64,000 bases of DNA, from NCBI RefSeq assembly GCF_007004765.1, contig NZ_VIKR01000001.1:372001-436000 (forward strand), written 5' to 3'. Each line of letters starts with the position of its first letter. The stretch's first letter is position 1. The DNA comes from Aliikangiella marina (GTDB taxonomy: Bacteria > Pseudomonadota > Gammaproteobacteria > Enterobacterales > Kangiellaceae). The translations under genes and the position numbers were made by a program. This document shows, one piece after another, positions 1 through 64,000 of the stretch. The notes under the pieces were generated by a model, which was given only the letters and a program-made list of their open reading frames with translations, was not told where the DNA came from and did not search any database.

Positions 1-2
1 GC

Positions 3-689
3 GACCGTTATGGTTGGTACCAAGATGAAGTCGGTAATTGGCATTTGACTCTATATATTCACAGTGGTCGAATCGCGGACTTTGATGATAAACTGTTGTT
101 CACCGGTTTAAAGGAAATTGCTAAAGTCCACCAAGGTGAGTTCAGAATTTCGCCCAATCAGAACTTGATCATCAGCAACGTCACTCGCCAAACTAAGCCA
201 GTGATTGAAGCATTAATTAACCGCTATGGCATTAGTATCGGAGAAGTTGAATCTCCGGTGAGAAAAAACTCATTGGCTTGTGTGGCTTTTCCAACTTGCT
301 CGCTAGCGATGGCCGAAGCAGAAAGATACTTGCCGAGTTTTATTGATAAGTTTGAAGAGCTTTTAGCAAAGTATGATTTGAGTGAACAGGCCATCAATAT
401 TCGAATGACAGGCTGTCCAAATGGTTGCGCACGACCCTTCTTAGGCGAAATTGGTTTAGTGGGCAAGGCACCAGGAAAATATAACCTTTATCTTGGTGCG
501 AGTCACATTGGCAGTCGACTGAATAAACTTTATCGGGAAAATATTAATGAGGCACAGATTTTGTCTGAGCTGGAACCGATAATTCAAGATTATGCGAACG
601 CTAAAAATGAAGATGAATATTTTGGCGATTTTGTGATCCGTAAAGGCTATATCAAAGCGGTTCAAAATGGTTTGGACTTTCATTCCTGA
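3..689 (+). CDS. cysI: Sulfite reductase hemoprotein beta subunit, 3' part (truncated by window edge)
   Basis: The reading frame is open from the first bases of the window, so this is the C-terminal part (about 229 residues) of a longer gene. It carries two cysteine pairs: a C-x5-C (ACVAFPTCS) and a CxxxC (TGCPNGCARP). In assimilatory sulfite reductase these hold the coupled 4Fe-4S cluster and siroheme. The NWHLTLYIHSGRI stretch also matches CysI. The family reduces sulfite to sulfide in the cytoplasm with NADPH electrons delivered by the CysJ flavoprotein, which is presumably encoded further left. cysH follows after about 21 nt on the same strand, so the two are almost certainly one operon for cysteine biosynthesis. 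The identification is firm; only the missing N-terminus limits it. Confidence 0.93.
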   Translation, partial: DRYGWYQDEVGNWHLTLYIHSGRIADFDDKLLFTGLKEIAKVHQGEFRISPNQNLIISNVTRQTKPVIEALINRYGISIGEVESPVRKNSLACVAFPTCSLAMAEAERYLPSFIDKFEELLAKYDLSEQAINIRMTGCPNGCARPFLGEIGLVGKAPGKYNLYLGASHIGSRLNKLYRENINEAQILSELEPIIQDYANAKNEDEYFGDFVIRKGYIKAVQNGLDFHS

Positions 690-710
690 TTGTTGTTGAT
701 GAGGTAGGCG

Positions 711-1442
711 ATGTTAAATCTAGAAAAACTTAATTTGCAAGTCGCAGATGACTTTGACGCAGTTAATCGCTTTTTAGAAAACCAAACTGCGCAACAGCGA
801 GTGGCTTGGGCGATTGAGAATCTTCCGGGAGAGTTTGCGTTGTCGTCAAGCTTTGGCGTTCAGTCAGCGGTGAGTTTACATCTGTTAACCCAGATAAAGC
901 CTGATATTCCTGTTTTATTAGTTGATACGGGATACCTGTTTCCTGAAACTTACCAGTTTGTGGAACAGCTTACAGAGCGTCTTGATTTAAACTTGCATGT
1001 ATTGCGACCCAAAGTTTCCAGTGCATGGCAAGAGGCGAGGTTTGGTCGATTGTGGGAAAAGGGGCTCGATGGACTGAATCAATATAACCAAATGAATAAA
1101 GTTCAGCCTATGGAGGATGGATTGAGCGAGCGAAATGTGTCTACTTGGTTTGCAGGTATAATGCGAAGCCAATCCGATACGCGCAAACGCATTAATGTGG
1201 TTCAAAAAATTCGCGGGCGATATAAGGTGCACCCGCTAATTGACTGGAACAACAGGAAGGTCCATCAATACTTGAAAGCTCATGACTTACCTTATCATCC
1301 GCTTTGGGAAAAAGGGTATGTGTCAATTGGAGATACTCATAGCACGGTACCGCTGAGCTTGGGCATGAGCGAGTCGGACACGCGTTTTGGCGGTCTTAAG
1401 CGAGAATGTGGTCTTCATGAGGAAACATCGTCGAGCTTATGA
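711..1442 (+). CDS. cysH: Phosphoadenosine phosphosulfate (PAPS) reductase
   Basis: The protein has 243 residues, the length of E. coli CysH. The N-terminal third has the nucleotide-binding loop [13 protein letters not shown]. The C-terminus carries ECGLHEE, whose cysteine is the catalytic thiol that attacks PAPS. The enzyme reduces PAPS to sulfite using thioredoxin, immediately upstream of sulfite reductase, whose gene lies just before it. The start is an ATG with a GAGG-type ribosome site (GATGAGGTAGGCG) directly before it. The paired cysteines that bind an FeS cluster in APS reductases are absent, which favours PAPS over APS as substrate. That substrate assignment comes from family knowledge. 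Confidence 0.95.
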
Positions 1443-1533
1443 AAAGGAACTGTTGAGCGGCTAGAATCAGAGTTTGACAATCTATGCTTAAGTCATCAAG
1501 ATTGGCAAAACTCAAACTTAAAATCTAGTGTCA

Positions 1534-1968
1534 ATGACCAACCTTTTGTTAATAACGCTCATTAACATCGCCGTAATGGCTCTGGCGGTGCTTATTCACT
1601 ATGAGTTCCTTTATAAGCTCACTTCACTAATTCCAAAATTAAAAATTGTTCACCGTTTTAGGATCGTTATCGGTGTAATGGGAGCGCTCGTTGCTCACGT
1701 GATCGAGGTTTGGCTGTTTGCATTTGTTTATTACCTACTGATTAAGAGCGGCAACTTTGGGTATTTACAAGGTAATTTCGATGGCTCGTTGCTCGACTGC
1801 GTTTATTTTTCCTTCACTAATTACACAACCTTAGGCTATGGGGATATTGAACCAATGGGGCCGATCCGATTCTTAACCGGCATAGAGTCGCTTACGGGTC
1901 TAGTGATGATTACTTGGACCGCTTCGTTTCTTTATTATGAAATGCAGCGTCATTGGCAAGGGCGTTAA
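1534..1968 (+). CDS. Two-pore-helix type potassium channel-like protein (Ion_trans_2)
   Basis: This is a small membrane protein of about 144 residues. Hydrophobic segments lie near residues 5-24, 45-72 and 113-135. Before the last segment is a pore loop with the selectivity signature TNYTTLGYGD, close to the canonical TxGYGD of K+ channels. No cytoplasmic RCK or nucleotide-binding domain follows, so gating cannot be inferred. The ATG at 1534 is preferred; an in-frame GTG two codons upstream (1528) is possible. It sits downstream of cysH on the same strand with a gap of about 90 nt, and it looks like a separate unit closed by the hairpin near 1984. Ion selectivity is inferred from the filter only. 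Confidence 0.8.
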   Translation: MTNLLLITLINIAVMALAVLIHYEFLYKLTSLIPKLKIVHRFRIVIGVMGALVAHVIEVWLFAFVYYLLIKSGNFGYLQGNFDGSLLDCVYFSFTNYTTLGYGDIEPMGPIRFLTGIESLTGLVMITWTASFLYYEMQRHWQGR

Positions 1969-1983
1969 AAATTAACCAAGTGG

Positions 1984-2022
1984 ACGACTGTAAGTTATTC
2001 ATCCAGTCGTTTGTGATTTGTT
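1984..2022 (+). terminator. Probable intrinsic terminator of the channel gene
   Basis: A 7-bp inverted repeat (ACGACTG at 1984-1990 and CAGTCGT at 2004-2010) with a 13-nt loop lies 16 nt past the channel stop codon. It is followed by a T-rich run ending in TTTTT. The stem is short, so confidence is moderate. Confidence 0.45.
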
Positions 2023-2038
2023 TTTGGGGCTGTTTTTT

Positions 2039-2068
2039 GTCTCAGTATTTTTTGTCTCAGTATTTTTT
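2039..2068. repeat. 15-nt direct repeat, two copies
   Basis: GTCTCAGTATTTTTT occurs twice back to back (2039-2053 and 2054-2068) in the gap between the channel gene and the converging AMMECR1 gene. It is T-rich low-complexity DNA with no evident function. It may have arisen by slippage near the terminator. Confidence 0.85.
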
Positions 2069-2164
2069 CTCGTTTTTTTAATTTAGTTTTTTAGGCTAGC
2101 TTCATAGCCTCTAGCTTGTGGCGATGGCTCGCAAAAGATAGACGCGATAATCGATTAACACAAC

Positions 2165-2731
2165 TTAGTCAATATTAATGGTTTTATATCGACTAATCTC
2201 TATTTCATCACTCCAAAAAGACTCAGACAAGCCCGCTTTTTTTTTGAGGTGGTTTATAAAGCTTTGCGGCTCGGGAAGTTGCTCCCAAACCGTCGGTAAG
2301 AATGTTGCCTTGAAACCATTATATCGTAGTACGAGACCATCCTCGCCGGGGACAAGTTGGTTGAGGCAATCCGCTTCGCTACTAAATGTCATCGCCTCGG
2401 CTGGCATTAAGATTGACACAGAGATATGAATCATAGGCTCTTCAATGGGGTTGACTTTTGGGAACCTGGGATCTTTAAATGCTGCCGCAAATGCATGATC
2501 GGCAACGTCTTGTATAAGCGGTTGCTTTGCTTCTAACCCGCCGATACAACCTCGAAGCTGGTTGGTTTCTTTAAGGGTAACAAAACAAGCGCCAATTTGT
2601 TGGAGCGTTTCGGAATAGCTATTGAGCTCTAAAATCGGGGCTTTGCTGTAAGTTAAACCATATTGAATGGCATGCCGAGCTGTTTGCAAGATTATTTGTT
2701 TATCTTTTTGAGTCAGCTTAGTAAATGGCAT
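2165..2731 (-). CDS. amrA: AmmeMemoRadiSam system protein A (AMMECR1-domain protein)
   Basis: The protein has about 188 residues made of one AMMECR1 domain. Typical features are NQLRGCIGGLEAKQPL near the middle and the FKDPRFPKV and ISVSIL segments. The family has no established biochemical activity. In bacteria it travels with Memo-like and radical SAM proteins, both encoded here within 3 kb. The ATG at 2731 is preferred because it leaves a 14-nt overlap with the upstream gene and has GGA about 10 nt before it. A GTG at 2776 would extend the protein by 15 residues but has no ribosome site. Overlap with the Memo gene indicates translational coupling. Confidence 0.88.
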   Translation of the reverse strand: MPFTKLTQKDKQIILQTARHAIQYGLTYSKAPILELNSYSETLQQIGACFVTLKETNQLRGCIGGLEAKQPLIQDVADHAFAAAFKDPRFPKVNPIEEPMIHISVSILMPAEAMTFSSEADCLNQLVPGEDGLVLRYNGFKATFLPTVWEQLPEPQSFINHLKKKAGLSESFWSDEIEISRYKTINID

Positions 2732-3506
2732 AGGCAGCGTATCCAACAACCCTCGATTTATCTCCGGCGGTATCACCGGAATTACATTGTTTTAATAATG
2801 ATACATTGAGTGATTTTTCGCTAGCAACTTCTAGTAACCCTTGAATTGGCGTGCAACCACAGGCCATATGGTGATCGAGGGCTTGATAGTTTTTATCGAG
2901 AATCTTTCGGGTTGTTAAATGGTCAATAATATTAGCGTCATCATAAGAAAGGAAATGACTCAAATCTGAGCTGACAACAACAATCGTGTTTTCTAGTTTC
3001 CAAAGAGTCTCGATTACCTCGGCGACTTCTTCTGGGGTTGCATCACCCACCGCTAACGGTATTAATTGAAATTCATCAAGGGCTCGTTGAAGAAAAGGCA
3101 GTTGTACTTCGAGTGAGTGCTCTTCTTTATGCGCTTTATCAGAGACTGATACCTGCGGAAGTTTAGCCAGTAGGTTAATGGCTTCAATATCTAATGGGAT
3201 ATCACCAAGCGGCGATGAAAACTTATCACAAGAAGGAACCGCAATTCCCGCTATCCATTCTCTGTGACATGGTCCGAGTAAGACGACTCGTTTTATCTCA
3301 GCTTTTTGTTTTGCAATCAATGCGTAAGCTTCTGCCGCTGTGCTTCCCGAATATTGATAGCCAGCGTGGGGCACAATGAATCCACGAGCATTATAACTAA
3401 AATGAGATTCGCTATGGGATATTAAGTCATCAACCAAGTGGCTTAAATTTACTTGGTCACCAGGATAAAAGCTACCGGCAACGGCGGGCGGTCTAACTCG
3501 ATCCAT
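2718..3506 (-). CDS. amrB: AmmeMemoRadiSam system protein B (Memo-like)
   Basis: The protein has 262 residues and matches the Memo/extradiol-dioxygenase-like fold: RPPAVAGSFYPGD at the N-terminus, IVPHAGYQYSGSTAAEAY, GPCHREW, VVSSDLSHFLSYDDA, and a late cysteine region ACGCTPI. The conserved histidines and aspartate are those that line the putative metal pocket of Memo proteins. Whether the bacterial members are enzymes is unsettled. A GGAG ribosome site (CAGGAGAACAG) precedes the ATG. It is the first gene of the leftward amrB-amrA pair. The Hsp20 gene lies upstream on the same strand but is separated by its own terminator. Confidence 0.9.
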   Translation of the reverse strand: MDRVRPPAVAGSFYPGDQVNLSHLVDDLISHSESHFSYNARGFIVPHAGYQYSGSTAAEAYALIAKQKAEIKRVVLLGPCHREWIAGIAVPSCDKFSSPLGDIPLDIEAINLLAKLPQVSVSDKAHKEEHSLEVQLPFLQRALDEFQLIPLAVGDATPEEVAEVIETLWKLENTIVVVSSDLSHFLSYDDANIIDHLTTRKILDKNYQALDHHMACGCTPIQGLLEVASEKSLNVSLLKQCNSGDTAGDKSRVVGYAAYAIY

Positions 3507-3674
3507 TCTGTTCTCCTGCAGTTAGCGACTAAGCGCTTCTTGTATTGAAGAGACAACCGAACTCATCAATTATCAGTTGATGTCTAAAATAAGTATGCTC
3601 GCAATTCTCAAAATTTCCAGTAACCGAGAGTTTTTGTCATAAAAGTCTTCAGAAATTAATATTTGAGATACAAA

Positions 3675-3708
3675 AAAGGCTACTTAGATTAAGTAGCCTT
3701 TTTATTGA
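3675..3708 (-). terminator. Intrinsic terminator of the Hsp20 gene
   Basis: An 11-bp perfect stem (3675-3685 with 3691-3701) and 5-nt loop are flanked by A-runs on one side and T-runs on the other. It lies 17 nt beyond the hsp20 stop codon. Read on the minus strand it ends in a T-run, so it separates hsp20 from amrB. Confidence 0.85.
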
Positions 3709-3718
3709 CGTTTTATGA

Positions 3719-4141
3719 CTACTTGATGTCAATTCGTGTTTGGGATGCTTGTGGGACTTCAGTTTTTCTTAAGTGAAGTGTTAACAAACCATCTTTAAAT
3801 TCAGCGTTGATATCTTCTTCTCTGACGTCGTCGGGTAAATTGAAACTACGCTCGAAGCTGCCATAAAAACGTTCCATGGTGTGTAGCTTTTTATCTTCTT
3901 TCTCAAATTTTCTTTCACCGCTAATCGTTAAATAACCATTATTACTGGTGACGTGAATATCTTCTTTTTTGACTTCTGGCAACTCAGCTTTTATCAAGTA
4001 TTCTGATGCGTCTTCAGTAACATCTACTAATGGCTTCCAGCTGGTTTCAACATTTTTCATTTCTGGTGTGCTAAAGAAACGGTTAGTCGGCGTGAAAAAA
4101 CTATCGAAGTCTCTTAACGGATTCCATCTTACTAAACTCAT
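3719..4141 (-). CDS. Small heat-shock protein, Hsp20/alpha-crystallin family
   Basis: With the ATG at 4141 the protein has 140 residues and begins MSLVRWNPLRDFDSFF, the standard start of class A bacterial Hsp20 proteins. The alpha-crystallin domain spans about residues 35-135, with the core ELPEVKKEDI, the strand NGYLTISGERKFE, and the A-x-x-x-G-L/L-x-L type signature in NAEFKDGLLTLHL. A GAGGAG ribosome site sits upstream of this ATG. A longer frame starting at 4267 lacks one. The product should be an ATP-independent holdase that binds unfolding proteins. It lies between the Memo gene and the divergent radical SAM gene. It has its own terminator, so shared regulation with the AmmeMemoRadiSam genes is not shown. 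Confidence 0.93.
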   Translation of the reverse strand: MSLVRWNPLRDFDSFFTPTNRFFSTPEMKNVETSWKPLVDVTEDASEYLIKAELPEVKKEDIHVTSNNGYLTISGERKFEKEDKKLHTMERFYGSFERSFNLPDDVREEDINAEFKDGLLTLHLRKTEVPQASQTRIDIK

Positions 4142-4376
4142 CGCATATCTCCTCATCAATTGGGATGTTAATAAGGTTAAAAACAGTAACTGCTCAGCGA
4201 CAACTTGCTGCCTACTTTTATATACTAAACCAAGATTAATGACGCTGTTTTGACACGAATCAAACAATATTGAGATTCTTAGAAGGAAAGGAGTTGATAG
4301 CGTGATTTTTCATATGAAAAAAACACCTTAGCCAACTTTGACTTGAAATTTTTCAATCAAGCCTCATGCTTAACCT

Positions 4377-5450
4377 ATGAGTGCTTTTATTCATCCAACT
4401 AATTATTGGCACACGTTAGCCGATAACCGGGTTCAATGTGATCTTTGTCCTCGCTTTTGCAAGTTGAAAGAAGGTCAAAGAGGGCTGTGTTTTGTTCGCC
4501 AAAATCTAGGTGATAAGATATGTTTAACTTCTTATGGTCGGTCAAGCGGATTTTGTATCGATCCGATTGAAAAAAAGCCACTCAATCATTTTCTACCGGG
4601 TACTCCAGTATTATCTTTCGGAACGGCTGGTTGTAACTTAGCCTGTAAGTTTTGCCAAAACTGGGATATCAGTAAATCGAGAGAAATAGATAGCCTGGCC
4701 TCCCATGCTTCTCCAGAACAAATCGCTGAGGCAGCATCACGCTACGGTTGTCGGAGCATTGCTTATACCTATAATGACCCGGTGATTTTTCATGAGTATG
4801 CGATTGATATCGCGCAAGCTTGCCGGGAAAAAGAGATTAAAAGTGTTGCAGTTACCGCGGGATATATTTGCGAAGTGCCAAGACGAGAGTTTTTTAAATA
4901 CATGGACGCCGCTAATATCGATCTTAAGGCGTTTACAGAACAGTTTTATTACAAACTCACTGGCGCACATCTACAGCCAGTTTTAGATACACTAATCTAT
5001 TTAAAACAGGAAACAAACGTCTGGTTTGAAATTACGACCTTATTGATTCCAGGGCATAATGACTCAGACACAGAAATAGAAGCGCTAACCCAGTGGGTTG
5101 TCGATAATCTTGGTGGCGATATTCCCCTGCATTTCACCGCATTTCATCCTGACTGGAAGATGAATGACATCCCCGCGCCCCCCCTGAAGACGCTATTGCG
5201 AGCGCGTGAAATAGCGCTAAAAACTGGACTCTCGTATGTTTATACTGGCAATGTGCATGACAAAAAGACTCAAAGCACATACTGTGCTAGCTGTAATCAG
5301 CGAGTGATTGGCAGAGATTGGTATGAACTGAGTGATTGGCACATAGACGCCAATGGCACATGTGATCAATGTGGAAATAAAATTCCAGGTGTATTCGAAT
5401 CGAGCGTGGGCGCTTGGGGCGCGAGTCGCTTACCCATCCGTGTCAGTTAA
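4377..5450 (+). CDS. amrS: AmmeMemoRadiSam system radical SAM enzyme
   Basis: The protein has 357 residues. The radical SAM signature CxxxCxxC is at C86, C90 and C93 (CNLACKFCQNW). The N-terminus has an extra cysteine group C21-x2-C24-x3-C28 ... C38. The C-terminal tail has two CxxC pairs (YCASCNQ and CDQCGNK), which suggest a zinc or additional iron-sulfur site. It matches the AmmeMemoRadiSam radical SAM family related to pyruvate formate-lyase activating enzymes; its substrate is unknown. The ATG follows AACCT with no ribosome site, so initiation may be leaderless or the start may differ slightly. It is divergent from hsp20-amrB-amrA. Together these give all three defining genes of the system in one locus. 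Confidence 0.92.
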   Translation: MSAFIHPTNYWHTLADNRVQCDLCPRFCKLKEGQRGLCFVRQNLGDKICLTSYGRSSGFCIDPIEKKPLNHFLPGTPVLSFGTAGCNLACKFCQNWDISKSREIDSLASHASPEQIAEAASRYGCRSIAYTYNDPVIFHEYAIDIAQACREKEIKSVAVTAGYICEVPRREFFKYMDAANIDLKAFTEQFYYKLTGAHLQPVLDTLIYLKQETNVWFEITTLLIPGHNDSDTEIEALTQWVVDNLGGDIPLHFTAFHPDWKMNDIPAPPLKTLLRAREIALKTGLSYVYTGNVHDKKTQSTYCASCNQRVIGRDWYELSDWHIDANGTCDQCGNKIPGVFESSVGAWGASRLPIRVS

Positions 5451-5566
5451 ACCTTATTACTTTTTATTATTGTTTTACACCAATCTCAGCTTGTTTTAGC
5501 GGCGAGATTGAGTAGGATTTTAGGTTAATCTGAACAAGTTTGTTGATAGAGTAGCTTTGGTTTTTC

Positions 5567-6370
5567 ATGCAGGATTTTTGTCATTTTCAGAAAGTGGTTA
5601 TTAAAGTTGGCAGTGCGCTAATTGCCCCAGAGGGACGGGGAAGTAGTGTTCGCTATTTGTTATCACTAGCTGATTTCGTTCATCATTGCTTGCAACAAGG
5701 TAAAGATGTTGTCATCGTCTCCTCGGGTTCTGTCGCGGCCGGTTCTGGCTTAACTAATCATCATCTGGCACAAAAGTTATCTATCCCACAGAAGCAGGCA
5801 CTCGCTTCAATTGGTCAAACTCATTTGATGCAACATTGGCAAAAACTGTTCGATAATCATTGCGCACAGATTTTACTAACGCGCTCTGACTTGGAAAGCC
5901 TGCAACGACGCGCTAATGCAAAAAATACCATTAATACATTATTGTCGATGCAAGCGATACCCATTATTAACGAGAATGATTCAGTCGTTGTTGATGAGTT
6001 AGTTGTTGGTGACAACGACAATCTAGCCGCGCAAGTGGCAGAAATGTGTAATGCAGATTTATTAATTATTTGTAGTGATGTGGAAGGGTTGTTCGATAAG
6101 AATCCGAAAACTCACGATAAAGCTCAGTTGATACCGCTGGTGGAAAAAATTGAGGACTCTCATTTTGCGATTGCTGGCGCCACCGATAATCCAATAGCGA
6201 CCGGTGGAATGCAAACCAAATTACAGGCCGCTAAGTTTGCCAGTGATGCTGGTATTGATACGCTAATTGTTAACGGCAGAAATGTAGAAACTTTTGAGCG
6301 ATTAAAGCGCAATCAAACGACTGGAACCTGGTTTAAAAGCCAAATTAATAAGGAATCGCACAATGGATGA
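5567..6370 (+). CDS. proB: Glutamate 5-kinase, short form without PUA domain
   Basis: The protein has 267 residues and covers only the amino-acid kinase domain: VVIKVGSALI at the N-terminus, IVSSGSVAAGSG, NENDSVV, VGDNDNLAAQVA and the late GGMQTKLQAA. It phosphorylates glutamate in the first step of proline synthesis. E. coli ProB is about 367 residues because of a C-terminal PUA domain, which is missing here, and the frame ends cleanly after a normal kinase C-terminus. It overlaps proA by 8 nt, giving a tightly coupled proBA operon. No strong ribosome site is visible before the ATG. In the family, proline feedback acts through the kinase domain, so inhibition may remain. That last point is inference. 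Confidence 0.93.
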   Translation: MQDFCHFQKVVIKVGSALIAPEGRGSSVRYLLSLADFVHHCLQQGKDVVIVSSGSVAAGSGLTNHHLAQKLSIPQKQALASIGQTHLMQHWQKLFDNHCAQILLTRSDLESLQRRANAKNTINTLLSMQAIPIINENDSVVVDELVVGDNDNLAAQVAEMCNADLLIICSDVEGLFDKNPKTHDKAQLIPLVEKIEDSHFAIAGATDNPIATGGMQTKLQAAKFASDAGIDTLIVNGRNVETFERLKRNQTTGTWFKSQINKESHNG

Positions 6371-7637
6371 TACCGCGCTACTCGGGTTAAGTGATTCACT
6401 TTTCTCGCAATGTCAAGCCGCTAAGTCGGCTGCTCGTTCTCTGGTAACTAAAAAAACTGCTCAAAAGAATACGCTGCTAATTAATATGGCGAATATTCTC
6501 AAAAAGAGAGAAGCGGAAATCATTCAGGCTAATCAGCTCGACTGTCAGCATGCTAAAGAGAGTGGCTTGTCGAATGCGATGATTGATCGACTGACCATCA
6601 CGCCAGTGCTGATTCAACAAATGCAATCTGTACTAGAGTTTGTCGCCGGTTTAGACGATCCACTAGTAAAAGACTATCCGATTAAAAGGCAACCTAGCGG
6701 TATCAATGTTACCAAGAAACGGATACCGATTGGTGTGATTCTGATGATTTATGAATCGCGTCCTAATGTGACCGTAGAAGCTGCGGCTTTAGCTTTGAAA
6801 AGTGGTAATCAAATTATTTTACGAGGTGGCAAAGAAGCGTTTAATTCAAATCAAGCGATCGGTAGATGTTGGCGAGAGGCACTCGAACTGAGTGGTTTTC
6901 ATCAAGATTCGATAATCGTACTTGATACGACCGATCGAAGCGCACTCGATGCGCTGTTGAAATTTGATGAGTTTATTGATTTAGTGATTCCTCGCGGTGG
7001 AGAGGGACTTATCAGACATGTTGTTGAACATAGTCATATTCCTGTTATTAAGCATTACAAAGGGGTTTGCCATTTGTTTGTTGATGAGTCCGCGAATCTG
7101 GATAACGCATTAGCACTAATCGTTAACGGCAAAACGCAAAGACCGGGTGTGTGTAATTCGCTAGAAGGTTTGCTGGTTCATCAAAATATCGCTCAAGCGT
7201 TTTTACCCAAACTCTATGATTTACTGGTTAGTAAAAACGTAACGATTTATGGCTGTGATCGGTCAGTTGATATTCTACAAAACATAGAGGCTGCCGATGA
7301 TGATTTATTTCATTGTGAATTCTTAGATTTAAAAATATCTTTAAAAATTGTGGACGACTTAGACGAAGCCATTCAGTTCATCGATGTTTTCGGCTCTAAC
7401 CATACCGAAGTCATCGTTACCGAAAAACAAGAGAATGCTAATGAATTTATTAATCGCGTTGATGCCTCTGTGGTTATGGTCAATGCCTCCTCTCGATTTT
7501 CAGATGGTGGTGAACTGGGGCTTGGTGCAGAAATTGGTATCTCAACATCAAAGCTACATGCCTATGGTCCCATGGGATTAGAATCATTAACTAGTGAGAA
7601 GTTTATTGTTTTAGGAGACGGGCAAGTACGCAAATAA
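6363..7637 (+). CDS. proA: Glutamate-5-semialdehyde dehydrogenase (gamma-glutamyl phosphate reductase)
   Basis: The protein has 424 residues, the normal family length. It belongs to the aldehyde dehydrogenase superfamily, with IPIGVILMIYESRPNVT, ALKSGNQIILRGGKEA, and the catalytic cysteine in QRPGVCNSLEGLLVH. It reduces gamma-glutamyl phosphate to glutamate semialdehyde with NADPH, the second step of proline synthesis. The late stretch VNASSRFSDGGELGLGAEIGIST is typical. The start overlaps the end of proB in a different frame, which supports co-translation and possibly channelling of the unstable intermediate. No terminator is evident after it. Confidence 0.96.
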   Translation: MDDTALLGLSDSLFSQCQAAKSAARSLVTKKTAQKNTLLINMANILKKREAEIIQANQLDCQHAKESGLSNAMIDRLTITPVLIQQMQSVLEFVAGLDDPLVKDYPIKRQPSGINVTKKRIPIGVILMIYESRPNVTVEAAALALKSGNQIILRGGKEAFNSNQAIGRCWREALELSGFHQDSIIVLDTTDRSALDALLKFDEFIDLVIPRGGEGLIRHVVEHSHIPVIKHYKGVCHLFVDESANLDNALALIVNGKTQRPGVCNSLEGLLVHQNIAQAFLPKLYDLLVSKNVTIYGCDRSVDILQNIEAADDDLFHCEFLDLKISLKIVDDLDEAIQFIDVFGSNHTEVIVTEKQENANEFINRVDASVVMVNASSRFSDGGELGLGAEIGISTSKLHAYGPMGLESLTSEKFIVLGDGQVRK

Positions 7638-7686
7638 TCAGCGAGTTCCGCTTCTTTAGACAATAATTTTTAAATTTTGCATTCCA

Positions 7687-8433
7687 ATGAAAATTCACCT
7701 ACTCAGTGACCTTCATCTTGAGTTTCATGACTTTTCCTATCAGGATATTGGCGCTGATGTTTTGGTATTGGCTGGAGACATTCATACCAAAGATAGAGGT
7801 GTCCGTTGGGCTCTAAACAACATCATTAACAGACCCGTTATTTATGTTTTAGGTAATCATGAATATTACGGTAAAACCTACCCAAAGCTGCTCGCGGAGC
7901 TAAAAAAGCTAACTAAGCATACTAACATCCATGTGCTTGAAAACGAGGTGCTTAAGGTTGGTCATGTTAACTTTTTGGGCTGTACGCTATGGACCGATTT
8001 TAAGCTGTTTGGTGATCCCAAAATAGCGGGGTATCACTGTCAGCAAAAAATGAATGACTATAAAAAAATAAAACGTCTTCCAAATTATTCGAAACTACGC
8101 TCGATCGACACCGCAATAATTCATAAACGTTCCCTCGATTGGCTCGGAAAAAGTCTAGAGCGTCATCGGGGCGAAACTAATGTTGTGGTTACTCATCACG
8201 CTCCTTCGATTCATTCAGTCCCCGGTGATTGTCGAGGAGACTTTACGACTGCTGCGTATACTTCTGCGCTTGACGATTTTATAAAAACACATTCTCCAAA
8301 ATTTTGGCTCCACGGTCATCTACACAACACCTCAGATTATTTTATTGGTGAAAGCAGAATCTTATGCAACCCGCGTGGCTATCCAGACGAGGAAAACGTT
8401 CAATTTGATCCCGGGTTTTGTTTTATTGCCTAA
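7687..8433 (+). CDS. Calcineurin-like metallophosphoesterase
   Basis: The protein has 248 residues and starts directly with the first metal motif, KIHLLSDLHLEF. All expected motifs are present in order: DLH, LAGDIH, LGNHE, THHAPS and HGHLHN. The active site should therefore bind two metal ions and hydrolyse a phosphoester. The natural substrate cannot be read from sequence. There is no signal peptide, so it is cytoplasmic. It follows proA by 49 nt on the same strand, but a functional link to proline synthesis is unlikely. The family label is secure and the role is unknown. Confidence 0.88.
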   Translation: MKIHLLSDLHLEFHDFSYQDIGADVLVLAGDIHTKDRGVRWALNNIINRPVIYVLGNHEYYGKTYPKLLAELKKLTKHTNIHVLENEVLKVGHVNFLGCTLWTDFKLFGDPKIAGYHCQQKMNDYKKIKRLPNYSKLRSIDTAIIHKRSLDWLGKSLERHRGETNVVVTHHAPSIHSVPGDCRGDFTTAAYTSALDDFIKTHSPKFWLHGHLHNTSDYFIGESRILCNPRGYPDEENVQFDPGFCFIA

Positions 8434-8803
8434 TATCGATAGCATAAGGAAAAAAGGTTTCGATAAGTGATTGACGCAAACCATTCAGAAAATCGATACC
8501 ACCAGCGCACTCAATCAAATTGAGTCTTTTGGGAATATCCAATAAGTCAAGATAGTGAAATAACTCAAACAATTGTCTTTTTCGCCAAATTATATCAAAC
8601 GTGTTACTTTATCTTGTTGATAACATTGAAGTTTTATTTTGGCATGAGGTTTGCTCAAACAACTCGATAAACAAAGTACTTAAACCAAAATAATCTGGTT
8701 ACAAATCGCAACAAATGCAATGCTCTTGTAATCATTTGACGATGGTAGGGACTACTTTTTAACGTTACACTAGTTGCAAAAATAATAGATAAAGGAATCC
8801 AGC
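8434..8803. other. Intergenic region of about 370 bp, no gene seen
   Basis: This AT-rich stretch separates the phosphoesterase from the DUF1707-type gene. No ORF, RNA gene or clear terminator is visible. Near the right end TTGACG at 8736-8741 could be a -35 element for the next gene, but no well-spaced -10 hexamer is convincing. A GGAAT sequence shortly before the ATG is a weak ribosome site. Confidence 0.6.
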
Positions 8804-9463
8804 ATGCCAGTAGAAACTGCAGATAGACCGCTCGAACAAGTCAGAGAAGAAGTGATTGATCAATTGGTTATGAACTACGGACACGGAAAAATTTCTTTGG
8901 AGGCATTTGAGCGGCGGTTAGACAAGGCAATGGCTTCTCAAGATCCCGTCTCCCTGAAACAACTAACCGAAGATCTTGATTTAATGGTTGATCAAAATTA
9001 CGTCGACATTAAAAAGCGAGAAATGTCGATGAAAACCGGTTACGCCTCTCAAGGTGAGTTTGATACTCGGAAAGAAGAAGAGCAAATGATTCATATTTTT
9101 GGAGGTGGTGATCGCACCGGCATGTGGAACGTTCCCAAGGTACTCAACATTTTGAACGTGTTTGGTGGTGGAGATATTGATTTTACCGAAGCGCGTTTTG
9201 CGTATCCGACAGTGAAAATTAAGATTCATAGTATTTTTGGTGGCTGTAATATTTACGTTCCCGAAGATGTTAACGTTCAGGTCAACGTTTTCAGCATTTT
9301 TGGTGGTGTAAGCAACTCGGCACCATCGAGTGTTTCCGCGGATGTACCGACGATTATTATTGAAGGGATGTGCTTGTTCAGTGGCGTTGACGTTAAAGTC
9401 CGACGAACTTTCAAAGAGCGAGTCACGCGTTTCGCTGATAGCATAAAGAATATGTTGTCCTAA
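8804..9463 (+). CDS. DUF1707/LiaF-like cytoplasmic protein
   Basis: The protein has 219 residues and two regions. Residues about 6-55 (RPLEQVREEVIDQLVMNYGH onward) resemble the DUF1707/SHOCT-like N-terminal helix module. Residues about 95-195 contain four strand repeats around FGGGD or IFGG (HIFGGGDR, NVFGGGDI, SIFGGCNI, SIFGGVSN). These resemble the C-terminal domain of LiaF, the cell-envelope stress sensor partner. No transmembrane segment is present, unlike true LiaF. In other bacteria such proteins are linked to envelope stress, but nothing here shows that. It stands alone between long intergenic regions. Function unknown. Confidence 0.7.
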   Translation: MPVETADRPLEQVREEVIDQLVMNYGHGKISLEAFERRLDKAMASQDPVSLKQLTEDLDLMVDQNYVDIKKREMSMKTGYASQGEFDTRKEEEQMIHIFGGGDRTGMWNVPKVLNILNVFGGGDIDFTEARFAYPTVKIKIHSIFGGCNIYVPEDVNVQVNVFSIFGGVSNSAPSSVSADVPTIIIEGMCLFSGVDVKVRRTFKERVTRFADSIKNMLS

Positions 9464-9616
9464 ATCAGTGAAAATTATCTAAAATCAAACACAATAACAG
9501 CGAATTTGTGAATTCTTACATTTATAAGAAAGTCATAAGTTCGCTTTGTTTTTTCTTATCTTTATGATTTCAAAGGAAAAAATAACTCACTAGTCATATT
9601 TTTCTAATGTTGTTGA

Positions 9617-9636
9617 ATTCAAACAAACGTTTGAAT
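9617..9636. promoter_or_regulatory. PsrA/FadR-like operator upstream of fadIJ
   Basis: ATTCAAAC-AAAC-GTTTGAAT is a perfect 8-bp palindrome with a 4-nt spacer, about 170 nt before fadI. It agrees with the CAAAC...GTTTG style sites of PsrA, the TetR-family fatty acid repressor of many gammaproteobacteria. The rest of the 9464-9804 intergenic region holds no gene. Assignment to PsrA is inferred from motif and position; the regulator gene is not in this window. Confidence 0.6.
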
Positions 9637-9804
9637 TAATTGGTCGGATGAGTTAAATTCAGCGCATTGCCTGTGAATAGTGTAGCGCTTACCGTGATTT
9701 AGTGGTTAGTCGCCGTTTATAACGCCGCTGACTGAAGTTTTGAGTGTTTTGCGATAAACAACTGCAGTGTTCACTACATTCGTGAGAATAAGAGAGAAGA
9801 ACTT

Positions 9805-11181
9805 ATGAGTAATAAAACTGAAGTGGCTGAAAAAGAAACAAAAACAACAACAGCCAAAAAAACGACTGCAAGAAAAGCGACCAAAGCTAAAAAAGTGGGT
9901 TCTGGAGATAGAGTTGCCGTCGTCGCGGGTTTACGCACTCCATTTGCAAGACAATTAACGCATTTCAAAAGTACCAATGCCATTGATATGGGGAAAATGG
10001 TCGTTTCGGAAATGCTAAATCGTGCCGATATAGAGCTTTCCCTTATTGATCGAGTGGTATTTGGACAGGTTCTCATTCAGCCAGAAGCGCCTAATATTGC
10101 GCGTGAAATTGTCTTAGGCTCTGGCATGGACGTTAATACTGATGCGTATAGCGTGTCGCGAGCCTGCGCTACAAGCTTTCAATCAACGGTTAATATCGCC
10201 GAGTCAATCATGGCTGGGGCGATTTCTGTTGGTGTTGCCGGCGGAGCCGATACCTCTTCAGTCGTGCCAATTGGTGTTACCAAAAAGCTGTCGGCGATGC
10301 TTTTGAATCTGTCAAAAGCAAAAACGCTCGGTCAACGTTTAAAGATTTTAAGCCAATTACGACCAAGCGACTTAGCGCCAGTGCCACCTTCTGTTAAGGA
10401 GTATTCAACAGGTCTTACCATGGGGCAAAACGCTGAGCAGATGGCTCGAGATCATGGGATTAGTCGTGAAGAGCAGGATGCATTTGCACACCGCTCGCAT
10501 ACACTAGCGGCCAAAGCATGGGAAGCAGGTCTGTTGGACGATGAAGTCATGACCGCTTATGTTGAGCCATTCAAAGAGTCACTATCGCGAGATAATACCG
10601 TTCGTTTTAACTCAGAACTTGATGCATACAAAAAGTTGCGTCCCGCGTTCGATAAAAAGCATGGTACGCTTACCGCTGCAAACTCGACCGCTTTAACCGA
10701 CGGTGCGGCTTCTCTATTGATGATGAGCGAGTCACGAGCCAAGGAACTCGGTTATGAGCCGCTCGGGTTTATCAAGAGCTACGGGTTTGCGGCAATCGAT
10801 GCGACTCACGATATGTTGATGGGCCCATCTTATGCAACTCCGATTGCCTTAGACCGAGCGGGTATGAAATTATCTGACCTAGATTTAGTCGACATGCACG
10901 AAGCATTTGCGGCGCAGACTTTATGTAATGTAAAAGCCTTCGCGAGTAAGCAATTTGCTGAAGAAAAATTAAATCGCTCGAGCGCTATTGGTGAGATTGA
11001 TATGGACAAATTTAATGTCCTTGGCGGCTCGCTGGCATATGGACATCCTTTTGCGGCGACAGGAGCAAGAATGATTACTCAAACATTGAGAGAGTTAAAA
11101 CGTCGAGGTGGCGGAACGGCTTTGACAACTGCTTGCGCGGCAGGTGGATTAGGTGCGGCAATGATCTTGGAGGCTGAATAA
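9805..11181 (+). CDS. fadI: 3-ketoacyl-CoA thiolase (acetyl-CoA C-acyltransferase), FadI type
   Basis: The protein has 458 residues and cleaves 3-ketoacyl-CoA to acetyl-CoA in fatty acid beta-oxidation. The catalytic cysteine is in [11 protein letters not shown]. The C-terminal [11 protein letters not shown] and [10 protein letters not shown] motifs are intact. It ends one codon before fadJ, as in E. coli fadIJ. The first ~30 residues are an unusual lysine/threonine/alanine-rich extension before the normal start of the fold ([16 protein letters not shown]). An in-frame GTG at 9895 would remove it, but AGAGAAG lies properly placed before the ATG at 9805 and nothing comparable precedes the GTG, so the extension is probably real. 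Confidence 0.95.
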
Positions 11182-13365
11182 ATGAGTAGCAAAAAAGAAT
11201 CAGTTTTTAGTCTTGAAGTTTCCGAGTCGGGGATTGGCTGGGTCACTATCGATGTCAAAGGCGAATCTCAAAATACTTTGAAAGCCGAGTTAGTCGACGA
11301 TATCAACGCGTTGTTTGATGAAATCAAAGCCAATAAAGATGTTAAGGCTTTGGTATTAATTAGCGGAAAAGAGACCAACTTTGTTGCCGGTGCGGATATA
11401 AGCCAATTAGAAAAGATAACTAAGGCAGAAGAAGCGGTCGAACTGGCCAAAAAAGGCCACGTTATTTTTGGACAATTAGAAGATCTCAACATGCCTGTTA
11501 TTGCTGCTATTCATGGCGCTTGTTTAGGCGGCGGGCTTGAATTAGCAATGGCCTGTAGTCATCGAATTTGTACCGATGCCAAGATCACTCGGCTCGGCTT
11601 ACCTGAAGTTCAGCTGGGTGTACTACCGGGCGGTGGTGGAACACAGCGTTTGCCGCGTTTAGTAGGAATAGCAACCTCACTCGATATGATGCTGACGGGT
11701 AAGCAGTTAGTGGCAAAACAAGCCAAGAAAATTGGTTTAGTTGATGAGGTAGTCCCTTTAGCGAACTTAAGAAAAGCGGCGGATAAGTTAGCCCATAAAT
11801 TGATTGGTAAACGCAAACGAAAAGTGCGCGATTTAAAGCCCGACTTCTCTGCTAAATCGTTATTTGATATGAGCCAACTACAAAAGCTGGCTTTGGAAAC
11901 GAGTAGCTACGGTCGCAATATTATTTTTGATAAAGCGTTGCAAACGGTAACCAAAAAGACCCGAGGTAATTATCCTTCGCCGCCTAAGATCATTGAATGC
12001 GTTAAGGTCGGTATGGAACAAGGATTTAATGCGGGTTTAGAAACTGAAGCAAAACTTTTTGGAGAGCTTGTCGTTTCAAAAGAATCTCAGCAGCTGATGA
12101 ATATATTCTTTGCGACTACGCAAATGAAGAAGGACACTGGCGTTGATTCGGAAGTTGAAACGAAAGCGATCGACAAAGTTGCTATTCTCGGGGGCGGTTT
12201 AATGGGGGCAGGTATTGCCTACGTCACTGCCAATAAAGCGGGCAAAAAAGTTCGAATTAAAGATATTAGTGAGAACGGCATCAACAATGCCCTTAAGTAC
12301 TGCTGGGAAATTTTCCGCAAACAAGTCAAACGTCGCAGAATGTCATTAAATGAAGCGAGTAAGCGTTTTGCGGGGATCAGTGGGACCACTCAATACCAGG
12401 GGTTCAAACGCACTGATTTGGTCATTGAGGCGGTGTTTGAGGATTTGTCACTTAAGCAGCAAATGGTCAAAGATATTGAAGAAAATTGTCCAGAAGATGT
12501 TATTTTTGCAACCAATACTTCGTCAATCCCAATTACTGATATTGCGAAAGGCGCTAAGCGCCCAGAGAGAATTGTTGGCCTTCATTACTTTTCTCCAGTT
12601 GAAAAGATGCCATTATTAGAAATCATCAAAAGCGACAAAACGTCGGATGAAGTCATCGCCACATCAGTCGAATTTGGTAAGCAACAAGGCAAAACCGTCA
12701 TTGTTGTTGACGATGGCGCTGGATTTTATGTAAACCGTATTTTAGCACCTTACATGAATGAAGCTGGACAGTTGTTGGTTGACGGTGTCGCAGTCGATAA
12801 AATTGATAAAGCTCTGGTGGACGCTGGATTCCCTGTTGGCCCGATGACATTATTGGATGAAGTTGGAATTGATGTTGCGACAAAAGTCTCTCCAATTCTC
12901 GAAGCGGCTTTTGGTGAACGCATGACGCCTCCCGCAATGTTTGATAAGTTAGCAAAAGATGATCGAAAAGGCCGTAAAAACAAAAAAGGTTTTTACCGCT
13001 ATGACGTTAAAGGCAAAGGTAAGAAGCCAGTTGATGAGTCTATTTATTCGCTACTGGGAATTCAGCCGAGCAATCAAATGGCGGCCGATCAAATTGTCGA
13101 AAGATGTTTGTTAATGATGGTCAACGAAGCGGTTAAATGTTTAGAAGACAAAATTATTCGCAACGTTCGCGATGGCGATATTGGCGCGATTTTTGGAATT
13201 GGATTCCCGCCGTTCTTGGGAGGTCCCTTCCGTTACATCGACGCGATGGGTGCACAAACCGTTGTTGATAAGCTCAAAGGATTCCAAGATGCCCACGGCA
13301 ATCGCTTTGAACCGGCCAAGTTATTGGTTGAAAAAGCGGCGGCGGGTGAATCTTTTTACGACTAA
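11182..13365 (+). CDS. fadJ: Fatty acid oxidation complex alpha subunit FadJ (enoyl-CoA hydratase / 3-hydroxyacyl-CoA dehydrogenase)
   Basis: The protein has 727 residues with the usual two halves. The hydratase/isomerase domain spans about residues 1-190 and includes AAIHGACLGGGLELAMAC and LGLPEVQLGVLPGGGGTQR, the oxyanion-hole and catalytic glutamate regions. The NAD-binding dehydrogenase domain begins near residue 328 with VAILGGGLMGAGIA. It is followed by NTSSIPIT, HYFSPVEKMPLLEI and a C-terminal duplicate helical region. It begins immediately after the fadI stop, so the two subunits are co-translated. Together they form the complex that hydrates, oxidises and thiolyses acyl-CoAs. A strong terminator follows at 13445. 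Confidence 0.96.
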   Translation: MSSKKESVFSLEVSESGIGWVTIDVKGESQNTLKAELVDDINALFDEIKANKDVKALVLISGKETNFVAGADISQLEKITKAEEAVELAKKGHVIFGQLEDLNMPVIAAIHGACLGGGLELAMACSHRICTDAKITRLGLPEVQLGVLPGGGGTQRLPRLVGIATSLDMMLTGKQLVAKQAKKIGLVDEVVPLANLRKAADKLAHKLIGKRKRKVRDLKPDFSAKSLFDMSQLQKLALETSSYGRNIIFDKALQTVTKKTRGNYPSPPKIIECVKVGMEQGFNAGLETEAKLFGELVVSKESQQLMNIFFATTQMKKDTGVDSEVETKAIDKVAILGGGLMGAGIAYVTANKAGKKVRIKDISENGINNALKYCWEIFRKQVKRRRMSLNEASKRFAGISGTTQYQGFKRTDLVIEAVFEDLSLKQQMVKDIEENCPEDVIFATNTSSIPITDIAKGAKRPERIVGLHYFSPVEKMPLLEIIKSDKTSDEVIATSVEFGKQQGKTVIVVDDGAGFYVNRILAPYMNEAGQLLVDGVAVDKIDKALVDAGFPVGPMTLLDEVGIDVATKVSPILEAAFGERMTPPAMFDKLAKDDRKGRKNKKGFYRYDVKGKGKKPVDESIYSLLGIQPSNQMAADQIVERCLLMMVNEAVKCLEDKIIRNVRDGDIGAIFGIGFPPFLGGPFRYIDAMGAQTVVDKLKGFQDAHGNRFEPAKLLVEKAAAGESFYD

Positions 13366-13444
13366 TTGATGGTATTATTTTGTTTTGCGCTTTGAGTAGA
13401 GGGTTAAAACAAAAAGCCGCTTGAACAAAAAGCACACATAAAAA

Positions 13445-13472
13445 AACGGCGATAATACTATCGCCGTTTTTT
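13445..13472. terminator. Bidirectional intrinsic terminator between fadJ and the GGDEF gene
   Basis: AACGGCGAT (13445-13453) pairs perfectly with ATCGCCGTT (13460-13468) around a 6-nt loop, with an A-run before and a T-run after. It sits about 80 nt past fadJ and 63 nt before the end of the convergent diguanylate cyclase gene, and can serve both. Confidence 0.9.
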
Positions 13473-13534
13473 GTTTTACATGCTTAACAGGAGAGGTTAA
13501 GCGGTCCAACAATGGGACAGATTGAAAAGGGCTA

Positions 13535-14425
13535 TTAAGGTCGAACTACGACGCGATTTCGACCTTCTTCTTTTGCTTGGTACAACGCTTTGTCAGCGTG
13601 ATATAGCGTATCATTTACATCACGAATAACATCCGTAGCAGAGACACCAATAGAGGCCGTCACTTTAATTTCTGAATGGCTTTCAACGGTCATTTTACTG
13701 ATGTTTTTACGAATGCGATCGGCTATAAATTTAGCGCCATCCAAGTCGGTATTAGATAGCATTACCACAAATTCCTCGCCACCATAGCGAAAAACTTCAT
13801 CTGAGCGGCGTAAGGTATTTTTAATTTCTTTAGCCACCGACTGAAGTACACCGTCGCCCGCAATATGACCGTAGGTGTCATTAACTTTCTTAAAATGGTC
13901 AATATCGATGACCATCAGTGAGAAACTCGTAAGGTGTCTTTTGAACGAACAGATTTCTCTGTTCAGAGCTTCATTAAATGCCGCGCGATTACCGATTTGT
14001 GTCAAAGGATCGCGGTAAGAGTCATCGACCGCTTTTTGATAGAGTAACGAATTTCTCAACGGATAAATTAAGAGACTGAGTAGTCGTTCAATTAAGTCCG
14101 TCTCTTTCATCGTAAAAGGTTTAGATCGACTGCATTCTATATGACCCAAATAATCGTTCTCTAACTCTAGTTGATAACGACATCGGTGAGCGCGTAGCTC
14201 GCCGGTGTGATATTTGAATGCGGTATGCGCATTGCGATAGCTGACAGAGTCACAAGGAATTGAAAATGCAAGCTCATCACAAAAGGTTTGTAGAAGCGGC
14301 GCAATTTCTAAAGTCTGTTGAAGCCTCAGGGCAAGACCAGTGACGTCTAAAGGTTCTTTGTTACCTTTAGTTGCGTTGCGGTAGCCCTCAATGCCGATAA
14401 CTTTTGATGTTGAAAATGCGTTCAT
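13535..14425 (-). CDS. Diguanylate cyclase with N-terminal GAF-like region
   Basis: The protein has 296 residues. The C-terminal half (about 130-296) is a GGDEF domain with DPLTQIGNRAAF, the active site RYGGEEF, and an RxxD inhibitory site (RRSD) five residues ahead of it. Synthesis of cyclic di-GMP with product inhibition is therefore expected. The N-terminal 125 residues contain ELAFSIPCDSVSYRN and ENDYLGHIECSRSKPF, which resemble a small GAF-type sensor, but its ligand is unknown. No transmembrane segment is present. A GAGG ribosome site precedes the ATG. It is a single-gene unit ending at the bidirectional terminator. Confidence 0.92.
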   Translation of the reverse strand: MNAFSTSKVIGIEGYRNATKGNKEPLDVTGLALRLQQTLEIAPLLQTFCDELAFSIPCDSVSYRNAHTAFKYHTGELRAHRCRYQLELENDYLGHIECSRSKPFTMKETDLIERLLSLLIYPLRNSLLYQKAVDDSYRDPLTQIGNRAAFNEALNREICSFKRHLTSFSLMVIDIDHFKKVNDTYGHIAGDGVLQSVAKEIKNTLRRSDEVFRYGGEEFVVMLSNTDLDGAKFIADRIRKNISKMTVESHSEIKVTASIGVSATDVIRDVNDTLYHADKALYQAKEEGRNRVVVRP

Positions 14426-14860
14426 GTTTTGCCTCTAATTACTACAGTTTCTCTCTAAACAACCGTGGTTTTCCTCAACCTATGGGGGATTTTGGTCACA
14501 TTCGATATGACTGTAGCAATGGCTGTGCCAGTTTTCTTAAGTCTAATTAATTCAATAACTTATGGCAACTACTTAAAGTTATATTTAATAAGTGTTGTTT
14601 TTATGGCGCTTTTGCTTCTTTTAAAATCAATAACTTAGCTTTGTTTTTGCGGGAGTGTCAATTTTATGAGCGAGAAAGAATTAGGGCTGGAAAACTGCCA
14701 AAAAAGTGACAATTATTGATTCACTGATGTTTAAACGCCCGGATATTGACAGTGTTTTAAGCATGAGCATAGGAAGGAATGCTTAAAACACGGTCTATTT
14801 TTTCGCTTTATTGCGTTCTTACGGTTGCTGTAGATGAGCTTTTTCTTGGTTCAAACGCGA
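14426..14860. other. Intergenic region of about 435 bp, no gene seen
   Basis: This lies between the start of the GGDEF gene and the end of the SDR gene, both on the minus strand. It should hold the promoter of the GGDEF gene and the end of the SDR transcript. The only clear structure is the long inverted repeat at 14752-14791. No ORF here looks like a gene. Confidence 0.6.
14752..14791. repeat. 13-bp perfect inverted repeat with 14-nt loop
   Basis: GTGTTTTAAGCAT (14752-14764) is perfectly complementary to ATGCTTAAAACAC (14779-14791). It lies 70 nt beyond the SDR stop codon. The stem is AT-rich with no T-run adjacent on the minus strand, so it is not a textbook terminator. It may protect the mRNA end or bind a protein. 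Confidence 0.75.
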
Positions 14861-15604
14861 TTACTTGGGTTGGGCATCGATCGATTGACCGTGAACGTCT
14901 AGACTATCATCGCCCATTAAATAACAATACAAGGGGGCAATTTGTTCGGGCGCGACAATGCTGTATTTGTCTTCGGCAGGGAAGGCTGTGGCTCTCATTT
15001 TAGTTCGTGTTGCGCCAGGGTTTATGGCGTTGACCCGGATATTCGAGTTGTCCAATTCATCCGCTAACACCTGATTAAATCCCTCAATCGCGAACTTTGA
15101 AACGGCGTAAGGTCCCCAAAAAGCACGACCCTGGCGGCCGACTCCCGAAGAGGTCAAAATTATTGATGCATTTGGCGCTTCTCTGAGTAAAGGCAAACAT
15201 GCCTTTGTAATCAAGAAAACTGAGTTGATATTGACTTGCATCATCTGCTGCCAGGTTTCAACAGCAGTATATTCAATCGGTGCAAGCTCGCTAATCATTG
15301 CTGCATTATGAACAATTCCGTCAAGACGCCCCAATTCTTTAGCGATTGTCTCCGCAAGACTCGCGTATTGTTCCATCGTCGCATTAACTAAGTTTAATGG
15401 AATAATCGCTGGCTGTGGACATCCAGCTTCTACCATTTCGTCGTACACTTTCTCCAACTTGTTCGTATCTCGCCCGTGGAGTATCACTGTTGCGCCAAGT
15501 CGGCCATATTCTTTGGCGATAACCTTGCCAATCCCATCACTTGCGCCGGTTACTAATATAACGCGATCTTTCAGTAAGTTTTCTGGTGCTTGGTAGTCGA
15601 GCAT
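14861..15604 (-). CDS. yciK: Short-chain dehydrogenase/reductase, YciK type
   Basis: The protein has 247 residues from the ATG at 15604 and begins LDYQAPENLLKDRVILVTGA, like E. coli YciK. The Rossmann motif TGASDGIG, the NAAM motif (VHNAAMIS), the catalytic serine in ILTSSGVGRQG, and the YAVSK active-site motif are all present. It is an NAD(P)-dependent oxidoreductase whose substrate has not been established. A frame extension to a TTG at 15655 adds 17 residues not seen in the family, so it was not used. It is divergent from uvrY, with about 260 nt between the starts. Confidence 0.85.
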   Translation of the reverse strand: MLDYQAPENLLKDRVILVTGASDGIGKVIAKEYGRLGATVILHGRDTNKLEKVYDEMVEAGCPQPAIIPLNLVNATMEQYASLAETIAKELGRLDGIVHNAAMISELAPIEYTAVETWQQMMQVNINSVFLITKACLPLLREAPNASIILTSSGVGRQGRAFWGPYAVSKFAIEGFNQVLADELDNSNIRVNAINPGATRTKMRATAFPAEDKYSIVAPEQIAPLYCYLMGDDSLDVHGQSIDAQPK

Positions 15605-15863
15605 AATCAGTTCCGTTTTAACCTGTCGATTTTGAGGCGCGATTTTACCAGTCAAATTTGTCGAATGACATAAAAAATCGTTTTAATAATCTGTTGGCGT
15701 TCTATCAACCAGTATAGACTGATTTTTAAGCAGGTTCCTCGGATGTTGCCGACTTATAACAAGCAATTCCCAGTATTTGCGATTTAATTTATTTTTTTGT
15801 TCAAGTTAAAGTGGTAAGCTCTATTCGTTAGGGAGGTAAGCGCAATAATTCCGGAGGGGACGA

Positions 15864-16508
15864 TTGATTAAAGTAATGATTGTGGATGATCACGAGTTGA
15901 TCAGAAGCGGCATAAGTCGTTTACTAGCAGATGAAGACAAGATCACTGTTGTGGCAGAGGCTGAGAGCGGCGAAGATGCGGTTGCAAAAGCTCGCGAGCT
16001 GAGACCTGATGTGGTGTTAATGGATGCGAATATGCCTGGTATCGGAGGGTTGGAAGCAACTCGCCGGTTAGTGAGATTTGATCCCGATGTAAAAGTGGTG
16101 GCGGTAACAGTTCATGGTGATGAACCCTATCCCACACGCTTTATGCAAGCTGGTGCTGCGGGTTATGTGACTAAGGATGCTGGAATCGAAGAAATGATTA
16201 TCGCGATTCGCCAAGTCGCCAGCGGTAAACGATATCTCGCGCCAGACATCGCTCAGCAAATGGCGCTTAAAGCTGTAAACCCCGAAGAGGGCAGTCCATT
16301 TGATGATTTATCCGATCGGGAAATGCAAGTAATGTTGATGATTACCCGAGGCCAGAAAGTGCAGGATATTTCGGAGCAGCTTTTTTTAAGCCCGAAAACG
16401 GTTAATAGCTATCGATATCGACTGTTTGAAAAACTCAAAATTGAGAACGATGTTGAGTTAACGCATATGGCCATTCGCCACGGTGTAATCGAACCCGAAA
16501 AGCTTTAA
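15864..16508 (+). CDS. uvrY: Response regulator UvrY/GacA/SirA (BarA-UvrY system)
   Basis: The protein has 214 residues. The receiver domain (about 1-120) has the acidic pair in IVDDHE and the phosphorylated aspartate in VLMDANMPG. The C-terminal LuxR-type helix-turn-helix (about 145-205) contains LSDREMQVMLMITRGQKVQDIS and LSPKTVNSYRYRLFEKL. The close match to E. coli UvrY plus the neighbouring uvrC make the call firm. The start is TTG, supported by GGAGGGG seven nucleotides upstream and by alignment. The family is phosphorylated by BarA/GacS and activates small RNAs of the Csr/Rsm system. Neither partner is seen in this window. Confidence 0.95.
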   Translation: MIKVMIVDDHELIRSGISRLLADEDKITVVAEAESGEDAVAKARELRPDVVLMDANMPGIGGLEATRRLVRFDPDVKVVAVTVHGDEPYPTRFMQAGAAGYVTKDAGIEEMIIAIRQVASGKRYLAPDIAQQMALKAVNPEEGSPFDDLSDREMQVMLMITRGQKVQDISEQLFLSPKTVNSYRYRLFEKLKIENDVELTHMAIRHGVIEPEKL

Positions 16509-16913
16509 GCGAGATTGCGGCTTTAATACCACAAAGCCGCGCTTTAGCTTTAGCGGTAAGTTTTGGACATCGGTTAAGTCTCATTTTCGTCATCGCTGTA
16601 CTAGATACATTTATGCGAAAAAACACATTTATTCGAAAAAACACATTTATTCGAAAAAACACATTCATTCGAAAAATGTCAGACCCACTTTTGCGTGCTG
16701 TATTCGCTCGCCAAGATATTTTACAATCCTAAAAGTCACTTTCCGCGCTCGCCCGATGATCAAATGATAGTTCTTGTACTTTTACAGCGACTTTTATTTT
16801 GGCGCTTTTATCATTTTTCTGCGTATCTTCTTATGCACAACAAATCAAAAATGAAAATGATGTGCAACTGCTGTTAAAATAAGTTCAGCAATTTTTTTGA
16901 CAAGGTAAGCATC
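16509..16913. other. uvrY-uvrC intergenic region of about 405 bp
   Basis: No gene is seen. Just after uvrY, GCGGCTTT (16517-16524) and AAAGCCGC (16533-16540) form an 8-bp hairpin without a strong T-run, perhaps a weak terminator. The 18-nt tandem repeat at 16607-16678 lies in the middle. In E. coli the two genes are nearly adjacent, so this gap is unusually long. Confidence 0.6.
16607..16678. repeat. 18-nt tandem repeat, four copies
   Basis: The unit ACATTTATTCGAAAAAAC occurs four times head to tail. The first copy has a G for T at position 9, and the last copy diverges at its 3' end. It lies between uvrY and uvrC. Each unit contains a TTCGAA palindrome in the middle copies. No known element matches; it could be slippage DNA or a protein-binding array. 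Confidence 0.9.
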
Positions 16914-18734
16914 ATTTCCAGCTCGAAATTTGATCACAAATCGTTTCTAACCAACCTGACTCAGCGGCCGGGCATTTATCAAATGCTTAATGAGACACAA
17001 GAGATCATTTACGTTGGCAAAGCCAAGAATCTCAAAAAACGCGTCTCGAGTTATTTTCAAAAACAAGATCATTCGCCGAAAACTCGGGCTATGGTTGCAC
17101 AAATTCGCGATATTCAGACGGTTATTACCGATAGCGAAAATGAAGCGCTGATTTTAGAAAACCAGTTTATTAAAAAATACCGTCCTCGATACAATGTTAT
17201 TTTTCGTGACGATAAAACATACCCTTATATCTTTCTATCTAATGAGGCCTTTCCTCGATTAAGTATTCATCGTGGTCGTCAAACGCGCAAAGGCAATTAC
17301 TTTGGTCCATTTACGGGGTCTACTGCGGCTAGATATAGTATCTCAATGATGCAAAAACTTTTTTTAATTCGTCAATGCGAAAATAGCGTTTTTAAGTATC
17401 GAACTCGACCTTGCCTTCAGTATCAAATAAAACGATGTAGCGGCTCATGTGTCGGCATAATTTCGCAAGAGGAATACGCTAAAGATGTTGAGCTTGTTCG
17501 GCTTTTTTATCAAGGAAAAAATGATTCAGTGATCAAGGTACTTAACGAGCGAATGATGAAAGCCTCGGAGGCGCTTGAGTTTGAAAAAGCCGCACAAATA
17601 CGCGATCAAATTATCCAATTAAGACGGGTGCTAGAAAAACAAGCCGTTCAAGGCAGTGACTCCGATGTCGATATTATTGCTGCTGGGATAAAAGAAAAAA
17701 CCGGTGCCATTTTTATGCTCAATATTCGAAATGGCATGGTTCAGGGTAGTAGAAACTTTTTTCCCAAGGTGCCAAAGGATACGAGTGCAGAAGAAATCCT
17801 TGAGTCTTTCATTAGTCATTTCTATACCGCTCCGCAAAATGAGTTACCTTCTGAAATAGTAACCAGTCACGAATTGCGAGAGGCAAAGGCCATTGCAGAA
17901 CAATTAAGCGAAATGAGAGAAAGTAAAGTTCGTCTTGCGCACAAAGTTAAAACGAGTCGTGCGGGATGGCTAGCGATGGCGAAGAGAAATCTTAACGAAA
18001 TGATAATTGCTAAGTTGGCGAGTAAAAACCATACCCAAAAGCGCATGCAAAGCTTAATGGATGAACTCGGTTTAGACAGGTTGCCCCTGAGAATGGAGTG
18101 TTTTGATATTAGCCACTTCCAAGGAGAACAAACCGTTGCTTCCTGTGTCGTTTTCGATCAAGGGCAAGCCAAAAAGAGTGACTATCGACGTTTTAATATT
18201 AAAGATGTCAAAGAAGGAGACGATTACGCGGCCATTCAACAGGCGGTCAGACGACGGTTTGAACGGTTGGTGCGTGAAGAAGCTCGACTCCCAGACTTGC
18301 TCATTATTGACGGCGGCAAAGGACAGCTCAACCAGGCACAAAAAGTCTTAGAAGATTTGGATTTGGCGCAAGAGATTACATTGATTAGCGTTGCAAAAGG
18401 AACCGAACGTAAGGCAGGTATGGAGCAAATATTTTTTCCGAGTGAAGCAATCGCACGCAGACTAGAAGAAGATTCTTTAGGGTTGCACTTGATTCAGGCG
18501 ATTCGCGATGAGGCTCACCGCTTTGCGATCACTGGGCACCGAGGCAAACGCGATAAGCAACGTCGAACATCTGTGTTGGAAGGGATCCCCGGGGTTGGTG
18601 CTAAACGGCGACGAGCCATTATTCAGCACTTTGGTGGTATCCAAGAAGTCTTACGTGCGGGTGTTAACGATCTCAAACAGGTCGACGGGATTAGTGAGTC
18701 ACTCGCGCAAACGATTTATGACCAATTGCATTGA
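16914..18734 (+). CDS. uvrC: Excinuclease ABC subunit C, with apparent ATT start codon
   Basis: From 16914 the protein has 606 residues, close to the 610 of E. coli UvrC. The N-terminal GIY-YIG nuclease needs the stretch FDHKSFLTNL...PGIYQM. All of this lies upstream of the first ATG (16983), so that ATG cannot be the true start. The open frame begins after TAA at 16875 and has no ATG, GTG or TTG before 16983. ATT at 16914 has AAGG eight nt upstream and gives an N-terminus matching the family. A UVR motif (KAAQIRDQI), the RNase H-like domain (MECFDISHFQG, IDGGKGQL) and C-terminal HhH repeats (IPGVGAKRRRAI) follow. It makes both nicks in UvrABC repair. Confidence 0.9.
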   Translation: MSSSKFDHKSFLTNLTQRPGIYQMLNETQEIIYVGKAKNLKKRVSSYFQKQDHSPKTRAMVAQIRDIQTVITDSENEALILENQFIKKYRPRYNVIFRDDKTYPYIFLSNEAFPRLSIHRGRQTRKGNYFGPFTGSTAARYSISMMQKLFLIRQCENSVFKYRTRPCLQYQIKRCSGSCVGIISQEEYAKDVELVRLFYQGKNDSVIKVLNERMMKASEALEFEKAAQIRDQIIQLRRVLEKQAVQGSDSDVDIIAAGIKEKTGAIFMLNIRNGMVQGSRNFFPKVPKDTSAEEILESFISHFYTAPQNELPSEIVTSHELREAKAIAEQLSEMRESKVRLAHKVKTSRAGWLAMAKRNLNEMIIAKLASKNHTQKRMQSLMDELGLDRLPLRMECFDISHFQGEQTVASCVVFDQGQAKKSDYRRFNIKDVKEGDDYAAIQQAVRRRFERLVREEARLPDLLIIDGGKGQLNQAQKVLEDLDLAQEITLISVAKGTERKAGMEQIFFPSEAIARRLEEDSLGLHLIQAIRDEAHRFAITGHRGKRDKQRRTSVLEGIPGVGAKRRRAIIQHFGGIQEVLRAGVNDLKQVDGISESLAQTIYDQLH

Positions 18735-18912
18735 TAATTGCTTTGACTAATGCGTTAACTATTGCATTACATCACTGAGTCGTATTGAAGATAGGATGAG
18801 CGTGTTGTTATTGGTGTCTAAATTTTCACCAGGAAACCCAAAAAGATAATTAATGACATCTTAGTTTCGGATGTTAAAATAACTTTCATCGAGCGCATCT
18901 ACAACAAATAAA

Positions 18913-19539
18913 ATGAATATTGCAAATCTCCTCACGTCTTTTCGAATCATCTGTATTCCCTTACTAGTTTTTTTCTTTTACTTGCCGGTGCCTTGGGGAC
19001 AAACGACTGCCGCGATTATTTTCGCCATAGTCGGGTGGACAGATTGGTTTGACGGATGGGTTGCGCGAAAATTCGATATGCAATCTCCGCTCGGTGAGTT
19101 CTTGGATCCGGTCGCCGATAAACTCATGGTCGCGGCTTCACTCGTATTATTGGTTGAACAGCACGCGACAATATGGATTGCAGCGCCAGCGCTGGTGATC
19201 ATTAGTCGAGAAATAACCGTGTCGGCACTCAGGGAGTGGATGGCTGAGTATGGAGAGCGCTCGGCGGTGAAAGTGGTCTTTATCGCTAAAATTAAGACTT
19301 TGATGCAGTTATCAGCAATATTCTTCTTGTTGTTGGCGGGCGCAGAAGCAGATGTCACCAATATTTGGGATCATTCTTGGTTATATATTTGGGGTTATAT
19401 ATTCTTGTATATAGCCGTAGCACTGACGCTCTGGTCGATGTTTGTCTATTTACAGGCAACCTGGCCATTGATGGCTGCTGCCAAATATGAGCCAGGCAGT
19501 ACCAAGGTCGTAAATACTGACCAAAAGTCGCAAGACTAA
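18913..19539 (+). CDS. pgsA: CDP-diacylglycerol--glycerol-3-phosphate 3-phosphatidyltransferase
   Basis: The protein has 208 residues and several membrane spans. It carries the CDP-alcohol phosphotransferase motif DG-x2-AR-x8-G-x3-D-x3-D, seen as DGWVARKFDMQSPLGEFLDP plus VAD. It makes phosphatidylglycerol phosphate, the committed step to the anionic phospholipids PG and cardiolipin, in the inner membrane. The order uvrY-uvrC-pgsA-tRNA(Gly-Cys-Leu) is the same as in E. coli. The C-terminal tail after residue 195 is polar and variable. The ATG start fits the family (MNIANLLTSFRI). Confidence 0.95.
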   Translation: MNIANLLTSFRIICIPLLVFFFYLPVPWGQTTAAIIFAIVGWTDWFDGWVARKFDMQSPLGEFLDPVADKLMVAASLVLLVEQHATIWIAAPALVIISREITVSALREWMAEYGERSAVKVVFIAKIKTLMQLSAIFFLLLAGAEADVTNIWDHSWLYIWGYIFLYIAVALTLWSMFVYLQATWPLMAAAKYEPGSTKVVNTDQKSQD

Positions 19540-19633
19540 CTGCGCTGTAGGCCCCTAAAATTAAGAGAATTGGCTATATTTTCAGCAAATTAACGTGATA
19601 CTAAAAAAGTTTAAAAACTATCGATAATCGCGC

Positions 19634-19661
19634 TTGACAGAACATAATCTTGCTGTAAAAT
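19634..19661 (+). promoter_or_regulatory. Promoter of the first tRNA-Gly gene
   Basis: TTGACA at 19634-19639 and TAAAAT at 19656-19661 are spaced by 16 nt. They are followed by a GC-containing discriminator (GCCTGTCC) and the tRNA at 19677. This is the expected layout of a strong stable-RNA promoter under stringent control, which is inferred from the discriminator. Confidence 0.75.
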
Positions 19662-19676
19662 GCCTGTCCACTTGAA

Positions 19677-19752
19677 GCGGGAATAGCTCAGCTGGTAGAG
19701 CACAACCTTGCCAAGGTTGGGGTCGCGAGTTCGAATCTCGTTTCCCGCTCCA
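19677..19752 (+). tRNA. tRNA-Gly (anticodon GCC), copy 1
   Basis: This 76-nt cloverleaf has acceptor stem GCGGGAA/TTCCCGC, anticodon loop TTGCCAA, T loop TTCGAAT and an encoded CCA end. It is identical over its full length to the second copy at 20125. It corresponds in position to E. coli glyW after pgsA. Confidence 0.98.
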
Positions 19753-19802
19753 ATTATTTTGGGCGCTTCGAGTTAAAGCTTTGACGAGAACGTTCAAAAG
19801 TT

Positions 19803-19858
19803 AAACCTCATCAGCACGTACTTGAGCTTTTAAAAAGTATATGCCTTGAGGTTTTTTT
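19803..19858 (+). terminator. Possible terminator after tRNA-Gly copy 1
   Basis: AAACCTCA (19803-19810) can pair with TGAGGTTT (19847-19854) across a 36-nt arm that itself can fold, and a seven-T run follows. It lies 50 nt after the first tRNA-Gly and 42 nt before tRNA-Cys, so it may separate or attenuate the two. Confidence 0.55.
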
Positions 19859-19899
19859 AGCGCTAAGGGTTGGATTGAGTTATCCTTGGAGCGAACGAA

Positions 19900-19973
19900 G
19901 GCTGGATGGCAGAGTGGTTATGCAGCGGACTGCAACTCCGTGGACGCCGGTTCGATTCCGACTCCAGCCTCCA
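19900..19973 (+). tRNA. tRNA-Cys (anticodon GCA)
   Basis: This 74-nt cloverleaf begins GGCTGGATGGC and ends in the matching acceptor strand CCAGCC plus TCCA. The anticodon loop is CTGCAAC with anticodon GCA, and the T loop is TTCGATT. It is the counterpart of E. coli cysT. Confidence 0.97.
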
Positions 19974-20007
19974 TTTTTACTCTTAAAGAGTAAGAAAAAA
20001 GCCCAAT

Positions 20008-20094
20008 GCCTGGGTGGTGAAATTGGTAGACACACAAGACTTAAAATCTTGCGACTTAACGGTCGTGCCGGTTCGATTCCGGCCCCAGGCACCA
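20008..20094 (+). tRNA. tRNA-Leu (anticodon TAA)
   Basis: This 87-nt class II tRNA has a long variable arm. The acceptor pair is GCCTGGG/CCCAGGC with an encoded ACCA end. The anticodon loop is CTTAAAA with anticodon TAA, and the T loop is TTCGATT. It is the counterpart of E. coli leuZ. Confidence 0.97.
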
Positions 20095-20124
20095 TTAATC
20101 AAAACATCGTTTTGATTTCTCTAT

Positions 20125-20200
20125 GCGGGAATAGCTCAGCTGGTAGAGCACAACCTTGCCAAGGTTGGGGTCGCGAGTTCGAATCTCGTTTCCCGCTCCA
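20125..20200 (+). tRNA. tRNA-Gly (anticodon GCC), copy 2
   Basis: It is identical to the tRNA-Gly at 19677 across all 76 nt. E. coli has only one tRNA-Gly in this cluster, so this copy looks like a local duplication. It is the parent, or target, of the tandem repeats that begin at the next base. Confidence 0.98.
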
Positions 20201-20947
20201 AATATCTTTTATGCCAGAAAGTGTTAGGTCCTTTTGTTGAGGAAAGCCTCAAAATTGAGGGTCGCGAGCTGGAACGCCAGCCCGGTCGAATCACGTTTCC
20301 CGCTCCAAATATTTTTTACACGAGAAAGTGTTAGGTCCTTTTGTAGAGGAAAGCCTCAAAATTGAGGGTCGCGAGCTGGAACGCCAGCCCGGTCGAATCT
20401 CGTTTCCCGCTCCAAATATCTTTTATGCCAGAAAGTGTTAGGTCCTTTTGTTGAGGAAAGCCTCAAAATTGAGGGTCGCGAGCTGGAACGCCAGCCCGGT
20501 CGAATCACGTTTCCCGCTCCAAATATTTTTTACACGAGAAAGTGTTAGGTCCTTTTGTAGAGGAAAGCCTCAAAATTGAGGGTCGCGAGCTGGAACGCCA
20601 GCCCGGTCGAATCACGTTTCCCGCTCCAATTATTTTGGATGCTAGAAAGTGTTAGGTCCTTTTGTTGAGGAAAGCGTCAAAATTGAGGGTCGCGAGCTGG
20701 AACGCCAGCCCGGTCGAATCACGTTTCCCGCTCCAAATATCTTTTATGCGAGAAAGTGTTAGGTCTTCTTGTTGAGGAAAGCCTCAAAATTGAGGGGCGC
20801 GAGCTGGAGCGTCAGCCCGGTTGAATCACGTTCCTGCTCCAAATATCTTTTATACGAGAAAGTGTTAGGTCCTTTTGTTGAGGAAAGCCTCAAAATTGAG
20901 GGTCGCGAGCTGGAACGCCAGCCCGGTTGAATCACATTCCTGCTTCA
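20201..20947 (+). repeat. Seven tandem ~107-nt repeats carrying tRNA-Gly 3' ends
   Basis: Seven units follow the tRNA without a gap: 20201-20307, 20308-20414, 20415-20521, 20522-20628 and 20629-20735 (each 107 nt), then 20736-20841 and 20842-20947 (106 nt). Each ends with a copy of the tRNA-Gly 3' end; unit 2 has TCGAATCTCGTTTCCCGCTCCA's last 20+ bases unchanged, while the others usually differ by one base and the last two more. GGGTCGCGAG of the tRNA is also present, split from the 3' end by a 17-nt insert that forms GCTGG-AACG-CCAGC. A second element, TTGAGG-AAAG-CCTCAA-AA-TTGAGG, allows two alternative hairpins. The layout resembles the rtT repeats after E. coli tyrT. Confidence 0.95.
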
Positions 20948-21109
20948 GTTTTTTCTTGATGTATTTTCCTTGTTAAAATCGTAAATTGCGCCCCTCGATA
21001 AGATGGTTTTTGTTTAAACCAACCGATCGTTTTACAGCAATGAGTTTTCTGATAAAACAACGAGTTCTATAGACCGAGCTTTAGTTCTGCTGGTCCTCTA
21101 CAAACCCTG

Positions 21110-21685
21110 TTATTTTTCGGCAATTAAATCCATATAATGTTTGTAGCAGACAGGGATATAGCTTTCTTCACAGCCTAATTGTACTTGCGGTCCATCGACA
21201 GTTGGTACGCCATTGGTGAGCTTGAGGTTTATAATCGCTTTGCGGCCACATTTAGCGCAGACCGTTTTAATTTCTTCAATCGAGTCTGCAACTTCAAATA
21301 ATCGCCTAGCGCCTTCAAATAAATTAGTTCTAAAGTCGGTTCTCAACCCATAACAAATAACGGGAATATTGTAAGTGACAGTGATTTTTCTGAAGTGGTC
21401 GATGACTGCTTCGGATAAGAATTGTGCTTCGTCGACAACGATGCAAGCGACATTTGCAAGTGCATCGCCCCAAAATTCATCAAGGTTATCATTATCAATC
21501 AAAAAATCTGCGGCTCGTTCCAAGCCTGCTCTCGATTTGACCAATTTTTTTCCAAATCGATCATCCATGATAGGTTTAACCAAGAGCGCGCGTTGATCTT
21601 TTTGCTCATAATTATGCACAACGGCGAGTAGGTTTAATGTTTTTGCGGAACTCACTGTTCCATAGCGAAAATACAACTTTGCCAT
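21110..21685 (-). CDS. tdk: Thymidine kinase (type II)
   Basis: The protein has 191 residues. The Walker A region is YGTVSSAKT, a variant that has alanine where most members have glycine before K-T/S. The Walker B/lid region is CIVVDEAQFL, and ICYGLRTDFRTNLFEG is the substrate loop. Zinc-type cysteines are in VCAKCGRKA and near the C-terminus (LGC and PVC). It phosphorylates thymidine with ATP. It is located with other salvage genes: an Hpt-like transferase, deoB and upp. The ATG start is conventional. Confidence 0.93.
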   Translation of the reverse strand: MAKLYFRYGTVSSAKTLNLLAVVHNYEQKDQRALLVKPIMDDRFGKKLVKSRAGLERAADFLIDNDNLDEFWGDALANVACIVVDEAQFLSEAVIDHFRKITVTYNIPVICYGLRTDFRTNLFEGARRLFEVADSIEEIKTVCAKCGRKAIINLKLTNGVPTVDGPQVQLGCEESYIPVCYKHYMDLIAEK

Positions 21686-21857
21686 TTAGGTTTTCCTTAT
21701 TGGCTATCTTGCTTAATGAAGCAAAGGCTTGCAGCGAAATAAAGTTTACAGCGAAATAAGATTGCTTTAATTGCCAATCGCCAACGCGGAACAACATCAT
21801 TGAAATGAAGATGTCCCGCTTAATTATTCGCAGTCTCGATTAATGGAGTAGTCGTTT

Positions 21858-22406
21858 TTAAAGATCTAGCTCAGGCAAGTTAAGTTTTTTATTATTTTTT
21901 ATTTCTGCCGGAGTACAACCGATTAATTCATGTGGAAAGACTAACCAGTCATCTGTTTCCTTGAGGTAAAAATCAGGTTTTAGATCAGTAACGTTTCTCT
22001 TCGGTTTGTAATACACCGTCGCTACTCGAATATCATTTGGCGTATTGCGACGGCACTTGTGCCGTAACTCTTTAATGAGAGCTTCAATTGAACGTCCACT
22101 ATCAAAGACGTCATCGATAATCAGTAGACTATCTTCTGCATTGATATTGTTAACGATATATTCTAAGCCATGAACATTAACTTCTTTTTGCTGTTGCATG
22201 CCGATATAGCTGCTAGTTCGAATCGAAATATGATCGGTTTTAACGCCGTAATAATCCATGACTTCCTGAACGGCAATACCGACAGGGGTACCGCCACGCC
22301 AAACTGCTACGATAAATTTAGGACTAAAGTCACTTTTTAAAATTTGAATGCCTAGCTCGAAAGACATGTCGAGTAGTTCCTGTGCGGTAATGAATGTTTT
22401 TTCCAT
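21858..22406 (-). CDS. Phosphoribosyltransferase, hypoxanthine/xanthine type
   Basis: The protein has 182 residues with a type I phosphoribosyltransferase fold. The PRPP-binding motif is LLIIDDVFDSGRSIEAL, the early pyrophosphate loop is VAVWRGGTPVG, and the C-terminal base-binding region is DDWLVFPHEL. It most likely converts a 6-oxopurine (hypoxanthine, guanine or xanthine) and PRPP to the mononucleotide. The exact base cannot be decided from sequence. It is divergent from deoB by about 150 nt and sits in a salvage cluster with tdk and upp, which fits purine recycling. Confidence 0.85.
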   Translation of the reverse strand: MEKTFITAQELLDMSFELGIQILKSDFSPKFIVAVWRGGTPVGIAVQEVMDYYGVKTDHISIRTSSYIGMQQQKEVNVHGLEYIVNNINAEDSLLIIDDVFDSGRSIEALIKELRHKCRRNTPNDIRVATVYYKPKRNVTDLKPDFYLKETDDWLVFPHELIGCTPAEIKNNKKLNLPELDL

Positions 22407-22555
22407 TTGACTAAAGCTTTTGTAAAAAAATTAATCGCTAATTATATCGTTAATTGTGTCGGTTTGGCTATGGATAGAAGCGAGATAACGCATACCTTTT
22501 AGCAAAAAACCACGGTATAATGGTGGCCGTTTTGAACAGCGAGAGTTGATCAGTT

Positions 22556-23779
22556 TTGCCAAGAGCAATAATTTTAGTTTTAGACAGTTTGGGAATAGGT
22601 GCAGCGCCTGACGCTGAAAAGTTCGGTGACACTGGTTCCAATACTTTGGGAAGTATTGCCTCGTGGTGTGCCAGTAATACTGATGACGCTATCCGATCGG
22701 ATGGAGCACTTAGTATTCCCAATTTAATGTCGCTCGGTTTAGGTGAGGCTAATTTTGTAGCGTCTGGGATAAAGCCTGATGTTGCAAAATGGAATGAGAA
22801 AATTGTGGCTAATTACGCTGCTTGTGCAGAGGTTTCTACTGGTAAAGATACGCCTTCTGGCCACTGGGAAATAACCGGCGTACCAGTTCGGTTTGATTGG
22901 GGATATTTCTTTGATAAAACCAACAGTTTTCCGCCAGCCTTTATCCGAGCGTTTAAACAACGGTGTGGAATCAAAGATATTTTAGGAAACTGTCATAGCT
23001 CTGGAACTGAAATAATCAATCGGTTTGGAGAGGAGCATATAAAAACGGGTTATCCTATCTGTTACACGTCAGCGGATTCTGTGTTTCAAATAGCGGCTCA
23101 TGAAGTTCACTTTGGTCTTGAACGATTATATGAAATCTGTGAAGTTGCGCGAGAACTATTAAATGAGTTTAATATTGGAAGAGTTATTGCGCGGCCATTT
23201 GTTGGAGAAGCTGGTGAGTTTACTCGTACCGGCAATCGTAAAGACTATACAACACCTCCCCATGAAGAAACCTTGCTCGACAAGCTAGTCGCTGACGGCA
23301 GAGAAGTGCATTCGGTTGGCAAGATAGCCGATATATTTGCACATCGTGGAGTGACTCATAAAACCAAAGTCTCAGGGCACGACTCATTGTTTGATACAAC
23401 AATTGCCGCACTTAATTCGGCTAAAGACGGAAGTTTAATTTTTACTAACTTTGTAGAATTTGATCAGTCTTTTGGACATCGCAGAGACGTTGCTGGATAT
23501 GCGAGTGCGCTGGAACATTTTGACCAAAGGTTACCTGAAATTATCGATGCCATGAAGGCTGATGATTTATTAATCCTCACCGCGGATCATGGTTGCGACC
23601 CGACTTGGCACGGTTCCGACCATACTCGAGAGTATGTCCCATTTTTGGCTTATATACCCAACCAAGACTCAGCAAAAAATTATGGCGTACGTCAAAGCTT
23701 TTGTGATATCGGTCAATCGATAGCGGACTATTTAGAGATTTCGCCACTCGCCGAAGGAGTTTCAATTTTCGGCGAGTGA
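22556..23779 (+). CDS. deoB: Phosphopentomutase
   Basis: The protein has 407 residues, the normal length. Alkaline phosphatase-superfamily metal motifs are visible: VLDSLGIGAAPDAEKFGD at the start, STGKDTPSGHWE with the phosphorylated threonine, and ILTADHGCDPTWHGSDHTREYVP near the end. It interconverts (deoxy)ribose 1-phosphate and 5-phosphate, which links the phosphorylases to deoC in the island further right. The start is TTG at 22556, giving MPRAIILVLDSLG as in the family. Only a weak GAGAG precedes it. Unlike in E. coli it is not in an operon with deoA/deoC, which lie 13 kb away. Confidence 0.95.
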   Translation: MPRAIILVLDSLGIGAAPDAEKFGDTGSNTLGSIASWCASNTDDAIRSDGALSIPNLMSLGLGEANFVASGIKPDVAKWNEKIVANYAACAEVSTGKDTPSGHWEITGVPVRFDWGYFFDKTNSFPPAFIRAFKQRCGIKDILGNCHSSGTEIINRFGEEHIKTGYPICYTSADSVFQIAAHEVHFGLERLYEICEVARELLNEFNIGRVIARPFVGEAGEFTRTGNRKDYTTPPHEETLLDKLVADGREVHSVGKIADIFAHRGVTHKTKVSGHDSLFDTTIAALNSAKDGSLIFTNFVEFDQSFGHRRDVAGYASALEHFDQRLPEIIDAMKADDLLILTADHGCDPTWHGSDHTREYVPFLAYIPNQDSAKNYGVRQSFCDIGQSIADYLEISPLAEGVSIFGE

Positions 23780-23818
23780 CTGCTGGTCAAAAGTTTTTAT
23801 TGAACTGTAAAACGGTTG

Positions 23819-24445
23819 TTATTTAGTTCCAAAAATTTTATCGCCTGCATCTCCTAAACCTGGAATGATATAACCGTTTGAATCAAGTTTTTCATCGATG
23901 CTAGCAGTATAAATATCAACATCTGGGTGACTCGACTCTAGTGCTTTGATTCCTTCAGGCGCGGCGACTAAAACAAGTGCTCGAATATTTTTGCTGCCAG
24001 CTTTTTTGAGTAAATCGATAGTAGCAATCATAGAGCCACCAGTAGCCAGCATGGGATCAATGATCAGTGCCATGCGCTCTTCAATGTTGCTGGTTAACTT
24101 TTCGAAGTAAGAGACGGGTTGCAAAGTTTCTTCATCGCGATAGAGACCAACGACACTTATTTTTGCGCTGGGCATCATCTCTAAAACACCGTCAAGCATT
24201 CCAATACCGGCTCTTAAGATCGGTACAACGGTTGCTTTTTTTCCTTTGATTTGTTCGCCTGTTATTGGACCTTGCCAACCTTGCATAGCGTAGTCTTCCA
24301 ATTCAAGATCTTTGGTTGCCTCGTAGGTCAGTAAAGCCCCTACTTCTGCAGCAAGTTGTCTAAAACTTCGCGTACTTCTTCCATCTTGTCTCATTAGACT
24401 AAGCTTATGTCTTATAAGCGGATGTTTAATTTCGTAGACCGCCAT
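23819..24445 (-). CDS. upp: Uracil phosphoribosyltransferase
   Basis: The protein has 208 residues, matching E. coli Upp. Diagnostic stretches are [12 protein letters not shown] at the N-terminus, [27 protein letters not shown], and the PRPP loop [13 protein letters not shown]. The C-terminal [13 protein letters not shown] closes the uracil site. It makes UMP from uracil and PRPP. It is convergent with deoB, with only 39 nt between the stop codons and no obvious terminator there. Confidence 0.96.
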
Positions 24446-24536
24446 TGTTATTCCTCATATGTCCATTTTTCGCGGCGCGCATTGTCACACACCAGTTAAA
24501 AGTTTGTCTATCATAAAACTCACGACACAAACAATT

Positions 24537-25403
24537 TTATTGACAGCGCCCTTCAGCAAATATTTTTGCTCTTTCAGGGTAGGCTGTCTGAATAAACTCA
24601 TCGAGTTGCTGTTTAATTTCATTTGATTGCGTGATTTCTGACTGACTGATTGACTTATCGACGCGAGTGTAATGCAAGTTTCTGACTAGCGCGCCTTTAT
24701 TTTGCCAAGCTTCGTGCATTAACTTAATATTTTTTCGACTGTCATCAATAAAGTAGATGTAGTCGTATTGTTTGTTTGCACGAGATAGTACTTCTGCTAA
24801 AACTAATCCTTTATTCAAGCCAGATGACAACACAACGCCATTTTGATAAGTCACTTTAGCCGTTCTTCGACCATCGTTGAGGTCAAATATCATTCCGACA
24901 TTTTTTTCGAGTAAATGCTCATCGGAAAAGTCTAATTTAAAACGGGAGAGTTCGCGTTCAGTTGGAATTCGATAACTGGTTGTTCTTGCCGTGAGCATGA
25001 TTAAATCAAACGCTCTTAGACTGTTAACTATTTCAACGGTGTTGGCTTGAGTAAGATGAGTTGAGCCTAATTCAAAAAATGTGCTCAAGAGACTAGAAAT
25101 ACAACCATATTCTTCAGAAGGATTTATGGTGACCGGCTGCCCTTTTGGATCAAAAGAAGCACGGCCTTTTTGCCAGTTATACCATTTGTCGCTGCCGACA
25201 AAATGATTGGCTTCCAACAGTGTATCGTCGATGTCGAAAACGATTAAAGTTTTACCGACCTTTGCGTTATCTTGTTTGGCGAGTATACCAATTTCTGCTA
25301 AATCGGTTACCTCGTCAATGATAGTCGACTTGGCGGAAGCATTATTGGTCAATGTCACTAGAATGCCGATAAATAGGCAGTATTTAAGTAATTCTTTTTT
25401 CAT
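24537..25403 (-). CDS. Exported HAD-like protein (DUF2608)
   Basis: The protein has 288 residues with a signal peptide (MKKELLKYCLFIGILVTLTN then ASAK). The first HAD motif is IVFDIDDTLLEANHF, where the two aspartates are the nucleophile and acid. A later IYFIDDSRKN looks like the acidic metal-binding motif. The family is DUF2608, which has no firm function. It is the last gene of a tight three-gene operon, 3 nt after an S1/P1 nuclease and downstream of a PhoD-type phosphatase. A periplasmic nucleotide or phosphate-ester phosphatase role is a reasonable inference. Confidence 0.78.
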   Translation of the reverse strand: MKKELLKYCLFIGILVTLTNNASAKSTIIDEVTDLAEIGILAKQDNAKVGKTLIVFDIDDTLLEANHFVGSDKWYNWQKGRASFDPKGQPVTINPSEEYGCISSLLSTFFELGSTHLTQANTVEIVNSLRAFDLIMLTARTTSYRIPTERELSRFKLDFSDEHLLEKNVGMIFDLNDGRRTAKVTYQNGVVLSSGLNKGLVLAEVLSRANKQYDYIYFIDDSRKNIKLMHEAWQNKGALVRNLHYTRVDKSISQSEITQSNEIKQQLDEFIQTAYPERAKIFAEGRCQ

Positions 25404-25406
25404 TTG

Positions 25407-26204
25407 TTAATCTTTGGTTTGGGCAAATATTTCGTTTAAGTAAAGAGCGATCCTGACACCAGCTTGTTGCATGCGAACTTTCAAAGTCGGTAAATGCTTA
25501 TGAGGATAGGAAAAGCGCAGATTAGTGTCTTTAGGGTAGATATCGGCACGAATCGCTTGGCTCTCTTCAATCCAAACGAGCGGATCAGTCGCTTGCCATT
25601 GTTTGACCTGTTGTTGGGTGATTTTTCGCGCCAACCAGTTGGTAAATTCTGAGTAGCTCAAGCCAAATCCTTCAATCATTTCAGTGTCCCAAACGCTATG
25701 TAAGTTGGTTTCTTTGCCAAAGTAAGTGACTTTGAAGTTGTTGCCACCTCGATCTAAGCCATTACCGACATGCAACGGTTGATGTAAGTCAGCGATGATG
25801 TGCACAATCCATTTAATCGCTAAAGCTTTGTCTTCTCGTGAACTTTTCGAATCGAGTAATACGGTTTTGTATTTTTCGAGTGCGGTAACGGCGTCGCCTT
25901 GTGGCGGAGCGCCAACCTGCGCATAGGTTTTGCCATCGGGAACCGTTACATAATGGAATGGTCTAGAGGTCTTTCGCCAAAAGGTAGTCGGTTCTGAGCG
26001 CATTTGATCGACATAGGTGGATATTTCAGCGAGTGATTCATTATCAAGGATCGCGTCTATCTGATTTTTTGCATCCTCAGTAAGGTATATTTCAGCAAGT
26101 TCACCAGTGATACGGTGACCATTTTGACCGAGGGCTGAAACGGGCGTAGTGGTGACCTGTGCTGCTAAGAATAGCCCACACCCGTAAACAATCAATTGCT
26201 TCAT
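25407..26204 (-). CDS. Secreted S1/P1-type nuclease
   Basis: The protein has 265 residues with a signal peptide ending near VSALG. The S1/P1 zinc-ligand pattern is present: the mature N-terminal region GQNGHRITGELAEIYL, HYVTVPDG, the HIIADLHQPLHVG segment and GGNNFKVTYFGKETNLHSVWD. In the classical P1 nuclease the N-terminal tryptophan is a ligand; here the corresponding position appears to be glutamine or asparagine, which deserves checking. The enzyme should cut single-stranded DNA and RNA to 5'-nucleotides outside the cytoplasm. It is directly adjacent to the phosphatase gene, start next to stop, and it lies in the same region as a TonB receptor with a RutR-like box. Confidence 0.88.
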   Translation of the reverse strand: MKQLIVYGCGLFLAAQVTTTPVSALGQNGHRITGELAEIYLTEDAKNQIDAILDNESLAEISTYVDQMRSEPTTFWRKTSRPFHYVTVPDGKTYAQVGAPPQGDAVTALEKYKTVLLDSKSSREDKALAIKWIVHIIADLHQPLHVGNGLDRGGNNFKVTYFGKETNLHSVWDTEMIEGFGLSYSEFTNWLARKITQQQVKQWQATDPLVWIEESQAIRADIYPKDTNLRFSYPHKHLPTLKVRMQQAGVRIALYLNEIFAQTKD

Positions 26205-27254
26205 TTAATCGTCTCCTAACGATAAAGTTAACTTCGCTTCACCTTTGGCATTGAGAACCTCGATAGTGCCCTTAAGCCTTTCGTCACCGGTCAGTGTTAA
26301 AACGCCAAAATTGTTATCCAATAAAGGATTGCCAAAGCGATACTGATTTGGGGCTGCAGGATAGATGGCTGCATCAAGACCACTGCTCGATACATCGGTA
26401 AAGATTTTTCCGTTATAGGTTCGTTGCGAGATTTCAGCTTTGTGGATATCCCCAGAAATGATAACAAGGTTTCCTTGGTTAACCGGGTGTAGCAAGGCGA
26501 GGAGTTTCTCAAGTTCATGCGGGTAATTCGCCCATGAATCCCAACCAGTGTGTTCCGCTAAGACTGCGATACTGGAAACCACGACTCTGAAATCCGCTGG
26601 CTTTTTTAGCTCATTAGCAAACCATTCCCACTGGATTTCACCCAATAAGGTCTTACTTGTATCGACGTGTTCCTTGTAGGGGCCAACACCAAGCTCGACT
26701 CGCTGGGCTTCGGTGAGATCCGCAAATACCATCGGGTCGCGATACCAGCGCGTATCCAGCAAGATTATTTGGACTTTTTTGCCTTTGTGTTCGGTCCAGT
26801 AAGTATGAAAGATACCCTGAGGTTTATGTCGCAGTTGCTCGATTTCTGGATAACGCCAGAAGTTAATGAACTCTGTTTTCGCCGCTTCTTTCGCCGTAAA
26901 GTATTTGTTGCCATCTTGCATACCGTAATCATGGTCATCCCAGGTCGCCAGGATAGGAGTCGATTGACGGAATTTACTAAAATTTGGGTTACTTCCTAGC
27001 ATTTTGTAAGCGTGCTGCATTGCATCAGTTTGGTCGCTGTCAATGTAGACATTATCGCCAGAAAAAATAAATAAATCGGGATTTTGCTCGCCGATTTTTT
27101 GCCATACAAACTGTGGTCGGTCTTGTTTCGCACAAGAACCAAAAGCGATTTTCAGTTCAGATTTTACTTGTCCGAGAGCACTCTTTGAGGTCAAAAAGAG
27201 GCATAAAGTTATCAAAAAGAATAACTTGTATCGGATTTCAAGAAATGACTTCAT
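26205..27254 (-). CDS. PhoD-type metallophosphatase (alkaline phosphatase D family), exported
   Basis: The protein has 349 residues with an N-terminal signal/anchor (residues 8-29). PhoD motifs are in order: IAFGSCAKQD, FIFSGDNVYID, TWDDHDYGMQDG, LLDTRWYR and LVIISGDIHKAE. It is shorter than B. subtilis PhoD and matches the compact family seen in marine proteobacteria. It should hydrolyse phosphodiesters or monoesters outside the cytoplasm. It is first in the operon with the S1/P1 nuclease and the HAD-like protein, so the three together could degrade nucleic acid to nucleosides and phosphate. It is divergent from the TonB receptor, with the shared upstream region holding the operator at 27399. 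Confidence 0.87.
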   Translation of the reverse strand: MKSFLEIRYKLFFLITLCLFLTSKSALGQVKSELKIAFGSCAKQDRPQFVWQKIGEQNPDLFIFSGDNVYIDSDQTDAMQHAYKMLGSNPNFSKFRQSTPILATWDDHDYGMQDGNKYFTAKEAAKTEFINFWRYPEIEQLRHKPQGIFHTYWTEHKGKKVQIILLDTRWYRDPMVFADLTEAQRVELGVGPYKEHVDTSKTLLGEIQWEWFANELKKPADFRVVVSSIAVLAEHTGWDSWANYPHELEKLLALLHPVNQGNLVIISGDIHKAEISQRTYNGKIFTDVSSSGLDAAIYPAAPNQYRFGNPLLDNNFGVLTLTGDERLKGTIEVLNAKGEAKLTLSLGDD

Positions 27255-27398
27255 CTGTCAATTACCATGTGTTCTTCCCAAAAGCGGGGCAGAGTATAAA
27301 TCATTTTTTTGACCGTAAGTAAAGCGAAACTATCGATCATTTTAATGGAATTATTATCTCAAAATTGAAGGTGTCATAGATCTGTAATTAATTACATC

Positions 27399-27427
27399 TT
27401 GACCTAATGGTCAAGTTTAAATAGAGT
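27399..27427 (+). promoter_or_regulatory. RutR-like box overlapping the promoter of the TonB receptor
   Basis: TTGACCTAATGGTCAA (27399-27414) keeps both TTGACC and GGTCAA arms of the E. coli RutR box. Its first six bases also serve as a -35 element, with TAGAGT 17 nt further on (27422-27427) as the -10. Binding would block RNA polymerase. The site is 134 nt before the receptor start and 144 nt before the divergent phosphatase start. Confidence 0.75.
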
Positions 27428-27548
27428 ACGCTCGCTTGAAAAAATTTAAAGCGCCTAACTAACCGAATTAAATCGATTTGCTGCGAAAATCGGTCTTTTG
27501 ATACCGAACGTGCTAAAAATCGTCAGTATTATTCATTTGGGGAATACA

Positions 27549-30500
27549 ATGAAAAAGAAACTACTCGTAGCTGCATTAGCTTTGGGGATGAGTCAATATG
27601 CGGTTGCTGAAGATACCTCTTCGAGTATTCGCGGAAAGATTCTTGACCCGCAAGGTAACGCTGCAGCCAATACCACCATCATCATCGTTCACGAGCCTTC
27701 AGGTACTCGTAAAACGGTTACTACTAATGAGTCAGGTACTTTCAATGCGACAGGTCTTCGTGTTGGCGGTCCTTACCGTGTAACAGTCGATTCTGACGTC
27801 CATGCTGACCAAGAATATGATGGTATTTACCTAACACTAGGTAATGTTGAAAGATTAGACGCGCAACTTGAAAGCGCTGATACCAATACCGTTGTTATCA
27901 CTGGTGCTCGTTTGCCAAGCACGCTTTCTAGCGGTTCAGGTAGCGTATTTGGTGAACAAGCAATCAGAACACAATCTGGTGTGACTCGTGACATCAAGGA
28001 CGTTGTTCGCGCTAACCCATTAGTGACTATCTTACCTGGTTCAGATGCACCAATCTCGATCGGTGGTTTGAATCCTCGTTTTAACAGTTTCACCGTTGAT
28101 GGAATCAGCCAAAACGATGACTTCGGTCTTAACTCAGGCGGTTACCCAACTCAACGTTCTCCACTTCCTATTGACTCACTTGACCAAGTTACAGTTGACG
28201 TCGCGCCATTTGACGCAAAAGTGTCTGGATTTAGTGGTGGTCTTGTCAACGCGGTTTTCAAATCGGGTACAAACGATTTTGAAGGAAGTGTTTTCTGGGA
28301 AAAACTGGATTCTAAAAATGCGGGTGAAGCGCGTGATGTTGACGAGTTTGGTCAAGTTGTTGTTCCGGTAGAGTTCGAAGAAGAGACTTACGGATTCAAC
28401 TTCAGTGGTCCAATCATGAAAGACAAACTATTCTTCATGGTTTCTTACGAGTTCTTTGATTCTCCACAAACCTTAGAGTGGGGCGCAGCAGGCTCTGGCG
28501 CTGCCAACGAAACAGAAGCGACTTTAGCGGAAGTTTCAGAAGTTCAACGTATAGCACAAGAAGTCTATGGCTTATCGGCAGCCCAAGTGGGTGAAGCGAC
28601 AGGAAGCCCAGTCGAAGAAGATGAGAAATATGTTCTTAAGTTTGACTGGAACATCAATGATTTCCACCGCGCTTCTTTTGCTTACCAATTCAACGAAGGT
28701 AACCGTACTCGTAACCTTACTAGCAGCGCCGGTGAACTTCGTTTGTCATCTCACTGGTATAACGTTACTGAAGAATTAAACAACTTCTCAACCAAGCTTT
28801 ACTCTGACTGGAACGAAAACTTCTCTACCGAGATTAGCTTAACTAAGAAGGATGTTGCGAACCGCCAGGTTTCTTTCGGTGACTTTGCTGATGTGACTAT
28901 CGACAACTTGCCTTCAGGTGGTCGTATAGCTTTTGGTTCTGACCAATTCCGTCATGCGAACATTTTGGATACTGGCACTACCGTTGCTAAGTTCGATGCA
29001 GAATACTTAATGGGTGACCACCAAATTCAATTCGGTTTTGAATACCAAGAAATCTCAATTCAAAACTTATTCGTACCAAGCTCTAAAGGGGTCATCGAGT
29101 TTGACGGTTTAGATAACTTCGAAAACCGTATTGCTGATAACTACACTTACTCAAACGGTACAGGTAATGACCCGTTTGCAGTTGGTGCAGATTTTGACCG
29201 TGAAACGTTAGCGCTTTATGTACAAGACAGCTGGGATATTACTGCTGACTTAAACGTTAACTTCGGTCTTCGCTATGAGCGCTTATCTTCGAGCGACAGA
29301 CCTCCCTTCAACGCTAACTCTTTAGCAAGAACAGGTTTGGACAACTCTGAAAACTTAGACGGCATCGATATCATTCTTCCACGTGTTAGCTTTGAATACT
29401 TGTGGACTGACGATGTGACTTTACGCGGTGGTGTTGGTCGTTTCGGCGGTGGACAACCTAACGTTTGGATCTCAAATGCTTACTCTGAAAACGGCGTAAA
29501 CAATGGTTTTTATGACGAAGATGATGTCACAATCGGTGCTGACTCTATCTTAAACATCTATCAACCAGCATTTGACGCAATCCAAAACGCGAGCAGTGAC
29601 GGTAACGTTTCATTCACTGATCCTAACTTCGAGCTTCCTTCAGATTGGCGCTATCAAATCGCGACTGACGTAATGTTTGATATCGAAGGTTTTGTAGATA
29701 GTGCGAAGTGGACTACTGAGTTCATGCATATCGACAAACAAGATTCAGTTTTCTGGGTCGATGCTTCATTACAAGACGCAACTGTGACAACAGCTGCAGA
29801 TGGCCGCCGTTTAATCTACACTGATAATGATCGTCGTTATGACTTGATGTTGACTAATACTGATGTAGATGGTCGTTCAAACATCTTCTTAACCTCTTTG
29901 GATATGAACTGGGATAACGGTTGGTCTGTAAATGCTTCTTACACTAACCAAGACATCACTGAAGTTAATCCTGGTACTAGCTCTACCGCTAGAAGTAACT
30001 ACCGCTTCTCTGATGGTATCAACCGTAACGTTCCAAGAGATCAACTGGGGGTTGCTGCGTTCGAAATCGAGCATCGTTTTGTGTTAAACGTTGGTTACAA
30101 CACAGAGTTGTTTGACGGTTACGAAACTAACATCAACTTGTTTGCTGAAAGACGTTCAGGTGTACCGGTTACTCACACAACTAACTTCGACCGTAGTGTG
30201 TTAACTTCTGATGTTAATGGTGAAGTTATTGGATTAAGCCCTGAGTTTACTTCTGGTGACTACACGTCTTACATCCCAACTGTCGGTGATCCAAATGTTG
30301 TCTACACTGACCCTGCGCTAGAAGGTCAATTGCAAGCTGCTATCAGCGAGCGTGGTCTTTCTGCATACGCAGGTGGTTATGCGCCAATTGGTTCTGACAG
30401 AACACCTTACATCACTAATATCGATTTGAGCATCAATCAAGAAATCCCTGGTTTATTTGATGATCAAAAAGGTGTGATTACTTTAATCATCGATAACTTC

Positions 30501-30689
30501 TTAAACTTCATCGACCACTCTAAAGGTCAAGTTTATGACAACCGATTCAACACGCTTCGTTTGTATGATGTTGACTCGATTGACGATCAAGGTCGCTACG
30601 TAATCGACCGTGTTCGTGATGATGGTAATCGTTTCAATGCTGAGCAATCTGCATGGAGATTGAAACTTGGCGTGAAATATACTTTCTAA
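27549..30689 (+). CDS. Oar-like TonB-dependent outer membrane receptor
   Basis: From the ATG at 27549 the protein has 1046 residues. It has a signal peptide (MKKKLLVAALALGMSQYAVA), a carboxypeptidase-regulatory-like domain (about 28-100, IRGKILDPQGNAAANTTI), a plug domain (about 105-240) and a long beta-barrel ending in phenylalanine (KLGVKYTF), the outer membrane assembly signal. Motifs such as VDVAPFDAKVSGFSGGLVNA are typical of Oar-type receptors. Codon choice is strongly biased (CGT, GGT, AAC), suggesting high expression. A RutR-like operator overlaps its promoter and a secreted nuclease operon is divergent. Uptake of nucleic acid breakdown products is inferred; no ligand is known. A terminator follows at 30718. 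Confidence 0.9.
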   Translation: MKKKLLVAALALGMSQYAVAEDTSSSIRGKILDPQGNAAANTTIIIVHEPSGTRKTVTTNESGTFNATGLRVGGPYRVTVDSDVHADQEYDGIYLTLGNVERLDAQLESADTNTVVITGARLPSTLSSGSGSVFGEQAIRTQSGVTRDIKDVVRANPLVTILPGSDAPISIGGLNPRFNSFTVDGISQNDDFGLNSGGYPTQRSPLPIDSLDQVTVDVAPFDAKVSGFSGGLVNAVFKSGTNDFEGSVFWEKLDSKNAGEARDVDEFGQVVVPVEFEEETYGFNFSGPIMKDKLFFMVSYEFFDSPQTLEWGAAGSGAANETEATLAEVSEVQRIAQEVYGLSAAQVGEATGSPVEEDEKYVLKFDWNINDFHRASFAYQFNEGNRTRNLTSSAGELRLSSHWYNVTEELNNFSTKLYSDWNENFSTEISLTKKDVANRQVSFGDFADVTIDNLPSGGRIAFGSDQFRHANILDTGTTVAKFDAEYLMGDHQIQFGFEYQEISIQNLFVPSSKGVIEFDGLDNFENRIADNYTYSNGTGNDPFAVGADFDRETLALYVQDSWDITADLNVNFGLRYERLSSSDRPPFNANSLARTGLDNSENLDGIDIILPRVSFEYLWTDDVTLRGGVGRFGGGQPNVWISNAYSENGVNNGFYDEDDVTIGADSILNIYQPAFDAIQNASSDGNVSFTDPNFELPSDWRYQIATDVMFDIEGFVDSAKWTTEFMHIDKQDSVFWVDASLQDATVTTAADGRRLIYTDNDRRYDLMLTNTDVDGRSNIFLTSLDMNWDNGWSVNASYTNQDITEVNPGTSSTARSNYRFSDGINRNVPRDQLGVAAFEIEHRFVLNVGYNTELFDGYETNINLFAERRSGVPVTHTTNFDRSVLTSDVNGEVIGLSPEFTSGDYTSYIPTVGDPNVVYTDPALEGQLQAAISERGLSAYAGGYAPIGSDRTPYITNIDLSINQEIPGLFDDQKGVITLIIDNFLNFIDHSKGQVYDNRFNTLRLYDVDSIDDQGRYVIDRVRDDGNRFNAEQSAWRLKLGVKYTF

Positions 30690-30717
30690 TCAGTATATTT
30701 TAACCAAACCATTTAAA

Positions 30718-30743
30718 AACCGGCTTTTTAGCCGGTTTTTTTT
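30718..30743 (+). terminator. Intrinsic terminator of the TonB receptor gene
   Basis: AACCGGC (30718-30724) and GCCGGTT (30731-30737) form a 7-bp stem with a 6-nt loop and run straight into eight T residues, 29 nt after the stop codon. Confidence 0.92.
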
Positions 30744-31126
30744 GCCTTTGAATTAAGCGCTATGATAATCATTAGACACTCCTGTTTTATCGTCGATACC
30801 ATTTGTTAGTGTCTGCGAACATTTCAAGACTTCAGCTTTTAACATCCTGCATTTTCAGTATCAATTAATTCACTTCGGTGGGTGGTCATATCGATTCCTG
30901 CCTAAATAATGAAATTATTAAGAAAGGAGGCACATAACAGAGAGCGAGAACAACACCAAGACAACTCAGAGATTGAAGATTGATGGCGTGAGAGAATGTC
31001 GATATAGTGACTGTCTGCAGTGGGTCTGACAAGAACCTATTAAATGAGAGTAAAAGCACATAGCCATACGCCAAAAAAGACCCGTACAATATGCTTATTA
31101 GCTAGTCTTAGGGGCAATAATTAAAA
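30744..31126. other. Intergenic region of about 380 bp, no gene seen
   Basis: No convincing ORF or RNA is present. ATGATAATCATTA at 30762-30774 resembles the centre of a Fur box but lacks the outer bases and has no promoter beside it. A GGAGG at 30926 is not followed by a start codon at a useful distance. Confidence 0.55.
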
Positions 31127-31471
31127 ATGGATTTAGTTGGAAGATTTGAAGATACGTTTTGCAACATCGCTATAGAAAAAGGAGACGGTAGTTCTAGCAA
31201 TGATGCTGAACTTTTCGAAGAGATGAAAGCGTATTTTATTCGACTGTACAATCACCCACGAGGAAAAAGTCGAATTGAAGGCTTGCTCAACCATAACAAC
31301 GAATGGGTACAGTTTTGGGTAGCTTCGCATCTTCTGAGTGAAGGTGACAATAAGCGTGCAGCTACAGTGCTGAAAAAGCTTTCAAATGATGGGGGAAATC
31401 TTGGGTTTGGTTCAGAGACGACTTTAAATGAGTATAAAAAAGGGACTCTAGGTTCTCCATTTGGCCTTTAG
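31127..31471 (+). CDS. Small DUF2019-like protein
   Basis: The protein has 114 residues. RIEGLLNHNNEWVQFWVASHLL and the C-terminal ATVLKKLSNDGG...TTLNEYKKG match the helical DUF2019 pattern, a HEAT-like short domain. Members are often found near polymorphic toxin or accessory genes, and an immunity role has been suggested for some. No toxin gene is seen next to it here. There is no signal peptide or membrane segment. The ribosome site is weak (upstream sequence is A-rich). This is a lone gene in an accessory-looking stretch; function unknown. Confidence 0.65.
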   Translation: MDLVGRFEDTFCNIAIEKGDGSSSNDAELFEEMKAYFIRLYNHPRGKSRIEGLLNHNNEWVQFWVASHLLSEGDNKRAATVLKKLSNDGGNLGFGSETTLNEYKKGTLGSPFGL

Positions 31472-31589
31472 CTTGATTAAGAGTATGAGTCTTCAAATAG
31501 AGGGCTTAAAAAACGAGGTCTCATTTGAGGCAAGCGTTATACTTGAGGTTAGTTTTCATATCTGATGTCTCTTGATAAAGGAACAATAA

Positions 31590-32081
31590 ATGAATATTCA
31601 AAAAATTCTCGGTTTGGTTTTGTCAGGAATTATAGCTGTATCTTTAACTTGGGCTTGCCAGGCAAATGAAAAATCACACACCCCTTTAGAGAAAGCAAAT
31701 CTAAAGAAAGCCGTATATTGTATGGAAATTTTGGAAAACAGAAACGATCTTAAGCCATCCAAAAGAATTGAAATTTTACGTAACGAATGTTACGCCGAGA
31801 ACTTTGTCGAACATTCACCCCATATAAGCGGTGGTCGAGAGGGACTATTCAGATTGTTTAAGAGTCGATACAAAAAATATCCGAAACTTTCTATGTCTAT
31901 TAAACGAAGCGCGTCTGAAGGTGATTTAGTTTGGCTGCATCTTCATGTAAAGCACACACCGGACTCTCTCGGAGCTGCTCTCATGCATATATTCCGCATG
32001 AAAGATGGAATGATTGTGGAGCATTGGGGGGTTGGTCAACCTGTTCCAGAAGTGTCTAAAAACAAGAATACAATGTTTTAA
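31590..32081 (+). CDS. Exported SnoaL-like (NTF2 fold) protein
   Basis: The protein has 163 residues. The N-terminus MNIQKILGLVLSGIIAVSLT with WAC at residues 21-23 looks like a signal sequence, possibly of a lipoprotein, though the lipobox is poor. The remainder resembles the SnoaL-like polyketide cyclase/NTF2 fold: NECYAENFVEHSPHISGGREGL, LVWLHLHVKHTPD and a closing IFRMKDGMIVEHWGVGQPVPE. Such proteins include small hydrolases and binding proteins; the substrate cannot be told. A ribosome site AAAGGAAC precedes the ATG. No operon partner is evident. Confidence 0.75.
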   Translation: MNIQKILGLVLSGIIAVSLTWACQANEKSHTPLEKANLKKAVYCMEILENRNDLKPSKRIEILRNECYAENFVEHSPHISGGREGLFRLFKSRYKKYPKLSMSIKRSASEGDLVWLHLHVKHTPDSLGAALMHIFRMKDGMIVEHWGVGQPVPEVSKNKNTMF

Positions 32082-32506
32082 AATCTATGAGTTGGAGTTG
32101 TATAGCAAATCAAAGCGCGCGGAATTGGTAAAGTCTTTGAGACGTTGAGTTTCCGCTTTCAGGAAAAAAATAGTAGATATTGTAGCCCGCCTACCGTTTA
32201 CGTTATTGCAAAAATACTTACTCGTAGAAGCACCTCAAACCAGAAATAATGAGTTTATGAATGGTTCAATCCCTTCCTTTAAATTTTATCTAAGTCAGTT
32301 AATAAAATTAAAATTGTGGCTGTTTGTGAATCTGCATTTCGGCTTCGTTTGTAATTAGAAACGCTTTTAATTACACCAAACCATAAAAAGGTCGCTTTAT
32401 TCGATACTTTAAGTCCGTAGTATAGATACCATAAACTAATTTCTTGTTCTGCAAACCTCCAGAAAATACATTGGGTCTATCTAAAGAAACTAACAAGGAA
32501 TGCAAA
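32082..32506. other. Intergenic region of about 425 bp, no gene seen
   Basis: AT-rich DNA between the SnoaL-like gene and the YiiX-like gene. No RNA gene, repeat or clear terminator is visible. A promoter for the YiiX-like gene must lie here but cannot be pinpointed. Confidence 0.55.
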
Positions 32507-33064
32507 ATGATTGACCAAAAAACAATGTCCGACTTGCGAGAAGGCGATATTATATTCACTTCGATACCCAACCTACTTTATCAATCGGTTGAACGCGCTT
32601 CGAATTCCCCAACTTCACATGTTGGCATTCTTTTTAAAATTGGCGACGACTGGGTTGTTGCAGAAAGTCGAGTTCCTATCAGTTGCTATACGCCACTAAT
32701 AGATTTTGTTAGTCGATCGAAGCGGGGCTGGGTCAGTGTAAAAAGAGTTAGCAAAAAGTTGACTCAGCGCGATATCACTAAACTTAGAACTGAATGTGAT
32801 TCAATGATGGGAAAACTTTATCACTTAGGGTTTAAATACCGCTCAAACCGACAGTTTTGCTCAAAGTTTGTGTATGACGCATACAAGAAGTCACTCGGTA
32901 TAAACGTTGGCAAATTAATGACGCTTAGAGACCTGCTGGAAGAAAACCCCAATATATCAAAGACATTTTGGCGTTTCTGGTATCTTGGATTTATACCTTG
33001 GAATAGACAAACAATAACCCCAGGCAGCCAGTATAATGATCCGTCACTCGCGACAGTTATCTAG
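32507..33064 (+). CDS. YiiX/YebB-like permuted papain-fold (NlpC/P60-related) protein
   Basis: From the ATG at 32507 the protein has 185 residues. LREGDIIFTSIP and SPTSHVGILFKIGDDWVVAES contain the conserved histidine. QFCSKFVYDAYKKSLG carries the conserved cysteine of the circularly permuted papain-like amidase/peptidase group to which YiiX belongs. The likely activity is cleavage of an amide or thioester, perhaps in peptidoglycan or a lipid, but no signal peptide is present. An AAGGAA ribosome site supports this start over a TTG at 32444. It stands alone, transcribed towards the terminator of the deo operon. Confidence 0.78.
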   Translation: MIDQKTMSDLREGDIIFTSIPNLLYQSVERASNSPTSHVGILFKIGDDWVVAESRVPISCYTPLIDFVSRSKRGWVSVKRVSKKLTQRDITKLRTECDSMMGKLYHLGFKYRSNRQFCSKFVYDAYKKSLGINVGKLMTLRDLLEENPNISKTFWRFWYLGFIPWNRQTITPGSQYNDPSLATVI

Positions 33065-33108
33065 CATTAACAAAACTTCAATCTACTGGAAATTTAGAAA
33101 CTGCAGGC

Positions 33109-33134
33109 AAAAAGAAGCCCGAATATTTCGGGCT
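33109..33134 (-). terminator. Terminator of the deoA-deoC-aldehyde dehydrogenase operon
   Basis: AGCCCGAA (33116-33123) and TTCGGGCT (33127-33134) pair perfectly around a 3-nt loop. On the minus strand the stem runs into TCTTTTTG. It lies 47 nt beyond the dehydrogenase stop codon. Confidence 0.85.
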
Positions 33135-33180
33135 AACGATTGAGTGTATAGATACAAAACTATTGAATAATAAACTTGTA

Positions 33181-35562
33181 TTAATCCCCGTAAGGAATCC
33201 AAATATTTTTAACTTCACATGCCTCTCTCAACAACTGCTGAGAAACATCATTTGCATACCAATCATGCGCTTTGCCATAGTTGACCCAAGTGCGCTTTAG
33301 ATTGGCTGCTGAGGCTAGTTCGACCTGTTGGCTGCCTTCAGCAGACCCTTGATACCAAACGCCGTCGACTTGATCATGATCGGCTAACACTTTAACTAAC
33401 CCATCACGCTCACCAGTCACAATGTTTATAACACCCGCCGGTATATCCGAAGTTTCAATAATTTGATAAAAATCTGTCGCCAACAAAGGCATCTTCTGAG
33501 AAGGTACAACCACAACTCGGTTACCCATTGCGATCGCTGGAGCCAGCATAGTGACAAAAGCGAGGAGGGGAGATTCATCCGGACAGGCGATGCCTAAGAT
33601 CCCTAAAGGCTCATTCATCGCTAAGGTAACACCTTTTAGCGGCGGCTGGTGAACTCGACCTTCGTACTTATCGGTCCAAGCCGAATAAGTAAACAATCTT
33701 TCAATAGCGGTATCAAATTCTGCCTCTGCTTGAGACTGACTTTGCGTGCCAAAAGATACGAGCCGTTGACAAAACTCTGCACGGCGATAGCTCAAGTTCT
33801 CGGCAATGTAATACAACAGCTGAGCTCGAAGATGAGTATCAGTTTTTGCCCAAGACGCTGCTTTGTGAGCTGCTTCAACAGCATTTCGGATATCTTTACG
33901 ATTGCCCTCACCAACTCTACCAAGCGTTTGACCGTCAGAACTTAACACCTTAATCGTATTACCATTATCGGCTCGCGCCTGTTTACCGTTGATATAATGT
34001 TTTGCCGTTTGATCGATTCCTGGAATTCCGGCGACTGGTTGTAGCTTGGTTTTTGGATCTTGAGTGGCATTGCTTGGTTGGTTTTTAGTAACCGAGTTGG
34101 CTTTTGGTTTAAGGTACTCATACATACCTTCCTTACCGCCTTCGCGGCCAAGGCCAGACTCTTTGTAACCGCCAAAACCACAAGCAGCGTCAAACTGATT
34201 GGTTGAGTTAACCCAAACAACACCGGCTTTTAATTGCGGCGCGACATCAAGCGCTTTGTTGATGTTTTCTGACCAAACACTCGCAGCAAGCCCGTAACGC
34301 GTATTGTTTGCAAGATCGATGGCTTCTGGCTGATGACGGAAAGTCATGACCGACAAAACTGGTCCAAAAATTTCGACATTAGCAGCAACGTTTGAAGATT
34401 CAACATTACATAATAACGTTGGAGGGTAGAAACAGCCGTCCTGTGGAAGCTGTGAGTCCGGCTGCCATAAATCAGCGCCTTGCTCGACACTTTGATTGAC
34501 CAGTGCATCAATTCTCTCGCGTTGCACTGGGTCAACAATTGCACCAACGTCAGTATTTTTGTCGAGGGGATCACCAATACGTAGGTTGTTTAGTCGACGT
34601 TTTACTTTTTCAATAAACTCATCAGCAACGCCTTCTTGCACCAATAATCGAGAACCTGCACAACAGACTTGACCTTGGTTAAACCAAATCGCATCAACGA
34701 GTCCTTCAACGGCACTATCTAAATCGGCATCAGCAAAAACAACAAATGGTGATTTGCCGCCAAGTTCTAAAGTAAGTTTTTTACCAGAACCAGCAGTTTT
34801 TTCTCGAATCATTCGGCCAACATTAGTGGAACCGGTAAAAGCAATTTTATTGATATCCGGATGAGTGACAATTGACTCCCCGACGCTACCATCACCAGTC
34901 ACAATGTTGACTACACCTTTCGGTAAATTAACTTCTTCAAATACTTCAGCAAGCATTAAAGCCGTCAAACTGGTGTACTCAGCTGGTTTTAGAACAACGC
35001 AATTGCCTGCCGCAAGGGCAGGTGCAATTTTCCAGGCAGCCATCAATAACGGAAAATTCCAAGGGATAATTTGACCGACAACGCCAACCGCTTCAAATTC
35101 TGGGAATTCAGAGTCGAGTAACTGAGCCCAACCCGCGTGATGATAAAAGTGACGAATTAACAATGGAACATCAATGTCGCGAGACTCTCGAATTGGCTTA
35201 CCGTTGTCCATTGATTCGAGCACGGCAAATTGTCGGGCTCGCTTTTGTAATACTCGAGCAATAGCATATAAGTAACGCGCTCGACCATGACTACCGAGTG
35301 CTTGCCATTCTGGTTGCGCTGATTTTGCGGCTGCGACAGCTTTATCGATGTCAGTTTCGGTCGCTTGAGTGATTGTTCCGAGTACGTCACCGGTTGCCGG
35401 ATTCTTAGTCTCAAAAGTTTTTGCATTGTCGCTTTGTTGCCATTGGCCATCGATGAACAGACCAAAGCCTTGGCCTTTGTTGGCAAGCCAATCTTTTACC
35501 GAGTCGTTAGCTTCTGGTGCGGGCCCATAGCTCATGTCGTTAAAAATTTCAGTAACCTTCAT
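33181..35562 (-). CDS. Tandem-domain aldehyde dehydrogenase of the deoxyribose pathway
   Basis: The protein has 793 residues, far above the usual ~490. Residues about 30-480 form a complete aldehyde dehydrogenase: WNFPLLMAAWKIAPAL, the NAD loop GFTGSTNVGR, LELGGKSPFVVF with the general-base glutamate, and the catalytic cysteine in FNQGQVCCAGSR. Residues about 515-793 form a second, shorter aldehyde dehydrogenase-like domain (KHYINGKQARADNGNTIKVL onward). It has no recognisable catalytic cysteine and is probably structural or regulatory. As third gene after deoA and deoC it most likely oxidises the acetaldehyde released by DeoC. The 93-nt gap to deoC and terminator downstream support one operon. 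Confidence 0.9.
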   Translation of the reverse strand: MKVTEIFNDMSYGPAPEANDSVKDWLANKGQGFGLFIDGQWQQSDNAKTFETKNPATGDVLGTITQATETDIDKAVAAAKSAQPEWQALGSHGRARYLYAIARVLQKRARQFAVLESMDNGKPIRESRDIDVPLLIRHFYHHAGWAQLLDSEFPEFEAVGVVGQIIPWNFPLLMAAWKIAPALAAGNCVVLKPAEYTSLTALMLAEVFEEVNLPKGVVNIVTGDGSVGESIVTHPDINKIAFTGSTNVGRMIREKTAGSGKKLTLELGGKSPFVVFADADLDSAVEGLVDAIWFNQGQVCCAGSRLLVQEGVADEFIEKVKRRLNNLRIGDPLDKNTDVGAIVDPVQRERIDALVNQSVEQGADLWQPDSQLPQDGCFYPPTLLCNVESSNVAANVEIFGPVLSVMTFRHQPEAIDLANNTRYGLAASVWSENINKALDVAPQLKAGVVWVNSTNQFDAACGFGGYKESGLGREGGKEGMYEYLKPKANSVTKNQPSNATQDPKTKLQPVAGIPGIDQTAKHYINGKQARADNGNTIKVLSSDGQTLGRVGEGNRKDIRNAVEAAHKAASWAKTDTHLRAQLLYYIAENLSYRRAEFCQRLVSFGTQSQSQAEAEFDTAIERLFTYSAWTDKYEGRVHQPPLKGVTLAMNEPLGILGIACPDESPLLAFVTMLAPAIAMGNRVVVVPSQKMPLLATDFYQIIETSDIPAGVINIVTGERDGLVKVLADHDQVDGVWYQGSAEGSQQVELASAANLKRTWVNYGKAHDWYANDVSQQLLREACEVKNIWIPYGD

Positions 35563-35654
35563 TTTTCATTCCACAATATTTTGTTTTTTTATTGCTTGTA
35601 CAATTGTCCGATTAAATGGTCTTGTCTATCGGTCCTTTTTCAGCAAGTTTAAAG

Positions 35655-36689
35655 TTAACCCATTGGATGATGATAATTTGCTGAATAACGACCGGTTACA
35701 TGATGCTCTAATTGTCTTTCGATATCTGCCAACAGACTAGACGCACCAAACCGGAACATTTCTGGATTAAGCCAGGTGTCGCCCAATTCTTCTTTCATTA
35801 ACACGAGATAGTTAATAGCGTCCTTCGCCGTGCTAATACCACCGGCAGGTTTAAAACCAACGCGGAAACCGGTTAAATCATGATAGTGTCTAATCATCCG
35901 TATCATCACTAAACTGACCGGTAAAGTCGCGTTGGTCGACTCCATACCAGTACTAGTCTTAATGAAATCACTGCCGGCCATCATCGAGACCATCGATGCT
36001 TTGGCGACATTCGACAGGGTGCTCAATTCACCCGTTGAAATAATGGTTTTCATATGCGCCTCGCCGCAGGCTTTTTTAAAGGCTTTAACTTCGTCGTAAA
36101 GTGCTTGCCAATTACCATTTAACACGTGAGCGCGAGTAATAACGATATCAATCTCTTTTGCCCCAGCAGCCACCGAACGTTTTATTTCTTCAAGTCGAGT
36201 TTCCATGGGCGCCAGGCCTGCTGGAAAACCAGTTGAAACCGCCGCGACCGGGATATTTGTACCTGCTAATGCATTCACTGCAGTGTCGACCATTTCATGA
36301 TAAACACAAACCGCACCTGTGGTAATTCCTAGTGACTCGACGCCGAGTGCTTTTTGGATGTCTAAATTTAGCGGGTACTTTGCCTTCGCGCACAAGCGTT
36401 TGACCTTACCTGGCGTATCTTGACCTGATAGCGTGGTCAAATCGATGCAGCTGATTGCTTTTAATAACCAGGCGGCTTGGTAATTTTTTTTCAGGGAACG
36501 ACGGGCAGTTAATGATTTTGTACGTCGTTGTACCGCGGAAAGGTTAACGCGAATATCGTTCAACCAATCAACCGTCAAAGGAACGCCAGGGTTGTGCACA
36601 GTGTGTTCGTCAATGCTATGTTGATTGCTTGTTTTTGTGCCTTTAACAATAGGTTCAACGTTATTGCGAACAGTATCTTTTTTGCTCAT
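35655..36689 (-). CDS. deoC: Deoxyribose-phosphate aldolase, long form
   Basis: The protein has 344 residues against about 259 for E. coli DeoC. The extra ~85 residues are N-terminal (GVPLTVDWLNDIRVNLSAVQ and neighbours), resembling the longer eukaryotic-type DERA proteins. Catalytic motifs are intact: the Schiff-base lysine in GSDFIKTSTG, the second lysine in GFKPAGGIST, and the aspartate in CIDLTTL. It splits 2-deoxyribose 5-phosphate to glyceraldehyde 3-phosphate and acetaldehyde. AGGA precedes the ATG. It lies 12 nt after deoA. Confidence 0.95.
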   Translation of the reverse strand: MSKKDTVRNNVEPIVKGTKTSNQHSIDEHTVHNPGVPLTVDWLNDIRVNLSAVQRRTKSLTARRSLKKNYQAAWLLKAISCIDLTTLSGQDTPGKVKRLCAKAKYPLNLDIQKALGVESLGITTGAVCVYHEMVDTAVNALAGTNIPVAAVSTGFPAGLAPMETRLEEIKRSVAAGAKEIDIVITRAHVLNGNWQALYDEVKAFKKACGEAHMKTIISTGELSTLSNVAKASMVSMMAGSDFIKTSTGMESTNATLPVSLVMIRMIRHYHDLTGFRVGFKPAGGISTAKDAINYLVLMKEELGDTWLNPEMFRFGASSLLADIERQLEHHVTGRYSANYHHPMG

Positions 36690-36701
36690 AAAAGTATCCT
36701 A

Positions 36702-38039
36702 CTACGCTGGAGTTTTGCTCGTGATGCGTTCTAAAACTGCGTTTGGTTTATTAGTCACCGATTCACTCAAGACGACGGCAGCGTGGACTTGTTTAATGGC
36801 GCGTTGTGCGTCTTCATGTGACTTTGCGTGGACCATCATCAGTGGTTCATCAGCATTAATTTGATCGCCCACCGCTTTGATTTCGCTCAAGCCAACCGAG
36901 TGATCAACATCGTCTTGGGCGCGGCGTCGGCCGCCACCAAGTTCCACTACCACATTACCAATCGCTCGTCCGTCCATCTCTTCAATAGTGAGAGTTTTTG
37001 ACTGGCCAGACAATACAGGCACTACGACCGGCGCTTGCGCTAAATACTGCTGCGGTTTTTCGAGTAAATCAGCGGGGCCCCCAAGTGCGACAACCATTTT
37101 ACTGAATAGCTCTGCTGCCTGACCACTTTGTAAACTTTGGTTCATTTTGGCTTCGCCTTCAGCAAGGTTTTCACATACGCCACTTAATACCAACACTTCG
37201 GCGCCAAGTTCTATGACGACTTGGTGAAGTCGCGGGTCGCAATGTTTGCCTGTCAAATAATCAATCGATTCTTGCACTTCCAGAGCATTGCCGGCTGTTT
37301 GACCTAAAACTTGAGACATATCGGTAATCAACGCTGAGGTCGGTAAACCCAAACCTTCACCGACTTCGACAATATTTTTGGCGAGTGCTTTAGCCATTTG
37401 GTAGTCTGCTGCAAATGCACCGCTACCGGTTTTTACATCCATGATTAAAGCGTCTAAGCCTGAGGCGAGCTTTTTACTTAAAATCGACGCGGTAATTAAA
37501 GGAATTGATTCAACGGTGGAAGTGACGTCTCGAATACCATAGAGGCGTTTATCGGCAGGTGCAAGCTCTGAGGTTTGGCCTACAATAGCACAGCCTATTT
37601 CGCTAACAATTCGCTGGAAATCGGCAACAGAAGGCGCTGCATTGTAGCCTGGAATACTTTCCATTTTATCTAAAGTTCCTCCCGTATGACCTAAACCGCG
37701 TCCGGATATCATTGGCACATGAGCACCACAGGCGGCTAACATGGGAGCAAGCATTAAGCTGACTTTGTCGCCTACGCCTCCGGTCGAGTGCTTGTCGACA
37801 ACCGGACCATTCAGTTTGAAGTTTGACCAATCTAAGGTCGCGCCTGAATGTTGTAAATTGCGTGTTAATTCAACACATTCGTCACGCTGCATTCCCTGAA
37901 AGAACACCGCCATGGCAAAAGCTGCAACTTGTCCCTCGCTGATAGATTGATCAACAATTCCATCCACAAAAAAGCGAATTTCATCGGCCGATAATACCTT
38001 TCCGTCACGTTTGGTTCGGATAACTTCTTGTGCCAGCAT
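36702..38039 (-). CDS. deoA: Thymidine phosphorylase
   Basis: The protein has 445 residues, close to E. coli DeoA (440). Signatures are VIRTKRDGKVLSADEIRFFV, the phosphate/nucleoside loop KHSTGGVGDKVSL, SGRGLGHTGGTLDKMESIPG and MDVKTGSGAFA. It converts thymidine or deoxyuridine plus phosphate to base and deoxyribose 1-phosphate, which deoB (at 22.5 kb) and deoC then process. It is the first gene of the leftward deoA-deoC-aldehyde dehydrogenase operon. Its promoter (TTGACC, 18 nt, TATTAT) is overlapped by a RutR-like box at 38119. Confidence 0.96.
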   Translation of the reverse strand: MLAQEVIRTKRDGKVLSADEIRFFVDGIVDQSISEGQVAAFAMAVFFQGMQRDECVELTRNLQHSGATLDWSNFKLNGPVVDKHSTGGVGDKVSLMLAPMLAACGAHVPMISGRGLGHTGGTLDKMESIPGYNAAPSVADFQRIVSEIGCAIVGQTSELAPADKRLYGIRDVTSTVESIPLITASILSKKLASGLDALIMDVKTGSGAFAADYQMAKALAKNIVEVGEGLGLPTSALITDMSQVLGQTAGNALEVQESIDYLTGKHCDPRLHQVVIELGAEVLVLSGVCENLAEGEAKMNQSLQSGQAAELFSKMVVALGGPADLLEKPQQYLAQAPVVVPVLSGQSKTLTIEEMDGRAIGNVVVELGGGRRRAQDDVDHSVGLSEIKAVGDQINADEPLMMVHAKSHEDAQRAIKQVHAAVVLSESVTNKPNAVLERITSKTPA

Positions 38040-38104
38040 TTCTAAACTGTGCCTTTTATTTTTAATGTGAGGAGATCATAGTAGATTACGAAAATTAATG
38101 CGCA

Positions 38105-38134
38105 ATAATAAATGAAAGCTGACCATTTGGTCAA
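38105..38134 (-). promoter_or_regulatory. RutR-like box and promoter for deoA
   Basis: CTGACCATTTGGTCAA (38119-38134) differs from the RutR consensus palindrome at one end base. On the minus strand TTGACC (38134-38129) serves as -35 and TATTAT (38110-38105) as -10 with 18-nt spacing. The start codon is 66 nt beyond the -10. Confidence 0.78.
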
Positions 38135-38191
38135 CTTTATAAATATGACTAAAAGCGGCAATATTATAGGCCCTACCAGCATGACTCGACC

Positions 38192-38220
38192 TTGACCATT
38201 TGGTCAACTCTTGTTAGTCT
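38192..38220 (+). promoter_or_regulatory. RutR-like box and promoter for nupC
   Basis: TTGACCATTTGGTCAA (38192-38207) is a perfect palindrome of the RutR type. TTGACC is also the -35 element, and TAGTCT at 38215-38220 is the -10 with 17-nt spacing, reading towards nupC. With the box at 38119 it makes a paired, divergent control region. Confidence 0.82.
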
Positions 38221-38308
38221 GCTTTGCGGTGTTGCTAAAGAAATGGCGATAGCTGGGGAGGGGCGCCCCGGAGTTGAATGTTCACTCTACCATGACCTCA
38301 AAAATAAT

Positions 38309-38350
38309 AAAATAGTCTTGTTTGGTTTAAAAATAGTCTTGTTTGGTTTA
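38309..38350. repeat. 21-nt direct repeat, two copies, in the nupC leader
   Basis: AAAATAGTCTTGTTTGGTTT plus a final A is present at 38309-38329 and again without change at 38330-38350. It lies in the untranslated leader between the nupC promoter and gene. No function is known for it. Confidence 0.9.
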
Positions 38351-38429
38351 GACGTGACTAAAAAGGACTAACATCAAGTTTATGCCATCTGTCGGCGATC
38401 AGCCGAATGGCTTTATGGGAACCCGCTTC

Positions 38430-39635
38430 ATGAGCATCATCGGAATAATAGTCCTCATTGCGATAGCAATCGCTTTCTCTGAAAACCGAAAAGCCATTAA
38501 TTTCAGAACCGTCGGCGCTGCATTTGCGCTTCAGGCGATATTTGCTTGTTTTGTTCTCTACATACCTTTTGGACAAGAGGTTCTTGCATCCGTTTCTAGT
38601 GGCGTTCAAGTTGTGATTAATTACGCTGACGCGGGTATTCAGTTCTTATTTGGTGATTTAGCGAGAGAGAAACTCGGTTTTATCTTCGCGTTTAACGTCT
38701 TGCCGGTACTTATATTTTTCTCAGCGTTAGTCTCGGTGCTTTACTATCTCGGTATCATGCAAAAAATCATTCAAGTGATTGGGCGGTTTTTTCAATACGT
38801 TATGGGAACCGGACATGCTGAATCTCTCTCGGCCACGGCAAACATATTTGTTAGCCAAACTGAAGCGCCATTGATAATACGGCCCTACATCGCAGGAATG
38901 ACTCGCTCAGAGTTATTTGCCGTGATGGTTGGTGGTATGGCTTCGATTGCTGGTTCGTTATTAGTGGGCTATTCCAACATGGGGGTCGAGCTCAAATACC
39001 TAATTGCATCAAGCTTTATGGCAGCGCCTGGCGGACTAATGATGGCTAAAATCGTTGTTCCAGAATTAGGTAAACCGCATGAGGCTGCGGTCGATATTGA
39101 ATTTGATCAAGATGCAAAGCCCGCAAACGTGATAGACGCTGCAGCAAGCGGAGCGATTAGCGGCATGAAATTGGCTGTGAATATCGGCGCGATGTTAATT
39201 GCGTTTATTGCGTTAATCGCGCTGATCAATGGTAGCTTGAGTGGATTAAGCGGGTTGCTTGGTTTACCTGAAATTACGATGCAGAAGATCTTAGGTTACG
39301 TTTTTGCGCCAGTCGCCTACTTAATTGGTGTGCCATGGGGGGAGGCGGTAACCGCTGGAGGGCTTATTGGCCAAAAGGTGATTCTCAACGAATTTGTCGC
39401 ATACGTCGATTTTGTAGCAATCAAGGATAGCTTGGTTCCAGAATCACAAGTGGTTATTACTTTTGCTTTGTGTGGATTCGCCAACCTGTCTTCGATCGCG
39501 ATCTTACTCGGTGGCTTGGGCAGTATTGCGCCTGGTCGACGGCATGATATTGCTAAATTAGGTTTAAAAGCAGTGCTTGCTGCATCATTGGCTAATTTAA
39601 TGAGTGCAGCATTGGCTAGCTTATTTTTTGTTTAA
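38430..39635 (+). CDS. nupC: NupC-family nucleoside transporter (concentrative, CNT)
   Basis: From the ATG at 38430 the protein has 401 residues. It starts MSIIGIIVLIAIAIAFSENR, which matches close relatives, with GGGA nine nt upstream. An ATG at 38382 would add 16 residues without family support. CNT features include the QTEAPLIIRPYIAGMTRSEL substrate region and PWGEAVTAGGLIGQKVILNEF. Multiple hydrophobic helices place it in the inner membrane as a cation-coupled nucleoside importer. It heads nupC-cdd-tetR, divergent from deoA behind paired RutR-like boxes. Which nucleosides it prefers cannot be read here. Confidence 0.93.
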   Translation: MSIIGIIVLIAIAIAFSENRKAINFRTVGAAFALQAIFACFVLYIPFGQEVLASVSSGVQVVINYADAGIQFLFGDLAREKLGFIFAFNVLPVLIFFSALVSVLYYLGIMQKIIQVIGRFFQYVMGTGHAESLSATANIFVSQTEAPLIIRPYIAGMTRSELFAVMVGGMASIAGSLLVGYSNMGVELKYLIASSFMAAPGGLMMAKIVVPELGKPHEAAVDIEFDQDAKPANVIDAAASGAISGMKLAVNIGAMLIAFIALIALINGSLSGLSGLLGLPEITMQKILGYVFAPVAYLIGVPWGEAVTAGGLIGQKVILNEFVAYVDFVAIKDSLVPESQVVITFALCGFANLSSIAILLGGLGSIAPGRRHDIAKLGLKAVLAASLANLMSAALASLFFV

Positions 39636-39680
39636 TTCACGAGTGATTAAATAATCAATAAAACGAACAGAGACTGCAAT

Positions 39681-40625
39681 ATGACAATACGTAATCTGTC
39701 ATCGCGAACTCCCGAGAAAGATCGAGAGAGCTTTGAGCGCGTGATACAAAATGACGGCGTAATGCTGGCTGAAGAGTGTCAGAAATTCTGTGAAACGCAC
39801 AATGAATCTCTCGAAACACTGATGCTAAAGTTGTTACCACTTGCAGCAGATTATTCGGTTGCCAATATTTCTAACTTTAACGTTGGGGCCGTTGTCTGTG
39901 GTAAGCAACAAAATAGAAAGGGATATAGCAATTTATATCTTGGCGCAAATTTTGAATTTGATCATCTAGCGCTCGGTAATTCACTTCATGCTGAGCAAGC
40001 GGCGGCAACCAATGCTTGGATGCATAATGATTCGATTAAATCACTTGCAACCTCCGCGGCGCCCTGCGGACATTGTCGTCAATTCCTTTATGAATCTAGC
40101 TGTGGCGACTCGTTACCCATTTTAATTCCCCAGCCCGAATCCTCAATCGCTCAATCGAATGCAGATTACCAAGCGATTGAATTGAATACCTTATTGCCTG
40201 CAGCATTTGGTCCTGCCGATCTAGGTTCGCAAGAAAAGCTGATGTCAAATAACAATCAGGGGATTAATCTATCCTTTGCAAAGGGAGTAAATGATTCATT
40301 AGTCGATTTAGCGCGATTAACAGCTGAACAAAGTTACGCTCCTTATACTAAAAATTTTGCAGGTTGCGTTATCTTAGCCGAAGACAATGAAACCTATTTG
40401 GGACGCTATGCAGAAAACGTTGCATTTAATCCTAGTTTACTCGCGTTTACCGCCGCGCTTAGTCAAATGAGAATGGCAAGAAAAGCTTTTTCAAGTAATC
40501 GAATTAAGCGGGTAATAATCGTAGAACATGATACTCAAACAAGTCAGCGTTCAGCCAGTGAACTGTTACTAGGCTCGCTCAATTCAAGAGTCAGATTAGA
40601 GTGGCATGCAGCCACACTAGAATAG
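39681..40625 (+). CDS. cdd: Cytidine deaminase, two-domain form
   Basis: The protein has 314 residues, the E. coli-type homodimeric enzyme with a catalytic N-terminal and a degenerate C-terminal deaminase domain. Zinc motifs are HAEQAAATNAW and PCGHCRQFL. FNVGAVVCGKQ and YLGANFEF line the substrate site. The second half (from about residue 185) repeats the fold (YAPYTKNFAGCVIL, GRYAENVAFNPSL) but lacks the zinc cysteines. It deaminates cytidine and deoxycytidine to the uridine forms, feeding deoA. It follows nupC by 45 nt. Confidence 0.95.
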   Translation: MTIRNLSSRTPEKDRESFERVIQNDGVMLAEECQKFCETHNESLETLMLKLLPLAADYSVANISNFNVGAVVCGKQQNRKGYSNLYLGANFEFDHLALGNSLHAEQAAATNAWMHNDSIKSLATSAAPCGHCRQFLYESSCGDSLPILIPQPESSIAQSNADYQAIELNTLLPAAFGPADLGSQEKLMSNNNQGINLSFAKGVNDSLVDLARLTAEQSYAPYTKNFAGCVILAEDNETYLGRYAENVAFNPSLLAFTAALSQMRMARKAFSSNRIKRVIIVEHDTQTSQRSASELLLGSLNSRVRLEWHAATLE

Positions 40626-40741
40626 CATTAACAACTAACCGTAAAAGCAAAATAAAAATAAAATAACAAAGAAAACAATAACAGTAAAAAATAAAAACAA
40701 TAAGATACTAAAGCAGTACCCAAACGATTACAGAGAAGAGA

Positions 40742-41383
40742 ATGAAAGATCAAAAAGAAATTACTCGGGAAATTAACGAGAAAAAAATTCTCCATGCTGC
40801 AGAATCGGTTTTTGCGCAGTATGGCTACAAGGGGGCGACCACGGAACAGATTTCTAAAGTTGCAGAATTACCAAAGGCTAATATTCATTACTACTTTAAA
40901 ACTAAAGAAAATATCTATCACCGCGTGTTAGAGAATATTCTTAACGACTGGATGGATGCCGCAAAAGCGTTTGATAATTTTGAAGAGCCAAACGTGGCGT
41001 TAACCAAGTATATCGAATCCAAAATGCAATACTCTCGTCATTATCCTGCCGCTTCGAAAGTTTGGGCGAGTGAAATTATGCAAGGAGCGCCGGTTGTCGG
41101 TTCGTTCTTAGAAACGACGTTAAAAGATTGGTTGGAAGATCGAATTAATGTCCTTCAGGGATGGATAGATTCAGGAAAAATTAAACCTGTTGATCCTCGA
41201 GCCTTTATATTTTTAATCTGGTCCGTCACTCAACATTACGCAGACTTTGAACATCAAATCGTTATATTAAATGAAGGCAATAGACTAACCGATGAAGAGT
41301 TTGCGCAAAAAACGCAGCAGGTGGTTGAGTTTGTTTTGGCGTGTGTTGGGTTGAATCAGAGCAATAAGTTTCAAGAGGGTTGA
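40742..41383 (+). CDS. RutR-like TetR-family repressor
   Basis: The protein has 213 residues. The N-terminal helix-turn-helix (about 15-62) includes GYKGATTEQISKVAELPKAN and IHYYFKTKENIY. The ligand domain matches E. coli RutR closely: RHYPAASKVWASEIMQGAP, IDSGKIKPVDPRAFIFLIW and SVTQHYADF. RutR senses uracil (and thymine) and binds TTGACCA-N2-TGGTCAA; boxes of this type occur four times nearby. Repression of nucleoside uptake and catabolism here, relieved by a pyrimidine, is inferred. AGAGAAGAG precedes the ATG. A 115-nt, very A-rich gap separates it from cdd, and a terminator follows. No rut operon is in the window, so the symbol is withheld. Confidence 0.87.
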   Translation: MKDQKEITREINEKKILHAAESVFAQYGYKGATTEQISKVAELPKANIHYYFKTKENIYHRVLENILNDWMDAAKAFDNFEEPNVALTKYIESKMQYSRHYPAASKVWASEIMQGAPVVGSFLETTLKDWLEDRINVLQGWIDSGKIKPVDPRAFIFLIWSVTQHYADFEHQIVILNEGNRLTDEEFAQKTQQVVEFVLACVGLNQSNKFQEG

Positions 41384-41420
41384 AGCCTGAATCTTAATAT
41401 CGTGACAATGAACAAATAGA

Positions 41421-41458
41421 AACAGGTAGCTAGGTCATAAACTAGCTACCTGTTTTTC
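41421..41458. terminator. Bidirectional terminator between the TetR gene and the LOG-family gene
   Basis: AACAGGTAGCTAG (41421-41433) pairs over 13 bp with CTAGCTACCTGTT (41442-41454) around an 8-nt loop, with T-rich flanks on both strands. It lies between convergent genes and can end both transcripts. Confidence 0.92.
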
Positions 41459-41460
41459 TT

Positions 41461-42330
41461 TTATTTCTTTATTTTTAAATCTCTTTCAAGTAATTTCACA
41501 ACATCTTCAGGATTGTCGACATGAGTAAAGAGTTCTTCTACCTCATATCGTTTAATCGTGCCACGCTTCACCATATCATCGAGTCTTTGGTAAAAGCTTT
41601 TCCAGTGAAAGTCTTTGTCGCCAACAATATACATTGGTAAAGGATCGAGTTGATTGCTTTTGATTTGTTCAATTGTTTGGAACAATTCCCATTCAGTGCC
41701 TGTTCCACCAGGTGCAAAAACCATTGCGGCTGAGTGGTTAATCATTAAGCTTTCACGGATGGCCACGCTTGTGAAAATGATACCGTCTGAGATAATGTTT
41801 TGCGCTTTTTTAGATGATGGTCGATACTGCCAAAACGCTTTACTTGCATCACCATTTTCTCCTTTACGCGATGGACCATAGTAGGTTGTGTAACCAATAC
41901 TTGGACCACCCGCTTTCGTTGCGCCACGAGCGCCGGCTTCCATTATGCCTGGTCCAGCGCCAGTTAAAATCGGATAAACTTCTGCGTTTCGTTTAGTCCA
42001 GTTGTAAGCGAGATTATAAATCTGTTTGTAGAGTCGAGCATTCGCTTCATTAACTTCTGGATCGGTAGATTGACCATTCTCGCTGATACGAGAGCTTCCG
42101 AAAATAGTGACAAAGCCGTTGGGGTATTTGTTGGCTCTGAACGACTCGGCACAAGACAAATCGCGGAAAAAGTCATCTAGGGTCAGATTGTTTTCTGCAC
42201 CTTTGTAAGGGCCAGTATAACTGGCGTTTTTGATAGCACTTTTACAGGTTGTTGGCGCAGTATCAGCTTGCACTGAAAATTGAGCCACAGACAAAATTAT
42301 CGAAGTAACTAATAGCGTGATTTTTTTCAT
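41461..42330 (-). CDS. LOG-family nucleotide phosphoribohydrolase-like protein with signal peptide
   Basis: From the ATG at 42330 the protein has 289 residues. A typical signal peptide MKKITLLVTSIILSVAQFSV with AQ.. ending QA-DT comes first. Then follows the LOG/PpnN-type Rossmann fold: VTIFGSSRIS, LTGAGPGIMEAGARGA, a SVAIRESLMINHSAAM segment with the conserved arginine, and the family hallmark PGGTGTEWE. LOG proteins cleave nucleoside monophosphates to base and ribose 5-phosphate. They are normally cytoplasmic, so export would be unusual. It is last in the add-OPA transporter-purine permease operon, so a periplasmic nucleotide-splitting role fits. The activity is not proven by sequence. Confidence 0.85.
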   Translation of the reverse strand: MKKITLLVTSIILSVAQFSVQADTAPTTCKSAIKNASYTGPYKGAENNLTLDDFFRDLSCAESFRANKYPNGFVTIFGSSRISENGQSTDPEVNEANARLYKQIYNLAYNWTKRNAEVYPILTGAGPGIMEAGARGATKAGGPSIGYTTYYGPSRKGENGDASKAFWQYRPSSKKAQNIISDGIIFTSVAIRESLMINHSAAMVFAPGGTGTEWELFQTIEQIKSNQLDPLPMYIVGDKDFHWKSFYQRLDDMVKRGTIKRYEVEELFTHVDNPEDVVKLLERDLKIKK

Positions 42331-42390
42331 TATCATCGTATCCAAAAGTTTTTAGTGAATTAAGTTAATCAGTTTGCTTTTTCAAGATCC

Positions 42391-43689
42391 TTATTCAGTA
42401 CCTAAGAATACATACTTAGAGACGAAAACAAGGGCCATGATTAAAGCGGGAATATGGGAACGGTTAAATTGACCGGTCGTGATTTTTAATATTGCGTAGC
42501 TGATGATGCCAAACCCGATACCATCGGTAATTGAAAAAGACAGTGGCATAACAATTATTGTAACTACCGCTGGCACGTATTCGGTCATATCTTCCCAGTC
42601 AAGCAGCGTGACATTTTTGACCATATAAGTGGCAACAAATAGTAGTACAGGGAAAGTTGCGTAGCTTGGAATCGAACCCACTAAAGGTGACAAAAACAAG
42701 CTGGCTAAAAAGAGAAGGGCAACAACTACCGCCGTTAATCCTGTGCGACCGCCAGCATTAACGCCTGCTGTGCTCTCGATATAACTGGTTGTTGGTGAAG
42801 TACCAATGACTGCACCCGCCGCCATTGTTGTACTATCGGCGAGCAGCACTTTGTTCAAGCGAGGTAGCTTGCCATCTTTATCCAACAGGTTAGCTGAATT
42901 GGCTACACTGACTAAAGTACCGGCAGTGTCAAACATATGCACGAACAAAAAAGCCAGTACGATACCTAGCATTGCAATGTCAAATGCACCGGCAATGTCG
43001 AGTTGTCCGAGCGTCGGCGATAAACTAGGCGGCATTGAGAAAACACCTTTTATCTCGGTGATGCCAAATAACATACCGAGTAACGTTGTGACGAAGATAC
43101 CGATAATAATCGCGCCTGGAATTTTCCGAGCCTCTAGGGTAACGATGATTAAGAAACAAAATATTGCGAGCAGAACAGTTGGTTCGGCTATGTCACCCAG
43201 AGTGACTAGGGTTACTGGATGGTCGATAACAGTTGCCATATTTTGGAGAGCAATAATGGCCAAAAATAAGCCAATGCCGGCCGCAATGGCTATTTTTTGA
43301 GAAGGCGGTATCGCGTTGATAACCCATTCACGGATCGGTAAAACGGTGAGGATTAAGAACAATACACCAGCAAGGAATACTGCCCCTAAGGCGACTTGCC
43401 AGCTATGCCCAGCACCAAGCACCACAGAGTAAGTAAAGAATGCGTTAACGCCCATTCCGGGGGCGAGTGCAATTGGGTAGTTAGCGTATAAGCCCATTGC
43501 CAAAGTTGCTAAGGCAGAAGCAACACAGGTGGCAACGAAAGCGGCATCTCGATCAATGCCTGCTTGCGACAAAATATCAGGGTTCACAAAAATGATGTAG
43601 CCCATGGTTAAAAATGTCGTAAACCCGGCAATGATTTCAGTTTTTAAGGTAGTTTTGTTTTCTGATAATTTAAATAGTGACTCTAGCAT
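42391..43689 (-). CDS. NCS2/AzgA-family purine base permease
   Basis: The protein has 432 residues and about 12-14 hydrophobic helices. The N-terminal TEIIAGFTTFLTMGYIIFVNP and NYPIALAPGMGVNAFF are diagnostic of the adenine/guanine/hypoxanthine permease branch (AzgA, with E. coli PurP and YgfQ-like members). GTSPTTSYIESTAGVNAGGRTG is the other conserved block. It should import a purine base by proton symport across the inner membrane. It lies between the OPA-type transporter and the LOG-family gene, and downstream of adenosine deaminase, in one operon with gaps of 47-60 nt. The specific base is undecided. Confidence 0.92.
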   Translation of the reverse strand: MLESLFKLSENKTTLKTEIIAGFTTFLTMGYIIFVNPDILSQAGIDRDAAFVATCVASALATLAMGLYANYPIALAPGMGVNAFFTYSVVLGAGHSWQVALGAVFLAGVLFLILTVLPIREWVINAIPPSQKIAIAAGIGLFLAIIALQNMATVIDHPVTLVTLGDIAEPTVLLAIFCFLIIVTLEARKIPGAIIIGIFVTTLLGMLFGITEIKGVFSMPPSLSPTLGQLDIAGAFDIAMLGIVLAFLFVHMFDTAGTLVSVANSANLLDKDGKLPRLNKVLLADSTTMAAGAVIGTSPTTSYIESTAGVNAGGRTGLTAVVVALLFLASLFLSPLVGSIPSYATFPVLLFVATYMVKNVTLLDWEDMTEYVPAVVTIIVMPLSFSITDGIGFGIISYAILKITTGQFNRSHIPALIMALVFVSKYVFLGTE

Positions 43690-43736
43690 TGTGCTTTCTC
43701 TTAGTTATTTCTTTTTATTAATCGACTATCAAAAAT

Positions 43737-45131
43737 TTAGCGATGTAATTTATCCAAAATAGGCGAACGGCTATTCCAAGTAAATAATAGCAAAATCATG
43801 CCAATAAATGCGGAGGCAAGATAAAAATGAATGACATAGTCCCAACCCCAGTGCTCAGCAATATAACCTGTACCAAAGTTTGCAGCAAAAGCACCGATGT
43901 AGCCAAACAAACCAGTTAGTCCGACTGCGGTTGCGGCTGCCTTTTTGGTTGCAAAATCAGCGGCAGCCACAGCGACGAGTAACATGGGCCCATGGACAAA
44001 AAAGCCGACTGCAAATAGGGTAAATGACATGAGTACTGGATCGTCAAAAGGTACATACAATATCGCCAGTACCGAAAGGACCAACAAGAACATAAATAGT
44101 ACCGATACTCGGCCGCGTCGTCCTCGGAAATAGGTATCAGACAGCCAGCCTGCTGCAATCGCACCGACAATGCCAGCAATCTCAAAAACTGAGGTGGTTA
44201 TGGCCGATTCCGTAATTGAAAAGCCGCGACTCTCTTTTAGGAAGCTGGGCGCCCAATCTAAAATACCAATGCGGACGATATAAACAAACAAATTCACTAA
44301 GCTAACAAGCCATATGAGTTTGTTAAACAAGATATGGTCTTTAAAAAGTTGAATGGCACTTTCTTTTTTATTCACATCTTCGATGACATCATCATCTAGA
44401 AATAAGTCATCTTCATCGGGTCCATGCTCTTTAAGTTGCTTGCGTTGATAAACTTCAACGGGTGGGAGATCAACATCTTCAGGTTTATCTCGTAAACGAT
44501 TAAACAAAAATACCCCGTAGATTACTGCGAACATGGCTGGCGCAAAAAACACTGAACGCCAAGTTTCGAAATAAACAATTAAGTATCCACCCGCAGTTAA
44601 GATAAACGCCGCACCAATATGATGTGACATATTCCAGATACCCCACTGTTTACCGATTTCGCTTGTTGTAAACCAATGAGTGATTAATCGGGAGCAGGGC
44701 GGTTGTCCCATACCTTGGAAGATATTATTTAATATCCAAAATAAGGCAAAAAAGGTCGTCACTGATAATCCCAGAAAGCTACTCATGCTCTCAGTGGTGA
44801 AACCCAATAGAAAGCTTACACCTGCGGAGAGCAACAAACCGGCACTCATCACGTAGCGGGCGCTGTAATTATCGACTAGCAGTCCACTCACGAACTTTGA
44901 GAGACCGTAAGCGATTGAAGCAAATGCTAGCGCTGCACCAAACTCGTCTTTACCGATATCAAACTCTTCTCTGATGTAGGGGTTGGCGACTGATAAATTT
45001 TTACGAATAAAGTAAAAAACCGCATACCCGGTCAATATCGAAAACATAATTCGATTTCGCCAATACGGATAGCGATTGATGGCGTCTTGAGTGAGCTCGA
45101 TTGATTGTTTATTAGAATTTGATTGGCTCAT
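43737..45131 (-). CDS. MFS transporter of the organophosphate:phosphate antiporter (OPA) type
   Basis: The protein has 464 residues with twelve hydrophobic segments. NRIMFSILTGYAVFYFIRKN, DEFGAALAFASIAYGLSKFVSG and NIFQGMGQPPCSRLITHWF match the GlpT/UhpT-like family, which exchanges sugar or glycerol phosphates for inorganic phosphate. A long acidic central loop (DEDDLFLDDDVIED) is unusual. In this setting, between adenosine deaminase and a purine permease, the substrate might be a pentose phosphate or a nucleotide breakdown product. That is inference, since GlpT-like specificity cannot be read reliably. Confidence 0.85.
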   Translation of the reverse strand: MSQSNSNKQSIELTQDAINRYPYWRNRIMFSILTGYAVFYFIRKNLSVANPYIREEFDIGKDEFGAALAFASIAYGLSKFVSGLLVDNYSARYVMSAGLLLSAGVSFLLGFTTESMSSFLGLSVTTFFALFWILNNIFQGMGQPPCSRLITHWFTTSEIGKQWGIWNMSHHIGAAFILTAGGYLIVYFETWRSVFFAPAMFAVIYGVFLFNRLRDKPEDVDLPPVEVYQRKQLKEHGPDEDDLFLDDDVIEDVNKKESAIQLFKDHILFNKLIWLVSLVNLFVYIVRIGILDWAPSFLKESRGFSITESAITTSVFEIAGIVGAIAAGWLSDTYFRGRRGRVSVLFMFLLVLSVLAILYVPFDDPVLMSFTLFAVGFFVHGPMLLVAVAAADFATKKAAATAVGLTGLFGYIGAFAANFGTGYIAEHWGWDYVIHFYLASAFIGMILLLFTWNSRSPILDKLHR

Positions 45132-45160
45132 TGACCTTTTATTCCTTAAAGAGTTATCCC

Positions 45161-46183
45161 TTAATGAGTGGATACCGTATTGACTAGGTTATCGATTGCC
45201 GCCAGATGTTTTGCCTTTTCTGGCTCATCCAAAAAAGAAGCCGTGAAACTATTTTTGGCAAGTTGAACTATTTGTTGCTCGGTTAGGTTTAAAGCTGACT
45301 GAATCGCGAAAAAATTTTCGTTAAGATAACCACCAAAATAAGAAGGATCATCCGAATTAATCGTAATCAAAAGGCCTTTTTCGAGCATTGCAGGTAACGG
45401 ATGAGTGTTGAGAGCATCAACGACGCATAGCTTTAAGTTTGAGAGGGGACAAACGGTCAACGCCATTTGGCTTTCGCTCAACCGCTTAACCAGCGCTTCG
45501 GATTCCATCGCGCGATTGCCATGATCGATTCGATCGACTTTCAGTAAATCTAAAGCTTCTTTGACATAGGAAGGAGGACCTTCTTCACCAGCATGCGCAA
45601 CCAGCTTCAAGCCTAATTCTCTGGCTTGATTAAACACTTGTTCAAATTTTGATGGCGGGTGGCCTACTTCAGAAGAGTCGAGTCCGACCCCATCAATGCG
45701 ATCAAGAAATGGTTTAGCTTGCTGTAAAGTGTCAATCGCTTCCGCCTCGCTTAAGTGACGTAGGAAACACATGATAGTCTTAAAGGTAATTCCCCATTTT
45801 TGCTGGCTGTCATTAAGGGCTCTATTGATGCCAGTAATAACGGTTTCAAATGCAATCCCTCGCTCGGTATGGCCTTGCGGGTCAAAAAAGATTTCGACAT
45901 GACGAATATTTTGCTGATGGCACTTTTCTAAATAGGCGATAGTCAGATCATAAAAATCTTGCTCATTGATTAAGACGCTCATGCCGGCGTAGTAAATATC
46001 TAAAAAGTCCTGTAGTTGAGAGAAGTTATAGGCTTGTTGGATTTCCTCAACGCTGGTGTAAGGTAAGTCTACCTGATTGCGCTTGGCCAGTTTAAACATT
46101 AGTTCTGGCTCTAAAGACCCTTCAATATGTAGGTGTAATTCAGCTTTTGGTAGCTGCTCTATCAGTTTCTGAATGTTTGACAT
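45161..46183 (-). CDS. add: Adenosine deaminase
   Basis: From the ATG at 46183 the protein has 340 residues. The zinc-site motifs are intact: KAELHLHIEGSL, VAHAGEEGPPSYV with the catalytic glutamate, RIDHGNRA, and TINSDDPSYFGG. It converts adenosine and deoxyadenosine to inosine forms. A seven-residue longer frame (46204) has no support. It is the first gene of the add-OPA transporter-purine permease-LOG operon. A RutR-like box (46306-46321) lies 123 nt upstream, which ties it to the same putative regulon as deoA, nupC and the TonB receptor. Confidence 0.94.
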   Translation of the reverse strand: MSNIQKLIEQLPKAELHLHIEGSLEPELMFKLAKRNQVDLPYTSVEEIQQAYNFSQLQDFLDIYYAGMSVLINEQDFYDLTIAYLEKCHQQNIRHVEIFFDPQGHTERGIAFETVITGINRALNDSQQKWGITFKTIMCFLRHLSEAEAIDTLQQAKPFLDRIDGVGLDSSEVGHPPSKFEQVFNQARELGLKLVAHAGEEGPPSYVKEALDLLKVDRIDHGNRAMESEALVKRLSESQMALTVCPLSNLKLCVVDALNTHPLPAMLEKGLLITINSDDPSYFGGYLNENFFAIQSALNLTEQQIVQLAKNSFTASFLDEPEKAKHLAAIDNLVNTVSTH

Positions 46184-46305
46184 GATTAACTCACTGTAAT
46201 CCAAGCAATGTCGAAAGTTTCAAGTTAACTTTTTGAATTAAATAAGGTTTTTAGGCCTACCGTCAGTTGCTCGAGCTTCCTAATTGGGGTGTTCTTTTTA
46301 AGATC

Positions 46306-46321
46306 CTGACAAAATGGTCAA
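46306..46321. promoter_or_regulatory. RutR-like box upstream of add
   Basis: CTGACAAAATGGTCAA has one perfect GGTCAA arm and a second arm (CTGACA) with two changes from TTGACC. Read on the minus strand it begins TTGACC, which could be the -35 for add, but no good -10 follows at standard spacing. It is the weakest of the four boxes. Confidence 0.6.
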
Positions 46322-46449
46322 GATTGCTGGGCATTGTATCTAAAATTGAATGTTATTTCTCTATAAAGGTGTATTTTTACGATTTTTTAACCCAGTTGAG
46401 TTAGGATCCACTTTTACCTTATTGCGCTTAACGATTGGATGAATTTGTG

Positions 46450-46992
46450 ATGACAGTAAACATTCCAGAAACCTCAAGACTTAAATTTAAGTTTGTGACA
46501 GAACGAGATGCTGAGTTTTTGTTTGATTTGGACCAGGATCCCATGGTTATGAAGTTTATAAATGGCGGTATTAAACACTCTCGTGAACGGATCAATGAAG
46601 TGTTTCTACCACGAATCGCTAAGTTTGCTAATCAAGAAAAAGGCTGGGGGCTGTGGCAAGTGATTGAGAAAGTGACCGGTAAAGCGATTGGCTGGATTCT
46701 AGTGAGACCCAATTTGTTTTTTAGCGATAACCCAGAGTTTGATAACTTAGAGGTTGGCTGGCGATTTTTCCAGTCGTCGTGGGGAAAGGGGTATGCGACT
46801 GAAGCGGCCGAAGCTGTGATTGAAGTGGTGAGCAAATATGAAGAAGTCACCCGAATTTCCGCAATTGCGGTAGAAGAGAACCTCGCTTCAATTAATATCA
46901 TGCGAAAGCTGGGAATGAAGTTTGTGAAGAAATATCTTCATAAGGATCCGTTAGGCGATAGCGAAGTTGTTTATTATGAGAAGACTGTCTGA
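46450..46992 (+). CDS. GNAT-family acetyltransferase (RimJ/RimL-like)
   Basis: From the ATG at 46450 the protein has 180 residues. TSRLKFKFVTERDAEFLFDL at the N-terminus, GWRFFQSSWGKGYATEAAEA with the acetyl-CoA loop, and AIAVEENLASINIMRKLGMK are those of RimJ/RimL-type N-acetyltransferases. The acceptor may be a protein N-terminus or a small amine; sequence does not say. A GTG one codon earlier and a TTG at 46435 are alternative starts. It is divergent from add and has no operon partner. Confidence 0.85.
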   Translation: MTVNIPETSRLKFKFVTERDAEFLFDLDQDPMVMKFINGGIKHSRERINEVFLPRIAKFANQEKGWGLWQVIEKVTGKAIGWILVRPNLFFSDNPEFDNLEVGWRFFQSSWGKGYATEAAEAVIEVVSKYEEVTRISAIAVEENLASINIMRKLGMKFVKKYLHKDPLGDSEVVYYEKTV

Positions 46993-47019
46993 CATTAATA
47001 ATGCGAGTGAAATAGGCTT

Positions 47020-48261
47020 TTAGAGTTTACGATACTGGAATAAAAACTCTTGGTAGGCTTCACCTGACTCAGTGGTGCCAAAGTAATAGGATTGAACTCT
47101 AAAACCAGGAAACATCTTAGAGATTTGTGAAGTCGTTAGTGGTTGGTTCGCGACTTCACCAGAAAACTCACTGCTAAATTTAACCAAGCAACTTTTTTCA
47201 ATTTTAAACAGACATGGCTGAATCCCAATAGTATCGGTATACGGCAGGACCATATGTAAGAGAGCTCCATTGTCCATATGGCTAGTGAGTTTCTCAAACA
47301 GCCGTTCGGTTTCAGTTTCACTGATAAAGCAGAGCAGATCCCAAAATAATACTAAATCGAATTTAACCGAGTCGCGATAGTTGAAAACCTGGTTCCCTAG
47401 GTGTAAGGGTTGGCCAACCGCAACACTTTTTTCCCAAGTCATTGCAGCAAATAAGTCCTCTTCGATGCCAAGGTTGGCCAAGGATTCCAAGACTTTTATA
47501 TTAGCAATTCTCGAGCTTCCACAATCAATAATACTATGCGTTTTGCTTTTACTAAACACCGCGAGTTGTTTGGTGAGGTTAGGAAGACTAATCGACTGAT
47601 AGCTTTCATTGGACTCTGAACGAGCGATACCGGTTTGCCCATGAGCAATACTCGATTCAAAATGAACTGAGCCATTACTTTCTGATTGATGAACGAAAGT
47701 ATACTCGACTAACCCTTTACCCTCAGACTGGTTATGTTTTAAGGTTTCTTTGAGGTTAAATTCTTTAAACTGCTGCAATAATTCGATCGTAGCGTGCGAG
47801 TAATTACTAATGTTTGATTCTGACTTTGATTGTATAACCTGATAACTAAAATCATCCTTTAAAATAAATAACAGTGGTTGTTCGGGTATTATGCCACTCG
47901 TGTGCCGTGTGGCATGAATGACTGTACCGGGTTTGAGCTTATCGGCAATCAGTTCAAACAGAATTGATATTTCTTCAATCGATAAATAATGAAATAAATC
48001 CCAGGTAAGTAGAATATCAACTTCGACATGGTCATTTAATATGACAAGGTGTTGTCTCAACGCCTCCTTAAAACAGAAGTCATCATCGATCTTTATTTCA
48101 CTGAGAAACAAGGGAAGATCTTCAACATAGCATCGGCAGCGTTTTTTTATAAACGCACGAGTTGTCCCAGATGCAAATGCGCCCAGATCTAATATCACAC
48201 TGTTGGGTGATATGATCTGCTGAAGCAAGTTAGTACTCGTCGAATTCAAACCCTGATTCAT
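47020..48261 (-). CDS. Tandem methyltransferase-like protein of unknown function
   Basis: The protein has 413 residues made of two related halves. Half one (about 1-185) has SVILDLGAFASGTTRAF, then VDILLTWDLFHYLS. Half two (about 225-413) has SIIDCGSSRIANIKVLESL, then FDLVLFWDLLCFIS. Both follow the class I SAM-methyltransferase plan of a glycine-rich loop then an acidic strand followed by an aromatic helix, but the loops are degenerate, so activity is doubtful. Linker sequences are serine-rich. It is transcribed 83 nt after the bactofilin gene, and may act with that scaffold. I do not recognise a named family. Confidence 0.6.
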   Translation of the reverse strand: MNQGLNSTSTNLLQQIISPNSVILDLGAFASGTTRAFIKKRCRCYVEDLPLFLSEIKIDDDFCFKEALRQHLVILNDHVEVDILLTWDLFHYLSIEEISILFELIADKLKPGTVIHATRHTSGIIPEQPLLFILKDDFSYQVIQSKSESNISNYSHATIELLQQFKEFNLKETLKHNQSEGKGLVEYTFVHQSESNGSVHFESSIAHGQTGIARSESNESYQSISLPNLTKQLAVFSKSKTHSIIDCGSSRIANIKVLESLANLGIEEDLFAAMTWEKSVAVGQPLHLGNQVFNYRDSVKFDLVLFWDLLCFISETETERLFEKLTSHMDNGALLHMVLPYTDTIGIQPCLFKIEKSCLVKFSSEFSGEVANQPLTTSQISKMFPGFRVQSYYFGTTESGEAYQEFLFQYRKL

Positions 48262-48344
48262 CGTTTTGGTGACTCACAACCATCGAGCTTTTGGTTTGTC
48301 TCAGGTGTTATTCGCTCGATGGTGATTCGTTAAATTGCGAGAAA

Positions 48345-48935
48345 CTAGTCTTGTTTTTTATCTTTTTTGGCGTTTTGATTACTCATCGTCGAAGCGGCTG
48401 GTTCTGGCTTGTTGCTGGCCGACTTCTCCGGTAAGTGAGGATGAACAAGCTTCTCTTTAAACTTGTTGTGGCAATCTTTCTTTTCCTGCTCATTGTCGAT
48501 CATATCCATTGAGCCGCGAAACTTACCGCCATCATCTAATTGAATTCTGGGTGCGATAAGATTACCTTTTACTTTGGCGGATTTTTTTATCGAAATAAGC
48601 TCGTCCGCCAGCACGTCGCCATTTAAATTCCCGTTAATAGTGATATTGTTAGCATGAACGTTTGCGTCGATAGTGCCTTGAGAACCAATCGTGAGATTAT
48701 GACCCTCCATGATAATGGTTCCTTCCACGGTTCCTTCTATGTGGATATCTTCGGTGCCAATAAGTTCACCGCGAAACTTAATATTACCGCCGATAACAGA
48801 TTGACTGGAAGAGGAAGGCTTGGCCTCTTGAATAGATGCTGGTTGAGCACTTGTTACGGTTTCTGCTTGGGGTTCGCTGTCATTGTTGTCACTTGTTGAG
48901 GTGAAGAACGGGTTGTCCGACGATTTGAGCTTCAT
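48345..48935 (-). CDS. Bactofilin-type polymer-forming cytoskeletal protein
   Basis: The protein has 196 residues. The middle (about 45-145) is a right-handed beta-helix of the bactofilin family: SVIGGNIKFRGELIGTEDIH, IEGTVEGTII, LTIGSQGTIDANVHANNITI, NGDVLADELISI and AKVKGNLIAPRIQLDDGG. Both flanks are charged and low in hydrophobicity, rich in lysine, serine and glutamine. Bactofilins form non-nucleotide filaments at the membrane that organise cell-wall or envelope processes. A GGAG ribosome site precedes the ATG. The gene following it, a methyltransferase-like double-domain protein, is an unusual partner. Confidence 0.92.
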   Translation of the reverse strand: MKLKSSDNPFFTSTSDNNDSEPQAETVTSAQPASIQEAKPSSSSQSVIGGNIKFRGELIGTEDIHIEGTVEGTIIMEGHNLTIGSQGTIDANVHANNITINGNLNGDVLADELISIKKSAKVKGNLIAPRIQLDDGGKFRGSMDMIDNEQEKKDCHNKFKEKLVHPHLPEKSASNKPEPAASTMSNQNAKKDKKQD

Positions 48936-49490
48936 TGTATACTCCAGAAATGTTAAGAAAGTGCGCGTTAATCAACATTCCTACTACCGATGTAAAAACT
49001 AATCTTGGGTCGAGCGGGATCAATTTCGTAGAGGAATTAGTCCTCCAAAATTACGTCATTGGGCAAGCAATAAAATCATAGAATCGCTAAATTGTGATGC
49101 GCATAACATTTTACTAGATCGCATATCCAAATTAGGTATGCACGGATTTTGGTCGACTGCTCAAAGGGGAGAACATCGGGTTTTCTGATGCGCGAATGTT
49201 GGCACGACTTAATGACTAATTGGTGCGGTGCAATCACTAAATTACGCGTTAAACCGTGAATCCCATCTAGCAATGAGCTCTATCTAGCAATGGGCTTACT
49301 GCTCGATGTATAAGTGTTGAGCGCTTTTGTGAGGAATGCTTCGTCATAAATACCGGCAATGAACTCTATTGTTTGTACCAGCAACTATCTAACTGGATAT
49401 TGTAAAAATCTATAGCGAGGTCTGTAACTTTTGGGCGGTTAATTCTGTCTTTATGGTAAGTTTTGACATTGGCTTAGTTGAGGAATGGTT
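48936..49490. other. Intergenic region of about 555 bp, no gene seen
   Basis: This lies between the divergent bactofilin and DoxX genes. No coding frame looks real. A short direct repeat ATCTAGCAATG occurs near 49265 and again near 49282. Promoters for both flanking genes should be here, but no pair of hexamers stands out. Confidence 0.55.
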
Positions 49491-49868
49491 ATGGCAGAGA
49501 AAATAGTGACTTATGTGTTAGCGTTGATTTTTATCTTATCGGGTGGTGCTAAAGTCGCCGGGCTCGAATTTGAAATAGTGGCATTTGAGCGGTGGGGGTA
49601 TCCGCTTTGGTTTATGTATTTGACTGGGGTTGCTGAAGTGATTGGCGGAATAGCTTTAGCCACTAATATTCTTAGACAATTTGCGGCGCCAGCCTTGGCC
49701 GCACTGATGGTCGGCGCTATTAGTACGCACATTATGCATCAAGAATTTGGGATGTTAGTGGTTGCAAGTATCATTTTTGCGATGAGTGTTTATTTAACCA
49801 AAGTACTTTGGTCAAAAGAAAGCAAGTCAAATGAAGCCGCTACAGAGGTTGAAGCGACGGAAGGATAA
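49491..49868 (+). CDS. DoxX-family membrane protein
   Basis: From the ATG at 49491 the protein has 125 residues and four hydrophobic segments. YVLALIFILSGGAKVAG, then GVAEVIGGIALATNILRQFAAPALAALMVGA are typical of DoxX proteins, small membrane proteins whose role is ill defined (some act with oxidoreductases). A GAGG ribosome site seven nt upstream favours this ATG over the one at 49485. The C-terminus is an acidic hydrophilic tail (SNEAATEVEATEG). No neighbour suggests a pathway. Confidence 0.85.
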   Translation: MAEKIVTYVLALIFILSGGAKVAGLEFEIVAFERWGYPLWFMYLTGVAEVIGGIALATNILRQFAAPALAALMVGAISTHIMHQEFGMLVVASIIFAMSVYLTKVLWSKESKSNEAATEVEATEG

Positions 49869-50237
49869 CCAGTTTGACTGTAGACTTTAAAAATTAATCA
49901 TTAATCATGCTTTAAAGTAAAAAAATACAGGCGTGGTTCTTATGGGACACGCCTATAAAGGGGCAACTGTCAGCGGTAATCAACTGAATAGTTTTTGCTT
50001 GGTAAATTGTATCAACCAGTAAAAAAACAGGTTCATCTCCGCCTCTAATGGCAGTTAATATAAAACAAAAGTTCAGCAAAAGTATGTGAATAAATACATC
50101 GAAAAAAAGCGAAATTTTCCCCTTCGCCGCGAAATAAAACCGTTCAATTGACTTAAACTATTTAGCAATTTTGTAACCGAGTGATAAATTGAGAAAAACA
50201 AACAATTGCAGCTCGAAACTCTCAATTTAAACAGCTT
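49869..50237. other. Intergenic region of about 370 bp with one hairpin
   Basis: AGGCGTG (49929-49935) and CACGCCT (49948-49954) form a 7-bp stem with a 12-nt loop. On the minus strand it is followed by a T-run, a terminator shape although no minus-strand gene lies to its right. The remainder is AT-rich without other features. Confidence 0.55.
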
Positions 50238-50822
50238 ATGGTTCATGATACGCAGTCTCTCAATAAAAAACGCCAAGATTTATCACGCTGGGATGAAATA
50301 TGGATTTTTGGTTATGGTTCATTAATCTATAAAGTCGATTTTCCGTACTTAAAAAAATCCCCGGCCTTTATCGATAATTGGCAAAGACGCTTTTGGCAAG
50401 GTAGTCATGATCATCGCGGAACACCGGATAACCCCGGTAGAGTATTAACACTAGTCGAAGAAGAAAATACTTGTTGCTACGGAATGGCTTATCAAGTGAC
50501 AGTTGAAGAGTTTGAGCATTTAGATCACCGGGAAAAAAACGGTTATCTTAGATTTGAGATTGATATGCACTTGGCGAATGGTGAAACGAAACTGGGCCTA
50601 GTATATATTGCACCGCAAGAAAATGAGGCCTATTTGGGACCCGCGTCAGAAAAAGAAATTGCAGCGCACATATTTAAGAGTCGTGGACCGAGTGGTGAAA
50701 ACAGAGACTATGTTTTCAAACTAGCAGCAGCTTTGCGAGCTGCGAACGAAATTGACGAGCATGTGTTTCAAATTGAAAAGCATTTAATCGAGTTAGCGTC
50801 GCCTTTTAAATATCATTCTTGA
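50238..50822 (+). CDS. ChaC-like gamma-glutamylcyclotransferase
   Basis: The protein has 194 residues. The gamma-glutamylcyclotransferase signature IWIFGYGSLIYKVDFP is at residues about 20-35. FWQGSHDHRGTPDNPGRVLTLV, and the catalytic glutamate region EFEHLDHREKNGYLRF, follow. ChaC-type enzymes cleave the gamma-glutamyl bond of glutathione to give 5-oxoproline and Cys-Gly. There is no signal peptide, so it is cytoplasmic. It is a single gene; the ribosome site is poor (A-rich upstream with no GGAG). Confidence 0.9.
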   Translation: MVHDTQSLNKKRQDLSRWDEIWIFGYGSLIYKVDFPYLKKSPAFIDNWQRRFWQGSHDHRGTPDNPGRVLTLVEEENTCCYGMAYQVTVEEFEHLDHREKNGYLRFEIDMHLANGETKLGLVYIAPQENEAYLGPASEKEIAAHIFKSRGPSGENRDYVFKLAAALRAANEIDEHVFQIEKHLIELASPFKYHS

Positions 50823-51060
50823 TCGACTAGAAATATTTTTGCGAGTTGCATTTGCTTGAAAAGTGACGAATAAATATCTCTCTAAAAGATATTTTGTTGG
50901 CTTAATCCAAATATATTCTCCCCATTAACTGTTAAATGTTGATTTTGTTGCGTTTTTGCCTTACTAATTAAGAGGTGTTTGAACAACTCAGTTCTGCGCT
51001 GGGGCAGTTAAACAGTTTGAGGCAGTAGGCAGGGACTGTCTTATTGGCAGAGAAGCCATC

Positions 51061-54000
51061 ATGGACAAAAACGATTCTAATAATAAGGGAAACGGAGGAA
51101 CTGCAAAAGGAAAGGGCAGTCGCTTCCGATCAAAATCGACAACTTTAAAGCCGATCATTCTATCGACTTTTCTCATCGTATTGCCTATTGCTTTGTATTG
51201 GTTTGTACAAATACAAAACCATCAAGAATATGAGCAAGATAAAATTTACCGAACACTCCGCGAGCTAGAGCTGCATATCTCAAAAGAGCTATCCGCTCTT
51301 GAAGGGTTAGAGAGAGTGCTTCCACTAGAATCGGTACTACCTGGAAAGCTTTATAAACAACAAAAAGATCGCAGAAACAAGTTACTCACTAACTTACACC
51401 CTTGTTCCGCCCTAATACTTGAAGATAGTGGTTTCAAGTCTCAACTCAAAATCGAAACAACGGTCTCAGGAACAAATTGCCGATGGAACAATGACACCAA
51501 GGAAGAAGTTTTACTGACATTTAAGGAGCTTAAAACATCATTCGATAGTGATAAGCAGTCTGTTATTGAAGATTTAAATGATTTGAACGACGAGAAAAGT
51601 GAAGGAATCAAAGATATCGCAAGTGATTTTAATTTTGATATCGAATCTCCGGCGCGATTGGGTAGTCTTTGCTTGGAAAATGCTATCGAAGATACAACTT
51701 GTACAGAGCTAAAAAAAATGAGTCGTGCCAGCTCCGCGGTTAAAGCCGCTGCGAGCTTTGCTGACATTTTGGCAAACGGGGTTGTCATCTACGAAGCCTG
51801 TGAAAGTGTTAATAGCGCATTGAGCAATTCTGGGGCTCAGACCGAAGCAAGCAAAACAAAGTCAAGTAAAAACGCCTACAAAAAGCATCGCACCTATTCC
51901 GACAAGCTTGTGTATGATTGTGAAGAATACCGAGATAATCTTGACAGTCTTTTTGAAGATTTTGTTGATACCATGAACATCAAAGCACCGAGGACAACTC
52001 AAGAAGTCAAATCGGTCGCCAACACAATAACCGAAATTATCGATGTTTTTTACGATACTTTAGAATTAGTCTCGACCCACCTAGTCGATTTGGAAGGTTC
52101 TTTGAAACAGAGAGTGGCGCCTTTTCAAAAAATATTAAAATCTTCCAACATGTGCGTTTTTATTTCCGCCGATCATAGCAGTATTAGCTTTGACAAAGTG
52201 AGCGTCATTAACCGCGGCGAGTTTTACACCAAGTTTAGCTCCGATATAGCGAGTTGTAGTGCAGTGCTAGAAGGTAAAAATATTATAATTATTAAAAAGT
52301 CACTCAAAGATTATTCAACAACTGCTTCGCTCGTTGATAGTCGCTCGCAGACTAGAACTAGCTCACGGAGAGCATTGTCTCGCAGTAATCGAACAGATAA
52401 GCCGGAAGAATCCAATGTTGTCTGGCTTGCTGTTGGTGTTGATAGTATTTTAAAGCGCTACCGAAGAACTTTAACTTACATGGAAGATATCTTTTTAATC
52501 GATAACTCTGGCGAAGTGTTTGCCAGCTTTCTTGGCGCGAATAAAAATTCTGCGACGAATACTTCTGACTATCGAATCCTTAATTTAAAACCGCTGCTTA
52601 ACGAGGCAATTGAAAACAACAAAGCCAAGACTCCTGAGAGTGAAAAGCACATTCTCGGCAAGGTTGAGTTAAATGAAATCGGCCATTCTGCTAATCAGGG
52701 TAGAGCCATTGACCCCGCCTGGTCTTATCAAGCGTCGTTAATAGTGGAAGGGGCTGAGTATCATGCAATGGTAAAGCCGACTTCAATTAGTCTTCGAGAC
52801 TCGAAAAGCGTGTATAAAAAGAACAAATTATTACTCGTAGGGTTAAAGAAACCCAACCAAATTAACTTGATGACAGAACGGCTTTCACCACTATTCCACT
52901 TCACGGTGTTGTTTCTTGCTTTGTTACTTTTGCTAACTATGCCGGTTTTACATGTCATACTGACTCGCAAACATAATTCCTACTCTGCTTTTTCAGTTGG
53001 ACTATTTAAAGTCGCCGTTTCATTGTCCGTCATTGTAACCTTCTCAAGTTTTAGCGGTTATTTCACCATGCTCAAGCATAACTTATACAGTGCAGAGTTA
53101 TTAGACAAAACCGCGGATAAGCTTCTAGATGATTGGCAAAAAGAACGTAATGCGGCAATCAAGTTTATGAAATCAGTCGAGCATTGCGTGTTTAAGCCAG
53201 TTCAAAACGATATACCACAAGAAGCAAACTGTCCCGAATATTTCAAACCGAGCAATCTTCTCTTTTATAAAGAGTATGAACAAATCAATGGTAATGATGG
53301 TAACTTCGCGTCGAGAACAGAAGGGGTTGATAGTTACGTCTACAGACAGAAAGGCGGTTTGCCGATGCTTGGCTTGGTTTTTTATACCGATGAAAATGGC
53401 ATTAAGGAAAAACCTGATTGGATGGCGCGTGACTATGTACCTGTGAGAAACAAGAAAGTTAATCTATCTCAGAGAAACTACTTTAAAACACATCGAAATC
53501 AATTGGCATGGAAATTCTCGGCTAATGACAAAAAGCCTCAGCAAGAGAACACTAGCCAAGAGATGAGCAAATCACAGGTTCATCAGGATTATTTTGTCGA
53601 GCGTATTTACAACTATATCGATGGTCGAAAAATTACCCAACTTTCAATCCCGCGGACAGTAAAAAATACTCAAGAAAACACCGGTGGCTTTAATGGAATC
53701 GTCTCTGGTGAAATAATGGCGCTGACATTAGAAAGTCCAATTTTACCACCTGCCATGCGTTATGCTGTTGTCGAAAAAAGCTCCGGTCAAGTACTTTTTC
53801 ATTCGGAAAAAGAAAAAGTGCTGGTAGAGAATTTTTATGACGAAATGGACGACACCGATCTTGCTCATGCAATAAGACTGAATAGCGAATCCTTAGAAAT
53901 GATCGTTTATCGAAGTAAAAAAGTTGTCGCCTATTCGAGACCAATTCCAAATACAAACTGGTCGCTCATTTTACTTTATGACTCTTCGGTTGCTCATGGC

Positions 54001-56259
54001 GTTGTCAACGAAGTTGCAATTAGCGTTATGATCGTATTGGTGATTTTAGCTGTTTTAGCATGTGCGATTACTTACGGGCTTAATCTGATTTTTAATAATG
54101 TACAAGCTTACTTAGAAAAAACTAAAGTTAAAAAGATAAAAGCTATCCGGTTTGAAATGACGACTCAACGATATGCACTCATTGTCGTCATTACCGCGAT
54201 TATTTTTGCACTTGTTTATAATTTGCTAGCTACGGGGAGCGGATTAATCTTTGTATTAGCTTACCTAGTACTCAATTTTTTATTGAGTACGCGCTGTCTG
54301 ATTACGAATGAAGACAAAAAAGTTAAAGCCGGAAATTGGTTGCGAACTCGCCCTGAATATTTAACCCTATTTTTAGTCACGCTGCTGGCTTTGCCATCTT
54401 TAACCATGTTTATTCGGTGGTACAATATCTCGACACATCAGTTGCAGGCATATAATTACTTCCAAATTCAGCAAAAACTCAATGAGAGAAAAGCCTACCT
54501 GGAAAACTATCGGAATGTTTTTTGGTACGAAAATGATCAAGATAAGCAAACAAGATGGCTCAATGCTGAACAGCAACGCTTGGGAATGTTTGCTGAATAC
54601 CAAGTTAATAAATCTAACCAGTCACCGGGCCAAAATTTAAATCAACCGCAAGTCGAAGTTACTTATGATGCTTCAAAAATTTTGGCTTACTCTCGCGTTA
54701 AGCCGGCGCAAGAAACTAGCACAAATGTTGTTTCATCCAGTGATGATTCATTTTCAGTTTTTTCTACAGAGTTCAATCCTTCGGATAAAACCAATCAATT
54801 TTTGCTCAACAATACAGCAACATGTTTAGCGCATGTAGAGAAAGATGATGAGACACATCAGCAATGGCGTTCGATACCGCCATTAGGTCAGCTCGCGATG
54901 CTGGCGTATCATATTGATGGCCAACATTGTGCGCAATACAACCCGGCTCATGGAGAACAATCCATTGATAGCTTAAATAAGTTGATAATTCGGATTAATA
55001 ACCAGCTATTAGGTGATGTTTTAAGCCCTGAAATAGCAGAGACTGATCATCATGATGCGGGTCATCGAGTCACCCGGTTAAAGATGTCAGAAAGCTTAAT
55101 GTACTTGTTCATGGTTGGTCTGATTGTGATGATTTATATTTACACTCGTCGATTAATCTCGGGAGTATGGACGAAAGACTGGTTATCTCAAGCTTATTAC
55201 TCGAGCAAAAAGTCACATCAATTTTCTTATCCTAAACACCGGTTGTTTATCAGTCCTGAAGTGGGCTTTGTTGAAGAACTGATGAAATTGCTAAACGATA
55301 ACGGTGAAAAACATGATTCTTCTGAGATAACCGCAGCGAATTTAAATGGAGTCTGTCATGCCGTTAAGGAATCGAATGGAAAAGCGATAAGGGTTTATTT
55401 AAATGTTGATTTGGTTGCGATGGATTATGCGCAGCGTAAACAACTACTCATCGAGTTGGAAAGTCAGTTGTGTCGAAGTGAGTCCATCATTTGGATGACA
55501 GCCGATATTTCACCGCTATATCGACTGATGAAATCAAGAGCTTACCCAAAAGCTAATGAAGCATCTGATATATCACAAGCGGAAGTATTACGTTGGGCGA
55601 ATCTGTTTAGTAAGTTCTATAAAGATTATCATAATGGTCGTAGGGATAAACTGAACGAACTGTTCGCTAACCCTAATCCAACTCAAAAGGATCCTCGAAT
55701 TCCGAAAAACCTAGAAGCTGAGTTTAATGGCTTTTATCCCGATTTGAGGTGGATATGGAACGTTTCTCTGAGTACCAATGAAAAAACTAAAACGCTAGCG
55801 AAAGCAGCTGAAGTCTGCTCCATATATGCTGGTCCTTATTATCGATTCAAATGGGAGTCTTGTACACGCGATGAAAGACTCGTGTTATATCAAGTTGCGA
55901 CGGGACGATATCCATCACCTAAAAATAACGACGTTATCGAACATCTTTTACGCAGAGGGTACTTACACGCCGACCCATTTTTACAGGTTGCCAATAAAAG
56001 TTTCCAAAGCTTTATTTTAAATGCTGAGTTACAAGACACTTTTGACGAATGGGAAGATGAAGCAGAGAAGAGTAGCTGGCAACAAATTCGAATCTATGTC
56101 GGGGTACTAATTTTACTAATCTTGGCATGGTTAGCTTATACTTCTCAAGATACCTATCAACAGATCGCCTATCTAGTTGGTTCTTTGTTGACCGTTTTTA
56201 CAGCGTTAACACAAGGAGCAAACCTGCTTAATTTAGGCGGCGCAAAAGATGGCGAGTAA
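51061..56259 (+). CDS. Giant multi-pass membrane protein with Cache-type domain and unusual C-terminal region
   Basis: The protein has 1732 residues. Predicted membrane segments are near 31-49, 610-632, 645-670, 985-1010, 1036-1080 (two), 1098-1122, 1345-1365 and 1675-1726 (two). Large extracytoplasmic regions lie at about 50-605, 671-980 and 1125-1340. The second has Cache hallmarks: SQRNYFKTH near 804 and PNTNWSLILLYD near 962. The 300-residue region 1366-1670 has no histidine kinase, GGDEF or MCP domain. It ends in a winged-helix-like stretch (DERLVLYQVATGRYPSPKNN, LLRRGYLHADPF). It is probably a large sensor, but its output is unknown. AGAGAAG precedes the ATG. It stands alone. Confidence 0.75.
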   Translation: MDKNDSNNKGNGGTAKGKGSRFRSKSTTLKPIILSTFLIVLPIALYWFVQIQNHQEYEQDKIYRTLRELELHISKELSALEGLERVLPLESVLPGKLYKQQKDRRNKLLTNLHPCSALILEDSGFKSQLKIETTVSGTNCRWNNDTKEEVLLTFKELKTSFDSDKQSVIEDLNDLNDEKSEGIKDIASDFNFDIESPARLGSLCLENAIEDTTCTELKKMSRASSAVKAAASFADILANGVVIYEACESVNSALSNSGAQTEASKTKSSKNAYKKHRTYSDKLVYDCEEYRDNLDSLFEDFVDTMNIKAPRTTQEVKSVANTITEIIDVFYDTLELVSTHLVDLEGSLKQRVAPFQKILKSSNMCVFISADHSSISFDKVSVINRGEFYTKFSSDIASCSAVLEGKNIIIIKKSLKDYSTTASLVDSRSQTRTSSRRALSRSNRTDKPEESNVVWLAVGVDSILKRYRRTLTYMEDIFLIDNSGEVFASFLGANKNSATNTSDYRILNLKPLLNEAIENNKAKTPESEKHILGKVELNEIGHSANQGRAIDPAWSYQASLIVEGAEYHAMVKPTSISLRDSKSVYKKNKLLLVGLKKPNQINLMTERLSPLFHFTVLFLALLLLLTMPVLHVILTRKHNSYSAFSVGLFKVAVSLSVIVTFSSFSGYFTMLKHNLYSAELLDKTADKLLDDWQKERNAAIKFMKSVEHCVFKPVQNDIPQEANCPEYFKPSNLLFYKEYEQINGNDGNFASRTEGVDSYVYRQKGGLPMLGLVFYTDENGIKEKPDWMARDYVPVRNKKVNLSQRNYFKTHRNQLAWKFSANDKKPQQENTSQEMSKSQVHQDYFVERIYNYIDGRKITQLSIPRTVKNTQENTGGFNGIVSGEIMALTLESPILPPAMRYAVVEKSSGQVLFHSEKEKVLVENFYDEMDDTDLAHAIRLNSESLEMIVYRSKKVVAYSRPIPNTNWSLILLYDSSVAHGVVNEVAISVMIVLVILAVLACAITYGLNLIFNNVQAYLEKTKVKKIKAIRFEMTTQRYALIVVITAIIFALVYNLLATGSGLIFVLAYLVLNFLLSTRCLITNEDKKVKAGNWLRTRPEYLTLFLVTLLALPSLTMFIRWYNISTHQLQAYNYFQIQQKLNERKAYLENYRNVFWYENDQDKQTRWLNAEQQRLGMFAEYQVNKSNQSPGQNLNQPQVEVTYDASKILAYSRVKPAQETSTNVVSSSDDSFSVFSTEFNPSDKTNQFLLNNTATCLAHVEKDDETHQQWRSIPPLGQLAMLAYHIDGQHCAQYNPAHGEQSIDSLNKLIIRINNQLLGDVLSPEIAETDHHDAGHRVTRLKMSESLMYLFMVGLIVMIYIYTRRLISGVWTKDWLSQAYYSSKKSHQFSYPKHRLFISPEVGFVEELMKLLNDNGEKHDSSEITAANLNGVCHAVKESNGKAIRVYLNVDLVAMDYAQRKQLLIELESQLCRSESIIWMTADISPLYRLMKSRAYPKANEASDISQAEVLRWANLFSKFYKDYHNGRRDKLNELFANPNPTQKDPRIPKNLEAEFNGFYPDLRWIWNVSLSTNEKTKTLAKAAEVCSIYAGPYYRFKWESCTRDERLVLYQVATGRYPSPKNNDVIEHLLRRGYLHADPFLQVANKSFQSFILNAELQDTFDEWEDEAEKSSWQQIRIYVGVLILLILAWLAYTSQDTYQQIAYLVGSLLTVFTALTQGANLLNLGGAKDGE

Positions 56260-56265
56260 GAAAGT

Positions 56266-57435
56266 CTAGAGTAATATCTGCTCGCCGTTTGCTAAAACAC
56301 GATAAATTTTTTCATGTTTTATCAATAGTCCCTCAGAGCTTCGAAATGGAAAACTATTTCGATAGTCTTTTGGGTGGGCAACATCAATCGCGATAACCTG
56401 ACCATCAAACTGTTTGTTAACTTTTGATTGAATTGTGTGACCGACAATAACGGCTTTCGCGTTGAAAGCTTCCAAGGTTTTTCTGACATCCTGGGCATCA
56501 ATATCTGATTTGAAGTAGCCACGATACCAAGAGGGACCTGTGGTTGTTGATGTCAGAAATTGTGTCTTATTTTTTTCTCCTTGAGGAAAGTAGAGCTTTC
56601 GATAGTTGTTTCTGACAATCTGATTAATTTCTTCGATAGAAGTCGTAAATTGAGGTGTTTTGGGGTGAATGCCACCATGGACAAATAGATAGCCATTAAT
56701 CAGTTCTACGGTATTTTTATGGCTCATCCAGCGACCAATGAATGAGTTTTCTCCATAGAGTTCATGTTGTTGTTTATCTAAAATTCCAGCGACATGAAAA
56801 TATTTTTCTTTTGCTTTTTTGAAGTTGCCTTGGAGGTTTTTGATTTCGTGGTTGCCTAAAATAAAGTGAACAAGACCGCCATGTTGTTTAGCTTGTTGTT
56901 CGAGTTTATAGATAAACCACAATACTTGCGTGGTGGAAAAGCCGCGATCAACAAAATCTCCAACAAGTACCAGGTGACCTTTCCCAAAGGTCCATTCTAG
57001 CTGATCATTGATGACTTTATTAGCAATTAAAAAATCTCTGAATGTTTTAAATCCACTTTCAATATCAGAGATTGCAAGAATTGGAGCGTTATCGTTATAA
57101 ACAGCCGCAGGGATTTTAAAATTAGCGTCCAATTGAAATTCGAATGCATTATTTTCCAACGCAAAATGAGTTTTAGCGTTTGGTTTAGATTCGATAGAAA
57201 AAGTTTCTGAGTCGACGTAGAAGCCTTCATCTCGATCGCCTCTGATGTAATTAATTTTTAAGGTTTGATCTTGGATGAATACATGAGGACCTTCCCCCGC
57301 TAATTTTACCGCTAGTGGATTATCACCGAAGTGTGCAGACGCGCCTATGCTGATACCGAAAATGATAGCTGAAGTTAACAACAACAGGCAGCTGATGACA
57401 AAGTGTTTAGAGAACGTCATTAACTCTTTTTTCAT
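56266..57435 (-). CDS. Exported or membrane-anchored calcineurin-like phosphoesterase (PPP-like)
   Basis: The protein has 389 residues. A hydrophobic segment (about 10-33) acts as signal or anchor. Phosphatase motifs follow: ILAISDIESGFK, LVGDFVDRGFSTTQ, FILGNHEIKN, LFVHGGIHP and VIVGHTIQ. The first motif has glutamate (DIE) where PPP enzymes carry histidine (GDxHG), a variant also seen in bacterial relatives. The residues GDxVDRG and GNHE indicate a two-metal phosphoesterase acting in the periplasm. The substrate is unknown. It is convergent with the giant membrane protein; the stop codons are 6 nt apart with no terminator between. Confidence 0.85.
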   Translation of the reverse strand: MKKELMTFSKHFVISCLLLLTSAIIFGISIGASAHFGDNPLAVKLAGEGPHVFIQDQTLKINYIRGDRDEGFYVDSETFSIESKPNAKTHFALENNAFEFQLDANFKIPAAVYNDNAPILAISDIESGFKTFRDFLIANKVINDQLEWTFGKGHLVLVGDFVDRGFSTTQVLWFIYKLEQQAKQHGGLVHFILGNHEIKNLQGNFKKAKEKYFHVAGILDKQQHELYGENSFIGRWMSHKNTVELINGYLFVHGGIHPKTPQFTTSIEEINQIVRNNYRKLYFPQGEKNKTQFLTSTTTGPSWYRGYFKSDIDAQDVRKTLEAFNAKAVIVGHTIQSKVNKQFDGQVIAIDVAHPKDYRNSFPFRSSEGLLIKHEKIYRVLANGEQILL

Positions 57436-57773
57436 GATTTAAAGTCCTTGTTTGAAAATTGGCGTTGTATGTTATTCGGGAATATATAACAAGCTACCTT
57501 GCAACACAAGGTAGTAGGTGTAAAAATATTGGGCTTTAATTGGTTAGGATGGTCGATTAACGCGCGATAAATCGTGATATGATTTTGAGTAGAAAGGTAA
57601 AAAGAGAACTAAATCAACAGGTTAGGTATAGATTGATGATTAAACGTTTTTTAGACGCGCATTTCCAGACGCTGTCACAGGATACAACAGTCAACTGGTT
57701 TTTCGGATTGCGCTTACGGTCGGCGAAGGTCTACAGGTTTGTTTATTCTATAGGTCTGGTTATAGACGAGCGA
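57436..57773. other. Intergenic region of about 340 bp with a perfect hairpin
   Basis: CTACCTTG (57494-57501) and CAAGGTAG (57507-57514) make an 8-bp perfect inverted repeat with a 5-nt loop, about 60 nt before the phosphoesterase start. No T-run follows, so an operator is more likely than a terminator. No other structure is seen. Confidence 0.6.
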
Positions 57774-57971
57774 CTATTGTTTGTAAGCAATGACGGTAGA
57801 GCCCAGGCATTCTTCTAAGGATTGTATTTTTTTGAGCTGCTCGTCGGTAAGCTCGGCAATTTCTGGTTCCTCGTAAGCGACCAAAGTAGTACCAAGCTCC
57901 TTCTCTAGTGCTTGCAAGGCGGCGAGTGCCGGTTTATCCAGGTGGGCTGGCTGAGAGTAGTTGATGGTCAT
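57774..57971 (-). CDS. Small acidic protein with internal duplication
   Basis: From the ATG at 57971 it has 65 residues. Two similar segments stand out: LQALEKELGTTLVAYEE and IQSLEECLGSTVIAYKQ, giving the pattern (L/I)Q-x-LE-x2-LG-(T/S)T-(L/V)-(V/I)AY. The segments are separated by an acidic linker with PEIAELTDEQ. A weak AGCGAG site lies before this ATG. A longer frame (58073) has a hydrophobic start but no repeat support. I do not recognise a family. The clean duplicated pattern and proper end favour a real gene rather than a chance frame. Confidence 0.6.
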   Translation of the reverse strand: MTINYSQPAHLDKPALAALQALEKELGTTLVAYEEPEIAELTDEQLKKIQSLEECLGSTVIAYKQ

Positions 57972-58073
57972 AGTAATCTCGCTTTCAAAGGTCGTTGGTT
58001 GAATGATAAGCATAGCAAAATAAAAAACCATTTGGGTGTTGAAATCTCCTTTCGATATATCGAAATTGATCAA

Positions 58074-58379
58074 AATTTAGACGGAATTTGGCGAGATGGG
58101 GTCCATCAATTCGCCCTTTGTCGAGCAATAGCGTATCAATTGAAACATCAATAGAGGCAAAAAATCGGTGCTATCGTAGCCTGTCGGTGAAGTTGTTTAA
58201 TGCGAGGTAAAAAAGTGGGGCTCAATACGGAGAATAACAGTCGCTTAAGTCGCCTGGGCTAATATTTATTAAGTGACAAGATGTCCTGAGTTACAATACG
58301 CTTAGAAGATTAAGACTGAAGCATTCTAGTCAACCAAAATCCCATGTTTTAAGGAAGATGTGTTAACCATTAAATATTG
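58074..58379. other. Intergenic region of about 306 bp, no gene seen
   Basis: Between the divergent small acidic protein and DUF1801 genes. No repeat, hairpin or RNA stands out. Confidence 0.5.
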
Positions 58380-58799
58380 ATGAAACCCATTATTGATAAG
58401 AAATTAGCAGAAAAGTTCGAAAGCTATCCTGATTTTGTCAAATCGCAGATGTATGCGCTACGTGAACTTATCATCGAAACGGCAGTTGATTGCGACAAAT
58501 TTGAAGCGTTTGAAGAGTCGCTTAAATGGGGTGAGCCGAGTTTTGTTACTCAATATGGCAGTCCAATTAGAATCGACTGGAAGTCGAAGCGAGCGAACGA
58601 ATATGCGATGTATTTTCATTGTCAGACTAAATTAGTCGATACTTTTAAAGAACTTTATGGCGAAAACCTAAAATTAGAAGGTAATCGCGCGATGATATTT
58701 ACGGTTGATGCAGTGATCCCAAAAAAAGAACTTAAGCATTGTATTTCACTCGCATTTGATTACCATCGTTTAAAACACTTACCGCTGTTAGGTGCATAA
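58380..58799 (+). CDS. DUF1801-domain protein
   Basis: The protein has 139 residues from the ATG at 58380; a TTG one codon earlier is unnecessary. The DUF1801 (YdhG-like) pattern is visible in SYPDFVKSQMYALRELI, LKWGEPSFVT, GSPIRIDWKSKRANEYAMYF and a closing AFDYHRLKHLPLLG. The fold is iron-chaperone/frataxin-like in some relatives, but function is not established. Short 14-nt tandem repeats follow just after the stop, before the next gene. Confidence 0.85.
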   Translation: MKPIIDKKLAEKFESYPDFVKSQMYALRELIIETAVDCDKFEAFEESLKWGEPSFVTQYGSPIRIDWKSKRANEYAMYFHCQTKLVDTFKELYGENLKLEGNRAMIFTVDAVIPKKELKHCISLAFDYHRLKHLPLLGA

Positions 58800-58806
58800 T
58801 AAAAAT

Positions 58807-58876
58807 CAGAACAAAGGATTCAGAACAAAGGATTCAGAACAAAGGATTCAGAACAAAGAATAAAGAACAAAGGATA
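58807..58876. repeat. 14-nt tandem repeat, five copies, each containing a Shine-Dalgarno-like AAAGGA
   Basis: CAGAACAAAGGATT occurs three times exactly (58807-58848), followed by two variants (58849-58862 and 58863-58876). The last variant supplies the AAAGGA that lies directly before the TTG start of the DJ-1/PfpI gene. Copy number changes would alter leader length but not the final ribosome site. Confidence 0.92.
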
Positions 58877-58881
58877 AATCG

Positions 58882-59466
58882 TTGAACGTTGGAATTTATA
58901 TCTATGAAAATGCCGAAGTTTTGGATTTTGCGGGTCCATTCGAAGTTTTTGCTACCGCGAGCCGTTTTTCTGTACCTGAGAACTTTTTTAATGTGTTTTT
59001 GGTTGCAGAAACCAAATCACCGCTAAACGCCAGAGCGGGTTTTAGTTTAAATCCCCACTATGATTTTAACTCACATCCACCAATTGATGTTTTGATAGTT
59101 GTGGGTGGCGTTCATTCCCAACAACTCGAAAAACGGAGTGTACTAGAGTGGGTTGCTAGTCGTGCAGCGTCGGCAAAAATTACCGCATCCGTATGTACAG
59201 GTGCTTTTATATTGGCAGCGGCGAATGTGCTGACTAATCAGCGAGTAACAACTCACTGGGATGATATCGAGGAGTTGAAAAGCGCTTTTCCAAACCTTAA
59301 TGTCATTGAATCGCAGCGTTGGGTTGATGAAGGGAGTATTGTTACTTCTGCGGGAATCTCTGCGGGTATTGACATGAGTCTATATCTGGTCGCTAAATTA
59401 GTGGATAAGTCACTCGCAATTCAGACCGCCAGAACTATGGAGTTTGAGTGGTCCCAAGCTTGTTAG
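58882..59466 (+). CDS. DJ-1/PfpI-family protein (GlxA-like N-terminal domain)
   Basis: The protein has 194 residues, starting with TTG. The alpha/beta fold starts NVGIYIYENAEVLDFAGPFE, followed by VLIVVGGVHSQQ. The nucleophile-elbow cysteine is in TASVCTGAFILAAA, and TTHWDDIEELKSAFP is the usual next block. It lacks the AraC-type DNA-binding domain of GlxA regulators, so it is a stand-alone amidase/isomerase-type protein of unknown substrate. AAAGGA, the last unit of the preceding tandem repeat, is its ribosome site. Confidence 0.85.
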   Translation: MNVGIYIYENAEVLDFAGPFEVFATASRFSVPENFFNVFLVAETKSPLNARAGFSLNPHYDFNSHPPIDVLIVVGGVHSQQLEKRSVLEWVASRAASAKITASVCTGAFILAAANVLTNQRVTTHWDDIEELKSAFPNLNVIESQRWVDEGSIVTSAGISAGIDMSLYLVAKLVDKSLAIQTARTMEFEWSQAC

Positions 59467-59579
59467 TGACCCAGTAAAAAGCATACCATCAAGGGCGTTA
59501 AAAAAGCCTAAAAAATCATCAACAAGTTTTTTTACAACGATCGTCGACAAGGCTATTGGAAGGAGTATTGGTAGAGCTA

Positions 59580-59966
59580 ATGTCTGAAGTTCAAATAATG
59601 AGATACCTGATAACTTGTACATGGTTGTATCAGGGAATCTTTCCGAAATTAGTGCACATTGCCCCCCTCGAATGGTTGATTTCCGGAAGTTTAGGTTTCG
59701 ATGACGCAACAACCGTTCTTTTTATAAAAATTTCAGGGATATTAGAGTGTCTCTGGGCGCTGGTATTTTTTAAACTTTATCAATACCTGCAAGTCCTTTG
59801 GTTGAATATTCTAGCGCTAGTTGGACTATTCGCTGCGGTCGTTATTCTTCAGCCTAGTCTCCTTATCGAAGCTTTTAACCCCGTCACAACCAACGCTTTG
59901 CTCATCGGTATGACATTGGTACTTATGCGATCTCTGGCTAAAAGCAACCAATTGAAACAAGTTTAA
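59580..59966 (+). CDS. DoxX-like small membrane protein
   Basis: From the ATG at 59580 the protein has 128 residues with four hydrophobic segments. It shows IMRYLITCTWLYQGIFPKLV, FIKISGILECLWALVFF and an internal ILALVGLFAAVVILQPSLL. The layout matches the DoxX-like group but not the other DoxX gene at 49491. No catalytic residue is known. Upstream in-frame TTG codons (59556, 59568) are possible starts; GGAG lies at 59562-59565. Function unknown. Confidence 0.72.
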   Translation: MSEVQIMRYLITCTWLYQGIFPKLVHIAPLEWLISGSLGFDDATTVLFIKISGILECLWALVFFKLYQYLQVLWLNILALVGLFAAVVILQPSLLIEAFNPVTTNALLIGMTLVLMRSLAKSNQLKQV

Positions 59967-60262
59967 TTGAAAACTTTTGCCCAAGAATTACTCGATATCT
60001 TCCAAAGCCATCAAAAATGATGAATTAAACCAGGTGAGTATGCGCTTTTGTATTATAACGTGGTTTAATTCACCCTTTTCAAACTATCGCAAAATAGGAT
60101 ATTATCGATTACGGTCAAAGCTTGGCTTGATTTGCCGACAATTCATTTGTTCAAGGAAATAGATAAATGTGACCTGTTTGAAATAAGAATTGGTCTACGG
60201 AAATAACCGTGAATCAATAATCACAATCCATTAATGAATAGTTAACGAACAGAAGGGAAGCT

Positions 60263-60796
60263 GTGATAAAGATTACTCAATGCCAACCCCCAAAAGATAG
60301 CTTGCTAACTGCTTATCACGCTCGCGGTTGCTATACCGATTGCTTCACCACTGTATTGGATGCTGAGGTTTCGGCTGAAGATTATATCCTTGCCTTTTAT
60401 ACGACTTTTATTTTTAAGATTGAACGCGCTATTCTCAAGCTTTTCTTAGCAAAGCCCTCATCCGATAAGCAGGCAAAGCTTTTAGCGAAAAAGGAAATCG
60501 ATCAGTTTGCGGCATGGCATGTAGAAGGTCGAACCACTGATCAAATATTATTATGTGACTTTCAACAGAAAACGCGTTCTTGGTTGAAAGTAGAGGGCAT
60601 CGAATATGATGGAAAACGCAGTACACGGCTTTATTTTGGTTCGGCGGTAGTACCAGATAGAAAACTGGCCAATGGTGAATATACATTGAGTTTAGGCGTA
60701 AAATTTTTACTCGGTTTCCACAAATGGTATTCAAGAATTTTATTAGCATCGGCTAAGCGCCGGTTGCAAAAAGTGTCTGTTGACTCGTCAATTTAG
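60263..60796 (+). CDS. DUF2867-like protein
   Basis: The protein has 177 residues, no signal peptide and no clear membrane span. It contains ARGCYTDCFTTVLDAEVSAE, FAAWHVEGRTTDQILLCDFQ, and a repeat-like strand region TRSWLKVEG...TRLYFGSAVVP. These resemble the DUF2867/polyketide-cyclase-like beta-barrel group, though I am not certain. An AGAAGGGAAG site precedes the GTG start at 60263. Neighbours give no functional hint. Confidence 0.6.
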   Translation: MIKITQCQPPKDSLLTAYHARGCYTDCFTTVLDAEVSAEDYILAFYTTFIFKIERAILKLFLAKPSSDKQAKLLAKKEIDQFAAWHVEGRTTDQILLCDFQQKTRSWLKVEGIEYDGKRSTRLYFGSAVVPDRKLANGEYTLSLGVKFLLGFHKWYSRILLASAKRRLQKVSVDSSI

Positions 60797-60825
60797 TTCT
60801 GTTTGGTTCGTTGTAGGACAATCTA

Positions 60826-61635
60826 CTATAAATGCCATTTTTCTTTTAGGGCTTCAATTTTGCCCGCTTTAGCGAGTGTATGAAATGCCTTTTCAATTTT
60901 TAAAATCAATCTAGGATCGCTACCTTTACTCAATGCAATGTAAAAATCGTTTCGTGAGTTATCCGGTGTATAGATGGGCTTTAAGTCTTTTTCTGAGTAA
61001 CCGCCAAACTTGATTTTTGGTTCGCGTGCCGATGGCGCTTTAAGCATAAGATCGGCCCGATTTCGCGCAATCAGTTTGTAGCCTTCATCAAGGGCGAAGG
61101 TTCGCTCAACGTTAGGAAAAGGGTGCTTGTTAATGTATTGTTCCATCGCCGAGTTTTTAGTCACCACAATTCGGTATTGGTAGAGCTGGTCAAATGACTC
61201 TACCGGTTGAATGGTTTGGTTCGATTTCAATGCGAAAAAGGTGAAATATTCGCTATTAACCTTTCCAATCCAGAAAAAGTGATTTTCTCTTTGGGGGGTT
61301 CGAGATAACGAGAGAATCAGCGTATTTTTTTCTTTTAATGCTATGTTATAAGCTCTTACCCAGGGATAAAATTCGATTTCTTGTGAGGGAAGGCCCGCTT
61401 CCGCAAATAACTTGTCGAGTAAATCAATGACAAATCCTTGTGGTTTGTTTGATTGATCTAAGAACTGATAGGGCTCCCATACTTCGCTCACAATTCGCAG
61501 CTTTTGTGCTGCTTCTTTTGCATAATTGTTGGGCGAGACAATTAACCCGACTAATCCAAGCATCACAGTTATACAGCGCCGCATGTGCTTAACATTAAGC
61601 ATACATTGGTTTAATTTTTTGAGCACGCTAGTCAT
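60826..61635 (-). CDS. Periplasmic amino-acid-type solute-binding protein (SBP_bac_3)
   Basis: The protein has 269 residues. A signal region (CITVMLGLVGLIVSP then NNYA) is preceded by a polar stretch, so internal ATGs such as the one giving MRRCITVMLGL may be the true start. The body is the two-lobed type 3 fold: IVSEVWEPYQFLDQSNKPQG, VIDLLDKLFAEAGL, the hinge RIVVTKNSAMEQYI and a C-terminal LKEKWHL. No permease or ATPase genes are adjacent, so it may work with a sensor rather than a transporter. It lies just downstream of the PAS-GGDEF-EAL gene on the same strand. Confidence 0.82.
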   Translation of the reverse strand: MTSVLKKLNQCMLNVKHMRRCITVMLGLVGLIVSPNNYAKEAAQKLRIVSEVWEPYQFLDQSNKPQGFVIDLLDKLFAEAGLPSQEIEFYPWVRAYNIALKEKNTLILSLSRTPQRENHFFWIGKVNSEYFTFFALKSNQTIQPVESFDQLYQYRIVVTKNSAMEQYINKHPFPNVERTFALDEGYKLIARNRADLMLKAPSAREPKIKFGGYSEKDLKPIYTPDNSRNDFYIALSKGSDPRLILKIEKAFHTLAKAGKIEALKEKWHL

Positions 61636-61722
61636 CGGGGGGCGCTGTTATTACTCTCTCGAACGAATAACTCAAAAGTATCATTTGAACGTTAATTCTG
61701 CTAGTCAAAATTAGCAATAAGT

Positions 61723-64000
61723 CTACTGTGCGAGCTTTAAATGAGATTGTTTTTCTTCTAGTAATTGGGTGATAGTGGTTTTATTTTTGAGTAGTTGGAC
61801 AACTTTATTGCCGGGTAACGGTTTGCTCAGAAGGAACCCTTGTACTTCTTCGCAGCGATAATCAGTGAGTAATTTGAGTTGTTTTTGGGTTTCTACGCCT
61901 TCTCCAATAACACTAACGTCCAAGTTATGCGCCAAATTTATGATTGACTCAACCATTTTTGCGTCACGCGTGTCCTCGGCAATGTCGGTGACGAAAGATC
62001 GATCTATCTTTAAACTATTGATTGGGAACTGTTTCAGATAACTAAGTGAGGAGTAACCGGTACCAAAATCATCGAGTGATAGTCTTACGCCGATCTCTCT
62101 AAGTCGGCCGAGCATATCGGTTGTAAAACTCATATTATCCATTAGCGTCCCTTCGGTTATTTCAAGCTCTATGCAACGAGGATCTATTTGATATCGGTCT
62201 AAGATGCGTTTCACCTTTAGCGGTAAATGATTGTCTCTAAACTGGAGCGCTGATAAATTGATAGCGATGTTTGTGGTGATGCCCAATTCGTCTTGCCATT
62301 GCTTGATTTGTTGACAAACGACGTTGAGCACCATTTCGCCGATGGGGATAATTAATCCCGTTTCTTCTGCGACGGGAATAAACTCGAGCGGCGGTATCCA
62401 TCCGTGTTGGGGGTGATGCCACCTTAACAATGCTTCAAACCCAGAGATTTTATTGGCCTTAATATCAAACTTTGGTTGGTAGTGAACGATTAACTGATGA
62501 CTATCTAGCGCGTTTCTGAGTTGGTTTTCGAGGCGAATTCTTTTAGTCACTCTTTCATTCATTTCTTGAGTGAAAAACTTGAAATTATTTTTCCCTTTAT
62601 GTTTAGCGTGATACATCGCGGTGTCAGCTTGTCGGAGTAAAGTATCCACATCATTGCCATCTTGTGGAGACATCGCAATCCCGATACTTGGACTGATTGC
62701 GACTTCGTTTTCGCTGAGTTTGTAAGGCGTAGCAATATCATTCAATATTTTTTCTGCGACGTTAATAACTTGGTCGATAGTATCGACATTAAATAATGCG
62801 ACAGTAAATTCATCGCCGCCAAGGCGAGCAACAGAATCGCTCTGTCTAACGCAATTTTTAAGGCGCTGTGAGACTGCGACCAACAACTCGTCGCCAAAAT
62901 TATGACCTAATGAATCATTCACATTTTTAAAGTTGTCGAGATCGATAAATAAAATTGCGACGCTTAAATTCTGCTGTTCTGCAGTTTTTAGGCCTCGTTC
63001 TATTTGTTGATAGAGTAAGGTTCGGTTAGGAAGCGAGGTGAGGTTGTCGTAATTAGCCAACCGTCTCAATTCTGATTCAGCTTGCTTTCGATAACGAATA
63101 TCGGTCATTGTGGCGATAAAATATTTGTTGCTATATTCTTCGTTTTCAACGGCAGCAACTCTGAGTTCGACAGGAACATTGGCCCCTTGAGTTCTCCGGA
63201 TCCATGCTTCACCCTGATAGTGATTATGTTGCGCAACGATCGCTGTCATTTTATTAAAAAAAGCTTGGCTGTTTTCGCCTTTATCGCTCTCTGAAAAAAA
63301 GCTAACATCAAGCGGTTTACCAATTACGCGATTATCGAGACCTGTGATATTGGTAAACGCTCGATTTATTGCACATATATTCAAACCTTCATTAAATATA
63401 ATTGCGCCATCGGTAGAGCTTTGAAATGCCGATGCGATGAGCCGGTTGTTCTCTTCAGCTTGCTTGATACTTGTAATGTTTCGTGTCGTACCGCTCAGTT
63501 TCAGCGGCTTGCCAAATTCATCTTTTTCAGTGACTCGCGCTTTATCGAGCAGCCAAACCCAGTTTCCTTCGATGTCTTTATGGCGATAAATTGATTCAAT
63601 ATGATCGGTATTTTGATGAAGGATCTTTTGAATATCGGTGACAAAAGAATCAATGTCATTGGGGTGAATGTACTTCTCTAGGTCATTTCGTTTTCCACTA
63701 AAGGTCGCAGAGCGGTTTTCTAAATGATCAAAGGTATTTCTTCTCGATATCTTTTGTTCAATGATATTCCATTCCCACATCTCATCACCACTACCCCAGA
63801 GAGCTTGAGTTAGTCTATTTCTGCTTTTCTCTAGTGCTTTTTGGGCTAGCAGTTCCCGACGAATGAAGACAAATACAATCGCCAATACGCCGAGAGCGAC
63901 CATGGAGTAAATCGCAAAAGCCCACCAGGTTAACCATGGCTTAGGCTCAATAACAAATTGTAATTTTGTCGTGTTGTCACTCCAAGTCATATCACGATTG
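61723..64000 (-). CDS. PAS-GGDEF-EAL cyclic di-GMP signalling protein (5' end outside window)
   Basis: The frame is still open at the window edge (codons NRD precede the first internal ATG), so at least the N-terminus is missing. After PWLTWWAFAIYSMVALG, a membrane segment typical of the end of a Y_Y_Y/beta-propeller sensor, follow two PAS-like regions (about 60-300), a GGDEF domain with RLGGDEF and the inhibitory RQSD, and an EAL domain with FEALLRWHHP, DDFGTGYSSL and EGVET. Both cyclase and phosphodiesterase active sites are intact, so either or both may work. The downstream solute-binding protein gene lies 87 nt away on the same strand. Confidence 0.93.
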   Translation of the reverse strand, partial: NRDMTWSDNTTKLQFVIEPKPWLTWWAFAIYSMVALGVLAIVFVFIRRELLAQKALEKSRNRLTQALWGSGDEMWEWNIIEQKISRRNTFDHLENRSATFSGKRNDLEKYIHPNDIDSFVTDIQKILHQNTDHIESIYRHKDIEGNWVWLLDKARVTEKDEFGKPLKLSGTTRNITSIKQAEENNRLIASAFQSSTDGAIIFNEGLNICAINRAFTNITGLDNRVIGKPLDVSFFSESDKGENSQAFFNKMTAIVAQHNHYQGEAWIRRTQGANVPVELRVAAVENEEYSNKYFIATMTDIRYRKQAESELRRLANYDNLTSLPNRTLLYQQIERGLKTAEQQNLSVAILFIDLDNFKNVNDSLGHNFGDELLVAVSQRLKNCVRQSDSVARLGGDEFTVALFNVDTIDQVINVAEKILNDIATPYKLSENEVAISPSIGIAMSPQDGNDVDTLLRQADTAMYHAKHKGKNNFKFFTQEMNERVTKRIRLENQLRNALDSHQLIVHYQPKFDIKANKISGFEALLRWHHPQHGWIPPLEFIPVAEETGLIIPIGEMVLNVVCQQIKQWQDELGITTNIAINLSALQFRDNHLPLKVKRILDRYQIDPRCIELEITEGTLMDNMSFTTDMLGRLREIGVRLSLDDFGTGYSSLSYLKQFPINSLKIDRSFVTDIAEDTRDAKMVESIINLAHNLDVSVIGEGVETQKQLKLLTDYRCEEVQGFLLSKPLPGNKVVQLLKNKTTITQLLEEKQSHLKLAQ

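Follow-up and report, generated by a model that had tools for sequence, protein, structure and literature searches.

The locus considered here raises the question of why a LOG-family protein with a signal peptide should be encoded alongside a purine permease, an organophosphate transporter and a deaminase in Aliikangiella marina. The four genes form a minus strand operon (41461-46204) in the window, i.e. the whole 64,000 nucleotide stretch of DNA that was analysed. As judged from sequence, the operon probably provides for the use of scavenged nucleotides by an extracytoplasmic 'glycosidic-split' route. The proposal builds on observed gene order, conservation, co-occurrence, signal-like N-termini, a catalytic motif and family assignments, from which we infer localisation, enzymatic activity, substrate range and the cargo of both transporters.

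In outline, an exported S1/P1 nuclease would give 5'-nucleotides, the N-glycosidic bond of which would be hydrolysed in the periplasm by the exported LOG, to yield free base and (deoxy)ribose 5-phosphate. Purine bases would enter via the AzgA-type permease, adenine being converted to hypoxanthine by an adenine deaminase and hypoxanthine being salvageable by a phosphoribosyltransferase. The OPA antiporter would take in pentose phosphate, in exchange for phosphate, for use in the pentose phosphate pathway, and imported deoxyribose 5-phosphate would pass to DeoC and an aldehyde dehydrogenase.

Operon layout and the encoded proteins

The open reading frame of the exported LOG-family protein (41461-42345) opens with TTG; relatives start at an internal ATG, at 42330, which is therefore the likelier start and gives a coding region of 41461..42330 and a 289 residue protein with a signal peptide, C29/C60, R192-E193 and a PGGTGTEWE motif. 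Going upstream from this ATG, gaps of 60, 47 and 29 bp, as calculated from coordinates, separate the successive minus strand genes for an NCS2 permease of AzgA type (42391..43689; PF00860), an OPA-family organophosphate:Pi antiporter-like MFS protein (43737..45131; MFS_1) and an A_deaminase family protein (45161..46204, ATG at 46183; PF00962), the last being the first gene of the operon. The open reading frames and Pfam profiles (PF03641 for LOG, PF00860, MFS_1) bear out the placing of LOG, permease and OPA genes in one operon by an earlier note on this DNA, the open reading frame positions of which agree with a check of the window.

A terminator-like hairpin of 14 pairs, which matches the consensus and can be read on either strand, lies directly after the LOG stop (41420..41455, minus strand). 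Terminator-like sites number 14, compared with 5.2 in shuffles, and include short ones (5-6 pairs) within the operon; in the same scan, the minus strand had no promoter-like site. A gene for a TetR-family regulator, which is RutR-like with a score below the RutR cut-off, is convergent with LOG (40742..41383, plus strand).

The window LOG scores 64 bits against PF03641 (cut-off 27) and 42.9 against NCBIfam TIGR00730, under the cut-off of 96.35; its best matches in sequence and, by Foldseek, in fold are type-II LOGs. By eye, its N-terminus (MKKITLLVTSIILSVAQFSVQA|DT) resembles a Sec/SPI signal. In a rule-based scan, an export signal was called in 20/20 rows of the exported clade, these representing 16 distinct proteins from related loci with the window protein outside the scan, and in 1/93 rows of other LOG-superfamily proteins. 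The signal peptide and intact PGGTGTEWE motif that had been claimed for the LOG are thus both upheld, the former by eye in the window protein and by the scan in its clade relatives. Assignment of the window LOG as a PpnN orthologue was rejected, since it scores 25 bits against the PpnN model NF038390, far under the cut-off of 450, and fails likewise on flanking domains; the genome has a PpnN-like protein at another locus (L002). Also rejected was the possibility that the LOG is cytoplasmic and owes its hydrophobic N-terminus to chance, since an SPI-like or lipobox signal is kept clade-wide, together with two invariant cysteines.

The deaminase had earlier been called an adenosine deaminase, an assignment at odds with its scores of 423 bits with 3ou8/3pan/3pao/3pbm and 359 bits with 3rys, compared with 121 bits with mouse adenosine deaminase. 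We take the 3ou8/3pan/3pao/3pbm entries to be Pa0148, although named adenosine deaminase by the depositors, and 3rys to be a second adenine deaminase. The window protein is probably a Pa0148-like adenine, rather than adenosine, deaminase, so strengthening the case for a base route; such an enzyme has no bearing on pyrimidine nucleotides. The deamination of adenine by Pa0148 is given in the title of Goble et al. 2011, as it appears in the reference list of PMC6281700.

Relatives of the exported LOG and their gene neighbourhoods

The exported clade, with 17 members, is characterized by a signal peptide or lipobox and two invariant cysteines. It forms one side of a 100/100 branch, with a stem of ~4 changes per site, in a tree for which the bootstrap had not settled. 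At E<=1e-30 the exported LOG occurs in 5/394 genomes of the host order (own genome included); it is present in 2/369 genomes of the host class sample and in 0/6 further genomes from the genus of the window. The clade, with lipoprotein-type N-termini, is also found in 10/399 genomes sampled from a second lineage, the 10 loci being from Burkholderiaceae. It is rare and patchy; the relatives in the host order and in this second lineage refute the idea that the exported LOG is an isolated oddity. A collection-wide scan for LOG relatives covered the best 80 of 466. A lipoprotein-type clade member with 40-43% identity is present in a groundwater gammaproteobacterium (L112/L027); a Pfam scan of 4 neighbours at this locus gave no nucleotide gene, and none of the remaining window genes had a match there. 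A plasmid-borne clade was considered and discarded, in that tblastn of 72,556 plasmid records returned 38 records, all with <60% identity; the 15 listed of these 38 have 23.5-28.8% identity, comparable to ordinary LOGs.

Co-occurrence of the four genes in other genomes had been proposed as a check of the earlier idea, and is indeed observed: gene order and orientation are the same in 5 further genomes, which belong to two families, with some of the four being frame-broken in one of these (L109). In a sixth genome, the contig stops 0.2 kb past the permease, before the LOG position. The OPA and adenine deaminase genes share the LOG operon in 6/6 loci that are complete enough, including that of the window, and in 2 relatives the operon is contiguous with a cluster encoding a phosphoribosyltransferase, deoB, upp, DUF2608, S1/P1 and a TonB-receptor.

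Among the 10 Burkholderiaceae loci (17.9-19.9 kb each), in which the OPA protein, permease and deaminase of the window were not matched, 6 have an operon of the form URC1-URC4-upp-LOG, followed in 1 case by a gene for a PnrA-like ABC binding protein. At the other 4 (L159-L162), where the neighbours were viewed as translated open reading frames and by tblastn, none of the base-use genes searched for was present. On balance, we favour the view that an exported LOG nucleosidase clade recurs in two or more proteobacterial lineages and that its members split nucleotides from the environment outside the cytoplasm, with base and phosphosugar being imported apart, such that the glycosidic bond would be cut before uptake and the phosphate would stay on the sugar.

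Transporter cargo and the phosphatase genes

The permease has matches at E<=0.001 to 3 PDB sequences, each of which is that of an adenine/guanine permease, AZG1 or AZG2. The solved structure nearest to the OPA protein is that of GlpT (1pw4, 290 bits), and the protein keeps the residues that align with R45 and R269 of GlpT, which we take to be the numbering of the binding-site arginines. The OPA protein is under the curated NCBIfam cut-offs of the GlpT, PgtP, UhpT and UhpC models and possibly constitutes its own subfamily; in its own genome it matches only itself at E<=1e-20. Window-type OPA proteins (E<=1e-105, a threshold picked after seeing the score gap in the own-genome search) occur in 5/394 host-order genomes, own included, these being the same 5 as for the exported LOG, with the two 394-genome samples taken as the same draw on the basis of their equal numbers and handles.

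It is conceivable, though rather unlikely, that the exported LOG splits nucleotides and that the cargo of the OPA protein is a different phosphate ester, e.g. glycerol 3-phosphate or similar, the protein being only co-regulated, with ribose 5-phosphate being dephosphorylated outside. Such a cargo is consistent with GlpT as the nearest solved structure and with the Burkholderiaceae loci that have no OPA match, and the protein might have a general glycerol 3-phosphate role, because the genome has no second match of this kind at E<=1e-20. However, the scores below all the curated cut-offs, and the finding of the OPA protein, within the order sample, only in exported-LOG genomes, argue against it.

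The preferred glycosidic-split route, with pentose phosphate as the cargo, must also be considered in the context of the other window genes. The S1/P1 nuclease (25407..26204, minus strand) has a signal-like N-terminus by eye, as do the products of the adjoining minus strand genes, i.e. a PhoD-like phosphatase (26205..27254) and a DUF2608 protein (24537..25403) with weak, sub-cut-off similarity to HAD class-B acid phosphatases; a further metallophosphoesterase is encoded at 56266-57435. The plus strand encodes a NupC-type nucleoside transporter (38382..39635), cytidine deaminase (39681..40625), a TonB-dependent outer-membrane receptor (27498..30689) and phosphopentomutase DeoB (22556..23779). 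On the minus strand are genes for thymidine phosphorylase DeoA (36702..38039), deoxyribose-phosphate aldolase DeoC (35655..36689), an aldehyde dehydrogenase with two Aldedh stretches, adjoining deoC (33181..35562), uracil phosphoribosyltransferase (23819..24445) and a phosphoribosyltransferase for which the best, sub-threshold, match is hypoxanthine phosphoribosyltransferase (21858..22406).

The core of the periplasmic splitting idea in the earlier note is supported by gene order, co-occurrence, export signals, conserved cysteines and the uracil-use neighbours in the second lineage. Its further suggestion, that phosphatase is bypassed, accords with the lack of a match in the genome to the UshA-type 5'-nucleotidase domain PF02872, but is weakened by the presence of PhoD-like, DUF2608/HAD, metallophosphoesterase and NupC genes, so that a phosphatase/NupC route, also encoded in this window, probably operates alongside. 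That this route should dominate, with the exported PhoD-like and DUF2608 proteins dephosphorylating nuclease products, nucleosides entering by NupC, and the exported LOG handling only odd or modified (cytokinin-like, methylated) nucleotides, the bases of which are then imported, is unlikely. The PhoD-like, DUF2608 and NupC genes are all in the window and, in the available portions of the respective papers, a model for DNA-consuming bacteria terms dephosphorylation critical (PMC8289736) and the formation of 6-O-methylguanine is reported for a LOG of B. pertussis (PMC6864091). Dominance of the phosphatase route, however, leaves unexplained both the OPA and adenine deaminase genes in the LOG operon (all 6 complete loci) and the uracil-use operon of the second lineage.

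Catalytic residues and comparison with known systems

The catalytic arginine and the PGGTGTEWE glutamates are invariant in 17/17 members of the exported clade. The residue after this arginine is glutamate in 17/17, compared with lysine in 82/84 and arginine in 2/84 ordinary LOGs. The glutamate counts against the preferred splitting route, as do the minimal activity reported, in the text available, for the K121R variant of a B. pertussis LOG (PMC6864091), the rare, patchy distribution of the clade and the Burkholderiaceae loci, where neither the OPA protein nor the permease nor the deaminase of the window has a match. Lysine at this position, which serves in substrate binding in the B. pertussis LOG, is not a strict LOG-defining feature, since by eye the genome's own PpnN-like protein has leucine there. 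It is distinctly improbable that the R-E pair (17/17, against R-K in 82/84) and the long stem setting the clade apart reflect a changed function, i.e. action on a different N-riboside phosphate, e.g. ribosylurea 5-phosphate (ribosylurea being handled by URC4 of the neighbouring uracil pathway, according to the part of PMC7530994 available), or binding of nucleotides only, given the invariant catalytic residues, the likewise lysine-free PpnN and the type-II LOGs as best Foldseek matches.

Type-II LOG phosphoribohydrolases (1wek TT1465, 5wq3 from C. glutamicum, 9us2 from N. meningitidis) share the Rossmann fold, catalytic arginine and PGGxGTxxE motif with the window LOG, which by contrast is ~20-24% identical to them in the top fold alignments and has a signal peptide, an N-terminal segment with two invariant cysteines, R-E in place of R-K, and a transporter operon. 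The PpnN family acts on NMPs in E. coli. PpnN (YgdH), a nucleotide 5'-monophosphate nucleosidase, catalyzes the same reaction as is predicted here, NMP to base plus ribose 5-phosphate, as described in the available part of PMC6717881. PpnN carries flanking domains gated by (p)ppGpp, whereas the window LOG has a signal peptide instead and falls far short of the PpnN model cut-off.

BpLOG (BP1253) is active on AMP, GMP and CMP, and a location in the periplasm or on the external membrane has been raised for it as a possibility; its 48% identity to TT1465 and R120-K121 pair make it an ordinary type-II LOG, and the available text describes no transporter operon or nutrient route (PMC6864091). In DNA-degrading bacteria that use nuclease, 5'-nucleotidase and nucleoside uptake, there is likewise an exported nuclease, nucleotide processing outside and salvage inside, but phosphate is removed and nucleosides are imported, whereas in the route proposed here the glycosidic bond would be cut with phosphate kept on the sugar (PMC8289736, part available). 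According to the same text, extracellular DNA is important in the seafloor as a source of phosphorus, nitrogen and carbon, and scavenging requires dephosphorylation ahead of uptake. The view in the earlier note, that no system of this kind has been described, is in line with a literature search of open-licence PMC papers, in that no such exported nucleosidase route appeared among the papers listed.

If correct, the glycosidic-split route would provide free base and a sugar that is already phosphorylated, would spare a kinase step and would supply cargo for an OPA subfamily; signal-peptide LOG-family proteins would gain a role in nutrition that is open to test and separate from the making of cytokinins. 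The S1/P1 nuclease is encoded in 4/4 LOG-bearing genomes of the host family and in 7/36 other genomes of the family; it also occurs without LOG.

Conservation of the four-gene operon

The LOG gene (41461-42330, counted from its ATG) is the last in a series of four minus-strand genes, assigned from ORFs and Pfam, that begins with a deaminase (45161-46204) and continues with an OPA-type, i.e. organophosphate:Pi antiporter-like, transporter (43737-45131) and an NCS2 permease (42391-43689). The intergenic gaps in this series are 29, 47 and 60 bp, in a genome of 5.3 Mb. A terminator-like hairpin of 14 pairs lies 3' of the LOG stop, and short terminator-like matches also occur inside the operon; over the entire region there are 14 such sites vs 5.2 in shuffles; a scan of the minus strand of the region found no promoter-like site.

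The association of the four genes is real, conserved and selective. Their order in the operon, from which the earlier note had proposed a periplasmic route, recurs in five other genomes (L108, L109, L110, L111 and L131), three from the window's family and two from another; the contig of a sixth (L132) breaks off 0.2 kb past the permease. Several genes in L109, including the OPA transporter and permease, carry frame shifts, probably an assembly error. In a sample of 394 genomes of the order, LOG and OPA are each present in five, the identical five, own genome counted. Across the whole of the window's family, 40 genomes, LOG is present in four and close OPA relatives (at least 74%) in five, the fifth being the contig-cut genome of L132. 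LOG was found in none of the six other genomes of the genus, and in two of 369 genomes of the class sample, own genome counted. Genome G015 has a second, decayed exported-LOG copy with several in-frame stops (L113, at G015:C30; L106).

The exported LOG clade

The window LOG scores 64 bits against Pfam PF03641, but falls under the cut-off of NCBIfam TIGR00730 and far under that of the PpnN (nucleotide 5'-monophosphate nucleosidase) model. Type-II LOGs are its closest solved structures by sequence comparison, and are also the best Foldseek matches (1wek, 9us2, 5wq3) of its AlphaFold2 model (mean pLDDT 78.5, pTM 0.78). PF03641 also matches two more proteins of the genome, one an ordinary LOG (L001), the other PpnN-like (L002); by eye, the N-terminus of neither resembles a signal.

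The N-terminus of the window LOG is MKKITLLVTSIILSVAQFSVQA-DT, and the signal peptide claimed for it is in keeping with a rule-based scan of its relatives, in which all start codons were tried and the window protein was outside the scanned set. All 20 rows of the exported clade, representing 16 distinct proteins, gave an export signal, which was SPI-like in 7 rows and lipoprotein-like in 13; among the other LOG-superfamily proteins, 1 row in 93 did so. C29 and C60, the sole cysteines of the window LOG, are invariant in 17/17 clade members, which suggests a disulfide and thus an oxidising compartment.

A 100/100 branch of approximately 4 changes per site separates the 17 exported proteins from all else in a 61-row tree, although the bootstrap is not fully settled; the remaining 44 rows comprise 42 of the 84 ordinary LOGs (93 other rows minus 9 removed beforehand for score, length or unknown residues), the genome's own LOG, which thus appears twice, and its PpnN. 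The residue following the catalytic arginine is Glu in 17/17 of the exported clade vs Lys (82) or Arg (2) in the ordinary LOGs, so that the substrate may differ; by eye, it is Leu in the genome's PpnN copy. E. coli PpnN acts on NMPs (PMC6717881).

Partner proteins and the predicted route

The deaminase, called an adenosine deaminase in the earlier note, is more probably an adenine deaminase, in that it matches 3ou8/3pan/3pao/3pbm at 423 bits and 3rys at 359 bits, but mouse adenosine deaminase at only 121 bits. The depositors label these structures adenosine deaminase; we take the first four to be Pa0148 and 3rys to be a second adenine deaminase. Pa0148 is reported to deaminate adenine (Goble et al. 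2011, by its title as cited in PMC6281700). The proposed purine permease appears correctly named, its PDB matches being the AZG1/AZG2 adenine/guanine permeases only. The OPA assignment is likewise upheld, GlpT being the closest structure with both binding arginines aligned, although its scores miss the cut-off of each named OPA subfamily. On these family assignments, a base importer, an adenine processor and a phosphosugar importer would be the set needed by an external base-releasing enzyme.

Further nucleotide-use genes lie nearby. The 21-31 kb region encodes an S1/P1 nuclease, a PhoD-like phosphatase and a DUF2608 protein, all three with signal-like N-termini by eye, together with a TonB receptor, upp, deoB, a phosphoribosyltransferase and thymidine kinase. 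This set is contiguous with the LOG operon in L109 and L111, except that PhoD is in L109 only, thymidine kinase is in neither and the L111 receptor is just 35% identical. The S1/P1 nuclease occurs in 11/40 family genomes, including 4/4 with LOG. At 33-41 kb are deoC, a two-part aldehyde dehydrogenase, deoA, nupC, cdd and a RutR-like regulator. The dehydrogenase (793 aa, two Aldedh stretches), which together with deoC covers 33181-36689 on the minus strand, directly adjoins deoC and deoA; this suggests that it oxidises acetaldehyde derived from deoxyribose 5-phosphate.

In the predicted route, every step of which we infer beyond family assignment, nucleotides produced by the nuclease would be cleaved in the periplasm; purine bases would enter via the AzgA permease, adenine then being deaminated, and pentose phosphates via the OPA antiporter, with deoxyribose 5-phosphate passing to DeoC and the aldehyde dehydrogenase. 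The published scheme for DNA-degrading bacteria runs from nuclease to nucleotidase to nucleoside uptake, with dephosphorylation termed critical (PMC8289736). As to the suggested bypassing of phosphatase, the genome has no PF02872 match, but because other phosphatases are present in the window, bypass remains a prediction. The DUF2608 protein (24537-25403, minus strand), with weak acid-phosphatase similarity, is a candidate exported nucleotidase; it lies between upp and the S1/P1 nuclease, likewise in L109 and L111. A calcineurin-like metallophosphoesterase (56266-57435, minus strand; PF00149, 59 bits) is a further possible phosphatase.

The claim that no such system has been described agrees with the literature search, in that no exported-LOG nutrient route appeared among the papers listed. 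The nearest published case is BpLOG, for which PMC6864091 considers a possible location in the periplasm or on the external membrane. The enzyme kind is itself known; the four-gene association opens a new, predicted nucleotide-scavenging route to direct testing.

Also in the window are a 1732-aa ORF (51061-56259, plus strand), the sole Pfam match of which is a sub-threshold Cache domain, and a 413-aa protein (47020-48261, minus strand) with no Pfam match and, by eye, two methyltransferase-like halves.

A second lineage in the Burkholderiaceae

Pseudorhodoferax sp. Leaf267 (L025) provided entry to a second lineage, the exported clade being present in 10/399 genomes of its family, Leaf267 counted, with lipoprotein-type N-termini in 10/10. 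The part of the scheme that involves the OPA transporter is restricted to the first lineage, because the window's OPA, permease and deaminase have no match in any of these ten loci, four of which have no base-use gene among those looked for. Neighbours were assigned by Pfam in L025 and partly in L154, and by tblastn in the remaining loci. In six of the ten, LOG follows genes for a GTP-cyclohydrolase-II-like protein, a DUF1688 protein, presumably URC4, and uracil phosphoribosyltransferase. We read these three as URC1, URC4 and UPRT; PMC7530994 describes these as genes of the uracil catabolic pathway. The order URC1-URC4-upp-LOG, with a lipoprotein-type LOG, is kept in L154-L158 and L163, linking a putative exported nucleosidase to bacterial uracil catabolism. 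The gene that follows LOG in Pseudorhodoferax encodes a PnrA-like ABC binding protein (Pfam). In this second lineage the exported enzyme would supply uracil.
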